Positions 1-64,000 of a stretch of DNA of 64,000 bases are shown in pieces. A program made the position numbers and the translations under genes. Source of the stretch: Lamellibrachia satsuma (Eukaryota > Annelida > Polychaeta > Sabellida > Siboglinidae); NCBI GenBank assembly GCA_033239005.1, contig BSQZ01000028.1, forward strand, positions 3,209,501 through 3,273,500. The letters run 5' to 3'. Each line of letters begins with the position of its first letter. The first letter of the stretch is position 1. The notes under the pieces are model-generated. The model ran no database searches, was not told the DNA's origin, and saw only the letters and a list, made by a program, of their open reading frames with translations.

Positions 1-213
1 TAGCTCACTACACAATAAAAATAAAACAACACAATAGAAAGACTCGTGCAGGTTGATTGTGAAATGTTAAGGTCACAGATAAACCCTAACATGGATGACA
101 ACTTGCAACATTTACATACTGGTGCGATTTTTCCAGATTATGATTCTAGTCCATAATGATCAAATTGTCGTTTTCAGAAAGTTGACTGAGCTTGAACGAA
201 GCAGTTCGTAGGA

Positions 214-319
214 ATGACGCGAAATCGTGCTCTGCTGTTCGGGGGTCTCTGTTTGCTGACGATTTGGCACCTCGCAGACGGCCAAGGATTCTCCTGGGGA
301 CGAAGCACGCCATCTCGAG
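214..319 (+). CDS. Gene 1 exon 1: signal peptide
   Basis: First coding exon of a secreted or membrane protein. The ATG at 214 opens 35 codons: a short basic start (MTRNR), a hydrophobic core (ALLFGGLCLLTIWHLA) and a likely cleavage region near ADGQG, i.e. a classical signal peptide. The exon ends CGA-G before a GTGAAT donor at 320, phase 1. The next plausible exon (6455) begins AT after an AG, so the joined codon is GAT (Asp) and the frame stays open. The intron that follows carries the Gypsy insertion. Upstream, 1-213, I see no clear promoter motif. The start is chosen from signal-peptide character and phase, not from transcript data. Confidence 0.7.
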
Positions 320-395
320 GTGAATTGGCGGCTTCAGAACTTCTACCTACAGTTTAACGACCTTCCGAGTCCATACATATCTGATAGTATCATGA

Positions 396-452
396 TTGTG
401 CGTGTGTGTGTGCGTGTGTGCGTGCGTGCGTGCGTGTGTATGCGCGCGCTGC
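396..452. repeat. TG/CG microsatellite
   Basis: Imperfect (TG)n/(CGTG)n tract in intron 1 of gene 1. The short ORFs it generates are not genes. Confidence 0.85.
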
Positions 453-1067
453 AGGAAGAGTGGGCGGGTGGAATGTGTCCAGTGTATATGCTTATACATT
501 AACGCGGGACAGGATTTGCTCAAAAGTTGGTGAGTCCAAAACTGCTTGGCAAACTATCCATTTTAATAAACACTGGCATTGCAGTGATTGTAACTCCTGT
601 TTATTGACATTGATACTATGCTGAAAAAACAATAGTGACAGTAATTGTGCACAGCATAACAAAATATAGTTAATATGTTAATGCATTGCTACCTATTAAC
701 ATACGTGATGGATAATGTACCTATTTCTGTCTCACTTACTAACTGACTTTTTCACTCACTCATTCACCCATAAAATTATATTGATTGGATCTCGCACACT
801 TTGGAGCAGCTGACTGCGCAGAGCTTAAACAGTTCTTGCTCTTCTGTAGTGTTTTCAACAGATGATCTATTATTCGCTGCCACTTGAACAATGCGGGCCA
901 TGTCCCGTAATACAAAATGCACAAAACCGTAAGGAATGTCTCCTATGGCTATGCCCGTAAGACCAGAAAATTTAAGAAAATCTGCCGTAAGAATTAAATC
1001 GTACTTAGGGTTGGCATCAATGCGTCACTTTGTACAATTACAAAATGCTCAGCATGCAACACACGTG
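453..1067. other. Intron 1, no recognised feature
   Basis: AT-rich unique-looking intron sequence up to the Gypsy left LTR. No exon or repeat could be supported. Confidence 0.5.
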
Positions 1068-1255
1068 TAAATAAGAACAGAGTTCCATTTGTTCAGTCAC
1101 TTTACTAAAGAGAAAGCGTGAAATGACAATAACTAAACAAGTATTGAACAGGTTGAAATGCGAGTGTGTACTGGTTCCGTTTCTAGTAGCGCATGCGCAC
1201 TGGTATAAGGGACCGGTTATTATGCAAAGCAAGAGACCGGTTATAATGTTCTCTA
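1068..1255 (-). repeat. Gypsy 3' LTR (copy A)
   Basis: 188-bp LTR, TAAATAAG to TTCTCTA on the plus strand; pairs with 5950-6137. It lacks the usual TG...CA ends. The outer flank is ACGTG. Confidence 0.85.
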
Positions 1256-1307
1256 TCTCCCTCCGAGTCTTTATGCTACTGGATAAAGGCTGATAAATGT
1301 TTATTGA

Positions 1308-1817
1308 CTATCCCATGGAATAGTCTTTGTGCCAGGTAGGAACGCTGGTCGCTCTGGTGGATCGTCGTTGACCAATTGCTGGTGCTGGTGGTTTCACGTC
1401 AGGTTCCGATGGGGGTGGAGCTCTCGGGGTCGCTGGGGCTGGTGGTGGCGTCTGGAGGGTCGCGCGCCTCGATGTGTCTCGTCCTGGGGTTGTAGGCGTG
1501 ACTGCAGCGGGCGGTGTCTTGTGCTGGGGCATTCTCGCTGATGTCAGTGTCGGTGGCGGTGTGTGCCCCGCCTGCGTCGCGGGTGTCGCAGGGTCGTTAT
1601 CGAGGTCAGGTAGTTGCGGTGTCACAACGGGTGTTGGTACGGTGACGCGGGTTGCTAGGTCGTCATAGATCGACCGGGTTGGCGGCCGGTCGTAGTGAAC
1701 TGGGCTGAACTTGCGCAGGAATTTCCTGTTCCGAAGTGTGACTCTGCCCGATCCGTCAATCTTGATCGCGTATTGGTCATGCTGACGTACCTCAACGATA
1801 CTGCCGTCTTGTCCCAA
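1308..1817 (-). pseudogene. Gypsy pol tail (integrase C-terminal region)
   Basis: The last part of pol, read right to left. It opens with a small beta-rich segment (DGSIVEVRQHDQYAIKID) that matches the C-terminal DNA-binding region of Gypsy integrases, then a Pro/Thr-rich tail of about 110 residues. It is out of frame with the integrase core (1792-2580); the frames cross near 1800, so one indel separates them. Part of it (about 1534-1606) is copied in inverted orientation inside gag at 5282-5354. The matching part of copy B was not included in the tandem duplication. Confidence 0.75.
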
Positions 1818-2580
1818 GGGGGTGAGGTCCTGTCTGGTTTTGTACGCGGACGAAGTCCCCTACCGCAAGTGGTGGAAAGCGTTTAGTGTGCTCCGCCCAG
1901 GTTTCAGCTGTGCGGATGTGGCGTTTACGGAGGGCTTCCTCCCATGCTTTGAGTGTCTCACGCCAAGTCTCATGTGGTCTGTATTTCCCGGGGATAATCG
2001 GGATGAAATCGCGTGGCGGGCGGCCGAAGACACACATCGCCGGGGAGATCTTTGTGTCAGGGTCGGGTGTGTTGCGATATTGTAGTATCGCTATCTGCAC
2101 AGCGTCAGTGTCCAGTTCTCCCTTCGGACCGGTGTTGTCGGTGATGTGTCGTTTCATCGTCTTCACCCCAATCTCTGCACGACAGTTGCTGTGGGGGAAG
2201 GCCACCGATGATAGGCGGTGATGTACGCCCCATCTGTGCAGGAAAGACCTGGTCTTGGTAGAGGTGAACTCCGGACCCCCGTCCGATGCGACCTCTTCTG
2301 GCGTCCCGTACGTCACAAAGGCGCGACGTAAGTGGTCGATGAGGCCGGTGGCGCCACCTGTCGACTGCGATATGATTGGCCAGTTTGAATATCTGTCCAC
2401 CGTCACGAGGTAGTGTAAGCCCCGGTGTACGAAGAAGTCCGAGCACACTGCATGGAAGGGGTAAACGACCGGGATCGGTGGGATGGGCGGCGCTCCAGGC
2501 TGTGAGGGTGCCATCCGGTGGCAGTGTTCGCAATTTTTCCAAGTGGTGCTGATGTCGGCCGATATGCCTGGCCAGAACAC
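1792..2580 (-). pseudogene. Gypsy integrase core (copy A)
   Basis: Integrase inserts the cDNA into the host genome. Visible: the end of the zinc-binding region (CEHCHR), the first catalytic Asp in CSDFFVHRG, the second in ASDGGPEF and the Glu in HSNCRAE, i.e. a full D,D(35)E set. The frame breaks at both ends. Upstream, an 11-bp deletion relative to copy B (near 2590) puts it out of frame with RNase H. Downstream it is out of frame with the C-terminal tail. Copy B keeps only the start of this core, because the tandem duplication begins at 2169. Confidence 0.85.
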
Positions 2581-2896
2581 AGCGGATTCATCATCGATAC
2601 GCCCTGGTGGGCATCGTGGAGGGTGCTCAGTATCTCACCGCGGAGTGAGGGCGGTGTGATAACCCTGTCCTTGTATAGGCTCACTCCGTCTGTCGATGTG
2701 ATGTTTTCGCGGTACTGGTGATAGTCGCGAATCGTCTCTGGCATCTCGATCTTCGAGTCGGGGATGCCGTCGGTTGCCATTTCCTCCAGTGTGTGTATAT
2801 CGACGTCGCTGCTGGTAGCCTCCCTGACGCGGTCCCATGTCACTGATCGCAATGATTCCAGGCCCGCGGCGCACCATGTCAGGTTGTCCTCCTCGA

Positions 2897-2952
<56 letters not shown>

Positions 2953-3896
2953 TCCGGTTCGATTCGGCGTAGGAGAGATAGGACGTTGGTGTGCATGCTG
3001 GATGGTAGGTGGTTCACTATGGCGGCATTGTCGTCTGGTAGGTTCATGAGTGATGGTAGCGCGGTGCCGACCGGCCTACGTGACATGGCATCTGCCATCT
3101 TGTTCTTCATGCCTGGGATATGTGTGATGCGGAAGCGATAACGTAGGGTCTTCTCCTTGAGGTTCCTGAGGCGGGGATTAGGTATGTCGCCAAGGGCTCT
3201 GTCCGCAAGGAGTTTCAGCAGCGGCTTATGGTCTACCGCTACGATCAAGTTCTCGCAATCCAGTACGAAGTAGCGCGCCTTGTCCAAGGCGTCCGCGACT
3301 GCGAGGGCCTCGCCCTCTATGGGCGCGTACCTGGATTCTGCTGCGTGTGTAAACCTGCTGCCGACCAGGGTTATTTTCCACCCGTCGTTGCAACAGCATC
3401 GGCAGTGCTTTTGAAATAGCCAGAATCTAATGCCCTCCTTCGACCAGTCTGTGGCGATGCATGTAGGCTTGGTCTTGTCAAAGATGCGGACACCGCGCTC
3501 GATTTCTTGAACGATCACGTCCTTCGACTCGCGGAATATGTCCTCTAACTCCGGGGACCACGTGAAGCGTTTTCCATTTTTCAGGAGCTTCCGGAACGGA
3601 TGCATTCGTTCGGCCATGCTGAACGCGTAAGCCACTTGATTGACCAGCCCGAACCACGATCTGATGTCGGTGATGTTACGCGGTTGTGGGAAATCACTGA
3701 TCGCCTCCAGGTAGCGGCTGCATGGTCGCACGTCAGTCATGGTGATCGTGAAGCCTGCAAAGTCCACTGTGGGTGCGCTGAAGACGAACTTCTCCGGGTT
3801 GAGGATGATTCCATTCCGGCCACATATATCCAGCCATTGGACCGCCTGGAAGTAGCTCCCCTCGATCGTATCTGACCATAGTAGCGTGTCGTCCAC
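2403..3896 (-). pseudogene. Gypsy reverse transcriptase end and RNase H (copy A)
   Basis: A 497-codon frame. It opens at the RT catalytic motif, seen as CVDDTLLWSD (this frame begins at MDD because of an I/M change), continues with RT thumb sequence (RSWFGLVNQVAYAFSMAE), then RNase H: TDWSKEGIRFWLFQ, the catalytic Glu in EGEALAVADAL, the Asp in VDHKPLL and the Asp near KMADAMSR. A poly-Asp run follows before the integrase linker. Relative to copy B it lacks 18 nt near 3392 (in frame) and 11 nt near 2590 (frameshift). It is non-functional because the RT start lies in another frame. Confidence 0.85.
2895..2952 (-). repeat. (GTC)n microsatellite coding poly-Asp
   Basis: About 18 consecutive GTC units on the plus strand, read on the minus strand as an uninterrupted Asp run in the RNase H to integrase linker of the Gypsy pol. 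Copy B lacks the region through a deletion. Confidence 0.9.
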
Positions 3897-3964
3897 GCAC
3901 TTGGTCTTGTCATCAATGTCCGCGACGATCTCGTCGTATCGTCGTGTATAACCATCTCCTGACG

Positions 3965-4717
3965 CTATATACCCTTGTGGAGCCGAGAGGTACCGGTAGC
4001 GTCCCCATGGAGTGATGAAGGTCGTCTTGTGGCGGTCGTCCTCGTGTAGAGGGACACTGTGGTAGCCGTTCCATGCGTCGAATACGGTCTTGCGTTTCCC
4101 GTTAGGTATGCGTCTCGCCTGGTGGAACGGGGACGAACGTCTTGGTCAAGGCCTGCTTTTACCTCGTCTTGCCAGTGTATTGCCACGGGGATGGGAGTGT
4201 GATGGGCAACCGGCGTCGCATCCTCATCGAGCATAAGACGTAGCGGCGGGCCAGTCATTCTCGGTAAGGGCTGGTGCGGGCAAGTGCTCTGAGCGTATAT
4301 TCTGAGTAAGTGTTTCTGTAAGGTTTCTCTGTTAGCCTCGGTCGCCGGCATGGGGAGTGTGGTCGGCTTGGTCGGCGGCTCTGCACGTCGCGGGCAGTCA
4401 CACAATTCAGAGGTCGCCAGGTTGACCTCCCCGAGTGTTGGGAACTTGTCCGAGATCATACCCAGGTCCATGCAAGCTGCGCGGGAGAGGAATATGCGGT
4501 CCGAGGTGTCCGTCACGTACGCGATTTGGCGCGTCTCCAATCTCCGAGTGCCACTGTTACCGGCGAATCTGGCCACCACAGCTCCGAGAATACGAATTCC
4601 CTTGTTGTTCGCAGCCTTCATTGTTATGGATACGGGTATGAAGTCCTTGGTACTCAGTCCCATTTGTTGGGTGACTCCAATGCCGATCAGGCAGCTCTGA
4701 CAGCCCGTGTCGGCCAT
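3965..4717 (-). pseudogene. Gypsy protease and start of reverse transcriptase (copy A)
   Basis: Starts with a retropepsin-type active site (ADTGCQSCLIG) and a second strand typical of aspartic proteases (RIFLSRAACMDLGM), followed by the protease-RT linker and the first RT residues (IHWQDEVKAGLDQDV). Beyond this the frame is shifted: copy A has one extra base in GGGGACGAAC near 4135 where copy B has GGGGCGAAC. In both copies the text jumps from the RT start (KAGLDQDV) almost straight to PFHKARRIPNGK, so the first RT fingers motifs appear to have been deleted before the two copies arose. Confidence 0.8.
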
Positions 4718-4983
4718 GACAGGCAGGGATATTGCGCGGGTGCGTTTCAGAAAGTCAAAACCCAGCGCTTTGTAATCTTCGCGCTCGTTGGTGAGAGTGA
4801 GGTTGATGTATGGCTGCGGGCTGGACGCACGTTTCGTTCACTTATCGCACGTCATCGTGCAGATGGTGAGTGAAGGGGAGTGTGCGTAACCCGTCACCCG
4901 TGCTGTCCATGGTGACCGTGCATAGCTCGACGAAGGCTGCCGTCTGGTCGTCATACAGCTCGTCTGTCTCCTCAGATGGGGGC

Positions 4984-5937
4984 TTAGTCGGTCGTCCGCT
5001 CAGGCACGCCTTGTCGAGGTGATTCTGGCAGCCACATTTCTGGCACTTTTACCATACGCGGGGCGCTCGGTGCGTCTGGTATGCCACAGGGGCATCTTGC
5101 CGTGACCCACCTCGCCGCAATAGATGCACACCCCTTTGGACTTGGCTTTCGGTTTCTCCGGCCTGGTTCCTCCCCTGTTGCGTACGTCCTGCTGTTTCCC
5201 CCGCCGATACAAACTGCTGATCGCATCCGTGCTCTGAGGGTCAAGTAGACGCGATGCCGAGCGTTTTCCAAACTCCTTGGCCTCGATAATGACCCTGCGA
5301 CACCCGCGACGCAGACGGGGCACACACCGCCACCGACACTGACATCAGCGAGGATGCTGATATCAGTGTCGGTGTCAATCTCTTCTGTGAAGTCGTTGAC
5401 TTGTTCGCACTCCGTCTTAGTGCACTTCATCTCGTACTTGCATGTATCCGCCTGTCCCTTGATACGGACGTAGAACGACCGGATGGGCTCCTCGTGTCCC
5501 TGCCGCATGTTAGACATAGCTACCCGAGTTAACATGGTGTTCTCCGCTCGGATGGCGAGTGCCTTCATGGCGGTGAGGACATCTTTTTCGTCACTGCTCA
5601 TTAGGCTCTTGCCCGCTGTGCGAGTGAGGTCTTTTCTCAACTCCTCCTCGCAGCATTCCAGTAGTTGTGCGACTATGTCGGGTCCAACAAGTTTAGTACC
5701 CGTCTTGTACTCACCCCAGCGGGTTATGAAGTATGACCAGGCCTCGCCAGTCCCGGCCAATGCTACGGAAGGACGCTTGAGTTTCTCCATTTTCGTATTC
5801 GCGCCCAGCGCCCGGGGGACTGCGACGTGCACAGTGGCATGTACACTCAGCATAACAGCCACCACTGCCGCCTCTGCGTGCGTAGCCGTATAGTCACAAT
5901 CCTCGATCGGACACTCCACGTTCACAGGCGCCATCAA
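4984..5937 (-). pseudogene. Gypsy gag (copy A)
   Basis: Gag-like frame of 317 codons opening MMAPVNVECPIEDCDY with a C-x4-C start, a helical capsid-like section (EAWSYFITRWGEYK, LLECCEEELRKDL) and a zinc-knuckle region at about 5110-5140. The knuckle (CIYCGEVGHGK...C) is split by an indel: the first Cys pair and His read in one frame (5000-5323), the last part in another. The same break is in copy B, so the parent was already defective. A 73-bp inverted copy of pol sequence interrupts the frame at 5282-5354. The ATG lies only 12 bp inside the LTR. Confidence 0.8.
5282..5354. repeat. Inverted copy of pol 3' sequence inside gag
   Basis: This stretch reads as the reverse complement of about 1534-1606, with only a few mismatches, and replaces part of gag. 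At its edge, 5339-5375 forms a near-perfect hairpin (GACACTGAcATCAGC facing GCTGATATCAGTGTC). Copy B has a deletion over this region. Confidence 0.8.
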
Positions 5938-5949
5938 GTTGTTTAGTTA

Positions 5950-6137
5950 TAAATAAGAAGAGAGTTCCATTTGTTCAGTCACTTTACTAAAGAGAAAGCG
6001 TGAAATGACAATAACTAAACAAGTATTGAACAGGTTGAAATGCGAGTGTGTACTGGTTCCGTTTCTAGTAGCGCATGAGCACTGGTATAAGGGACCGGTT
6101 AATATGCAAAGCAAGAGACCGGTTATAATGTTCTCTA
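5950..6137 (-). repeat. Gypsy 5' LTR (copy A)
   Basis: 188-bp partner of the LTR at 1068-1255. It has two private changes (AAGAAG for AAGAAC, ATGAGC for ATGCGC) not seen in the other LTRs, so they arose after the tandem duplication. ACGTG follows at 6138. Confidence 0.88.
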
Positions 6138-6454
6138 ACGTGTACCTAAGTTGTTATTTATATATGGTCCCTCTGTCTCTTTTATTCAGAAAATGTGGTA
6201 ACGTTAGAAAAAGCTCCAAGCGCCAAGGCACCATTTGGTCAGCTAAATTATGGATAGGCGTTCATAAATCTACACAAGTAAATCTACATTCACTTGGACA
6301 CTTCACAGTATCAGATTATTTCAACTGTAGCACCGTTCTCTGATTCATATTATCTCGTAGCGCCAACCTAGTGCCACAAATTGGTACATTTATTTAAAAT
6401 ACAAATGTTTGATGTCACTGAATGTACCTGTTATCATTGCAAATGCGTGTTCAG

Positions 6455-6562
6455 ATCATTGTCCTAACAACTGCATCCGCTGCTCTCAACACGAATCGAC
6501 CAGATGTGTCGAATGTGAGCCTGGATTCATTCTGAGACCGGACAACACTTGCACACGAACTT
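6455..6562 (+). CDS. Gene 1 furin-like Cys-rich exon FU1, copy A
   Basis: A 108-nt exon between TGTTCAG and a perfect GTAAGT donor, phase 1 at both ends, so it can be added or skipped without changing frame. It encodes one module of six cysteines with spacing C-x3-C-x2-C-x7-C-x2-C-x11-C (DHCPNNCIRC, CVECEPGF), the pattern of furin-like/growth-factor-receptor repeats, which are extracellular and disulfide-rich. The second furin-like exon (FU2) has exactly the same spacing. A duplicate exon lies at 13156-13263 in the tandem copy. Confidence 0.78.
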
Positions 6563-6869
6563 GTAAGTTTATCGGTGAAACTATTCTTCCACCATTTCCA
6601 TGTTTTCTGCTGTAAAATGACCAGATCGTGTAATACAATAACATCACATTGCGGTGGGGTAATTATTTTGGCATGAAAATAATAAACCTAGCAGTAAGCT
6701 TGTAACAAAGTAAATCACGAATGTAAAACAACCGCGTTTTACATTAATGAAGCTTAGCCACAGTAATTACACAGGTGAGCATGTTTACCCGGTGTGAATT
6801 AATAAAAGTTATGAATGGTGTTGATGATCAAATACTGCATTATTTGAACGCACTTTTTAGCGTCACCAC

Positions 6870-6897
6870 TACTGGGTATTTTTAAAAATACCCAGTA
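6870..6897. repeat. Perfect 28-bp palindrome
   Basis: TACTGGGTATTTTT followed directly by its reverse complement. Conserved in copy B at 13571-13598. Confidence 0.9.
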
Positions 6898-7030
6898 TCA
6901 AAGTATTTTCGGGTAATGAGCTGTTTAAGGAATTCTTACATAGAGTTGTTGCAATAATGTCCACAATACAATTTTAGCACAGATATGTGTTATGATGTGT
7001 AACTGTATATGATGTATGGACAGAGTGCTA

Positions 7031-7094
7031 CACACATACGCACGCACGCACGCACGCAAGCACGCACGCACGCACGCACGCACCCACGCACGCA

Positions 7095-7144
<50 letters not shown>
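7031..7144. repeat. CACG/CA microsatellite (copy A)
   Basis: (CACG)n passing into (CA)n. The orthologous tract in copy B (13739-13932) is much longer and mostly (CA)n. Confidence 0.9.
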
Positions 7145-7147
<3 letters not shown>

Positions 7148-7494
7148 AACAAATATACCATGTAAATGTATAAAGAAATGTGTCAAAAAGAAATGTTTCA
7201 CTTACCCGTGCATGTTACCACGATTAAGCAGTTTTATGTATGCGTTTATTTTACTGGTTAAACCACTGGTACAAATAAAGTGATATGTTCCACAAAATAG
7301 CTCTTCGATGCCTTTAGCTGTAAAAAGGAAACTGGGTATTTGACAATGGAGAACCATATTGATGTACTTTGCAGGAGGTATTGTTACTAATCTTTTTGGG
7401 ACGTTTTCTTTTTAGAAATTAGAACATATTTAGGATGGTTGATGTGAATTCTTATTTACGGTTCTGGACATGTTTGTTTTGTCGGAATACTGAG

Positions 7495-7715
7495 ACTGAC
7501 TCACTTAAGTAAATAACACTTGTCGGTAAGTCTCAAACTGGCAAGTCAAACCAAATATCAAGACCTGCAAGTCAAGTATTAAGTAAATGACATCCAAGTT
7601 CAAGGTAAGTCTCGTATCATCTCTTTGAATGCCAAGTCAACTCGCAAGTCATGAAAATAGGTGACTCGAGTGCGACTCGAGTCAACCCCAATGACTCGAG
7701 TCAACACGTCTGATA
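7495..7715. repeat. AAGTC / ACTCGAGTC-rich dispersed repeat
   Basis: Intron stretch full of AAGTC pentamers and three ACTCGAGTC palindromes. It looks like a degenerate dispersed repeat. Present again in copy B at about 14280-14505. Family not identified. Confidence 0.4.
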
Positions 7716-8004
7716 AATAAATTGACCTTGGTTGAGTTCGACTTACCTCCTACCATTCCAGTTGCCACCAGCGTAAGTCCAACGCATTCTGTCTGACTTT
7801 GTTTAGTAATAATTACTTCACACCGACCAATCAACACTGCCACTGCCTTCAGGCGATGGAAGCTCTGGTCACCATGTCCATGGCAACCAACGTAACGTCA
7901 ACAACAGCATTTGCTCTTATTCAGTCATCTTCTTTGTATCGTTTTGTTTCATAATATACAATTATTTTTCTGTCTGTGCTAGTGCAGTGATCGATATTAG
8001 TGTC

Positions 8005-9160
8005 ATTTAACAAGATTTAACAAGATTTGCCATCCAAGCCAAAGGCCCAGATGGCAAGTGGACAAGGAAGCCATTGGCTTATCGAGAGTCCAACAATGTT
8101 CATCTACTTATAACCCGCCCTCCTGAGATATGTGTCAACCTTGTTTTTAAACATATTCACGCTGCTAGCAGTTACACAATCTGTAGACAATTTGTTCCAT
8201 TCATTTATTGTCCTCTATGAGAACGAGTGCTTCCTGATGTCCAATCTACATTGATCCTTTACTAATTTTACCTCATGTCCTCTAGTTCTGCTATCCTTCT
8301 TGAGTGAGAAAAACATATTTCTATCAATATTTTCATACCCATTCAATATCTTAAAAACTTCAATCTGATCTCCTCTTAACCCCCTTGTCTCTAGAGTTGT
8401 TAAACCACATTCTTTCAGGCGTTCTTCATAACTAAGGTCTCTCAGTTCTGGAATCATTTTAGTTGCTCTCCTTTGTATGCGTTCAATCGTATCTATATCC
8501 TTCTTACGATATGGTCGCCATGCTTGTATACAGTATTCTAAATGAGGTCTAACTATTGCTTTATAAAGAGGTATAAGTAACTTTTTTCCTTTGTATGTTA
8601 TGTTTCTTCTAATCAATCCAAGTATTTGATTACCCTTTGAAGCTGCAATACCACACTGCTCTGAAACTTTCATATCAGCGCTTATTGTAACTCCTAAGTC
8701 CTTTTCTTTTACAGTAGTACCCAGAACAGTATCTCCCATTTTATAGTTTACATTCAAGTTCCCATGTCCTGTATGTAGACATTTACATTTCCCAAAATTG
8801 AACAACATCTGCCATTTCTCAGACCATTTCACTAATCTGTCTAGATTGTTTTGTAAATGTTGTTTATCACCATCAGTATTAACCTTTCTAAACAGTTTTG
8901 TGTCATCCGCAAATTTCAGTACGTTACTTGTTATACTGTCGTCCAAGTCATTGATATAAATTAAGAATAATATAGGTCCTAATACTGCTCCTTGAGGTAT
9001 CCCACTCAAAACCGATTTCCAATTTGAAACTTCTCCATCTAGTACAACTCGTTGTCTTCTGTCAGTCAGCCATTGTTCTATCCAGTCAGTTATGCTATCC
9101 CCGATACCATGGGCTTTTAATTTAAGTAGTAATTTTTGATGTGACACTTTGTCAAAATTT
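8005..9160 (-). mobile_element. CR1-type LINE, 5'-truncated (copy A)
   Basis: Non-LTR retrotransposon fragment on the minus strand. The reverse transcriptase starts abruptly at FDKVSHQ (after the usual DFSKA) and contains GIPQGAVLGPILF, the catalytic LKFADDTKLF, and a long C-terminal part (IVRPHLEYCIQAWRPY, IERIQRRATKMI). One long frame (8215 to about 9160) is intact. The 3' end at 8005-8028 consists of two copies of AACAAGATTT, a CR1-like terminal repeat. Pieces of the same family lie at 28650-28715, 36650-36862 and 55380-55490. It is duplicated at 14794-15949. Confidence 0.88.
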
Positions 9161-9662
9161 ATATTATATTTAGGGACATTAGAAGCTGCATGCCGTTGGG
9201 TATGTTGCATGTCACGTGTGTTGCATATCATGTCACGCCACTGTACGCATGCGTCACACGTTATACAACCACTTTTCGGTGTTGGTCGGTAAGTCAAACT
9301 CAACCTGGGTTGACGTGTTTGCAGTTACAACACGGAGTAACCTCGATTATCCAGGCTCCGTGCTGTGGCGCCACCGTTTGTCGCACACATCGCCTGGATA
9401 CAAAGTGTACTTTTCGTTGTGACGGCAATTATGTATGAACCCAGATTCTGATAAAGCTTTAAAAAAATTAATCAGGCAAAACAAATGTTTAGTGTAGAAT
9501 ATCGTGATAATGACACTGACGCTGGCGCTTCACGGAAACGCCTACAGAAAATGGAGTGGTGACAGTGGGTAACAACGTCAACGCTTCTGAGGATTAGTGA
9601 GACAAAACCTGAAGAAGATGTTATTACGTGCAGTAGCTTTGTAGTTTTCACCGTGTTTTCAG
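9161..9662. other. Intron before FU2, possible decayed exon
   Basis: No firm feature. About 9322-9435 holds a Cys-bearing frame after a TTTGCAG acceptor-like site, but it ends in stops in every useful frame and has no donor. Confidence 0.3.
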
Positions 9663-9754
9663 TTACGTGTGCCAGGCACTGTCTGCATTGCACTAACAAT
9701 GGAGCGGGTAAATGCGACAGGTGCGAATCTGGATATACACTGACGCACAACAAT
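9663..9754 (+). pseudogene. Gene 1 FU2 exon, copy A, broken by duplication junction
   Basis: Left part of the second furin-like exon after GTTTTCAG (phase 1). It matches 16452-16543 exactly as far as I can read (CARHCLHC, CDRCESGY). At 9751-9754 (CAAT) it runs into Gypsy integrase sequence instead of finishing. The native donor is lost and a read-through frame stops at TGA 9791-9793. It is most likely skipped or terminates the transcript. By chance the junction still supplies a Cys codon at the sixth Cys position. Confidence 0.8.
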
Positions 9755-9811
9755 CTCTGCACGACAGTTGCTGTGGGGGAAGGCCACCGATGATAGGCGG
9801 TGGTGTACGCC

Positions 9812-11104
9812 CTATCTGTGCAGGAAATACCTGGTCTTGGTAGAGGTGAACTCCGGACCCCCGTCCGATGCGACCTCTTCTGGCGTCCCGTACGTCACGA
9901 AGGCGCGACGTAAGTGGTCGATGAGGCCGGTGGCGCCACCTGTCGACTGCGATATGATTGGCCAGTTTGAATATCTGTCCACCGTCACGAGGTAGTGTAA
10001 GCCCCGGTGTACGAAGAAGTCCGAGCCTACTGCATGGAAGGGGTAAACGACCGGGATCGGTGGGATGGGCGGCGCTCCAGGCTGTGAGGGTGCCATCCGG
10101 TGGCAGTGTTCGCAATTTTTCCAAGTGGTGCTGATGTCGGCCGATATGCCTGGCCAGAACACACCGGATTCTGCACGGGCGGTCATCATCGATACGCCCA
10201 GCACGAAGTAGCGCGCCTTGTCCAAGGCGTCCGCGACTGCGAGTGCCTCGCCCTCTATGGGCGCGTACCTGGATTCTGCTGCGTGTGTAAACCTGCTGCC
10301 GACCAGGGTTATTTTCCACCCGTCGTTGCAACAGAAGGGTCTGATTGGTGAGCATCGGCAGTGCTTTTGAAATAGCCAGAATCTAATGCCCTCCTTCGAC
10401 CAGTCTGTGGCGATGCATGTAGGCTTGGTCTTGTCAAAGATGCAGACACCGCGCTCGATTTCTTGAACGATCACGTCCTTCGACTCGCGGAATATGTCCT
10501 CTAACTCCGGGGACCACGTGAAGCGTTTTCCATTTTTCAGGAGCTTCCGGAACGGATGCATTCGTTCGGCCATGCTGAACGCGTAAGCCACTTGATTGAC
10601 CAGCCCGAACCACGATCTGATGTCGGTGATGTTACGCGGTTGTGGGAAATCACTGATCGCCTCCAGGTACCGGCTGCATGGTCGCACGTCAGTCATGGTG
10701 ATCGTGAAGCCTGCAAAGTCCACTGTGGGTGCGCTGAAGACGAACTTCTCCGGGTTGAGGATGATTCCATTCCGGCCACATATATCCAGCCATTGGACCG
10801 CCTGGAAGTAGCTCCCCTCGATCGTATCTGACCATAGTAGCGTGTCGTCCACGCACTTGGTCTTGTCACCAATGTCCGCGACGATCTCGTCGTATCGTCG
10901 TGTATAACCATCTCCTGACGCTATATACCCTTGTGGAGCCGAGAGGTACCGGTAGCGTCCCCATGGAGTGATGAAGGTCGTCTTGTGGCGGTCGTCCTCG
11001 TGTAGAGGGACATTGTGGTAGCCGTTCCATGCGTCGAATACGGTCTTGCGTTTCCCGTTAGGTATGCGTCTCGCCTTGTGGAACGGGGCGAACGTCTTGG
11101 TCAA
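9812..11104 (-). pseudogene. Gypsy RT-RNase H-integrase fused frame (copy B)
   Basis: A 430-codon open frame joins RT (KTFAPFHKARRIPNGK, CVDDTLLWSD), RNase H up to DALDKARYFVL and, directly, integrase (SGVFWPGISAD ... ASDGGPEF). A deletion of about 657 bp relative to copy A (equivalent of 2605-3261) removed the end of RNase H, the poly-Asp tract and the linker, and by chance kept the frame. It is not expected to be functional: RNase H lacks its last catalytic part and integrase lacks the Glu-containing end. Confidence 0.82.
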
Positions 11105-11672
11105 GGCCTGCTTTTACCTCGTCTTGCCAGTGTATGGCCACGGGGATGGGACTGTGATGGGCAACCGGCGTCGCATCCTCATCGAGCATAAGACGTAGCG
11201 GCGGGCCAGTCATTCTCGGTAAGGGCTGGTGCGGGCAAGTGCTCTGAGCGTATATTCTGAGTAAGTGTTTCTGTAAGGTTTCTCTGTTAGCCTCGGTCGC
11301 CGGCATGGGGAGTGTGGTCGGCTTGGTCGGCGGCTCTGCACGTCGCGGGCAGTCACACAATTCAGAGGTCGCCAGGTTGACCTCCCCGAGTGTTGGGAAC
11401 TTGTCCGAGATCATACCCAGGTCCATGCAAGCTGCGCGGGAGAGGAATATGCGGTCCGAGGTGTCCGTCACGTACGCGATTTGGCGCGTCTCCAATCTCC
11501 GAGTGCCACTGTTACCGGCGAATCTGGCCACCACAGCTCCGAGAATACGAATTCCCTTGTTGTTCGCAGCCTTCATAGTTATGGATACGGGTATGAAGTC
11601 CTTGGTATTCAGTCCCATTTGTTGGGTGACTCCAATGCCGATCAGGCAGCTCTGACAGCCCGTGTCGGCCAT
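11058..11672 (-). pseudogene. Gypsy protease region (copy B)
   Basis: Matches 4103-4717: ADTGCQSCLIG active site and RIFLSRAACMDLGM. The frame ends after KAGLDQDVRPVPQGE, overlapping the RT frame in another register. This marks the ancestral loss of the RT fingers segment shared with copy A. Confidence 0.8.
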
Positions 11673-11954
11673 GACAGGCAGGGATATTGCGCGGGTGCGT
11701 TTCAGAAAGTCAAAACCCAGCGCTTTGTAATCTTCGCGCTCGTTGGTGAGAGTGAGGTTGATGTATGGCTGCGGGCTGGACGCACGTTTCGTTCACTTAT
11801 CGCACGTCATCGTGCAGATGGTGAGTGAAGGGGAGTGTGCGTAACCCGTCACCCGTGCTGTCCATGGTGACCGTGCATAGCTCGACGAAGGCTGCCGTCT
11901 GATCGTCATACAGCTCGTCTGTCTCCTCAAATGGGGGCTTAGACGGTCGTCCGC

Positions 11955-12638
11955 TCAGGCACGCCTTGTCGAGGTGATTCTGTCAGCCACATTTCTGGCA
12001 CTTTTACCATACGCGGGGCGCTCGGTGCGTCTGGTATGCCACAGGGGCATCTTGCCGTGACCCACCTCGCCGCAATAGATGCACACCCCTTTGGACTTGG
12101 CTTTCGGTTTCTCCGGCCTGGTTCCTCCCCTGTTGCGTACGTCCTGCTGTTTCCCCCGCCGATACAAACTGCTGATCGCATCCGTGCTCTGAGGGTCAAG
12201 TAGACGCATGTTAAACATAGCTACCCGAGTTAACATGGTATTCTCCGCTCGGATGGCGAGTGCCTTCATGGCGGTGAGGACATCTTTTTCGTCACTGCTC
12301 ATTAGGCTCTTGCCCGCTGTGCGAGTGAGGTCTTTTCTCAACTCCTCCTCGCAGCATTCCAGTAGTTGTGCGACTATGTCGGGTCCAACAAGTTTAGTAC
12401 CCGTCTTGTACTCACCCAAGCGGGTCATGAAGTATGACCAGGCCTCGCCCGTCCCGGCCAGTGCTACGGAAGGACGCTTGAGTTTCTCCATTTTCGTATT
12501 CGCGCCCAGCGCCCGGGGGACTGCGACGTGCACAGTGGCATGTACACTCAGCATAACAGCCACCACTGCCGCATCTGCGTGCGTAGCCGTATAGTCACAA
12601 TCCTCGATCGGACACTCCACGTTCACAGGCGCTATCAA
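11955..12638 (-). pseudogene. Gypsy gag (copy B)
   Basis: 227-codon gag remnant starting MIAPVNVECPIEDCDY (M to I at the second codon relative to copy A). A deletion equivalent to 5253-5505 of copy A joins the capsid part (TRVAMFNM) directly to RLLDPQSTDA, removing the inverted insert. The zinc knuckle begins CIYCGEVGHGK and then goes out of frame exactly as in copy A. Confidence 0.78.
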
Positions 12639-12650
12639 GTTGTTTAGTTA

Positions 12651-12838
12651 TAAATAAGAACAGAGTTCCATTTGTTCAGTCACTTTACTAAAGAGAAAGC
12701 GTGAAATGACAATAACTAAACAAGTATTGAACAGGTTGAAATGCGAATGTGTACTGGTTCCGTTTCTAGTAGCGCATGCGCACTGGTATAAGGGACCGGT
12801 TAATATGCAAAGCAAGAGACCGGTTATAATGTTCTCTA
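12651..12838 (-). repeat. Gypsy 5' LTR (copy B)
   Basis: 188 bp; keeps AAGAAC and ATGCGC like the 3' LTR at 1068-1255. Followed by ACGTG, the copied target site. Confidence 0.88.
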
Positions 12839-13155
12839 ACGTGTACCTAAGTTGTTATTTATATATGTTCCCTCTGTCTCTTTTATTCAGAAAATGTGGT
12901 AACGTTAGAAAAAGCTCCAAGCGCCAAGGCACCATTTGGTCAGCTAAATTATGGATAGGCGTTCATAAATCTACACAAGTAAATCTACATTCACTTGGAC
13001 ACTTCACAGTATCAGATTATTTCAACTGTAGCACCGTTCTCTGACTCATATTATCTCGTAGCGCCAACCTAGTGCCACAAATTGGTACATTTATTTAAAA
13101 TACAAATGTTTGATGTCACTGAATGTACCTGTTATCATTGCAAATGCGTGTTCAG

Positions 13156-13263
13156 ATCATTGTCCTAACAACTGCATCCGCTGCTCTCAACACGAATCGA
13201 CCAGATGTGTCGAATGTGAGCCTGGATTCATTCTGAGACCGGACAACACTTGCACACGAACTT
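13156..13263 (+). CDS. Gene 1 furin-like exon FU1, copy B
   Basis: Identical in length, splice sites and phases (1-1) to 6455-6562, and the protein reads the same (six Cys, C-x3-C-x2-C-x7-C-x2-C-x11-C). It arose with the tandem duplication. It can follow FU1 copy A in frame, so the mature protein may carry the same module twice. Confidence 0.78.
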
Positions 13264-13570
13264 GTAAGTTTATCGGTGAAACTATTCTTCCACCATTTCC
13301 ATGTTTTCTGCTGTAAAATGACCAGATCGTGTAATACAATAACATCACATTGCGGTGGGGTAATTATTTTGGCATGAAAATAATAAACCTAGCAGTAAGC
13401 TTGTAACAAAGTTAATCACGAATGTAAAACAACCGCGTTTTACATTAATGAAGCTTAGCCACAGTAATTACACAGGTGAGCATGTTTACCCGGTGTGAAT
13501 TAATAAAAGTTATGAATGGTGTTGATGATCAAATACTGCATTATTTGAACGCACTTTTTAGCGTCACCAC

Positions 13571-13598
13571 TACTGGGTATTTTTAAAAATACCCAGTA
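13571..13598. repeat. Perfect 28-bp palindrome, copy B
   Basis: Same palindrome as 6870-6897, unchanged. Confidence 0.9.
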
Positions 13599-13738
13599 TC
13601 AAAGTATTTTCGGGTAATGAGCTGTTTAAGGAATTCTTACATAGAGTTCTTGTAATAATGTCCACAATACAATTTTAGCACAGATATGTGTTATGATGTG
13701 TAACTGTATATGATGTATGGACAGAGTGCTACACACAT

Positions 13739-13932
<194 letters not shown>

Positions 13933-14793
13933 AGGTAACAAATATACCATGTAAATGTATAAAGAAATGTGTCAAAAAGAAATGTTTCACTTACCCGTGC
14001 ATGTTACCACGATTAAGCAGTTTTATGTATGCGTTTATTTTACTGGTTAAACCACTGGTACAAATAAAGTGATATGTTCCACAAAATAGCTCTTCGATGC
14101 CTTTAGCTGTAAATAGGAGACTGGGTATTTGACAATGGAGAACCATATTGATGTACTTTGCAGGAGGTATTGTTACTAATCTTTTTGGGACGTTTTCTTT
14201 TTAGAAATTAGAACATATTTAGGATGGTTGATGTGAATTCTTATTTACGGTTCTGGACATGTTTGTTTTGTCGGAATACTGAGACAGACTCACTTAAGTA
14301 AATAACACTTGTCGGTAAGTCTCAAACTGGCAAGTCAAACCAAATATCAAGACCTGCAAGTCAAGTATTAAGTAAATGACATCCAAGTTCAAGTTAAGTC
14401 TCGTATCATCTCTTTGAATGCCAAGTCAACTCGCAAGTCATGAAAATAGGTGACTCGAGTGCGACTCGAGTCAACCCCAATGACTCGAGTCAACACGTCT
14501 GATAAATAAATTGACCTTGGTTGAGTTCGACTTACCTCCTACCATTCCAGTTGCCACCAGCGTAAGTCCAACGCATTCTGTCTGACTTTGTTTAGTAATA
14601 ATTACTTCACACCGACCAATCAACACTGCCACTGCCTTCAGGCGATGGAAGCTCTGATCACCATGTCCATGGCAACCAACGTAACGTTAACAACAGCATT
14701 TGCTCTTATTCAGTCATCTTCTTTGTATCGTTTTGTTTCATAATATACAATTATTTTTCTGTCTGTGCTAGTGCAGTGATCGATATTAGTGTC

Positions 14794-15949
14794 ATTTAAC
14801 AAGATTTAACAAGATTTGCCATCCAAGCCAAAGGCCCAGATGGCAAGTGGACAAGGAAGCCATTGGCTTATCGAGAGTCCAACAATGTTCATCTACTTAT
14901 AACCCGCCCTCCTGAGATATGTGTCAACCTTTTTTTTAAACATATTCACGCTGCTAGCAGTTACACAATCTGTAGACAATTTGTTCCATTCATTTATTGT
15001 CCTCTATGAGAACGAGTGCTTCCTGATGTCCAATCTACATTGATCCTTTACTAATTTTACCTCATGTCCTCTAGTTCTGCTATCCTTCTTGAGTGAGAAA
15101 AACATATTTCTATCAATATTTTCATACCCATTCAATATCTTAAAAACTTCAATCTGATCTCCTCTTAACCTCCTTGTCTCTAGAGTTGTTAAACCACATT
15201 CTTTCAGGCGTTCTTCTTAACTAAGGTCTCTCAGTTCTGGAATCATTTTAGTTGCTCTCCTTTGTATGCGTTCAATCGTATCTATATCCTTCTTACGATA
15301 TGGTCGCCATGCTTGTATACAGTATTCTAAATGAGGTCTAACTATTGCTTTATAAAGAGGTATAAGTAACTTTTTTCCTTTGTATGTTATGTTTCTTCTA
15401 ATCAATCCAAGTATTTGATTACCCTTTGAAGCTACAATACCACACTGCTCTGAAACTTTCATATCAGCGCTTATTGTAACTCCTAAGTCCTTTTCTTTTA
15501 CAGTAGTACCCAGAACAGTATCTCCCATTTTATAGTTTACATTCAAGTTCCCATGTCCTGTATGTAGACATTTACATTTCCCAAAATTGAACAACATCTG
15601 CCATTTCTCAGACCATTTCACTAATCTGTCTAGATTGTTTTGTAAATGTTGTTTATCACCATCAGTATTAACCTTTCTAAACAGTTTTGTGTCATCCGCA
15701 AATTTAAGTACGTTACTTGTTATACTGTCGTCCAAGTCATTGATATAAATTAAGAATAATATAGGTCCTAATACTGCTCCTTGAGGTATCTCACTCAAAA
15801 CCGATTTCCAATTTGAAACTTCTCCATCTGCTACAACTCGTTGTCTTCTGTCAGTCAGCCATTGTTCTATCCAGTCAGTTATGCTATCCCCGATACCATG
15901 GGCTTTTAATTTAAGTAGTAATCTTTGATGTGACACTTTGTCAAAATTT
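14794..15949 (-). mobile_element. CR1-type LINE (copy B)
   Basis: Tandem copy of the LINE at 8005-9160, same truncation point and the same double AACAAGATTT end. The RT frame runs from the truncation point to 15217. It stops in LRDLS* because of an A-to-T change (TTCTTAACT for TTCATAACT). It carries no independent target duplication, as expected for a passenger of the segmental duplication. Confidence 0.88.
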
Positions 15950-16451
15950 ATATTATATTTAGGGACATTAGAAGCTGCATGCCGTTGGGTATGTTGCATG
16001 TCACGTGTGTTGCATATCATGTCACGCCACTGTACGCATGCGTCACACGTTATACAACCACTTTTCGGTGTTGGTCGGTAAGTCAAACTCAACCTGGGTT
16101 GACGTGTTTGCAGTTACAACACGGAGTAACCTCGATTATCCAGGCTCCGTGCTGTGGCGCCACCGTTTGTCGCACACATCGCCTGGATACAAAGTGTACT
16201 TTTCGTTGTGACGGAAATTATGTATGAACCCAGATTCTGATAAAGCTTTAAAAAAATTAATCAGGCGAAACAAATGTTTAGTGTAGAATATCGTGATAAT
16301 GACACTGACGCTGGCGCTTCAAGGAAACGCCTACAGAAAATGGAGTGGTGACAGTGGGTAACAACGTCAACGCTTCTGAGGATTAGTGAGACAAAACCTG
16401 AAGAAGATGTTATTACGTGCAGTAGCTTTGTAGTTTTCACCGTGTTTTCAG

Positions 16452-16559
16452 TTACGTGTGCCAGGCACTGTCTGCATTGCACTAACAATGGAGCGGGTAA
16501 ATGCGACAGGTGCGAATCTGGATATACACTGACGCACAACAATATCTGCTCACAAGATG
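16452..16559 (+). CDS. Gene 1 furin-like exon FU2 (intact)
   Basis: 108-nt exon between GTTTTCAG and GTGAGT, phase 1-1. Six cysteines with the same spacing as FU1 (CARHCLHC, CDRCESGY, then NNICSQD). This is the complete version of the exon broken at 9663-9754. Together with FU1 it forms the N-terminal Cys-rich part of the ectodomain. Furin-like repeats are known from receptor and secreted proteins; ligand unknown here. Confidence 0.8.
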
Positions 16560-16844
16560 GTGAGTATGTGACAGGGGCATTTATTCAATGAGGTTGTGGC
16601 GGCTTTTTACGCTTGTTTTAAATCGAGTTATTTCAACAAAAGGGTTTGTGATAGTCTAACCATTGTCTCCTCCAATTATAGTTGAAACACTTAATAAAAC
16701 TTTTCGGTCTTGTCAATACAATTTTCCAAGGCTTTTTCGGTTTTACATCATATTAATGAACTCGTATTAAAAATAAAAAAATTACTTTCAACTCTTTAAG
16801 GTGTGGAGTGTTCTTCTCACAATGAAAATGTTTTACACTTTCAG

Positions 16845-16956
16845 CGTGTACTGAGAAAACTGAGAATTGTATGAAGGAGTGGAAAAGTCTTTTTTCTCAG
16901 ACGCCGCCGCGATCAACACGCTCACCACATCCCGAGACCATGATTAAAGCTTGCAA
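16845..16956 (+). CDS. Gene 1 exon, Cys-rich helical domain part 1
   Basis: 112-nt exon after TTTCAG, phase 1 in and phase 2 out (donor GTGAGC). Encodes ACTEKTENCMKEWKSLF and ends near MIKACK. It joins the next exon through AA-C (Asn). Together the two exons give a domain of about 77 residues with six cysteines in charged, helix-prone sequence. I do not recognise the family. It lies between the furin-like modules and the mucin-like stalk. Confidence 0.65.
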
Positions 16957-17366
16957 GTGAGCACTAGGAACAAACATTTTAGTACCTTACAATCACCAAA
17001 GTGCTACTGGTAAACATTTCACTTCATGATTTAGTAAATAAAAATACACCAGTGACGTCAACACTTAGCCAGAATAATGTCTGCATTATGAAGTCATTTG
17101 TTAAATTACATGAAACAGAATTATAGAGCTTAATATTTTGATATATGGAATTTTAGATAATGCACTACATACACTTAATTTGTAAATATATTTTATTTAA
17201 TAACAATTTGAAATAGTCTGAGAGATGTTGTGTTCAATATATAATAATGCACAGAAATTCATTATTTGCACTGGCAAGCAACATTTATTATTATTATTGT
17301 CAACATTATTATTATTATTACTATAGAACATAAATTATAAGTGAATAATATTGCGTTTCTTGACAG

Positions 17367-17488
17367 CATTCTGCCAGATGTCAAAGAATGCCTGGAGGAT
17401 GAGGAAACTGCGTGTCAGGAACATTCTACCTGGGCCATCAACATGCAGATTGTCTCTTCCTTTGAGCAATTATGTGCTCCAAGCACAG
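17367..17488 (+). CDS. Gene 1 exon, Cys-rich helical domain part 2
   Basis: 122-nt exon after TTGACAG, phase 2 in, phase 1 out (donor GTAGTT). Encodes ILPDVKECLEDEETACQEH and ends FEQLCAPST. The Cys residues at KEC, ACQ and QLC complete the domain begun at 16845. The phase-1 exit leads straight into the first mucin-like mini-exon. Confidence 0.65.
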
Positions 17489-18136
17489 GTAGTTATAGAA
17501 TGGTATAGAAGACATGTCGTACAACAGTAAAGTTAACTCGATGTTTCATCCTAAAAGAAAGAAATTGAAGATTGTTGAGTATGTTGCACGATAGTTTTAT
17601 TCTAAAAGAATGGAAATATAGATATTTGATGACGTACCTCGGTACACATACGTTGACATTTATTACATACGTGTAATTGTGATGTCAAAAAACACAACTA
17701 TTGTAGAAATGTAAGTAGATGTAGATAGTTGGTGGTAAATACCTGTTATTGGGGCACATTGCAACGTTCTAAATCCTGATGATCGCAACGAATGTCTCTC
17801 ATTCAAAGTTCTAATATATTTTATTCGTGACATTACATTAATTTTGTCTGCAGTTTTTGTCTGCAGGCTTGAAAATTAACATGCATTAATTATGAAGAAC
17901 ATAATTAATGCAAGCTCAGCTACTTTCTCACAAACGTTATTCATATAAACATAATATTTTATGATATAAACAAACGTTTAATTGAAGAGAGTACGTATCG
18001 ATATGAGAATGTGTGTAATATATGTTTGTGGCAGAACACAACAGAAAGTTTAAGGTTTTGAACATGTCATACTACATGATGTAAAATAACATTGAGTATG
18101 TTAGGTCAATTAAATATTAGTTAGTATTTATTCCAG

Positions 18137-18178
18137 TGCGGATCCCAACCAAGACACCAGTTTCTACGTCTACTTCAG
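18137..18178 (+). CDS. Gene 1 mini-exon 1 (mucin-like stalk)
   Basis: 42-nt exon between TTCCAG and GTAAAG, phase 1-1. Encodes VRIPTKTPVSTSTS after the split codon. First of a series of near-identical Thr/Ser/Pro exons likely to be O-glycosylated in the ectodomain. The start of each following intron is also similar, so whole exon-intron units were duplicated. Confidence 0.7.
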
Positions 18179-18385
18179 GTAAAGCTACTCTGATTTTTTT
18201 ATTCCTGTGCACTGTGATTAAACACAGTAGATCTGTTCATCCTCTCTTCCAATTGTTTTCAACATATGCATGCATGTAGTACGTGTTTGTAAGGGTTGAT
18301 GTGACGTACATTGTATTTCATTTGATGTAGACTTCTATTGGGTATGTTATGCCAATTTAACACAATTATTTCTACTTTATTTCAG

Positions 18386-18427
18386 AGGCGATCCCCTCCA
18401 GGACACCAATTGCTACATCTACTACAG
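18386..18427 (+). CDS. Gene 1 mini-exon 2 (mucin-like stalk)
   Basis: 42 nt, ATTTCAG to GTAAAT, phase 1-1; EAIPSRTPIATSTT. Lies 249 bp after mini-exon 1. Confidence 0.7.
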
Positions 18428-18617
18428 GTAAATCTACTCAGGTATTTTTATTTCGTGGCCCCGTGATTTAATCAGATGTTGATCTTTTCTTGTTAAACAT
18501 CTTTAATTGAGGTAAGTTTGTATGAACATATGTAGTATATGTTTGTAGCAGTTTATGTGATTAATTTGATATAAAATAGCATTGTGTGTGTTAGGTCACC
18601 TTATTGTTTTATTTCAG

Positions 18618-18665
18618 AGCGGATCCCAACCAAAACTCCAACTATTGCATCTACGTCTATTACTG
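18618..18665 (+). CDS. Gene 1 mini-exon 3 (mucin-like stalk)
   Basis: 48 nt, ATTTCAG to GTAGAT, phase 1-1; ERIPTKTPTIASTSIT. Confidence 0.7.
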
Positions 18666-18807
18666 GTAGATTTAGTCAGATTTTCTTATTTCTTCGCACT
18701 GCTATGGTTGACCGATAATTGAGCATAACAAAATAAGTATGTACGTAATCGACATTTGTAACAGTTTATATTCTGAGGACCAATGTATTGTTTTTACCTT
18801 ATTTCAG

Positions 18808-18855
18808 AGCGGATCCCAACCAACACGACATCTTCAAAATCTGCATCTACCACAG
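18808..18855 (+). CDS. Gene 1 mini-exon 4 (mucin-like stalk)
   Basis: 48 nt, ATTTCAG to GTAGAT, phase 1-1; ERIPTNTTSSKSASTT. Contains an N-T-T glycosylation sequon. Confidence 0.7.
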
Positions 18856-19181
18856 GTAGATTTATTCAGATTGTGTCAGTTAGGTAATATTGCACTGGCG
18901 AACAACCAAATATGTTTGCGTTTGCCAACAGGCGGCGGCATTCATTGCGTTCCAACAGAGCCTCTATCAAAGACTACGTTGCAATCATGTGATCGTAGCA
19001 TTTGTTTACGATGTCTCGCAAAGTGTCAAAAGACATTATTGTTATGCAAAATTAGTATGCATCTTAAAGTTAGAATACATTATTAAGAGTGACTGGAAAT
19101 CTCGATAAAGAAGAAAGAACTTGGTATAAACAAATATTAGGTGTGTTTGGTCACATCGACATAATTTCTAATTTATTTCAG

Positions 19182-19235
19182 AGCGGATCTCAACCAAGAC
19201 TCCTTCTACATCTTCTACATCCACCTCTACTACAG
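19182..19235 (+). CDS. Gene 1 mini-exon 5 (mucin-like stalk)
   Basis: 54 nt, ATTTCAG to GTAGAT, phase 1-1; ERISTKTPSTSSTSTSTT, the longest unit, with extra Ser-Thr pairs. Confidence 0.7.
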
Positions 19236-19499
19236 GTAGATTTACTCGGATGTTCTTATTCTTGTACACTGTGATATTATCATACGTTGGTATTTTCTTG
19301 TGAACTACTTCTAATCGAGGATACTTTGTAACACAATGACCATCGACTACATATTGATGTAGTGGATGTTTGTAACAGTTCCTGTGGTGAGTGAGTATGT
19401 CTAATAGATGTTTGTATCAGTTCCTGTGGTATACATTCCATTCCATTTGGTGTAAGATAACATTAGGTATATTAAGTTATAACTTCTACTTTATTGCAG

Positions 19500-19541
19500 A
19501 AGGGATCCCATCCAAGACACCATCTACTACATCGACTTCAG
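19500..19541 (+). CDS. Gene 1 mini-exon 6 (mucin-like stalk)
   Basis: 42 nt, ATTGCAG to GTAAAG, phase 1-1; EGIPSKTPSTTSTS. Confidence 0.7.
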
Positions 19542-19644
19542 GTAAAGCTACTCAGATTTTCTTATTTCTTAGCACCGCGTTTTAATCAGAGGTAGATCGT
19601 TCCTTGTAAAATACTTACAATTGAGGATAGTTTGTAACAACATC

Positions 19645-19699
19645 AGTATGTATAGTGTATGTATAGTGTATGTATAGTGTATGTATAGTGTATGTATAG
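19645..19699. repeat. 11-bp tandem repeat
   Basis: About five copies of TATGTATAGTG in the intron after mini-exon 6. Confidence 0.85.
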
Positions 19700-19779
19700 A
19701 TGTTCGCATTTTATTTAATTTAGTGTAAAATACGCTTGGTATGTTAGCTAACGTCAAGACAATGTCTTCTTTATTTTAG

Positions 19780-19799
19780 GATTCCAGCCAATCCTGCTG
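19780..19799 (+). pseudogene. Decayed mini-exon 7
   Basis: 20-nt remnant between ATTTTAG and GTAGAT, with the same intron start as the other units (GTAGATCTACTCCGATTTTC). Its length is not a multiple of three and inclusion would break the frame, so it is probably skipped. Confidence 0.55.
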
Positions 19800-20291
19800 G
19801 TAGATCTACTCCGATTTTCTCATTTGTTTGCAATGTGATCAGTATCCAACAATTTATGTGCCAGTGTTTGCTGGTCCTAGTGTTTGTCAAATTCCGCCAA
19901 CGTAATCATTGTCATCATTATTGTCGCCGTATTTCTGAATGACCGCTGCATCAGTTACACATATTCCGGTAAACCACATACTTTTTCACAACCTTTGTAT
20001 GTTTCTGTATAATATTATGTATGTAGCCAAAAACACTGAAATGCATTTTCCATTATATAGATTAATTCTATTGTCATGAAATTCATGTATAGCAGTATTC
20101 TACTTTTGAAGTATTTGACTAGCCCTCTGGTTGTCTGCAACAAAATTCACTAGGTATATGTGTACATGCTAAACATTTAACTTTCCATTAATATATGTTA
20201 TATGTACAGTTTAATGTGAAAGATAGAAGCATTGCACTTGTATTGTAGTACACGCGTTTCCTAACTGTTACCAATGTGATCGCTCCACCAG

Positions 20292-20401
20292 GCAGCAGAG
20301 GGGTTGTCATGGTGATTCGACTATCAATGACGTGGAAAGATTCCTACAACAACTTTACTAATGAAGAAACCAAAGACCTTGTCACCAGTTTGCGGAAGTT
20401 T
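20292..20401 (+). CDS. Gene 1 SEA domain exon 1
   Basis: 110-nt exon after CCACCAG, phase 1 in, phase 0 out (GTACGT). Encodes GVVMVIRLSMTWKDSYNNFT and ends TSLRKF. The hydrophobic strand followed by W, the Y-x-N pair and a helix is the start of a SEA domain, an extracellular module often placed between mucin-like stalks and the membrane and frequently self-cleaving. NFT is an N-glycosylation sequon. Confidence 0.75.
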
Positions 20402-20694
20402 GTACGTGCATTGAATGTGCATTAACACTATTACATGATCATTGTTTGATATATCTTTTTATTGTTCATCTGGTTTATGTAATGCTCTATGTTGTTGTTA
20501 TTACTAATCTTTACTCACTTTGGCTCTTACAGTACAACCATAACATATGAGGTGCTTGCATGAAAAAATTTAGTATTTAAACATAGGATACAAGTATAAT
20601 AACAAAAGCAATTGCTTTACTACATTTATCCACTTCTGAATAGAAGTGACATTTGTCCTGTGCAATGATTATCTGTCTGTATGTCTGTCTCCAG

Positions 20695-20753
20695 CTTCAA
20701 ACCATCTACAGACGTGTTAAAGGATTTCGCGACGTTCAGGTGCGGCGCCTCTT
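20695..20753 (+). CDS. Gene 1 SEA domain exon 2
   Basis: 59-nt exon between TCTCCAG and GTAAGT, phase 0 in, phase 2 out. Encodes LQTIYRRVKGFRDVQVRRL: the second helix and the strand (FRDVQVRRL) of the SEA fold. Confidence 0.75.
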
Positions 20754-21361
20754 GTAAGTACAGTAGAATACATCAACATTCACATCATCACTGATGTATT
20801 TGTATAAGTTTGATAATGGATATGACCTAACAGTATATATGACTTGATCATACCGATTAGACACGTGTAAAACTGAGCTACGTATATTAGACGTGTGTCT
20901 AACAGAAAGTAGATTTGGATTAATGTAGTTTGGATTAATGTAGTTTCTAGACATGCATATTCACATCACCACCAACACACTTCTTTTCTGACAACAACTA
21001 GGCAATGATCATCCATACGTATGCGTGTTTTTAAAGTGGATGCGACAATCTTAATGACACCAACTGCATACAACAAACAGCAGACAAACTTTCCACAATT
21101 TTTTCAAGAAACCTATCGGCGTTGGCACAGTCATTTCTTAATCATGGATGGTTAAAGTTCTCACAGTTCATGTATACTGTGTTCTCATGCCTCAGCCGTT
21201 CTGATATTAAACTTTCTCCACTGTCTACCACGGTCCATCTTGCTCTTAGGGATATATGTACGCAACACAGTATCATTAATATTTCAATGTTGACCGAAGT
21301 TGATCCCACTTCAAACCTCCCGTATACCTTGTATTACCTAACCAGAGACATGTTCTTGCAG

Positions 21362-21543
21362 CAAGTCGAGCGTCGGGGTGGAACACTTCGTAGAGTTTGA
21401 CCACGACCTGACAGACACTGAACGCACCGCCATTGCATTGACCTTGACCTCCGCCCTGGCGGTCAACAGTGACACCCTGACATGGAGAGGAGAGAAGGTT
21501 GAGATCTCTGACAAAGCAGAGATGCTTGTTGCAGGAAACAAAG
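21362..21543 (+). CDS. Gene 1 SEA domain exon 3
   Basis: 182-nt exon after CTTGCAG, phase 2 in, phase 1 out (GTAAAT). Starts FKSSVGVEHFVEFDHDLT, where SSVGV stands at the place of the SEA self-cleavage motif G-S-V-V-V. The Gly before the Ser is replaced by Ser, so cleavage is uncertain. The rest (TERTAIALTLTSALAV) is the last SEA helix, then a linker ahead of the EGF module. Confidence 0.75.
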
Positions 21544-21819
21544 GTAAATAGGGTAATTCGATGAGCACCAAGTTGAAATAATTATTTTAACATAACTTTA
21601 GCCATCTCTCGTTAATTTTGAGCATCCCTCAAATATGATATCCATAGTTTGTTTGTGCAGACAAAATAAAACCAACCCAAACTAATACAACATACTATTT
21701 TACAATGGCCAGACATTATGCACAAAACACAAAGAATGTGTTTTCTAGGCTCATATCTGCAGTTACTGTTCTCATCTTTGTTTCTGTATGTCAAGCAGTG
21801 AACACCACAATGCATTATA

Positions 21820-21881
21820 TATGTCCACCAAAGTAGATTATATATGTCCACCAAAGTAGATTATATATGTCCACCAAAGTG
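21820..21881. repeat. 21-bp tandem repeat
   Basis: Three copies of ATTATATATGTCCACCAAAGT, intronic. Confidence 0.85.
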
Positions 21882-21925
21882 GCACCTTTTTGCTTACCAA
21901 CACCGTGATTGAAGGTGAAAATCTT

Positions 21926-23425
21926 CTTCACTTCACTTCATTTCACTTTCCCATAACCCGTAAGGATCGTTGGGGCACCATTGATGACTTTCTAACCAGC
22001 TCTCTCCACGTTTCCCTGTTCTCTACAGCCCTCTGGGAGTCAGCGAACTCCATTCCTGTCCACTCTTTGATGTTGTCTTCCCACCTCTTCTTCTGTCTAC
22101 CTCTTCGTCTCCCCCCTCTTACGGTACCTTGCAAGATAATCTTTGCAAGGCCAGATGATTGTGATACATGACCGTACCACTTCAGTTTACGCTTTTTAAC
22201 TGTTGTAAGAAGGTCGTCATATGGTCCGATGGCTTGTTTGATCTTGTTACGGAGAGCATCGTTAGTAACATGGTCTTTGTATGATATGTGCAACATCTTC
22301 CGGAAGCATCTCATTTCCATGGCTTGTATCCTCTTCTGTAGATCTGCTGAAAGGGTCCATGTTTCACAAGCGTACAGAAAGATGGACATGACAAGGGAGC
22401 GCATCAGCCTTATTTTCGAACTGACCGTGATGTTTCTGTCGTTCCATAAGGGTTTCAACCTTGTTAGTGCTGCTGTTGTCTGTGCAATCCTGGCAAGTAT
22501 CTCCGGTTTGGAACCCTCATCTGTGATAATTGATCCCAAGTACATGAAGCTTGTTACTGCTTCAAGTCTCTGTCCATTAACTTTGACCTCTGTGCTGATG
22601 CCTTGTGTGCTGTTTGTCATCAGTTTGGTCTTTTCGGCACTGATCTCCATGCCGTATGATGAAGATGTTTTCTCAAGGCACTCCACTAAATTGACTAGTT
22701 CTTATTCATCTCCTGCTACGCCGTCGATGTCGTCAGCAAAACGAAGGTTGGTGATTGTCCTGCCTCCAATGCTGACAGTGCCTTGATGGTTTTCTAAAGC
22801 ATCAGTCATTATCCTTTCCAGAAAAATGTTGAAGAGCGTTGGTGATAGTAGGCATCCTTGTCGAACTCCAACAGTTGTTCGAAACAAGTCTCCTATGCTG
22901 CTGTTGAAGGTTACTGCACTGGTGGCATTGTCATATAGGTGTTCAATGGTTCGGACAAACTTGGAGCCAATGTTGTACTTCCTCATGGTTGCCCATAGGG
23001 CCGCATGCCATACCTTATCAAAGGCCTTCTTGAAATCTATAAAGACATGATACAGGCTTTGCTGATGTTGAAGGTGTTTCTCGCAAAGGATTCTAAGGTT
23101 GAAGATCTGTTCAATGGTGCTCCGTCCTGCTCGAAAACCCGCTTGTTCTTCAGCGATAATCTCTTCTGCCTGGGGTTTGAGTCTGTTGAGTAGTATCTTC
23201 AACATGAATTTGCTCGGGTGGCTGATGAGGCTGATTGTCCTGTAGTTTTGGCACATCTGTAGGTTACCTTTCTTGGGAAGTGCGATGATCAGTGACTGAG
23301 TCCACGGGGTGGGCCATTCTCCTGTCTGCCAGATTTTGTTGCAGACTGTTGTAAGTGTGGTAATTAAGGCTTCTCCCCCAGCTTGAACCAGTTCTGCTGG
23401 TATGTTATCAATTCCAGCTGAATCT
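21926..23425 (-). mobile_element. RTE-like LINE, 5'-truncated
   Basis: Reverse transcriptase fragment on the minus strand in the intron between the SEA and EGF exons. It starts at DSAGIDNIPAELVQAGGEA (about 23420) and shows EEQAGFRAGRSTIEQIFNLR, FIDFKKAFDKVW, GVRQGCLLSP, the catalytic LRFADDIDGVAGDE, and the C-terminal LKWYGHVSQSSGLAK and GRRRGRQKKRWEDNI. One in-frame TAA follows GDE; otherwise the frame is open for about 490 codons, so it is a young copy. The left edge has a CTTCACTTCACTTC tail. Clade assignment (RTE-type) is from family knowledge and not certain. Confidence 0.88.
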
Positions 23426-23504
23426 AAAGCATAGTAAACATATTGTTATCACGCCAACGCAGTTGTAACCCAACGATGTGTGTATTACGTTTTCTCTCTT
23501 GTAG

Positions 23505-23598
23505 TTGAAGTGAATGGAGCATGTTTTCTCTATGACAAGAAGCAACTGTGCAAGAACGGTGGCTCTTGTGTAGCCACCGAAGCCTCAGCGAATTGTGT
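23505..23598 (+). CDS. Gene 1 EGF-like domain exon 1
   Basis: 94-nt exon after CTTGTAG, phase 1 in, phase 2 out (GTACGT). Encodes ACFLYDKKQLCKNGGSCV and then ANC, i.e. the first four cysteines of an EGF-like domain with the standard C-x-N-G-G-x-C core. It continues in the exon at 24009. Confidence 0.8.
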
Positions 23599-24008
23599 GT
23601 ACGTATGCAGTGCTCTAACGTAGCCTCATACCATATCCACTATATGTTAGATATGATTTTGTGTGTTGCCTCATGCGCTCTAGTCAGATGCTTGGCCTTA
23701 TGTTTAAGCAATTCTATCGACAGCCTTGTAACCGTTAAATTATGTTTAAGCATATTGCTAAAAAAAGTGCTTCATCCAATTACATAGCTACATCCAATTA
23801 CAAAATGGTTCGACAATATAAACAACGATTAACAGCATTCCTTTCTTATAATTCAGACAAGGAATCTTTCTAATTATCTTCCTTTGCATCCCTACCACCC
23901 TCCTTCCCCACCTCCTAACCCACATACCTTCCACTACCGCAATAATTGTACTCCTCTATGTTTGCCAGTGCAACAATGAACACATCCTCTCCTCTCTGTC
24001 TCTGTCAG

Positions 24009-24188
24009 GTGTTCGCCAGCCTACAGGGGCGTGTACTGTGAGACCAGAGTCAGAAGTTCAGCAACTAAAAGCAAAGACGTGATAGGTCCTGTGGTGGGCG
24101 GTATCGGGGCAGTTCTGTTCGTTGGCATCCTCATCTTCGCCCTGCTGTTCTACAAGAGACGATTGCAGCATCACTCGGCTGCGAAACA
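24009..24188 (+). CDS. Gene 1 EGF end, transmembrane helix
   Basis: 180-nt exon after CTGTCAG, phase 2 at both ends. Completes EGF with VCSPAYRGVYCE (Cys 5 and 6), then a short juxtamembrane linker and a single hydrophobic helix (VVGGIGAVLFVGILIFALLF) stopped by YKRRLQ. The Gly-rich start and basic stop support a type I membrane topology, in line with the signal peptide of exon 1. Confidence 0.82.
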
Positions 24189-24671
24189 GTGAGTAAAGGT
24201 GTTCCTTAGCCGACTGTAGAGGAAACGTTTAACGTGTCGTGGTGTCGTATCACTAGGACCCACGTGCATGCACGCATATTTGCACATACGTGTGAGCAGA
24301 CATGCATGGAATACCCATAAAAACATACCAATGAATGTTCAGACCATAACATCAAACTGGTCGTATGCTCCGGAAACGTCATGCATCTTACATATGACAC
24401 AAACCCACTATTCAGATTGGTATCCGTTCACCATGTTGCGGCTTTCTGCTTTCAAGCACCGATGTTTGTGCATACCCGAGATGCAGTGCAAGAAAGCTAA
24501 CTTTCCCTATAGGTTGTGTTAATTTGCAGATGTAAGAATTATTAGGACTGTTCTATTGCGTGTAGGTGATGAACAGGATTCGTGTTTCTGGCTATTATTA
24601 GTGCATGCCTCATACAGTATCACACAATGTCGACATCACTCATCAACCTAATGGGTGCTGCTTGTTTTCAG

Positions 24672-24795
24672 GGGTTCGCAAATGCAGAACGATGGAGTAG
24701 ACAACCCACTCTACGTTATGTCCCCTAGTGGGGTAGACAGTTCCACCCGTGCTACGCCCCCTGTTGGAGTTGACAATCCAGTTTACTGCGGCTAA
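24672..24795 (+). CDS. Gene 1 last exon, cytoplasmic tail
   Basis: After GTTTTCAG, phase 2 in, ending in TAA at 24793. Encodes a 40-residue tail with a repeated GVDNP(L/V)Y motif: GVDNPLYVMSP and GVDNPVYCG at the very C-terminus. NPxY motifs commonly recruit PTB-domain or endocytic adaptors; the actual partner here is unknown. Adding up the non-broken exons of gene 1 gives 1,689 nt, exactly 562 codons plus stop. Confidence 0.78.
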
Positions 24796-26234
24796 CACAA
24801 CCACGTGTTCGAGTTCCGTTGAGAAACGGCCGTTCCACGTATCACGTTTAGATACACGCGCACTTCAGCAAGAACTATGCTATGGATTGCTTGAGGTTTG
24901 CCAGACGCAGCCACTCACTACTCTGGTTAAAAGTGTTTTGAATGAAGTTTCCATCATTGTAAATGTGATGATCAGTAGATCCAATGTTTAATTTTGACCA
25001 GAAGAGACACTGGGTAAAATTATGTAGTAAACCATGAATTCATTGTTACTATTGTAATAGCCATACCACAGCAACTACAATAATACTAACCCTAAGTTCT
25101 TGTTTATACAATACTATTATTTCCTCTGTTATTGGTGTTGCTGCTAATACTAAAATAGGTGTTGCTACTGCAGCTGATGCTTACACTACTGTCGTTGCTA
25201 CTACTGCTGGTACTACTAATTATACTACAAAGACAAAGTGACGAACATTTGTCCCATTGCCAATTTGTATTTTATTTGCACATTAATATCATTATCATAG
25301 CATATAGCAGTTCGCCATTGCAGTCTTGACTGACTCATATTGTTAACGTTGTTAATGGTGACTGGGTAAGCACTAGTGTTTGTTGGCATGTTGCACTCCT
25401 CGTAGTTGGACACTGGATATCTTACTCCCAGATATGTTAAAAACCGAAATTAAAATAGAGGGATTGTGTGGGAGGGAACGGCAGAAGCTCGCGATAGATG
25501 AAGACAACTCGTCTAGAGGGTTGGACAGATGAAGTCATGTGGTCCCAGCCCTGCAAGGGACCGGGGAGGGAAGTATAACCTCGACTTGCCTTCAACAGTT
25601 TTACCAACGAATATGTATTATAATTGTATGCATGGTGGATGAGTTAAGTTTTATCTTTACATAGACATATTGCACTGGACTTGCAACTGTATTACTTATG
25701 TGTAGAACAACTATTCAGGGTATGGGCTTTGTGTGTCATATTTAAACTTGATGGACTAACATTGCAGTATAGCAGAACACCTTTCCCAATGCTTCTATTG
25801 TATTAGTTATTTCACTACACATATAATAAACAGTGGTATCATGCGTAATATTTGTAAAGCGGTTGTTTGATTATTACATTGCAAACTCACCCAAGTTTTG
25901 AAAAAATTAGTAATTCAAAACAAAAGATGACTGGTGTGGCCTGAAGTTATATCTCTTATAAGACTTATGCTAAGCGGGAAGGAGAACTAATGGTCAATCC
26001 ATGTACACGTGTATGTGTATACAAGCACGTTACTTTATATGATCACACTGAAACATGTCACAGTTCTTTATTTTCAAATTATTGAAGAATAACACAAACG
26101 TTAGGATGTTAAGTTTAGACATGTGTGTAGGCCTACGTGGAATCCTACTTCAAACTATTGCAATACATAACGCAATAAACAAAAGTCACCAGGTAAAGGC
26201 AACACTTAAAAAATGTCCTAATTGTCGCCTGAGT
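24796..26234. other. Gene 1 3' UTR and intergenic DNA
   Basis: An AATAAA at 25825-25830 is a possible poly(A) signal about 1 kb after the stop. At 25485-25600 (plus) a broken frame (RQKLAIDEDN ... CGPSPARDRG) resembles the worn C-terminal tail of a LINE protein. The rest is AT-rich with no gene seen. Confidence 0.35.
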
Positions 26235-26535
26235 CGCTCGAATCACAATGATGACATACATACACTGATTGTCATGGAGTACAAACCTCGTGGGCCCACA
26301 TTTCACATTCAGAGCATTGAGTCTGCCTTTCAAACTCGCCGTGCTGCGTTTCTGGCTGTTGTTGGACAGTTTTGCGAGTTCTAACTTTTGGGGAATAGTC
26401 GTAGTTCTTCTGGGTGGGTGTTGGACTTCGGTAGTTGATGTTGAAATCTTTATCAGTGCTTCTGATGGTTTTATGTTCCATTTCACTTTTCAACGAACAC
26501 CTCTGAGCGTAATATATGGTGGCGTTGTGGTACAT
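26235..26535 (-). pseudogene. Transposase C-terminal Cys-finger remnant
   Basis: Minus-strand frame with QCSECEMWAHEVC, a stop, then YVCHHCDSSDSGDN. This C-x2-C ... W-x-H-x2-C ... C-x2-C pattern occurs at the C-terminus of several pogo/jerky-type DDE transposases. Preceded by Lys/Gln-rich sequence (RTRKTVQQQPETQHGEF). No catalytic part is present, so it is only a fragment. Confidence 0.45.
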
Positions 26536-26842
26536 AATTTAGCGGTGATTAGGGAGAAATAATATATTTAAGCACTCACGCCCGTACCCACCCACTCACT
26601 CGTATAAAACTATGTCTTGAATTAACATGTATTGTGCGAATGGTTTTGTTGTTAGCCCTTTGAGAACGCACAATCGGTCACATTCGACATGACAATCTCA
26701 TTACTACCTGGTGCTGGTCATAAATATCAACATATCAAAAGATTAGGTACTCACGGCATGAAAAAAAACGAGAACACGTCACTAAGGCGCCAACATGCAG
26801 GCGCGAAACTTAAATTTACAAATGGCGGATTTATGTCAACTA

Positions 26843-26913
26843 AACGTTCACCCCAGAATACATAACGTTCACCCCAGAATACAAAACGTTCACCCCAGAA
26901 TACAAAACGGAAA
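26843..26913. repeat. 22-bp tandem repeat
   Basis: Three copies of ACGTTCACCCCAGAATACA(A/T)A. Confidence 0.85.
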
Positions 26914-27339
26914 GAGCCCGAAGCCCAAGTCCAAAACCGTGTCCGGTGGAAAGGAGTCGTTGATGGCCTATGCTCCGCTGGGGAGTGAAAAGGCTTGAGC
27001 CAAGTATAAGTCAAACGTTCACGCCAGTGGTAATCCCGCACGCACCCGCCATCTAGCGGGAAATATATAGACACTGTGAAAACCAACCGATAATAATAAT
27101 ACATAAACAATACTTCTCTCGCGGTAGAATCCTCGGAAGACCCAAGCTCGGCAGCACACCATAACTAAAGGGGTTAAGCAGTTCCTTATCGATAAGCAGT
27201 TCCAGTCGTAAACAGTTGGACTGGTACGCTGGGGAGATGTTATATTTCCTACACATTTAACACTAACACAGAGTGAGTTCCACAGAGTCGGTACAGCAAC
27301 TAAAAAAGCTTTAATTCCGACATTTGTCTCTGGGAATAA

Positions 27340-27801
27340 AAAGTAGATTAGAATTAGATGATCGAAGCTGTCTGGGCTGTCTTATAGGAATGAGATGATC
27401 GAAGCTGTCTGGGCTGTCTTATAGGAATGAGCAGTGAATGTAAATATGTCTTATAGGAATGAGCAGTGAATGTAAATATGTCTTATAGGAATGAGCAGTG
27501 AATGTAAATATGTCTTATAGGAATGAGCAGTGAATGTAAATATGTCTTATAGGAATGAGCAGTGAATGTAAATATGTCTTATAGGAATGAGCAGTGAATG
27601 TAAATATGTCTTGTAGGAATGAGCAGTGAATGTAAATATGTCTTGTAGGAATGAGCAGTGAATGTAAATATGTCTTGTAGGAATGAGCAGTGAATGTAAA
27701 TATGTCTTGTAGGAATGAGCAGTGAATGTAAATATGTCTTATAGGAATGAGCAGTGAATGTAAATATGTCTTATAGGAATGAGCAGTGAATGTAAATATG
27801 C
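27340..27801. repeat. 32-bp minisatellite
   Basis: Two longer units (37 bp, with GATCGAAGCTGTCTGGGCTG) followed by 12 near-identical 32-bp units (TCTTATAGGAATGAGCAGTG ...). No spacers, so not CRISPR. Confidence 0.95.
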
Positions 27802-28010
27802 TGGTTGCTTTGACGAAAGTGCTTGATATGTAACTGTACAAATCTTAAAAATATTGCGATATCGGACAGGGAACCAATGCAATGATCTAAGAAGTGGTAA
27901 TGAGTGAGAGAAACGAGGAGAGTAATATTATGATATTGGGAATTGCAATAGTTAAGACTACTGCTAACAAGAGCAGTTGCAATAGTTTAAGCAACCACCC
28001 AGATCTACAT

Positions 28011-28846
28011 TTGTAGGGGAGACCGGGACTAGTTGTTACAATTTTCAGTTAAAGTCACTTTTTTGGTAAAAAGTATGTTAGATGGATTATTTCTGTCAAC
28101 GTATATATTAAAATTATTTTTCGTGTTAATAAAATGTGCCATACTATTGATATTCCATATTGTGGTTATATAGATATTTGAAGTTTTCCAGGTGCGGTCG
28201 ACTGTAACAACTAGCCCCGTAAGCGGGACAAGTTGTTACATCATACGGGGCATTTTGTTACAGCAAAGAACTTGTGGATCGCAAAGCAAGTGTCACTCGT
28301 ACATGTTACTGTTATTACATTAATTGGATTATACACACTTCTACATCTTATACACAGTGTGCATAGCATTGTACGTGTGTGTTCACCGCTTCGTATACTA
28401 ATATTTTCATTTTTAGTTACCAAAGGGGACTCATTCCCCGGATTCTTGCATAACAAACAATTGTGAATGGAACGTAAATTATTGAATTGAGTAAGAAATA
28501 GTGCATGGAAATATAAATGTAATGTGACTTCTACTTGATTGAATGATACACACACGAACGTACTCACACACACTCGCACGAACAACCACATTTCAATGAA
28601 TCGTGCAATATTTATTAATTGCTCAAATAGGGCTGTGCCATAAAAAACAAGATTGAACAAGATTGTCATCCAAGGCAAGACACTCAGATGACAAATGGAC
28701 AAGGAAGCCATAAGACTCCATATGTGTGCTATGTTTTCGTAAAACGCATATGTAACAACTTGCCCCTGTATACAACTAGCCCCGGCCTCCCCCGGTCTCC
28801 CCCGGTCTCCCCCGGCCTCCCCCGGTCTCCCCCGGTCTCTCCCCAC
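28011..28846. mobile_element. DNA-transposon-like element with GGGGAGACCGGG ends
   Basis: Left end GGGGAGACCGGGACTAGTTG at 28016 and right end near 28755-28846 with the inverted version (GTAACAACTTGCCCC, ACTAGCCCCGGCCTCCCC). Near 28201-28240 a hairpin repeats the same motif (TGTAACAACTAGCCCCG facing CGGGACAAGTTGTTACA). No transposase is visible. The right end is expanded as a CCCCCGGTCT satellite (28790-28846). Confidence 0.5.
28650..28715 (-). mobile_element. CR1 3'-end fragment
   Basis: Matches the 3' terminus of the LINE at 8005-8100: two copies of AACAAGATTG, then GTCATCCAAGGCAAGAC and ACAAGGAAGCCATA. Confidence 0.7.
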
Positions 28847-28849
28847 CCC

Positions 28850-29859
28850 ATTAGCTTGGAAAAGGCCAATTGCCCTAAATGCCCTCAGATCATGAATCGC
28901 GACCACTAAACTGCAATATTGTGTGAACCCTCACCGTAGAACCCCCTACCAAAACCCTAGACCCACCCCCGTGTTGGTATGTCATGCATGCACGTTAATG
29001 TTACAAACTGACGCATTTAACGCACGAACACCGTGTCATACTCCCGATAGTTAATCCGTCTGAAATTGACGCCAGTTCTGGTCTTTTCAAAAGCCACACG
29101 TACATAATCGTCATAGTCGTAATCGTATACGTGGAGTTCCACCTTCTCGTAAGTACACGCAAATGACGTAACAAACGTTACTAGTTAACGTTAACGTCGT
29201 ACAGTCAAGTCAATGGCCACCATAGCTAAACGACTGCTCTAGTACAACTAGGTGAAATTTTGCAACAGAACGCATGCATTACGTATGCACAATTGCGTAC
29301 TTACGTACGTACGCATTGATGGATCAATATGTGCAGGCGTGCGTGTGCGTGCATGCGAAATCGGTCCGGCGAAACAGTTTTGTCAGCCAAAAATTCCCCC
29401 TCACGGACTGATTTTCATGGCGACGAATTTTAGCGTGACATTTGCATTCAGTTGTTCTGCGCTATCGGTGCCTCTTCCCGTTTTTAAATTCTGTTCACCA
29501 TGGACTTGGTCCACGGTTTTAACATTTGAGTTCTGTCTGTTTTATATCTGCTTCTTTGCGCACAAATTTGCCCTGGTTTCTCCATGTTATCGAGCCGAGC
29601 GTTTATTTTATCAGCCATAATGCCAGCGATTCGTTCGGCAAACTTCGCTCGCAATAACAGTGTCGTCTTTTTCAAGATGTTTATTAGTTCACATAATCTG
29701 CTATCACTGTTGAGGTTGTATCGATTATTTTCAAGACATTGTCTCTAAGAGTTCAGCGACAACAGGAGAAACGTTTCCATCTGCTACTAGCTGTTGCAGA
29801 GCTAATGAATACCGACAAGACACTTGTTCATTTTTGCCTTCTTATTCCCCGTTGGTCCG
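28850..29859. other. Intergenic, no recognised feature
   Basis: Unique-looking sequence. Short open frames show no coding character that I can recognise. Confidence 0.4.
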
Positions 29860-30035
29860 TTGGTCCGTTGCGGGGCGGTTGCCATGACACGTAGTCTGTT
29901 AATCGTCTCCATCTATCGCGATCTCCTGCCATTCTCTCCCACTCTCGACTCTTCACCTCTTGAGATACCTCCAACACTACTTTAAGTTCCGTCTTCCTCT
30001 TCTCCTTCTGCCACGATCTTCTGTTTTCGTGTTCT
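29860..30035 (-). mobile_element. LINE protein tail remnant
   Basis: Minus-strand reading contains KSREWERMAGDRDRWRRLTD, the Trp/Arg-rich C-terminal ending typical of many non-LTR reverse transcriptases. Nothing upstream of it is preserved. Confidence 0.45.
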
Positions 30036-30299
30036 GTGTCATTTCAAGCAAATAAATAATCCACGATTCGCCTTCTATAACGTCTTTTCAACGAAATAGT
30101 TTCTTTTCATTTGAGAATGGCACTACATTGGTTTATCTGCATAAACGAGTTGTTCTCACCATAATAAAGACAGTACATTGTGAACTATTCAAACGCGCGT
30201 GGGACACATTAATTGTTCCACGCCTAGCAGGCTTCTCACAAAAAAATAATATGACTTGATGCAATATTAAGCTGTAACATAAATAATAATAAGTTGTAA

Positions 30300-30498
30300 C
30301 CTAAATAACAAAGTCCTGCTCTGGAAGCCCGATGGCCCTCGGAGAAGAGGTCGAGCAACAACATCTCTGCAAAACATCCTAGAGAAAGATACGAACCTCA
30401 GCGGGACAAATCTAAACCCGGCAATGAAGAACCGAAACCTCTGGAAACAAATCATCACGTCACCACATTACATGGATGACACAAGTAAGTAAGTAACA
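30300..30498 (+). mobile_element. LINE 3' tail with (TAAG)n end
   Basis: Frame with GPRRRGRATTSLQNILEKD and MKNRNLWKQII resembles the C-terminal tail of RTE/Jockey-type proteins. It ends in CAAGTAAGTAAGTAAC, a simple 3' tail. Confidence 0.5.
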
Positions 30499-30832
30499 TA
30501 AATTGAAACAATGTTATAAAATGTATATTTAAGAAGAAGAAGAATTACACAAAATATTTCATAATTGCTACATGCTCATATGAAATATTGAAACGTAATT
30601 TATAAATACAAGGTGATTCCCCAGTGTGCAAACGTTATTTAAACTTTACCAGACAACGCCAGAAAATATTCAAAGAACACTGAAAAACAGTCGCTTTTTA
30701 TTTCTATGCAGCAAGTTACAACATTGAAAATCCCAAGTAGTAACTAGTGTGTAGGCATATCATTCCTACAATAAACTAATTATCTTGTCGTAAAAACACA
30801 TGCAATGATGCATACGATGATACAAGCAATGT

Positions 30833-31262
30833 GGGCACGGACCACAGTCACTTTTCCCATCGACGACCATTATAACGTTATTGCGCCTACATTGAAAATT
30901 TATCCTACAATTTTTTTTTAATTCACAGTAAATGACAGACCCACTAAGACACCTGGTGTGTGAAATTCGTGAAAATGACATACCTCCTTTTCGCACAAAT
31001 TGCTTCAATGCATGACACCCCTGCATTTCTGCCATAAAATTCCCGTTTCCAAAATATGAGTACACCCTGCCTGATGGCCACTGTGTCCTTACACAACTGG
31101 TATACCAACTGACAAATGGCATCATTTCAAAGTTTAGATGCTACTGTGCACAACAACATCACTTCCACTCACTTCTCACAAATCAACCCTAACTGCACAA
31201 TTAATTTTTTTCTTTGGGACTCTTTGTCGTTGTAATGGCGGACGGATTCTGACTGTGGTTCG
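30833..31262 (+). mobile_element. Non-autonomous repeat with GGACCACAGTCA ends
   Basis: Left end GGGCACGGACCACAGTCA (30833) and right end TGACTGTGGTTCG (31250-31262) are inverted. The inner part (30985-31262) recurs inverted at 34433-34733. No coding potential recognised. Confidence 0.5.
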
Positions 31263-31494
31263 TAATGTCATTTTATTTGTGAGTGTAAGAATAAGGATCA
31301 TTTCTAAACGGAATATGTTTTTGTTCTCTCAACAGCGTCACACCTGATGTAGCTCTTCACGAACTTCCGAGGCAGAGGCAAACAAATTGTTTGTCAAAAT
31401 GTAGTACTGTTGTTGGAGTCACACGTGTGTCTGGGAGTGTAATTCGTCTGTGTGAAAACATTTGTATGTACTAAGGTTACTGAGCTATGCAAAT

Positions 31495-31702
31495 GACTTT
31501 CCACACGTGGCACACGTATGTGGCTTCACACCTGTGTGAACCTGTTCATGTAGTCGACAAGTCACTTTCCACACGTGGCACAAGTGTGTGGCTTCACACC
31601 TGTGTGAACCTGTTCATGTTGTCTACAAGTCACTTTGCACACGTGGCACAAGTGTGTGGCTTCACACCTGTGTGAACCTGTTCATGTTGTCTACAAGTCA
31701 CT
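31495..31702 (-). repeat. 68-bp satellite from C2H2 zinc-finger sequence
   Basis: Three units of 68 bp (starts at 31502, 31570 and 31638). On the minus strand each contains QHEQVHTGVKPHTCATC, the inter-finger linker and Cys pair of a C2H2 zinc finger. A normal finger unit is 84 bp, so 16 bp were lost and the frame is not kept. Confidence 0.75.
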
Positions 31703-33265
31703 TGAGCACTCATTCGGCATCACCGACAAGGCGCTTGCGTGGCTGCAGTCGTACATCAGCGAACGGTATCAGAAAGTGGCAGTGGGAAGTGCCGCGGCGG
31801 TTGATTCAAACTTGATGTGTGGCGTCCAACAAGGGTCGGTGTTGGGCCCTGCATTGTATTGCGTGTACACCAAACCTATCGGAGATATTGTCGCTAGACA
31901 CGGTATGCAGCATAATTGTTATGCTGACGACACTCTAATCTACCTCACAGTTGAACGAGATGAATCCATTGTGGCGGCACTGACGAAAGTGGAATTGTGT
32001 ATAGCGGAAGTGGCTTCATGGTTGACCAAAAACATGTTGTAACTATACAGAGTGAAATCTGAGGCGATCGTCTTCTTCCCGGCGAAGCCACGTGACAGTC
32101 TGCCTGCCGACGTATACAGAATTACAGTAGCCGGTCATCGAATTCAACCTTCAACGTGTGTGCGAAATTTGGGTGTGCAATTTGATAGCTATATGAAAAT
32201 GGAATACCAGATTGCCAACACTGTGAAAAGTTGCTACTATCAGATAAGAAATATTGGGCGAATTCGGCCACATCTGACCGAAGAATCACGCAAGACACAT
32301 GTTCACGCACTAGTGACATCACGTTTAGATTATGGAAATGCACTTCTTTATGGTCTCCCACAGATGGCGCTGCAAAGTTTACAAAATGTACAGACTGTGC
32401 TGCTCGCCTCATTATCCGTACAAGGAAATATGAACACATTACACCCGTGTTGCAGCGTTTACATTGACCGCCCGTTCATTTGCGACCAACTTACAGAGTG
32501 CTTTTGTTTACCTATAGTGCTTTAAATGGTCTGGTGCCGGACTACCTGGCTGAGTTAATTAGCTAACGCCCCATTACGAGAACGCTACGATCTGCTTTGC
32601 TGTCAGCGCTTTTATTCGTACCGGCTTCGTTGACTGTTACACGCTGTTTGCTCAGCCGTTCTATGGAACAATATAACACCTTCTCTGAGGACCGCGAAAT
32701 CATTACAAGTGTTTAAAACACTTTTCAAAACTCACCTTTTAAACAGACTTTTTATAAATCACCGACGAGGACATGTTATATGCATTCATTAGATATTGTA
32801 ATATATTCGTTTCTTAGCATATTTATGGTCAGTCTTTTAGTTTCACGTGTATTACTGGACTTATTTAAAGTATATTTCTTAAGAATAGTTTTGTTTATAT
32901 AATTGTTTTTAGCGGTTTTTATGGTTATATTCTAAGTCTTACTTGTATAAATGAATATATTTAAAATAGTTTTTAGAATATTTTAGTGTATATATATTTT
33001 AGTCTATTTAATTTGTTGTCAGTTTCATGATCGTTTTCTTACCTTTACTTGTATTACAAACTACATTTAAAGTAGCGTTACAGAATAATTTGACATGGTT
33101 CTTTTGTTAGCATTTTTTTATGTTTAGCATTTGTGAAGACTATTCTCAGTATAATTATTCTCTTAGCAATTTTATGGCCTGTAAAATACTACAATGTATG
33201 TGTGTAAAGCGCCTGAGCGCAATCTCGATTGATCGGACGCTATATAAGTACTTTTATTATTATTA
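31701..33265 (+). mobile_element. CR1/L2-like LINE, 5'-truncated
   Basis: Plus-strand RT remnant from LEHSFGITDKALAWLQSYIS, through GVQQGSVLGPALY, the catalytic CYADDTLIY, GVQFDSYMKMEYQI, RLDYGNALLYGLP and, after a frame change, AARLIIRTRKYEHITPVLQ. It has a stop at 32041 and further shifts near 32395 and 32565. The 3' end (about 33205-33265) is GTAAAGCGCCTGAGCGC ... CGCTATATAAGTAC followed by ATT repeats, a common LINE 3' end. Confidence 0.82.
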
Positions 33266-33314
33266 TACATGTATTTAACATTAATGAAAACTGTGGGTGA
33301 GTACATGTGTACAT

Positions 33315-33800
33315 GCTCGTTTGTCTTGTCTTGTCTTGTAGTAATACTGGCCAACACTCCTATGGAGTCAAATGGTCAGGGTTGGGTGCGTATGCAATTT
33401 AGTCATGTTTGTTTGGGACTAGAGCTTGCTTAAATTGCTGTGGTTCTGCGATGTTGGCTATTGATTACGTCTGGTAATGAATTCCAATATTTTATTGTTC
33501 GGGGAAAATTTTTTTTAATGTTTAACAGTTCTTGCTCGCGTTGTATGGTGTTGAAGGCTTTGCTATTTAGATGCCGTGAGTGGCGCTTGATGGGTAGGAG
33601 GAGGTTTGCGACAGAAAATGATAGATGACTGTGGATGGCTTTGTGAAATATGATGAGCCGTCTGTTTGTTCTCCTGGTTGTTAGTAGCTCTAGGTGTAAT
33701 TTTGTAATCATTTCTGACACACACCCAGTTTCTCTGGATGTGTATTCGTTGTGACAAAAGCGAGCCGCCCGTCTTTGCACCATATCTATTTTGTTAACGA
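33315..33800 (-). mobile_element. LINE C-terminal fragment
   Basis: Minus-strand frame (33783 to 33430) with VQRRAARFCHNEYTSRETG and FPRTIKYWNSLPDVI, the standard ending of CR1/Jockey-like RT proteins. A TTGTC pentamer repeat at 33319-33338 forms the 3' tail. Confidence 0.75.
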
Positions 33801-34432
33801 GAACCTTGGTGTAACTTTATAACTTCGTAAGCACGCATGCGTCGCGGCTTGATAGTTCCATTGAGCTAAAAGTAGTGTCACGATGTTGTCCGATAGACGG
33901 CGACATCGCCGAAATTAGATGAAGCATAGAACCAATTAAGCAGTTAAATTGTAATGTAGTTTTAGGATCGTCAAAATAAGTTAAACTTCCGGGAAGTTGC
34001 GATTGCGAAAGAGGAAAGGATTACCGTTTTGGCCGAGTGCTTGGAGAAATAAGGTGTGTAATTAATTGTATTACTGTCATAGTTGAATGCGGAAGTTTTG
34101 TCGAAAGTACCAAAAAAAGTGAATTGGTAGATAATTTCATTCGACCGAACTAATTTACTGACGCCCACAATGTAATGTTTTGTTGCATTCATCAACATCA
34201 TCTGATTCATCATCACCGATGCCGATGGTTGGTGTATATTACGAACCTGATGAACTGTTAAATATGGTTATGCAGGGCGGCTAGGCTAAGGCAGCATACA
34301 TGTACGCCCAGGCTGTGACTCGTGACCTGAAACCTGCGGCCTATCGTGCCTCTTTTCAATTCGTAATTTGTTTACTCCATGGACCATGACCAAGTCTGAC
34401 CAACGGCAACGAAACAACCCTTTTTTGGCATA

Positions 34433-34733
34433 CGGGCACGGACCACAGTCAGAATCCATCCGCCATTACATACATAAAGAATCCCAAGGAAAACATTAAT
34501 TGTGCAGATAGGGTTTATTTGTGAGAGCAGAAATTGTGTGGATGAGGGAGTGGAAGTGATGTTCTTGTGCACAGTAGCATCTAAGCTTTGAAATGATGCC
34601 ATTTGTCAGTAGGTATACCAGTTGCGTAAGGACACAGTGGCTGTTAGGCAGGATGTACTCATATTATGGAAACTGGGGAATTTCATGGCAGAAATGCAGG
34701 GGCATCATGCTTTGAAGCAATTTGTGTACAGAT
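34433..34733 (-). mobile_element. Inverted second copy of the GGACCACAGTCA repeat
   Basis: Begins CGGGCACGGACCACAGTCAG and is the reverse complement of 30985-31262 with scattered differences and an indel (for example CATTTGTCAGTAGGTATACC). Confidence 0.6.
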
Positions 34734-35029
34734 GCATTAAGAATTATATATAATAAAATATTATACATATATACACAAACACAATTTTTTTATATTACTA
34801 TGTCGAGCGCTTTCCGTTAGTTGGTGGATACTGCTCTATAATGATATATATTATTATTACAATGTTAGCATGTGTGTATGTTTTTGTGTGCAATCATAAT
34901 TTCCTTTTTTTATCAAATCAGACTGTGGGCCAAAACGACTGTTCTTAGAATTCCACTGCATAAAATTCCACTACTAATATAGCCTGAATCAACCATAGCT
35001 GAATTCAGTTGTGACACGGTTTTCAGTGG

Positions 35030-35275
35030 GCTGAAACGACTGGGCCCAAACCATTGTCGGCATCTATGCTAAACCTGTCATGGGCCGAACCATCCGGGAC
35101 CCCATGGGCACCCGGTAGATTTGTAGACTGAAAGGACCAATAACTTCTATTGTCTCCTCTGAGAGAAGGCAAAGTAGGTTGAACGGAATTACCTAAGTTT
35201 TGAAATAGTAGCAACCCCGGTTCTGTCGATCAACAGTCTGGTGGTCTAACTGCTGAGCCACACCTCGACACAACA
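35030..35275 (-). mobile_element. tRNA-derived SINE candidate
   Basis: Read on the minus strand from 35275: GTGTGGCTCAGCAGTTAGAC is a good polymerase III A-box context. Some 35 bp later comes GAACCGGGGTTGC, a weak B box. This is the head of a tRNA-like SINE. The body runs to about 35030. Confidence 0.45.
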
Positions 35276-36649
35276 TCTGGGAAATCTTGGCCATTGTTAC
35301 ATTGCATGACATTCAAAACAAGATCGACCATTTCACTAGAGCCTGCCAGAGTGACTTCAAACATGGATGCATGCAGCTGCATCAACATTATAAGGACCCA
35401 AAGTGTACTGGTGCATGTGGGCATGTCCAAAATGCTCAGACTTCCACTAAATGGGGATTGGCATCAGTGACACACCAGTGTTCCTTGGTGTAGCACACCA
35501 GTTGGTTGCAGTGAAGATGAGCTGCGACTAGTGAGACTACTACTGGCACACACCGGGCTGAGACTACGTTTCAAGACAGTTCAGTCTGCAACGTTTACAA
35601 ACTTGATTGGCTGCATGCAGTGTGCTAGATGTTGTTGGCCTGTTACCTCGTTACACGCCACAAGCTCAAATCTCAGTATCTGTACTGGATGTGAAATTGC
35701 AGATGACATGGTCTTCATAGACTAGGAAAAGAAACCCACCCTCTCTCGATGAATTGCTGCCCATCATTGCAGAACATCTCAAAAACAAGAATCTTTTCAT
35801 GAATACAGCCAAAAGAGAATTCACCAATGTACAGTGTACACCCAGTGTTCGAAATTAACAGTGGTCCAATGGCCTGAGTTTGCCCAAAAAATGCTGCCGG
35901 GCTACCAAAACCCTCTACTGGAAAAATTTAAGCAGTAATTAAAATAATTATTGTATGTTTTTGCTACCGAAATATTGCCCATCAAAGAAACTGACATGGT
36001 TGAGTTGTGAGACCCTTTAAATGGGTCTTCCTTTACACACTGACAACATAGAGTTAACTTTATCTGCTGCCATAGTTCCGTCTAGTTGGCAGTTTGGTCC
36101 ATTGATTCAGTGCTATTCTAATATAGTAGGGACATTTTCACTTTTATGAAGGTACATTTTAGACGGACATTTCCTTATTTGACATTCAGGTTGTTGGCGA
36201 AGTGTTCACCAATTACAAATTTGTAGTCTGAAACGTTCTGGTGTAGCCTTATTCAGAAATGGAATGATTATACCACAGATGTAATCGGTGATTACAATCA
36301 TGATTATATTGAGGAATATAACATAATGAAATAAGTAAAAAATTATGTTGTTATTGTCACTAATTCTTTTCAAGACAAAATCAAAAACGTTATTAAAATA
36401 CAGCCATTGTCGTAGGTTTATAGAAAAGTACATAAACAATTTAGGAACTATAAATGCTAGTGTGGGGGCTGTTACCAGATATAAGGTAACACACTAACAG
36501 CTGTAACAATTGGTCTACCTTCTGTGATTAATTAAGTAGTCACTGTGTACACAGTGAAGGGCCAGGTAGTCAACTCTGTTTATACAGTACCTACTTCACG
36601 TAATTAACACTGAAGGGACTGAAAACCAAGCAAACTTTAATGCATTAGC
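35276..36649. other. Intergenic, no recognised feature
   Basis: Several short open frames but no motif or splice logic to support a gene. Confidence 0.4.
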
Positions 36650-36862
36650 ATTTACACAATCTGTAGAAAATTTGTTCCATTCGTTTATTGTCCTCTGTGA
36701 GAACAAGTACTTCTTGATATCCAATCTACACTGATCCTTCACTTGTGTCCTCTAGTTCTGCCATCTTTTAAAGTGAAAATAATATTTCTATCAATATTTT
36801 CATTCCCATTTAATATCTTAAAAAAACTTCAGTTTGATCGCCTCTTAACCACATTGTCTCTA
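36650..36862 (-). mobile_element. CR1 fragment
   Basis: Same family as 8180-8400 (ACACAATCTGTAG ... TTTGTTCCATTC ... TCCTCTAGTTCTGCCATC), more diverged, with indels. It covers the end of the RT frame. Confidence 0.75.
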
Positions 36863-37039
36863 GACTGTCTTCATTGAGCAGATTAGACACAGCCAAACAA
36901 ACGATACCAAAGAAAGCTCCCAATTGTACAAGTCGGTCAATTCAGTCCTCAGTGAGCTATACACGGGTCAGCGAAACCAAGAGACTTACAGTTCCACTCT
37001 GAATTCAACTGCCAGAGTATATCATGAAAACACAAGTAG

Positions 37040-37560
37040 GCCAATGTGGGTATAATGATGAAAGATGAAATGGGTGTAGACCAGGTGGGGTAGAACAGAG
37101 TAAATGAAATGGGTGTAGACCAGGTGGGGTAGAACAGAGTAGATGAAATAGGTATGGAACAGAGTAGATGAAATGGGTATAGACCAGGTGGGATAAAACA
37201 GAGTAGATGAAATGGGTATAGACCAGGTGGGATAGAACAGAGTAGATGAAATGGATGTAGACCAGGTGAGGTAGAATAGAGTAGATGAAATGGATGTAGA
37301 CCAGGTTGGGTACAGCACAGTAGATGAAATTGGTATAGACCAGGTTGGGTATAGCACAGTAGATGAAATTGGTGTAGACCAGGTTAGGTATAGCACAGTG
37401 GATGAATTGGGTGTAGACCAGGTGGGGTATAGCACAGTGGATGAAATGGGTGTAGGCCAGGTGGGGTAGAACAGAGTAGATGAAATGGGTGTAGACCAGG
37501 TGGGGTAGAACAGAGTAGATGAAATGGGTGTAGACCAGGTAGGGTAGAACAGAGTAGCTT
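37040..37560. repeat. 39-bp minisatellite
   Basis: About 13 units of GAAATGGGTGTAGACCAGGT-type sequence, some truncated. The long minus-strand frame across it is a by-product of the 39-bp (3n) period. Confidence 0.92.
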
Positions 37561-37659
37561 GACCAGTACAGTTACATTTTTTACTACTTTTTTAATTCAA
37601 CATTGCAACAAGACAAACATTACCATTGTTTGTTTGATGGCCTCGTGCCCTCCCTTGTA

Positions 37660-37752
37660 CTCTACCAGTAATAGGGTATTACTCTACCAGTAATAGGGTA
37701 TTACTCTACCAGTAATAGGGTATTACTCTACCAGTAATACTAGGGTATTACG
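37660..37752. repeat. 22-bp minisatellite
   Basis: Four copies of TACTCTACCAGTAATAGGGT-type units. Confidence 0.9.
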
Positions 37753-38329
37753 ATTGTGATTCCTATGACTTAGTCCACTTTTCAAATAATGTGACTTAAC
37801 ATATTTTTGCCCAACCATCCACTTTAGACATTATACATGCCCTTGGGAGCAGGAAATAAGTTGGACCTGTGCAGTATACTGGGCCGCTGACAAGCCAAAG
37901 AAGGATTTTTTGAATTGATAGTGATTTAATGATTCTAAAGGTTACCGCTAGTAATGGCTTCACTGTATGCTGATGACTGGCACAGCTGGTAGGCAACCAG
38001 GGACATCCAGCTTGGCTGTCCTCGCTTAAATTAAAGTTAAGTTCCCATAAGCGAGACCTGTAATCTGAACGAGCATTATTGCAGGTTGACACAGTAACTG
38101 GAAAGTTCATGTTTCAACAGGTCTTTCTGCCAGGGGTACTGTTGTAGTCAGAACTCAGAAGCCCTGGCAACGAGGATGATCCTGTCTGACAATGCTGTCT
38201 CTATCTCACGTAGGATAATATATGTGGTATTATTCATAAATCATTGGGATGATGAATACAGATAATTTTGTGGCTAAATTCAAGAAAATTAATGTTGATT
38301 GAAATTAAACCAAGCATCACCATGCCAAA

Positions 38330-38650
38330 TATGACATGGACAAAATCACCACACAAAATACAGCATTGTTGAAATAAACACACAAAATACTGTAAATATA
38401 ATGTGGATGAAATCACCACACAAAATACTGTAAATACAATGTGGATGAAATCACCACACTAAATACAATGTGGATAAAATCACCATAGCAAATACAATGT
38501 GGATAAAATCACCACGGCCAGTACAATGTGGACAAAATCACCACAGCCAGTACAATGTGGACAAAATCACCACAGCCAGTACAATGTATACAAAATCACT
38601 ACAGCCAGTACAATGTGGACAAAATCATCTCGCCAAATGCAATGTGGTCC
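38330..38650. repeat. 29-bp minisatellite
   Basis: About ten units, core ACAATGTGGACAAAATCACC, regular 29-bp spacing at 38521-38608 and more variable to the left. Confidence 0.9.
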
Positions 38651-39789
38651 AAACTCATAATCTTTTGAAGGGAAAGCTTGAGACTGAGTGTAAATCAACT
38701 CGTTGGACATTGGATGAACATAGAGTATTTATATTTTATTTGCATTTATAGCATCTTTATTTTATATTTAACATTTTATATTTAATTAGTTTAAGTATGT
38801 GTGTTTCTATCATAATTTTATTTGATTTATAACTTATTTGCATTGATATACATCTTTATTCTATATTTAATGTTTTATATTTAATTAGACTGTGTACAAT
38901 GCTTTGAGTATTTTACTGAAAATGGCACTTGATAAAAATTTTATTATAAAGTGTTATGGAAATAATTTGGAATTGTCCCAAGGTGACCTTAATCAAGAGG
39001 TGGCTGTATTACCAAGTTGACCATAAAGCAAGGTTAAACTGTACTGTGAACATTGATGCGACTAAAATTCGTCACATATCTGATTGTTGTCAGTGGAACT
39101 ATATGTTGGCCTGTCTTCAAGTGTATCAGGTGTTAAATCTGTGTACTCAACAACTTGCCAACAGCCCAGCCAGTTTACCCAACAGTAGTTTGTAACACCA
39201 GGATGTGTGTCATTCTCAATTACAGTGATGGGACGACCATTTCATTGGAACAGGAACAGGAAATATTTGTTAGTCCCAAAGACATAACAAAAACAGGGTA
39301 TTCAACACAAACCGTACAATATATTACATTTAAGCCGACATGAGCTACTAAGACTAATATTAATCAATATGTTGTAGGAGCCACCCTATCGATTAATTTG
39401 ACTGATTATTTAATTGTTTGATGCCTGCTGTGCAAATGTCAAGTACTTTTTATTACACTTGCACTACTGTAATGTTCAAATCCGTTACAATTGCACTGTT
39501 TCAATTACAAATGCAATTACTATTGCATGTGCATTATGCTGGACCAACTGTATATATATATTTTTATTATGTGGAATGTATATTGTTCATTTGGGATATT
39601 TTGTATACGATTCATTGATAAAAATGTGTGAGACAATGCTGTTTTTTAGTCAAGTTTGTCATGTAAAAAAATACTGTAATTAATCATAACAAATACAATT
39701 ACAGTTGTGGCATAATTTCAAAAACAGTAACAAATACAGCATCTGTCTGTAATCAATTACAATTATTTAGTTACGTAATTACGTGATCA
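38651..39789. other. AT-rich intergenic DNA with AATTACA-rich stretch
   Basis: 39470-39780 is rich in ATTACAATT motifs; a similar stretch lies at 42960-43100 in the ARAP-like intron. Probably a degenerate repeat. No gene seen. Confidence 0.4.
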
Positions 39790-40020
39790 TAAGCTAGTGA
39801 GGAATCAGTTAAAGTGGACTGGACATGTGGAAAGGATTGAAGGGGAACGGTTGATGAAGAGAGCAGATGCGCTTAGATTGGAAGGCAGAAATAGAAGAGG
39901 AAGATCGAGATGGGAGGACTGTGGGAAGAAAGATTCTGTGGGACCGAGAGTGGAGAGCTAGGGATGTGAGGAGGTGCAGACGGGCGGTAGAGACGGCGGT
40001 GAAATGGGATCAGTGATGGA
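39790..40020 (+). mobile_element. LINE C-terminal tail remnant
   Basis: Plus-strand frame with LKWTGHVERIEGERLMKRAD and GRNRRGRSRWEDC, the W-x-GHV-x-R and basic G-R-x-R ending of RTE-like proteins. The end is frame-shifted. Confidence 0.6.
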
Positions 40021-40204
40021 TGAAGGAAAACAGAGATCGAGAACCAGCATGAGGCTGCATCAATGCCAGCCTCACCTGGACTTCAGGAGAAAATAAGACC
40101 AACACGTGGTAGCATGTGACCCCAATGTGCTGGCAATCACATCTTAAAAAATCATGCCATAGAACCAGGAGGAAACCCCATGTTAAAAAATCATTGATTT
40201 GGAT

Positions 40205-40490
40205 TGACCCCATCCACCCACACCCCTATCCAAAAACATTGGATAGGTTGATTCCATCCACCCACACCCTATCCAAAAACATTGGATAGGTTGATTACTT
40301 CCACCAACACTCCATCCAAAAACATTGGATAGGTTGATTCCATCCACCCACACCCCTATCCAAAAACATTGGATAGGTTGATTCCATCCACCAACACTCC
40401 ATCCAAAAATATTGGATAGGATTGACCATACTCACCCACACCTCTTCCAAAAACATTGGATAGATTGACCCTATCCACCTACACTCCAAA
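40205..40490. repeat. 44-bp minisatellite with internal inverted repeat
   Basis: Six to seven units. Each contains ATCCAAAAACATTGGAT, a short hairpin, then TTGATTCCATCCACC. Confidence 0.9.
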
Positions 40491-41235
40491 AAAAAAATTC
40501 AAATCAAATTAAGCATTTGCGCGAATAAGCGTGAATTTTATCCTTTGAACGACGCGTGAAAAATTCATTGTTTGGTGACTTGACCCGTGATTCTGCATCG
40601 TGCACAATTCTCCAGTTTTGTGTTTTCAGAAACTTAACATGTCTGATTGGACCATTGGAGGTGCTGTATATGCATTGCTAATGCTGTGAATAAAAATTTA
40701 TTATTGCAGAGTTTCACCTTGAAAAAATCTAAGAACAAAAACCTTTCAAATTTTTTTTAATAATCCAAGCGAGTCATTCACCCACCCAATCACGTTAATA
40801 TTTTATTATTGCAGTATTTTATATTTGCAAAGCCCCTAAGTGTACCCTCACTTTTGTTTAACTACATTACAGAATACTGACACATGGTGACAAACTCTGT
40901 AGGTTTTCTTGTTTTGATTGTTGTCTTTAGCCCAAGAGAAATACTGTGTTTGATTGTTTCAGTATTGAAGATAGGTTGTTAAAACACACAAAATGTATCA
41001 TAACGACTATTATGAATATCATAGTACTTGTACTCACAAGTTACAGTTAGGAATAAATTAATTGTTTAGAAACATTATGTATTAATACGAAGTTCTTTTA
41101 ATTCCCTTGCTGGATCACCCATTCTTCCGTAAACGTTGCTTTTTTATAATCACTGTACTTATTTGTTTTATTTGCATAATTTGTATGGTGCAATATTTCA
41201 GTTTGACACGTGTGTGCTGTGGAGCATGATGGGAT

Positions 41236-41409
41236 ATGTCCACTGAGGGGTGGCTTCAGAGTATCCATCTGCAACAGTACATTCCAACCCTGCTGCAGGC
41301 TGGCTATGACTCGACCGCCCAGTGTGCCTCCCTGACAGATGCTCGTCTCCTTGACATCGGTGTCACTCTACTTGGCCATCGCAAGCGCATTCTTGCTTTT
41401 CTGCCCAAG
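41236..41409 (+). CDS. ARAP-like gene, SAM domain exon
   Basis: ATG at 41236 is the first in its frame (TGA at 41227 just upstream); a possible 5' UTR acceptor lies at 41201. The 58 codons are one SAM domain: STEGWLQSIHLQQYIPTLLQ, then LTDARLLDIGVTLLGHRKRI, with the GHRKRIL helix that ends SAM domains. SAM mediates protein-protein binding; in ARAP proteins it is N-terminal and followed by PH domains, as here. The exon ends CCC-AAG before GTAAAC, phase 0, and joins GTAGATCCA at 50101 in frame. ARAP identity rests on domain order; a related SAM/PH adaptor cannot be excluded until the Arf-GAP part is seen. Confidence 0.72.
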
Positions 41410-42259
41410 GTAAACATTGACACATAGTACTTAATTAGGCCTTTTTGATTAATTGGTTTACAGAACCGCCAACCTGATATTTTTGTTTTTATTTTAACAT
41501 AACATTTAAAAAAAATATTTAACATAATGTTGGTATTATCATATTTCACTGTTCACTAGGTGTCACTACCAAGCTCACCACAAACACATTATGAAGAAAA
41601 TTACTGATACTGCATTATAAAATACACTTAGTCAACTGTTTAATTTGCATTTATGTTGGATTTCTTTGTAAATATAGAATAACAACCTGTTTAACTTGGG
41701 CCTAGAGGCAACTTTCAAAGTGGCATTACTGCGAACACTGGTTTAATGATGATAATTTATCTTAAATAAACTATATCTGGATTACTGTTTTATTTTGTAT
41801 TTTTTTTACTGACTGACAACCAAACATCATTTTGACTTCAGTATTTAAAAGAATCTACAAACAATTAGGGGTCATTCTATGCCAACTCAACCAGAGGTCC
41901 CCGGGTGACCATCTCCGATTTTTATGAAATTTCACCCATGTGTGCATCTGTCTAAATGATGGCTGCTTGCAAAATTTCAGTGCCAAATTCCATTGTCCGG
42001 GACAAGTAGCTACTGGTGTAGGACAAGTACATAATCCTGGACACTTGTCCCACCAGACAAGTTCATGCTGTTGTAATATAAAACATGTACTGTTCATTTT
42101 AATAAAAAGACTGAAAGGTTTTGACTTGTTGACACCCAAAATAAATAACGTTAACATCACTTACCAGAAAATCAAACAAGCATGTGCAGAATGACTGCCG
42201 TACTGTTAGACTAGCGTAGGTTTAAAGGTGCGTCTCCATAATGAGTCGTCCCACAATAA

Positions 42260-42550
42260 CCTGCCATAATTCGCAGAGCTGCTCTGCAAATAAGACGAAT
42301 TGTTGCCATAATTTGCAGAGCTGCTCTGTGAATAAGAGATTTTTATGCTGTCAATTGCAGAGCTTCTCTGCGAATAAGAAACATTTTTGTCATAAACTCA
42401 CTGCTCAGCGATAAAAATTGTCCGTAATTTGCAGAGCTGCTCTGCGAATAAGAAAAGTTTTGACAGAGCTGCTGTGCGAATAAGAAACGTTTTGACAGAG
42501 CTGCTCTGCGAATAATAACATTTTGGCCGCTGCTCTGCGAATAATCTCTG
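42260..42550. repeat. GCAGAGCTGCTCTGC hairpin repeat cluster
   Basis: Eight degenerate units, each with the palindrome GCAGAG-CTG-CTCTGC followed by GAATAAGA. Confidence 0.85.
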
Positions 42551-42585
42551 CCATTTTTAGAAACTTGTTTACTCATTAGGACAGC

Positions 42586-42611
42586 AATGGTGTTCCACTG
42601 AGAACACCATT
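42586..42611. repeat. 10-bp stem inverted repeat
   Basis: AATGGTGTTC, six-base loop, GAACACCATT. Confidence 0.85.
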
Positions 42612-43934
42612 CCTTTCACCGTTCCTCATTTAAATGCCCCCTTACATAGCACACATCTGACATATATGCCCGTTTTCTGTTTCAAATTTTTATTGTTATT
42701 GCTCCATGGGAACGCATAAAATTAGAATCTAATATCAGAATACCTCAGAAACAGATTACGATCGTAACAACGCCAGTGGCATTGTAACGGCTTAACACCA
42801 ATCGGCATCGATACAACAGCAAATTTACCCATATTTTTATTACTAAGCCTGTTTTGTTGTACATACTAATGCAACGTAGTGCAATCATATGGCTTAACAA
42901 TCATATCGCTTAATGCCACTCGGCATCGACGCGACAGCAAAGTTACCCGTATTCGGGGCTGGGTCCAATTACATAAAATTATATCAATTACAATTACATT
43001 TAATTTTTAATTTCAGTTACAATTACAGTCATAATTTTCCAAATCAATTACAATTACACTGTTTCATTTTCAATTACAATTACATTATGCGGAACCAAAT
43101 ATATTCAGCATTTGTTAATTATGTATTTGTGCATGTTTTGCTGAATTTCAATATTTTGTACACAACTGATAAACAAATATAATGGTAATATTTGTACATT
43201 TTGTTAAATTGTGACTTTGAATTATACAAAATAAAAAGATAGCCGTTTAAAACATATTTTATTATATAAAAATACAATGCAATGGCCAGACATAATCCTA
43301 CAGGACATATTCCAATGCAGACATTTTTCTGTGTGCATTTCTTAAATTTTTCTTCGGAAAATACTAATAATAGGGTTTGATGTGTTTACTTTGAGGTTGT
43401 AGCTCCTGCTATAAGCTGACATTCTTAATTGGTCTGCCCTTTGCCTTGTGTTGGGAATGGGGAGAGAGGCCATATAAACAGTCCATGCCACCTGACCTGC
43501 CTCCAATCCACCACAATACAAGGGGTGTAATTGGCTTGCTAACTCTGCAATGTTTCACTGAGCTGATATTTTCTGAAGCAACATCAGGCTACAGGTCTTT
43601 CCATGTTGTTTAAATACCAGCTTAGCCTTTGTCTGACAATGTATGTGTATTGCTTATTTTGATTCCTGGCTGTTACCAACTTACTGAAAATGCTAATTGC
43701 TAAGGCTACCCACCACTAGCACCATGAACCAGTACCCACCAGACAGTGAATACTGTAACTTAAATATAAATATATAAGCAGGTGTTATTATTAGTCTTTA
43801 TTTTTAATATAATAATAATAAACTTTTGAATATAATAAAAGTTGGTAATCACTATCTTATTTCTTAGAATTGTTGACTTTTTTCTACTCAAAAAAATGCA
43901 CTAAAGCATATTTGTTAGAAACATCCTGGATATT

Positions 43935-44043
43935 ATACAGATCCAGGTGGGTGTTATATAGATCCAGGTGGGTGTTATATAGATCCAGGTGGGTGTTATA
44001 TAGATCCAGGTGGGTGTTATATAGATCCAGGTAGGTGTTATAC
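43935..44043. repeat. 21-bp minisatellite
   Basis: About five copies of AGATCCAGGTGGGTGTTATAT. Its core resembles the 17-bp units at 54420-54515. Confidence 0.9.
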
Positions 44044-44084
44044 CATGTCATAGCAATTCACTGCGTTTGTAGTTTTCAGGTGGG

Positions 44085-44250
44085 ACAAGTATAGTTTTGG
44101 TGGGACAAGTAAATATGACTTGCTACTTGTCCTACAGGACAAGTAAATATGACTTGCTACTTGTCCTACAGGACAAGTAAATATGACTTGCTACTTGTCC
44201 TACAGGACAAGTAAATATGACTTGCTACTTGTCCTACAGGACAAGTGCCT
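44085..44250. repeat. 34-bp palindromic minisatellite
   Basis: Four units, each with ACTTGTCCT-AC-AGGACAAGT, a perfect 9-bp inverted repeat. GGACAAGT motifs also occur at 41998-42060. Confidence 0.88.
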
Positions 44251-44273
44251 TCTACAAGTCAGTGTAGAGCCCT

Positions 44274-44882
44274 GAATTCATACCTGGAGAATCAGAATCT
44301 GGACTAATTTTTTTGCATTTATGTGATAGTTTCAGAGGTGAAGACACATAAAGTTGGGCTTTTGTTCGTTCTGGAATTATATTTTTCAGATTTTGGTGTA
44401 CCACTACTGCCTGATCATTCATCACAGACACGAAATGTTATTTGATTTGAAGTATATACCTATAGGTGCTTCTCCAAAAGAAAACTTATCTGAATCAAGT
44501 ATAATATTAAAGTGTGGCTAGGGTCCAAATATGAGAAGAAAATATAAAATGTGAAAAAGTACCCTCATACCAGAGGTGGTTTGACCATGTGGGCAATTAT
44601 CTAGCATCATGAACTTTTAGTATAATTAACATACATATATTAGCTATATATGTACCAAGACTTTGTCTCTCAATTCTTTCAAGTTTAAAAAATTTTATGT
44701 TTCTACCCCCTGTTTAAAAGCTCGAGAACAAGATAAGCGACTGTATCAATTAACAAAATCAGTACTTTCCAGAAATAAAAATATTTATTTGCAAATTACT
44801 AAATAATTATATTTCAGTCACAGGCATTGATATCTAACATTATAATAAAATATTCACAAAATTCTCACAAAACCGTTATTAG
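44274..44882. repeat. Inner left inverted arm
   Basis: Reverse complement of about 48885-49499 with high similarity (for example AGTACTTTCCAGAAATAAAA against TTTTATTTCTGGAAAGTACT). Confidence 0.85.
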
Positions 44883-45011
44883 AAATATAGTAATTGTTTC
44901 ATATAACATTACAGCACATATTCTATTATATTGTCTCATTTACTCCATTCCTGAGCTTGTGAAAATTGTATTTGCATTAAATGGAACTCATTAAAGATTC
45001 TTGTAGACCTA

Positions 45012-46290
45012 TTATTTGTGCATCCTCTGTAAAGTAATGGAACATATAATCCTAAGCAACATGTGGAAACACCTGCACAAGCATAACATCATTCTCCACT
45101 TCCAACACGGATTCCAGTCGGGACTGTCTTGTGAATCTCAACTCATTGAGACAGTCCACGACTGGATGACTGCTATGGACAACAAGACCCAAATTGACGC
45201 AATCCTGCTTGACTTTGCTAAAGCCTTCGACAAAGTGCCTCACCTACGTCTTCTATCAAAATTGACCTCCTACGGAATCACTGGAAACACTCAAAATTGG
45301 ATCAAATCTTTTCTATCCAACCGCAAACAGAGAGTCTCAGTTAACGGTGTCCTGTCGGACATCACAGATGTCACATCTGGTGTCCCACAGGGTTCAGTTC
45401 TAGGACCTGTCCTCTTCTTACTCTACATAAATGACATAAATGGGAACATCAAATCTCCTATACGCCTTTTTGCAGATGATAGTATTATATATCGTAAAAT
45501 TTCTTCCAAAAACGACCACGAAATTCTCCAAACTGACCTAAACCAACTCCAAACATGGTCAGACAAATGGCAAATGGAATTTAATGTATCTAAATGCGTC
45601 CACCTTCCAATAACAAACAAAACTAAACCCAGCACACACAAGTACTCGCTTTCTGGCCAGCCATTATCCACCGTATCCAGCCACTCATACCTCGGAGTTA
45701 AATTGGATTCCAAATTAACCTGGACAAATCACGTCACTGACATAACTTCAAAATCTTGAAATGTTTAGGCATGATTAAACGAACTCTTGGCCCATGTAAA
45801 CCCGAAGTTAAACAAACAGCCTACAACATGCTAATCCGGCCAAAACTTGAGTACTCTTCACCCATATGGAATCCCCACACCTTTTCACAAATTAAAAACC
45901 TTGAAAGAGTGCAACACTCTGCTGCCAGATTTGTTAAAAATGACTACAGACGAAACACAAATCCAGCAGATCTAATTACTGCCCTTGGATGGCCAACCCT
46001 CGAACGAAGGCGCATTATCAAACAAGCCACTACCTTCTACAAAATTCTAAACAACATTATTGAGATCACCCCCCCTTCAGGTCTACTAACTCGCTCTCGA
46101 ACCCGTGGACAATACATAGCCCCCAAGTGTCGTATAAATGCAATGGTCTTTTCATTTTATCCCAGAGCCATTCGCATATGGAATATGATTCCATCAAAAA
46201 TTACCAACATAAAAAACCCAAAATCATTTCAAGAAGCTATTATGGAACTCCCTTTCACCACACCTCCTCACCTAAACTGCCTTTAAAACA
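45012..46290 (+). mobile_element. Jockey/CR1-like LINE, 5'-truncated
   Basis: Plus-strand RT beginning at LCILCKVMEHIILSNMW. Shows HFQHGFQSGLSCESQLIETV, LLDFAKAFDKVPH, SGVPQGSVLGPVLF, the catalytic RLFADDSIIY, and after a one-base shift near 45756 LGMIKRTLG, RPKLEYSSPIWNPH, VQHSAARFVKNDY and FYPRAIRIWNMIPSKI. The stop is at 46287. Apart from the one shift it is intact over 420 codons. It is inserted inside the inverted-repeat element. Confidence 0.88.
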
Positions 46291-46779
46291 CAGTGCTCAG
46301 CGTAAATTTATCCAGGGTGTGGGTATGGAGACTGTCTATGTGTGCATGTGGCAAGGCAGCGACAGTGTCCATACACACAACCAACCTATTAAAAAATTTC
46401 GTTAAACATCCTATACATAAAATAAATAAAACTATCAAATAAAAACCATTTCAGCAACATTAATGATGAATGTACCACCCACAGCGCATGCGCACAGTCC
46501 ACCACAAACTCCTGCGTTAGCCCAAGTTTGGGCTGTTTGGAGTAAACCACTTGAGACTTGAGACGGCTCATCTGATCTAGAGAAAGGCTACTTAAGGTAT
46601 TCTCAACACTCAGCACACAGTTCTGGGAATTTTGCATCACCTTCTTGGAATTTTGCATCATGTGGCTTATCAGAGTGAGTAAATGTTGCATCACCTTTCC
46701 CTATATAAAGAGAGTAAAAGCTAACTGCGTGTCATTAAAACATTATAATTCTTTGTGAGAGCATCAACATGGCTTTAAG

Positions 46780-48861
46780 CAGTTCATCTCTCTGTAAAGT
46801 GCTTGTGCTTGAATGAGACGTGTCACAAGTTAATCTACAGTAGAAAAACAGGATTTAGTGCTGTTTGTGAGTTAAAACAAGAGGATAAACAGTTACTGTG
46901 ATGGAGATGTGGCATTAATTTTACCAATCATGACCAAGTTTGTCTCCATCACGAAAAAATATATTTATCACATTATGAAAGTCTAAATGAGTATTGCTCC
47001 GATCCATTTTCGGCGCATAAGAAGCCTATTAAAAGTAAGTTCAATATTGTATTCATGAAATTTATGACATGGAAGTATAAAAAAATTTCCATTTTTTATA
47101 TCTAAATTTTTTTTCACAAATCCCGATAGTTTGTGAGCTATAAAGCTTTATTTTCTAATAAATCTCTTTCACAGGTTTGATTTATTTTCTGTATATATAA
47201 CAAGTAATTCGTCATCATCTCAGTGATTAATAAGCATTTATACATTTTAGTGTTTGTCCAAAATAGTTTGCTGATCAGCGAGAATGAATTTTTTTAGGTT
47301 GTTGCTATAGGTCTGGATGTGATTAACATTAACCATTCATATGAACTTTGCTTACCATAAATGTAATTTGCTTGCTATAAATTGATAATCTTTGCCCAAA
47401 ACCTAACCCAAATAAAGTGTCATCATGAATTTTAATTGGGTGAAGTAAATTTACAACCAGATCTGTTGATTTCAAATATTTTATTTTGTCTAATTGTTAG
47501 TTTTAACATGAACTTTCATGCTGCTTTGAAGAAGTTTGAGGTCTTTTTACTTTATGCCTTACAGAGTCATTAATCGACCTATGGACTCCCTCAACAAAAC
47601 TGCTCAGTCTCAGGGCTGTGCACCCATCAACACCTCTATTAGTCACCAAGATATATTATCATATGGCAAGAGGAAAGTAAAACAGCTTCACACCACAGTC
47701 AATGCTAAGTGTGCCCATGCACTTGATTTACCAGTGGGTGAATTTGAGTCAACAGATGATGATGGTGACACTGAAAGTTGCAGAGACCTTGAGAGACTAA
47801 TTGCTCTTCTGAAAGAGAAATTCAAAACTGCCACCAGACAGGAAAAGATCAAATTATTGAGCCTTGCTCCAGAAAGTTGGACACAGCAGAAGACACTGCA
47901 GGAGTTCAGTGTAACAACACATAATTACTGTGAAGAGAGCTAGACAGCTGAAAAAGGAGAAGGGTAACTTAGCTGACACAGACAAAAAGAGAGATAGGAT
48001 CCTTTCTCGGGAAGTAACTCAAAGGATTGTGAACTTTTGCCAGTCTGATGAATATTCCTGCATGTGTCCTGGCAAAAAGGAATAAGTAGCCATTAAGGTG
48101 CACAACAACAAAGAGTATAGACAGAAATAGCTACTACTGATCAACCTCAAAGAACTGTACCTTGAATGCACCAAGAGAAACCCACATGATAAGGTTGGAT
48201 TTTGTGAACTTAGATCCAAATGGTGTATTCCAGTCACTACTTCTGGCATGCATTCTGTTTGTGTGTGTGAACGCCGCCAGAATGTCAAACTAATAGCAGC
48301 TGCTATGCCAGGAGAGATCCGAGAGAATAACTACAAGGATATTCTAGGCAAATAGTGTGTAGTACAGAAAACTGCAATTGTATGCTCCATCTTTGTGAGT
48401 CGTGTCCAGGTAAAGTTGCCATTCAGAATTATTTATCAGATTTGTTTACTTCACATGACTTTGATGATGTGATTATATATAAACAGTGGGTTCACACAGA
48501 CAGGACCACTCTTGTAAGTCTAACAGCATCTATCCAGGAGTTCATACAGATAGCCAGTTATGCATTTTATGATCTTCGTCAGCATAGCCAAAGCACAATC
48601 CAGAGCTCTGAATGGTATGTTGGAAGCATTGTTGAACGCTCTGACGAACACAATGATGTGGTCATTAATGGCATGAAGCTCTCCAGTACAAAACTTCTCT
48701 CCTGGCCTTCAGTTTCACAGAAGGATCAATGCTGGGTGCAATTTCAAGACATCATCTGTGTAATTGGTGCTCCTGAACGTCAAGGACACAGTGCTAGATC
48801 TTACAAACTGTCTGTCCAGGATGACATTCGGATTCAACAGAAATTACCAGCAATTTTGTAA
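46780..48861 (+). pseudogene. Transposon-encoded Cys-rich protein, internally deleted
   Basis: Between the inverted arms. Pieces: a Cys/His start (46815-47033: ETCHKLIYS, DQVCLHHEKIYLSHYE, EYCSDPFSAHKKPIK before a GTAAGT donor); 47572-47940 (helical, ALDLPVGEFE, LLKEKFKTATRQEKIKLLSL); 48140-48350 (LLLINLKELYLECTKRNPHD, CIPVTTSGMHSVCVCE); and 48355-48861 (CNCMLHLCESCPGKVAIQNY, YKQWVHTDRTTLVSL, then abruptly EWYVGSIVERSDEHNDVVIN, QCWVQFQDIICVI). The jump after YDLRQHS suggests loss of a central segment. From memory this resembles a transposon protein family seen as uncharacterized proteins in cnidarians; I cannot place it in a superfamily. Confidence 0.6.
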
Positions 48862-48884
48862 TTACAACTGCATATATATAATAC

Positions 48885-49771
48885 AGGTTTGTGAGAACTG
48901 TGTGAACATTCATTTATTCTGATGTTAAATATAAACCTGAGCCTATGATTGAAATATAGTTATTTAGTAATTTGCAAATAAAGTAAATATTTTTATTTCT
49001 GGAAAGTACTGATTTTGTTAATTGATACAGTCGCTTAGCTTGCTCTCGAGTTCTGAAACAGGGGGTAGAAACATAAAATTATTTTAAATTGAAAGAATTG
49101 AGAGACAAAGTCTAAACTTGGTACACATATAGCTAATATATGTATGTTAATTATACTAAAATCTCATGATGCTAGATAATTGCTCATATGGTCAAACCAC
49201 CCCTGGTATGAGGGTACTTTTTCACATTTTATATTTTCTTCTCATATTTGGACCCTAGCCACACTTTAATATTAGACTTGAATCAGATAAATTTTCTTTT
49301 GGAGAAGCACCTGTAGGTATATACTTCAAATGAAATAACATTTGTTGTCTGTGATGAATAATCAGGTAGTAGAGGTACCCCAAAATCTGAAAAATATAAT
49401 TCCAGAATGAACAAAAGCCCAACTTTAGGTGTCTTTACCTCTGAAACTATCACATAAATAAAAAAATAGTCCAGATTCAGATTCTCCAGGCATGAATTAG
49501 GTACTGTAGCAATTTGTAGCTTAATATCTTCAAAATGAAGAAAGTTATTACCATTCAGAAATCATCCATAAAAGACTTGCTGCAGTCGTGAGTGTGAAGA
49601 AAGTACAACAGGCCCTGCATTCAATCAACCATCACTTCCTGACTCATTGCAATTTTGCACTGACATTTTGCATGCAGCCATCATTTAGATGCAAATAAAA
49701 ATTTCATAAAAATCGGAGATGGTCACCCGGGAAGATTTCAGGATTTTGGTTGATTTGGCACGGAATGACCC
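48885..49771. repeat. Right inverted arm
   Basis: Continuous 0.89-kb arm pairing with 44274-44882 and 41869-41995. The piece 49500-49640 has no clear partner on the left. Confidence 0.8.
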
Positions 49772-50100
49772 TTATGTACAACTTAATTCTAATGTTTTTG
49801 GGTGTTATTGTTTATAATTTATGTCACCTTTATTACAGTTTTAGCAAGCTCTAGGCATTTGTCCTATTTTTGCAAGTCAGTGCATTGCACTATACTACAA
49901 AAGCCACAATGATTTATAGGAATCATTGAATGTCAAAATGGTAGTAACACCTCTATCTTAACTGGCTGGAACTGTCAATCTAATTAGAGTTCAGTTCTAA
50001 CACGTTGAATACTGTTAGTTGATATACAGAGGTATGTGCCAATGTTGATGGTGCATCATGATGTGCTATTACATAACTGTTTGTCATTCTTTGTGAACAG

Positions 50101-51550
50101 GTAGATCCAATGGAGACAGAGAGTGCTGCCTTCAAGGCAGAAATGTCTGATGAGGCAAGTGCAGACGATAATTCCTTCATCCAAGCTGAGGACGAATCCA
50201 TCTACGATGTGCCTCCATCACATTCCCGCGATGTCTCGGAGACGGGATCAGAGGATGATGTTTTTAACCCTGGGTTTGAAGGTCCTCCCAACCCTCCGGT
50301 GCTGCCCCCTAAGAAGAAGATGGTGCGAGAGAGCATTGATGATCGACTCGGGATCGTGACACGTCTTGCTGAGGCGAACCCGCAGCGTCCTGTTCCTGTT
50401 CCCCGAAGGTCTGTCATCCCCAAGAAGCCTGTGCCCCGGCCTCGCATAAAACGGAAATCACAAATGTCTGTCGAGTCTCCTGGAAATGAGGAGAACCCTG
50501 CCAGAGATGCCACACAAGGTGATAGTGATGTCACTCAGGGCGCCGTGCAATGCAAGATGGAGTCTAGTGTAGTTGACCGGGGAGGGGATGATAGTCACCT
50601 TGCCTTGTGTGCTGAGGCAGAGGAGCAGAACAGTAACGAGGAGCCAATCAGTGCTGAACTGAATTCTAGAGAGGAACCAATCAGTGTTGAACAGAACTCT
50701 GCAGTGTATGACGACGTCTATGTAAAACCTGATGATATTGTCTATGGCAGCGATGGAGAAATCACTATTGTGAAGAGCAACAAAGGCAGTGTCACTAGCA
50801 GCGACGATGACGCCAGTGGTGATGAGTGCCGCGGTGACTACATCGACATGAGTGATGAGTTACTTGCTAGCATCGGTGGCGGTGACACGTACCCAGGCCC
50901 AGTGGAAGACCGCGTGGTCATTGGGGCAGAGACAACAGAGGAGGATGACCATCGGTCATCAGGCAGCCAGTCATCTGAATGCATCTACGGCCAGGTCTGG
51001 GTGATGAATTCTGGGAAAACGAAATCTGTCAGACAATCAAGTGATGCATCACTGATGTTGCACCCACAAACCAGACAGTCTGTTGTCTCATTCTGTGCGC
51101 CCCCTCCGTCCTACGCACCCCCACCCCTACCACAAGGGGTGGTGGTACTCCCTGAATTACCCAACCATGCCCCACCCTGTGTTCCACCCCGACCGGTCGG
51201 TTACAAACCGCCCCCTCAGACTACCACATGGGGTGCAGCTGAAGCTCGCCCTGACTCAGCCGCATTCAATGAATTCATCAGTGAACGCGTTGTTGAGTCA
51301 GAGAAACAAACTGAGCTGGTGGACACGTCCAGTAGCCAGGGTTCCGACATGGACACCCCACCCCAAAAACCAAAACGGAAATTGCTACCCTTGTCCAGGG
51401 AGTCATCACCCTTTAGAGAGGTCATGAGGGAACGGGAGGGTGATCAGGAGGACGGACGCCCCAAACCCCCTCCGAGGGTGCCCAACCCATTCCAATCGAT
51501 GTACGATCCCATCAGTCGAACTTACAGCTTCGACAATGACCTCGTCTCAG
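50101..51550 (+). CDS. ARAP-like gene, acidic/proline-rich linker exon
   Basis: Large exon from GTGAACAG (phase 0) to TCAG before GTGTAG (phase 1), 483 codons plus one base. No folded domain. Instead Tyr motifs (ESIYDVPPS, AVYDDVYVKP, GDYIDMSDE, SECIYGQVW), which suit SH2 binding after phosphorylation, and polyproline SH3-type sites (PPNPPVLPPKKK, RPVPVPRRSVIPKKPVPRPR, APPPSYAPPPLPQ, CVPPRPVGYKPPP), plus acidic Glu/Asp/Ser stretches. Such a linker between SAM and the first PH domain is typical of ARAP proteins. The first Met of the frame (50110) is internal; the exon starts at 50101 (VDPMETES) by splicing. Confidence 0.8.
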
Positions 51551-51774
51551 GTGTAGTATTGTCAACTTGTGTTACAGTCATACGTCACCATTCCCCTGTT
51601 TTTAAAGTATTGACTTTGACCGTTAGATCGGGTAACTAGTGAAAGTGGGAATAGCCTTATGTCATAGTTTGTACAACCAGACTGATTTGCCCTTTTTTAT
51701 TTTGACCAGATCCAGTAAACAATAATTTAGTAGTTTGTCTGTTGATTTCATCAGCACTAAAGAACACATTTGCA

Positions 51775-51910
51775 CAAATGAGCTAGCGTGTTGTAGTGGA
51801 CAATAGAGCTAGCATGTTGTAGTGGACGCTATAGCTAGCATATTGTAGTGGACACTAGAGCTAGCATGTTGTAGTGGTCACTAGAGCCAGTGTATTGTAG
51901 TGGACATTAT
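51775..51910. repeat. 26-27-bp minisatellite
   Basis: Five copies of GAGCTAGCATGTTGTAGTGG-type units in the intron. Confidence 0.9.
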
Positions 51911-52197
51911 ATAATGATTCTAAAACAAGACAACCAAAAACAGAATTGAATTGGAGAAGAAACATTAATTTATATTTCAAAATGTGACATTGCCACATGT
52001 GTACAATGTTTCTATGATAGATTTTTTAAGTGATGCAGATTTTTAAGAAAAAAAATTAATATCTACCTTGGGATTGTTTTATTTACGTAAACATTTTGAC
52101 AACAATGCAGTTGTTCTTTTGAGCATATGTTTCATTGCTTATATTGGAATACATTTGCCATTGTTCATGCCAAACATGTTTTTGTTCGACCCTGCAG

Positions 52198-52319
52198 CGG
52201 AGGCTTGGGAAAGTGATGATAATCTAAGTGATGGGGGAGACTTCTTTGAAGAGGAAGATTTCCAGCCTTCACCATTAGATTGTCTGAAAGCGTCTATCCC
52301 TGTTGTACCTGCAGTCCAG
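52198..52319 (+). CDS. ARAP-like gene, acidic exon before PH1
   Basis: 122-nt exon after CCTGCAG, phase 1 in, phase 0 out (GTAATG). Encodes AEAWESDDNLSDGGDFFEEE and ends SIPVVPAVQ. Acidic, unstructured, directly before the first PH domain. Confidence 0.7.
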
Positions 52320-52374
52320 GTAATGGCCTTCATGTTCAGTGTAATAGTCAGGGATTTAAATTAGTCTGAGAGTA

Positions 52375-52557
52375 GTCTCTCTCTCTCACTGCATTCTTTC
52401 TCCTCTCTTCTCTCTCCCCCCCCTCTCCTTTCTTTCTCCCCTCTTCCCTCTCTTTCTCTCTCTGTCTGTCTTTGTCTCTCACCGCTTTCTCTCTTCTCTG
52501 TGTCACCCTATCTTCCCACTCTCTGCCCCCCATATATATATCTATATATATATATAT

Positions 52558-52637
<80 letters not shown>

Positions 52638-52651
52638 TTATTTATATCCCC

Positions 52652-52689
<38 letters not shown>

Positions 52690-52715
52690 CTCCCCTCTCT
52701 CCTTCTCTACATCCC
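52375..52715. repeat. Polypyrimidine and (TA)n microsatellite
   Basis: CT-rich tract (52375-52535), then (AT)n of about 140 bp broken by short TATC and CTCT runs. Confidence 0.95.
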
Positions 52716-52929
52716 CCCTCTCCACCACACTCTCTCCATATCTCCCTCCCTGCTCTCTACATGTCCTCTACAATGACAAGATATTAAATATATTAAATGT
52801 GGCAACATTTGTTTAAACCTAGAATCATCCTGCTTCCAACTGTTTGTTAGAATTCCAAAGCAATTTCTGAAATGATACAGGAAATTACGGATTTTGGCTA
52901 GGCACACCTTTGCCTTGTAAACTGAATTA

Positions 52930-53290
52930 TAATACTCTCATCAATGGTAATACTGATCTGCCTTACTGAGTCATAGATCTTGTACTGATCTGCCTTGTTG
53001 ACCAATTGATCATGTACTGATCTGCTTTGTTGAGCCATAGATCATGTACTGATCTGCCTTGTTGAGCCATAGATCATGTAGTGATCTGCCTTGTTGAACC
53101 ATAGATCGTAGTGATTTGCCTTGTTGAGCCAGAGATCATGTACTGATCTGTATTACTGATCTGCCTTACTGAGTCATAGGTCATGTACAGATCTACCTTA
53201 CTGAACCATAGATCATGTATAGATCTGCTCTACTCAGCCATAGATCTTGTACATACCTGCTCTACTGGGCCATAGATATGTATAATATTT
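52930..53290. repeat. 32-bp minisatellite
   Basis: About ten diverged units with the core ACTGATCTGCCTTGTTGAGC and CATAGATCATGT. Confidence 0.88.
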
Positions 53291-53457
53291 TCCTACCAAA
53301 CTTGGCTACTTCTGTATTCTGGCAAACTCATTCTCGTGGTATGCCCTCTGATGGCATGATGTGGCATTACGTTGATGTTTGAAGTACCTCAAGTTTACAG
53401 TTGAATTGGTATCTTGTGAAAGAACACCTTCCTTTGACTGTTTACATTGTTTTGTAG

Positions 53458-53501
53458 AACAACATTACTGAGAGGAAAGGCTACTTGTACAAGTGTGCAA
53501 G
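53458..53501 (+). CDS. ARAP-like gene, PH1 exon a
   Basis: 44-nt exon after TTTGTAG, phase 0 in, phase 2 out (GTATGG). Encodes NNITERKGYLYKCA, the K-G-Y-L-Y-K first strand of a PH domain. Confidence 0.7.
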
Positions 53502-53988
53502 GTATGGACAGTAATGTCATTTAAATGTGTTATGTTAAGACCATTCTTCTCATAAATTAAACCAAGTAAAAACTTTGTAATGATGACCATAACTGGCACT
53601 CTATTAAAGAGTTGCCATTTTATTGTTGTGGATTTATTTAAGTGTATATTTATTTAATTGTGCATTGTCAGGATGCAAACATGGTAATTATACATTGCCA
53701 ACCAAAAGCATTAATATATATATCACCATAGAAGAATTCTGATGCAGACATAATCCCTTGGAACAAAGATAGCATGTCTATGCAGGAAATAACATTTAGT
53801 AGGTCTTGCATATATTTTGTGTTGTTATTATTTCAAGAAAAATATTTGGGTTTTTGATTGTGGTAAAATTGGTAGTGCATTCCAAAGAGTTGGTGCAGCG
53901 ATCAAGAAAGCCCTAGTTTCAATATTTGTTTCAACTCTGGGAACAAAGGTAAAATTGCTAAGCTTAACAAGATGATGTATGTTGACAG

Positions 53989-54070
53989 CAAACGCAGTGC
54001 ATCCCGAGGCTGGATCAAGGAATGGGTCAATTTTGATGGCAAATACTTGAAATACTCCTCCAACGATAAG
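53989..54070 (+). CDS. ARAP-like gene, PH1 exon b
   Basis: 82-nt exon after TTGACAG, phase 2 in (AG-C gives Ser), phase 0 out (GTGGAT). Encodes KRSASRGWIKEWVNFDGKYL and then KYSSNDK, the W-x2-R/E-W-V-x-F-D-G-x-Y-L strand pair of ARAP-type PH1. An upstream repeat-like piece (53880-53960) resembles one at 27260-27330. Confidence 0.72.
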
Positions 54071-54419
54071 GTGGATTTATTTATATTTATTTACGGTATA
54101 TAATTTTGTCAATATTATTGCACTGGCAGATTACTAATCGTATTGTTGATGTTGTTTGCAGTTACACGCTTTATTTGAATTGGTGTATGAATGACAAATG
54201 GTCAACATTTAGAAGATGACACATTACATGTTGTAAACGTTTAACACTGACTTGTGACATTTACATGTTGCATAAGCATTTTTTTTTTAAACAACATAAA
54301 ACTAAAACTTTAAAAGTGCAAGGTCTGATATAAATATATACTTTGCCTGTTTTCTGTTTGACATAGATGTTTCATGGTGAATTGTTTACATTGCATAAGG
54401 AGGGAAACATAATTTTATA

Positions 54420-54515
54420 TAGGGCTAGGTGTTATAAAGGGCCAGGTGTTATATAGGGCCAGGTGTTATATAGGGCCAGGTGTTATAAAGGGCCAGGTGT
54501 TATAAAGGGCCATGA
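54420..54515. repeat. 17-bp minisatellite
   Basis: Six copies of GGGCCAGGTGTTATA(T/A)A. Core shared with 43935-44043. Confidence 0.9.
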
Positions 54516-54942
54516 ATGCCTGTGTCCAGAGGTGTTGGAGATTGTCAGCAGCTGTTTGTGAATGTACACAACAGAAAGGTTGATATTCATAAACAGACAG
54601 TAAAATTGTGGTTCATAAGAACACTTGGCCAGTTAAGATGTTAGAATAGATATAGTTATTGTTTAGTTTATACTATAAAACAAGATTTTTACGACAAAAC
54701 TTGTCTTGAATTTGTAGCTTTAATTAGTCAAACCTGTTTGCAATCACTGGCTTGTGCAGGACTCAGAAAATTTTACATTTACATATTAGTCTTTAATGAT
54801 TAGGAAAATGAATATCTAGGTCACTTTGTAGTGTTTAATATGTTTTAGATAATTAAAACTTATGAAGGATTTGTTTACTATTTTATACTATTGTTATAAT
54901 TTTGATCTTGTGTGTTGACCTTGGTTATTTCGTCCTTGACAG

Positions 54943-55005
54943 AGTGTCATCTCCAAGCGAATGATCTCTCTCTCCAGCATCATCAATGTCACCAATGGAG
55001 TGAAA
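54943..55005 (+). CDS. ARAP-like gene, PH1 exon c
   Basis: 63-nt exon after TTGACAG, phase 0-0 (donor GTAGGT). Encodes SVISKRMISLSSIINVTNGV: the G/S-x-I-x-L strand of the PH fold. Confidence 0.7.
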
Positions 55006-55289
55006 GTAGGTCATCTCCATGGAGACCATGTTTTAGTTTCCAATATTCAGCACATTCTGTACTAGTAAAAAGTTGCATGTATAAAACTGTCCATTTCGTT
55101 GCAATGATCTTTGGTCAACCAAGGGTGTTTACTACAGTTACATAAAGTTGCACAGTGATACAGTTGTAATTAATTAGTTTCGGTTATAATTTATTACAGT
55201 CGGATTATTGAGTTGTATATACAGTCCAGGTGTCAAGTGTGGATAAAGTTATTTTATGGCATTCTTTGTTGTATCTTGTGTGTTTTCAG

Positions 55290-55365
55290 ACCGGGGAGCC
55301 GCATCCATTCCGCTTCCAAGTGACCACAGTTGACCGTGTCTACACTTTCGCCACAGATGAGATCG
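55290..55365 (+). CDS. ARAP-like gene, PH1 exon d
   Basis: 76-nt exon after GTTTTCAG, phase 0 in, phase 1 out (GTCAGT). Encodes TGEPHPFRFQVTTVDRVYTF then ATDEI: the F-x-V-T-T-x-x-R-x-Y-x-F strands before the PH C-terminal helix. Confidence 0.75.
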
Positions 55366-55379
55366 GTCAGTCATTATAC

Positions 55380-55490
55380 ATTATGAAGAACGCCTAAAAG
55401 AATGTCGTTTAACAACCATAGAGACAAGGAGGCTTAGAGGAGTTCAAATTGAAGTTTTTATGATTTTGAATGGGTATATAAATATTGATA
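55380..55490 (+). mobile_element. CR1 fragment
   Basis: Plus-strand frame YEERLKECRLTTIETRRLRG, then VQIEVFMILNGYINID, same family and region as the LINE at 8300-8440. It starts 15 bp after the exon donor. Confidence 0.8.
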
Positions 55491-55590
55491 TGTGCACACT
55501 CCACACAACGTGTACACGCCACACAATGTGCACTCACCACACAACATGTGCACGCACCACACAACATGTGCACGCACCACACAACGTACA
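55490..55590. repeat. CACACAACATGTGCACG minisatellite
   Basis: About five units of roughly 20 bp. Confidence 0.85.
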
Positions 55591-55609
55591 CACAGAAGAA
55601 TGGCAGCAG

Positions 55610-55752
55610 TTAAAGGTTCCTCCTCCGTTCAATTAAAGGTTCTTCCTCAGTTCAATTAAAGGTTCCTCCTCAGTTCAATTAAAGGGTCCTCCTCAGTTCA
55701 ATTAAAGGGTCCTCCTCAGTTCAGTTAAAGATTCCTCCTCAGTTCAGTTTTG
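55610..55752. repeat. 23-24-bp minisatellite
   Basis: Six units of CCTCCTCAGTTCAATTAAAG. Confidence 0.9.
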
Positions 55753-55817
55753 TCACTCATCTCATTTTCAGGCTCATTTGAACCCATCTAGTATTGACTA
55801 CGACATCATAGCTTAGT

Positions 55818-57775
55818 TGTACAAATTTCGCACTAGTCCAAGAGTTTAATGTAAGAATACCATGGAACCTAAAAGTTAAATACAAAAAGCTGATTTTTTT
55901 CTCTACAGATCCCTGAAAAAGTCTAGAGTAACATACTAAAAATCCCCATGAATCTGCCTTGAGCTAAGCGCAGAATTCAAGATGGCGTCCAAGATGGCGG
56001 CAACCCGTTGATTAACTATGTGACTTTTAAACCACTTATGCTAAATGACAAATGTTGGTGTCTAGGGTAGGGTTATGCTCTATCCAACTAATATCGTTAA
56101 TGCAGTCTAGTAGTAGTAGTAAAAGCTTTATTTTACAATGGTGACCATGTCACATTTATCGCGTTATTATCAATGGGCCATCAATGGAGTGTAGAATCAT
56201 CAGAACGTGCATTTATTTAATTTTTGACTCTAATTAGGTGCACATCCGCAGGAAAAGGTTAGAATAGAGTAACACAGTCAGCCAAGTTACTGTTGTACTT
56301 GGTTTAAACAAAAGCTTGAAGCCAGATATGGATCAACATAGTTGTAGCATGTCTCAATGGTCTAATGAGTGTGGTCTGCTTTCGAGATCAAGCTTACCGC
56401 ATCAGCAAATGGGCTGCACAAAAAAACAGACACTCAGAGGATGGGATTATTAAAATGCCAGCTATGCTGGTCAGGAACACGGTCAGGATTGCAGCATATG
56501 AAACTGATGTATTCCCTGCTTTAAGCAGCAGTGAGTCTCTTGTTAGCTTCTCCAGCTCCATTTCAGTGGTTCATCCAGGGTGTGACCACCTCACAGAACC
56601 CAGACAGTATGCTTGTGAGGAGGAAGTGTGCCGCTATAGGTGAGGTCATCGTAGCTGCGACCAGCCCAAGGTCGTACATTTCTCTACCTTTACTTGCTTT
56701 GACAACGTTTATTCACTGGAAGTACAGGTCGAGGGAGCTGATTGACTTACTCAGCAGTCTTGTGTTGGCTGAGAGCTACAATGAGGTGATGAAGTTGGTA
56801 AATGTGCAAATGAAGGACAACTCTTTCCTCCGCCAGACTTTGTAGAGGGCCTTGTGCTATTTGTCTTTGACAATGCTAGTGTCAACATTGTCACTGCAAC
56901 AAGGCAGGGACTTCCCAGGCGATGGAAATATAAACTGTCTTCGGAATTCATGTTGGAAACACTGCCTCTGACTACAGTGGCTGCCTGGTTCCACATCTAC
57001 CACACTCACTCTATGCATGCAGTGATGGAGTGGAGACACCCTGCCTCCAACTGACTGGGGCTGGTCATTGCAGGAGGACGGACATTTGGGTTCTGTACCA
57101 AGCGATAGCCCTCCAGACCAAGACAAGCTCCTTTGCATGGTTTCTTGTGGTTGTAAGGGTCATTGTGGGAAGACCTGTGGATACAGAAAGGTGGGACTGT
57201 ACAGCCCTCTGTATATCCTGCAGTGGACAGTTGTGTTCCAACACATACATACAGGATGAATCTGCCTACACGTGGTGGGGTTGATGGTAAAACTTTATGC
57301 AACTGGTGCTGATTCTGCAATAGTGTAAATGTATTGATAGCCTAGCATCGTGTTGAGGCAATGTGTCTACATCAGTATGTAATGCTGAATTGAATGTTAT
57401 GCTGTCAACTGCTGTAAGTAATAAACCAATTGGTATATAATATTTTATTCACCATTTCCCTTTATATTTGCCCTAATTAGAGTAAAAAGTGAAATAAATG
57501 CATGTTCTGACGACGGTAGAATGTTTTAGTGGTGTTAGTTGGATAGAAAACCCTGCCCTAGACACCAACATTTGCCCTCTAGCATAAGTGGTTCAGAAGT
57601 TGTATAGTTAATCAGTGTGTTGACGCCATCATGGATTCTGCATTTAGCTCAAGGTGGCTTCATGGGGATTTTTAGTATGTTACTCTGGACCTTTTCAGGG
57701 ATCTGTGGTGCAAAAATCAGCTTTTTGTATCGAACTTTTGGTTCTACCTAAAACTCCTGGACTACACTTGTACAC
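55818..57775. mobile_element. Inverted-repeat DNA transposon remnant
   Basis: Left arm 55818-56107 and right arm 57517-57775 are reverse complements (for example AACATACTAAAAATCCCCAT and ACCACTTATGCTA). Between them lie plus-strand transposase-like pieces: 56365-56530 (RISKWAAQKNRHSEDGI, MPAMLVRNTVRIAAYETDVF), 56531-56845 (FIHWKYRSRELIDLLSSLVL, ESYNEVMKLVNVQMKDN) and 56850-56890 (GLVLFVFDNASVNIVT, with an F-D-N-A motif typical of a catalytic Asp strand). Frames are broken. Superfamily not assigned. Confidence 0.65.
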
Positions 57776-57986
57776 ATTTTTTACCTAATTTTGGTTTAAT
57801 CATCGGAAAATGTACTAAATTTCATATCATTATTTGTATTATATAAAATTCAGTGTTAATATTTTATTTTAAAATAACTTGAGGGTTTATTTGATTTATA
57901 ATGTTGATTTAATGTGAAGCAAATAAAACTCTCTTACCATGTTCTGTATCAGGTGTTTTATTTTGATTATTATTTACATGTTTCAG

Positions 57987-58039
57987 ATAATTTGTCAATA
58001 TGGGCAAATGTTTTGATGCGGGCAGTCATTGAAAATGAG
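57987..58039 (+). CDS. ARAP-like gene, PH1 exon e (C-terminal helix)
   Basis: 53-nt exon after GTTTCAG, phase 1 in (G-AT gives Asp), phase 0 out (GTTTGT). Encodes DNLSIWANVLMRAVIENE, the C-terminal PH helix with its signature Trp. It is the only exon found between 55365 and 58662 that restores both phase and fold. Its length (53) is exactly what phases 1 to 0 require. Confidence 0.68.
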
Positions 58040-58121
58040 GTTTGTAACATTTTCTTAAATCCAGCCCAGCCACCTGTTACCACAGCGTGCAACTGATGCT
58101 AAAGAAATTCATTTAATGAAT

Positions 58122-58470
58122 AACAATTTATTATGTAACATGTAGTGTGTTGGTAGTGGAATTGTTTACATAAATTTATTATTATCTTTGTTTCTTTTGG
58201 ATGATATTAACAATTTATTATGTAACATGTTGTGTGTTGGTAGTGGAATTGTTTACATAAAATTATTATTATCTTTGTTTCTTTTGGATGATATTAACAA
58301 TTTATTATGTGACATGTAGTGTGTTGGTAGTGGAATTGTTTACATAAATTTATTATTATCTTTGTTTCTTTTAGATGATATTAACAATTTATTATGTAAC
58401 ATGTAGTGTGTTGGTAGTTTAATTGTTTACATACATTTATTATTATCTTTGTTTCTTTTGGATGATATTT
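58122..58470. repeat. 87-bp tandem repeat
   Basis: Four units beginning AACAATTTATTATGTAACAT with starts at 58122, 58209, 58295 and 58383. Confidence 0.92.
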
Positions 58471-58661
58471 TTTTAATATTCAACTTGGATATTTTTAAGT
58501 ACTGAACATGGATATCTGGGAAACTTTCCATCTGGGATTTGGGTGGCAATCTTGTTCATTCTTGTTAAACTGAAGTTCTGATTAATGTTGATTTTACACT
58601 TGGAAGCCGCCACATGGCCTGCCTCTGATTGTCTTACCATGGAGCGCAACTGTCATTTCAG

Positions 58662-58706
58662 GTGTTGTTTCAAGAAGGGGGAGACATGGCTCAGCCCGAC
58701 AAACAG
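58662..58706 (+). CDS. ARAP-like gene, PH1-PH2 linker exon
   Basis: 45-nt exon after CATTTCAG, phase 0-0 (donor GTAAGA). Encodes VLFQEGGDMAQPDKQ, linking PH1 to PH2. Confidence 0.65.
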
Positions 58707-58759
58707 GTAAGACAACTAATGATCACGCACGTTCATCATGTTTTCACTATTTCACAACT

Positions 58760-60855
58760 CCTCCGTGGCTTAGGAAACACTGTGGAATTCTCTGTGGCTT
58801 AGCAAACATTGTGGAATTCTCTGTGGCTTAGCAAACATTGTGGAATTCTCTGTAGCTTAGCAAACACTGTGGAATTCTCTGTGGCATAGCAAACACTGTG
58901 GAATTCTCTGTGGCTTAGCAAACATTGTGGAATTCTCTGTAGCTTAGCAAACATTGTGGAATTCTCTGTGGCTTAGCAAACACTGTGGAATTCTCTGTGG
59001 CATAGCAAACACTGTGGAATTCTCTGGCATAGCAAACACTGTGAAATTCTCTGTGGCTTAGCAAACATTGTGGAATTCTCTGTGGCTTAGCAAACACTGT
59101 GGAATTCTCTGTGGCTTAGCAAACACTGTGGAATTCTCTGTGGCATAGCAAACACTGTGAAATTCTCTGTGGCATAGCAAACATTGTGGAATTCTCTGTG
59201 GCTTAGCAAACACTGTGGAATTCTCTGTGGCATAGCAAACATTGTGGAATTCTCTGTGGCTTAGCAAACACTGTGGAATTCTCTGTGGCATAGCAAACAT
59301 TGTGGAATTCTCTGTGGCTTAGCAAACATTGTGGAATTCTCTGTGGCTTAGCAAACATTGTGGAATTCTCTGTAGCTTAGCAAACACTGTGGAATTCTCT
59401 GTAGCTTAGCAAACACTGTGTTGTGGCATGAATTCTCTGGCATAGCAAACACTGTGAAATTCTGTTTGCAAACACTGTGGAATTCTCTTGATAGCAAACA
59501 CTGTGGAACTGTGCTTAGCAAACATTGTGGAATTCTCTGTAGCTTAGCAAACATTGTGGAATTCTCTGTGGCTTAGCAAACACTGTGGAATTCTCTGTCA
59601 TAGCAAACACTGTGTGAAATTCTCTGTGGCTTAGCAAACATTGTGAATTCTCTGTGGCTTAGCAAACACTGTGAATTCTCTGTGCATAGCAAACACTGTG
59701 AAATTCTCTGTGCATAGCAAACATTGTGGAATCTCTGTGGCATAAAACATTGTGGAATTCTCTGTGGCTTAGCAAACACTGTGGAATTCTCTGTGGCATA
59801 GCAAACATTGTGGAATTCTCTGTGGCTTAGCAAACACTGTGGAATTCTCTGTGGCATAGCAAACATTGTGGAATTCTCTGTGGCTTAGCAAACAGTGTGG
59901 AATTCTCTGTGGCTTAGCAAACATTGTGGAATTCTCTGTAGCTTAGCAAACACTGTGGAATTCTCTGTAGCTTAGCAAACACTGTTGAATTATCTGTAGC
60001 TTAGCAAACACTGTGAAATTCTCTGTGGCTAGGCAAACACTGAAATTCTCTGTGGCTTAGCAAACACTGTGGAATTCTCTGTGGCTTAGCAAACACTGTG
60101 GAATTCTCTGTGGCTTAGCAAACACTGTGGAATTCTCTGTGGCTTAGCAAACACTGTGGAATTCTCTGTGACTTAACAAACACTGTGGAATTCTCTGTGC
60201 CTTAGCAAACACTGTGGACTTCTCTGTGACTTAGCAAACACTGTGGAATTCTCCGTGGCTTAACAAACACTGTGGAATTCTCTGTGGCATAGCAAACACT
60301 GTGGAATTCTCTGTGGCTTAGCAAACACTGGAATTCTCTGTGGCTTAGCAAACACTGTGGAATTCTCTGTGGCTTAGCAAACACTGTGGAATTCTCTGTG
60401 GCTTAGCAAACACTGGAATTCTCTGTGGCTTAGCAAACACTGGAATTCTCTGTGGCTTAGCAAACACTGTGGAATTCTCTGTGGCTTAGCAAACACTGTG
60501 GATTTCTCTGTGACTTAGCAAACACTGTGAAATTCTCTGTAGCTTAGCAAACACTATGAAATTCGCTGTTGCTTAGCAAACACTGTGGAATTCTCTGTGG
60601 CTTAGCAAAAACTGTGGACTTCTCTGTGGCTTAGCAAACACTGTGGAATTCTCTGTAGCTTAGCAAACACTGTGAAATTCTCTGTAGCTTGGCAAACACT
60701 GTGGAATTCTCTGTAGCTTGGCAAACACTGTGGAATTCTCTGTAGTTTAGCAAATACAGTGGAATTATCTGTAGCTTTGCAAACACTGTGGAATTCTCTG
60801 TGGCTTAGCAAACACTGTGGAATTCTCTGTGACTTAGCAAACACTGGAATTATCT
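58760..60855. repeat. 29-bp minisatellite array, about 70 copies
   Basis: Unit GTGGCTTAGCAAACACTGTG GAATTCTCT with two main variants (CTTAGC and CATAGC) that alternate, plus deletions between 59400 and 59760. Fills most of the intron between the linker exon and PH2. Minus-strand frames through it are artefacts. Confidence 0.97.
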
Positions 60856-61168
60856 GCCTGCTGCAGTCAGAGAAGTGAACTCCATAGCTGCTTTTAACGT
60901 GGTTTTAAATACAAAGATTTTAAAATATCCTTGTGTACAGCAACAATGACTTTTTAATGATATGGACCTTTTATGTATTTATTTAACATATTTGAACGTA
61001 TTTTGAACTTATTTTAAACTTAGTTTAAACTTTTTTTAACATTGTTAGTGCCTTTGAGCTGGTTTTTATTGGAATATGAATGTCTGATTGTCTTATTTAT
61101 TACGTCTATATAGCACTTTTCTCAGTGTATGTCAGCAGAATTAACAGAATGCTTGTGTATGTTGAAAG

Positions 61169-61252
61169 GGCTTTGTGAAGATACAGGGAGCCAAGGGGAA
61201 GCGATACCTCGCTGTCAAGTCAGACCAGTTCGCTTACTACAACACATACAAC
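61169..61252 (+). CDS. ARAP-like gene, PH2 exon a
   Basis: 84-nt exon, acceptor TTGAAAG, donor GTAAGT, phase 0-0. Encodes GFVKIQGAKGKRYLAVKSDQ, then FAYYNTYN. This is the start of a second PH domain: G-F-V/L-x-I-x-G-x-K-x-K-x-Y at strand 1-2, as in ARAP PH2. The polypyrimidine tract is poor (TATGTTGAAAG), a weak acceptor. Confidence 0.72.
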
Positions 61253-61779
61253 GTAAGTGTGTCACACACCTCGGGTGTGTAGTTGCTAGTAGACAATTGA
61301 TGTGATTGCGTTACTGACATTTTTAATTATGATTACACTGTAAAATACATAAATTCAGTCAACTTTACTATTACAGTTACATTGTTTTATATATGGTAAA
61401 TCTATAAGTAAAATAAAAATAAATAATTTAATTAGATTGTATTTTAAGTGTGTTAGTTAGTTAATAGAGTGGACTCCACTTAACAGAATCACATTGAGCC
61501 AGAGCAATTTCATTCTACTACACGGCGGATTCTATCATCCACAAGTCTCTTAGGCTGGGCCCACTTTAATGGGAGTATGAGATGTCTTGTCCAACAATGT
61601 TAGAGTAATGACCGTGATAATTGTTGGTTCTATAAAATAAACAAAGGCTTCATTTATGCAGTTACTAGTCAAGTTGCCCGGTAGAAAAGACAACCACTGC
61701 AAGAACTTACGGCTCCTCGCAGTACACAGTCAAGTCTTCGTGGGGCAGTGTCAATGGGAATGATGGATATTCATGTCCC
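61253..61779. other. Intron, no recognised feature
   Basis: AT-rich, nothing supported before the 24-bp satellite. Confidence 0.4.
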
Positions 61780-61957
61780 AAAACTATGTCTGACATAAAT
61801 CACATAACTATGTCTGACATAGATCACATAACTATGTCCGACATAGATCGCATAACTATGTCCGACATATATCACATAACTATGTCCGACATATATCACA
61901 TAACTATGTCTGACATAGATCACATAACTATGTCTGACATAGATCACATAACTCAGA
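61780..61957. repeat. 24-bp minisatellite
   Basis: Seven copies of ATGTCTGACATAGATCACAT-type units. Confidence 0.95.
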
Positions 61958-62224
61958 ACAGTCGTAGACAACACTCATAGAGCTGCTAACAATTGTACGT
62001 AACTGAGAACTCCTATTGTTCCAAGTTATGTAATTTACGTCAGATGTCCGCATAAACTCCTGCATAATATCCCTATCCCCAGTGGAATTTCGATTTGTTT
62101 TTAATGTACAAAACTCATGGGCCCCCAAGCACAACTACAACATTTCAGCCCCATACGTGCGAAACTGATGGTATGAGGGAACACACAGGCACCGAGACAC
62201 AGGCTGAAACTGTTTTATGGTACA

Positions 62225-63862
62225 GACATTTGTTTGCAGGACTACAAGGCTGGCTGTCACATCCATGCGATTGTGTTTTGGTTCCAGGACTACAAGGCTG
62301 GCTGTCACATCCATGTGATTGTGTTTTGGTTGCAGGACTACAAGGCTGACTGTCACATCCATGTGATTGTGTTTTGGTTGCAGGACTAAAAGGCTGGCTG
62401 TCACATCCATGTGATTGTGTTTTGGTTGCAGGACTACAAGGCTGGCTGTCACATCCATGTGATTATGTTTTGGTTCCAAGACTACAAGGCTGGCTGTCAC
62501 ACCCATGTGATTGTGTTTTGGTTGCAGGACTACAAGGCTGACTGTCACATCCATGCGATTGTGTTTTGGTTGCAGGACTAAAAGGCTGGCTGTCACATTC
62601 ATGTGATTGTGTTTTGGTTGCAGGACTACAAGGCTGGCTGTCACATCCATGTGATTGTGTTTTGGTTGCAGGACTACAAGGCTGGCTGTCATATCCATGT
62701 GATTGTGTTTTGGTTGCAGGACTAAAAGGCTGGCTGTCACATTCATGTGATTGTGTTTTGGTTGCAGGACTACAAGGCTGGCTGTCACATCCATGTGATT
62801 GTGTTTTGGTTGCAGGACTACAAGGCTGGCTGTCACATCCATGTGATTGTGTTTTGGTTGCAGGACTACAAGGCTGGCTGTCACATCCATGTGATTGTGT
62901 TTTGGTTGCAGGATTACAAGGCTGGCTGTCACATCCGCATGATTGTGTTTTGGTTGCAGGACTACAAGCCTGACTGTCATATCCATGTGATTGTGTTTTG
63001 GTTGCAGGACTACAAGGCTGGCTGTCACATCCATGTGATTGTGTTTTGGTTGCAGGACTACAAGGCTGGCTGTCACATCCGCATGATTGTGTTTTGGTTG
63101 CAGGACTACAAGGCTGGCTGTCACATCCGCATGATTGTGTTTTGGTTGCAGGACTACAAGGCTGGCTGTCACATCCATGTGATTGTGTTTTGGTTGCAGG
63201 ACTAAAAGGCTGGCTGTCACATCCATGTGATTGTGTTTTGGTTGCGGGACTAAAAGGCTGGCTGTCACATCCATGTGATTGTGTTTTGGTGGACTAAAGG
63301 CTGGCTGTCACATCCATGTGATTGTGTTTTGTGGGACTACAAGGCTGGCTGTCACATCCATGTGATTGTGTTTTGGTTGCGGGACTACAAGGCTGGCTGT
63401 CACATCCATGTGATTGTGTTTTGGTTGCAGGACTACAAGGCTGGCTGTCACATCCATGTGATTGTGTTTTGGTTGCAGGACTACAAGGCTGGCTGTCACA
63501 TCCATGTGATTGTGTTTTGGTTGCAGGACTACAAGGCTGGCTGTCACATCCATGTGATTGTGTTTTGGTTGCAGGACTACAAGGCTGGCTGTCACATCCG
63601 CATGATTGTGTTTTGGTTGCAGGACTACAAGGCTGGCTGTCACACCCATGTGATTGTGTTTTGGTTGCAGGACTACAAGGCTGGCTGTCACATCCATGTG
63701 ATTGTGTTTTGGTTGCAGGACTACAAGCCTGACTGTCACATCCATGTGATTGTGTTTTGGTTGCAGGACTACAAGGCTGGCTGTCACATCCATGTGATTG
63801 TGTTTTGGTTGCGGGACTACAAGGCTGGCTGTCACATCCGCATGATTGTGTTTTGGTTGCAG
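62225..63862 (+). repeat. 48-bp minisatellite of duplicated 3' splice sites
   Basis: About 34 units. Each is TTGTGTTTTGGTTGCAG followed by GACTACAAGGCTGGCTG and TCACATCCATGTGA, i.e. intron end, AG, and the first codons of the exon that truly begins at 63863. The 48-bp period is a multiple of three and the frame (DYKAGCHIHVIVFWLQ) stays open in most units. Five units carry TAA (near 62379, 62579, 62724, 63204 and 63252), two near 63290-63340 have indels, and about four have lost the AG (GCGGG or TGTGGG). Confidence 0.95.
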
Positions 63863-63973
63863 GACTACAAGGCTGGCTGCCCCATCCACATGATAGAGAT
63901 GAAGTTAGCTTCCGTGAAGGAACGCACGAAGATGAGACTACAGCTGACAACACCATACGCCGCTTACATGTCA
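63863..63973 (+). CDS. ARAP-like gene, PH2 exon b
   Basis: 111-nt exon after TTGGTTGCAG, phase 0, to a donor at TCA-GTAACC (an alternative GTCAGT lies 4 bp earlier). Encodes DYKAGCPIHMIEMKLASVKE, RTKMRLQLTTPYAAYMS: middle strands of PH2, continuing YYNTYN from 61252. It differs from the satellite units in CCCC for TCAC and in continuing past ATGATAG. The gene runs off the window, where the rest of PH2 and any Arf-GAP/Rho-GAP domains would follow. Confidence 0.72.
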
Positions 63974-64000
63974 GTAACCACTTCTTCCTATATTACCCGA

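Follow-up and report, generated by a model that had tools for sequence, protein, structure and literature searches.

The window analysed here is a stretch of 64,000 nucleotides from the siboglinid annelid Lamellibrachia satsuma (contig BSQZ01000028.1), with a G+C content of 41.3%. Its forward strand carries a gene with ten exons located between 50101 and 63973, which when joined give a stop-free frame of 710 codons, and coding exons of this gene extend to the window end at 64000. A first PH domain is found in the product (Pfam PH, E 1.7e-10). The best PDB sequence for this domain is centaurin-delta 1 (2cod, E 3.8e-8), which we take to be ARAP2; next come interactor protein for cytohesin exchange factors 1 (5mr1, E 2.6e-5), which is another protein, and, in third place, ARAP3 (7yir, E 1.5e-4). 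Because its first PH domain is most like those of ARAP proteins, the gene looks ARAP-like in sequence and is so named here, the family being called after its Arf-GAP, Rho-GAP, ankyrin and PH parts and having RA domains as well. In the ARAP plan a second PH domain follows the first, and on that plan a putative second PH domain could plausibly begin in the exons at 61169 and 63863. The fragment from 61169-61252 plus 63863-63973 was not recognised by Pfam or by PDB sequences, and when it was aligned to the first PH domain, 165 of 500 shuffles did as well. A protein search for homologues brought up 275 candidates, none at E 1e-3. The intron between these two exons, both of which are in phase 0 at that intron, ends in a long tandem array. 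The features of the gene and of the array are as follows.

50101-51550, 52198-52319, 53458-53501 and 53989-54070, + strand: four of the eight further exons of the ARAP-like gene
54943-55005, 55290-55365, 57987-58039 and 58662-58706, + strand: the other four of these eight exons
61169..61252, + strand: exon preceding the array (GFVKIQGAKGKRYLAVKSDQFAYYNTYN), phase 0, donor GTAAGT
62229..63888, + strand: 48-bp minisatellite of about 34 copies (36 bases of exon start and 12 of intron end), from repeat finding, unit cutting and shuffles
62240, + strand: base after the 5'-most acceptor; the left flank, ACATTTGTTTGCAG, is unique intron, and a stop is reached at codon 50 if this acceptor is used
62240..63253, + strand: distal block of 20 AG-bearing acceptors, each leading into an in-frame TAA, from an acceptor-by-acceptor reading
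63248..63430, + strand: degenerate stretch, with AG lost at 63248, 63292, 63335 and 63383 and with units of 44 and 43 bases
63431..63862, + strand: proximal open block, with eight AG-bearing in-frame acceptors (63431 to 63767), from the same acceptor reading
63863..63973, + strand: coding exon (DYKAGCPIHMIEMKLASVK...), phase 0 start, donor GTAACC after 63973 or GTCAGT after 63969

Tandem Repeats Finder reports the array at 62229-63888 as a repeat of period 48 with 34.8 copies and 94% matches, and cutting it into units gives 34 units plus the exon, and hence 35 acceptor positions. Full length is kept by 32 of the 34 units, which fall into 15 distinct types (the commonest represented by 12 units) with a mean pairwise identity of 95.1%; the two short units have 44 and 43 bases. 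Each unit consists of the last 12 intronic bases, ending the intron with TTTTGGTTGCAG, and the first 36 exonic bases. The first 17 bases of unit and exon are identical, and over the 36 bases of the exon start at 63863 the consensus unit matches at 30 and its CGCATG variant at 31. When positions 18-36 were shuffled 100,000 times, the agreement of the consensus was equalled once and that of the CGCATG variant, in as many shuffles, never. The array units are thus copies of the gene's own 3' splice site, beyond chance. Among the 32 full-length units, divergence over these 36 bases averages 2.0 between units and 6.5 between units and exon; the array is homogenised, with the boundary copy excluded. 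The unique left flank of the 5'-most acceptor probably retains the ancestral acceptor context.

A scan for exon-edge copies, reaching up to 3 kb each way with 20 shuffles per edge, covered both ends of the ten exons, and only the edge at this array (34 of 36 bases) exceeded its own shuffles; none of the other 19 of the 20 edges gave a boundary array beyond shuffles, two of them just tying with their highest shuffle. An RNA family search gave no Rfam match, and the repeat unit was not found in viral contigs.

Of the 35 acceptor positions, 29 keep their AG: 20 lead to an in-frame TAA, eight are upstream and open, and one is the native site at 63863. The AG is lost at 62480, 63248, 63292, 63335, 63383 and 63815, the last of these, in the proximal block, being preceded by GCGG in place of GCAG. 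Since the deficits of the two short units total 9, every position but 63292 is in frame with the exon. A TAA follows GAC in 6 of the 34 units, and most units retain an intact 16-residue frame. The preliminary description of the locus, in which some 34 copies of a 48-bp unit carrying the acceptor and the exon start ran up to the exon at 63863, most of them with an AG and an open 16-residue frame, so that the spliceosome would face tens of in-frame acceptors, is borne out on all of these points. Distal stops and a proximal open block, which it placed at about 63346-63862, are indeed present; the frame is open slightly further, from 63254, but AG and open frame occur together only from 63431 on. 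The eight open upstream acceptors would add 432 down to 96 bases, or 144 down to 32 residues. Insertion in multiples of 16 residues, as proposed in that description, is thus available from 32 to 144 residues, but the single step of 16 is not, because the nearest upstream acceptor, 63815, lacks its AG and the smallest possible insert is 32 residues. The repeated core of the predicted insert, HIHVIVFWL, is very hydrophobic.

Local sequence does not single out 63863. With a score matrix built from the gene's nine other acceptors, and so from nine sites only, the native site reaches 7.68, and so do 26 of the 28 AG sites upstream of it; of the remaining two, 62288 has a score of 5.14 and the 5'-most acceptor one of 10.25, the highest among the 35 positions. 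Under leave-one-out scoring the nine other acceptors themselves lie between -3.7 and 11.9. A GTCAC resembling a branch point also stands in the consensus unit, 28 bases before the AG and with no other AG in between. With all but one of the upstream scores equal to or above that of the native site, and with a branch-point-like GTCAC in the unit itself, local sequence alone would not explain a preference for 63863.

Three other views of the array's structure were set aside. An exonic protein repeat, rather than intron, is ruled out by the in-frame TAA met from all 20 AG-bearing sites upstream of 63254. Nothing supports a reading of the units as tandem micro-exons; the highest-scoring GT of the unit (CAT/GTGATT) has 2.92, a value that does not itself exclude them, as the ten assigned donors of the gene range from -2.68 to 8.34 under leave-one-out scoring. 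By the same kind of scoring the donor GTAACC after 63973 is weak. Recursive splicing does not apply, as the AG is followed by GA and not by GT and no zero-length exon forms.

The distribution of changes among units bears on whether the upstream acceptors are maintained. A switch under selection would be expected to spare its AG and its reading frame. Tests whose numbers are small, and whose units are non-independent through concerted evolution so that weak constraint may be missed, gave no hint of such sparing: the AG is preserved no better than other positions, the substitutions appear neutral, and the stops are placed as chance could place them. The AG is substituted in 4 of the 32 full-length units, and two further sites lost it through an indel; variation affects 12 of the 36 exonic and 3 of the 12 acceptor positions. 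The 15 variant types comprise nine non-synonymous changes, five synonymous changes and one stop, where neutrality, with a transition bias assumed, predicts shares of 0.68, 0.26 and 0.06, respectively. Within the open block next to the exon, six variant types are non-synonymous and one is synonymous. Pointing the other way, the last 11 units are without TAA, which may be chance (P = 0.075 for such a placement), and have slightly fewer substitutions per site, 0.021 against 0.030 for the upstream units.

Arrays of closely similar anatomy have been described in amphioxus under the name of mirages, which are minisatellite-like tandem duplications of an intron-exon boundary in which many copies keep the splice signals (PMC3087553, as far as its available sections go). 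The present array matches this description: its unit spans the boundary, its copies abut the genuine exon, many of them have an AG, and the boundary copy is excluded. The available parts of the amphioxus reports give the same combination, of boundary repeat, splice signals, homogenisation and an excluded boundary copy, for Adh3, BflGb6, BflGb9, troponin C and PGBD5, and BflGb6 is like the present array also in combining the 3' end of an intron with the 5' part of an exon (PMC3087553). In the globin mirages the copy at the boundary is spared from homogenisation; new introns, the authors suggest, could arise by way of mirages (PMC3087553, sections available). At 48 bp the present unit falls in the range of 10-72 bp stated for Adh3 units in the same sections (PMC3087553), whereas the copy number, about 34, compares with 3 and 6 in two BflGb6 haplotypes (PMC3087553) and with 2 to 7 in PGBD5 assemblies, the PGBD5 mirage having, according to the assembly, 2 or 7 copies of 60 bp and 3 or 6 of 108 bp (PMC3902484, in the portion available). 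Among the papers listed by literature searches, none pointed to an array on the acceptor side with so high a copy number, the Adh3 copy numbers lying outside this comparison. The ARAP-like gene differs from the amphioxus mirage genes, and the likeness is here one of DNA anatomy. Tandem arrays have reportedly been considered in the origin of introns before, in a 2007 work by Zhuo on 'introns from tandem arrays'.

As to function, the globin mirage authors allow that the copies could serve as cryptic splice sites, but the Adh3 data and their own RT-PCR on globin suggest regular splicing (PMC3087553, available sections), and the available portion of a second report states that the Adh and troponin C mirages generate no aberrant mRNAs (PMC3902484). 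Tandem repeats at exon-intron boundaries also occur in human segmental duplications, where they can give alternative splicing in paralogs; they resemble the present array in position and differ from it in having units that average 30 bp, present four times, in recent paralogs (PMC2812944, from what is available of it).

The array is most probably a large mirage that is tolerated and not maintained for a function, with splicing probably at the last acceptor, 63863, as a rule. Its placement in the amphioxus phenomenon would be by anatomy. In such a scheme a first tandem duplication of one intron-exon boundary would have been multiplied by slippage or unequal crossing-over; the array would keep homogenising itself, with the terminal, real exon copy outside that exchange; and splicing would normally pick 63863. 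Under exon definition, nearness of an acceptor to the downstream donor favours its choice. The site at 63863 would be favoured because it lies nearest to that donor (the exon has about 111 bases) in a gene whose introns are mostly long and whose exons are short, and also because the earlier sites would come at a price, 20 of them leading to a premature stop and the other eight adding 32 to 144 residues. The earlier acceptors are probably used as low-level noise. The surroundings are rich in minisatellites, 3,555 of the 10,678 bases at 51551-62228 lying in arrays with units of at least 10 bases, and the array is most likely a tolerated accident in such a stretch of genome. The preliminary description had left a choice between a self-made switch and a tolerated accident; the accident fits better, while the switch finds no support beyond the anatomy of the array.

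Among other explanations, one is that repeat number tunes the amount of the ARAP-like protein, each extra acceptor diverting splicing into stop-containing transcripts that are degraded. Such a dosage effect would suit the 20 AG-bearing acceptors that end in stops and the top score of the 5'-most acceptor, and it has a human counterpart in the VNTR of ABCA7 intron 18, a 25-bp unit that begins with the GT of the exon 18 donor and is present about 12 to 427 times (PMC5954066, available portion). Like the present array, that VNTR has a splice site inside its unit, and in ABCA7 the site of a neighbouring unit is alternatively used; it differs in lying on the donor side, in its out-of-frame 25-bp unit and in being human (PMC5954066, same portion). 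Longer ABCA7 alleles are reported there to have lower expression and more skipping of exon 19, but how often the donor of the next unit is used is independent of VNTR length; the effect of length is one of skipping the next exon rather than of using the unit's own site (PMC5954066). This independence of length counts against dosage through the acceptors, as do the amphioxus mirages, which the available sections report without disturbance of splicing (PMC3087553, PMC3902484), and a dosage effect is considered unlikely.

A further possibility is a graded switch, in which the eight proximal acceptors would add 32-144 residues to a lipid-binding domain of an ARAP-like signalling protein, the 20 distal ones would feed decay, and allele length would set both form and dose; the chance of this is slim. 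Slim, too, is that of a switch proper, a regulated choice among the eight in-frame proximal acceptors that would lengthen a loop of the putative second PH domain by 32 to 144 residues and change its binding. A period of 48, a multiple of 3, the phase 0 of both flanking exons and the open proximal block are what such a switch would use, but a period of 3n has a one-in-three chance of arising anyway. Neither the AG nor the codons show constraint, with the open block at six non-synonymous to one synonymous; the nearest site, 63815, is dead, and the insert would have the hydrophobic core HIHVIVFWL. The second PH domain, moreover, is only putative, its fragment going unrecognised by Pfam and PDB sequences.

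An assembly artefact, with a different true copy number or with merged haplotypes, is likewise very improbable: long arrays are often misassembled, and the draft-genome version of one globin mirage array appears to be aberrantly assembled (PMC3087553, in the sections available), but the 15 types among 32 full-length units are scattered along the array, as a simple copying error would not leave them, so that the copy number may be wrong while the existence of the array is hardly in doubt.

Taken as a tolerated mirage, the array would be a large example, in an ARAP-like gene, of a phenomenon already described in amphioxus. It would also offer a natural experiment on the choice of 3' splice sites, as one intron presents 28 alternative AG-bearing acceptors at steps of about 48 bases. 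If only the last acceptor is used, position relative to the downstream donor, and not local sequence, would decide; differences in allele length would allow the cost of each added site to be measured.

Other repeats lie in the same gene and elsewhere in the window. The intron of the 48-bp array also has a 24-bp array of seven copies (61782-61953), and most of the preceding intron is taken up by a 29-bp minisatellite of about 73 copies (58761-60846), clear of both exon edges. Another intron of the gene has inverted repeats of 82% identity, about 1.4 kb apart (55865-56091 and 57535-57744), which enclose ORFs; one of these, at 56320-56643, has no Pfam match, and the repeats with their ORFs are perhaps a DNA transposon. 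At 27351-27800, 37-bp and 32-bp arrays have units with CTTATAG followed by GAATGAG, an acceptor-like string; they may form another boundary array.

A reverse transcriptase ORF (45007-45759) is flanked by inverted copies of about 630 bp with 90% identity (44271-44888 and 48872-49501). Near the start of the window, 1068-9760 and 9751-16549 form a nearly head-to-tail duplication, in which ORFs for a Gypsy-type integrase and reverse transcriptase occur together with another reverse transcriptase, of LINE-like type. The greater part of 2169-9760 is found again at 9751-16549, split into four pieces of 98.1-98.5% identity, at offsets of about 6.7 to 7.6 kb, and these shifting offsets point to deletions. 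Repeats of 188 bp occur in the duplication at 1068 and 5950 and once more at 12651, and a (TCG)n run at 2893-2951, when read on the minus strand, gives a stretch of Asp residues within the Gypsy-type polyprotein ORF.
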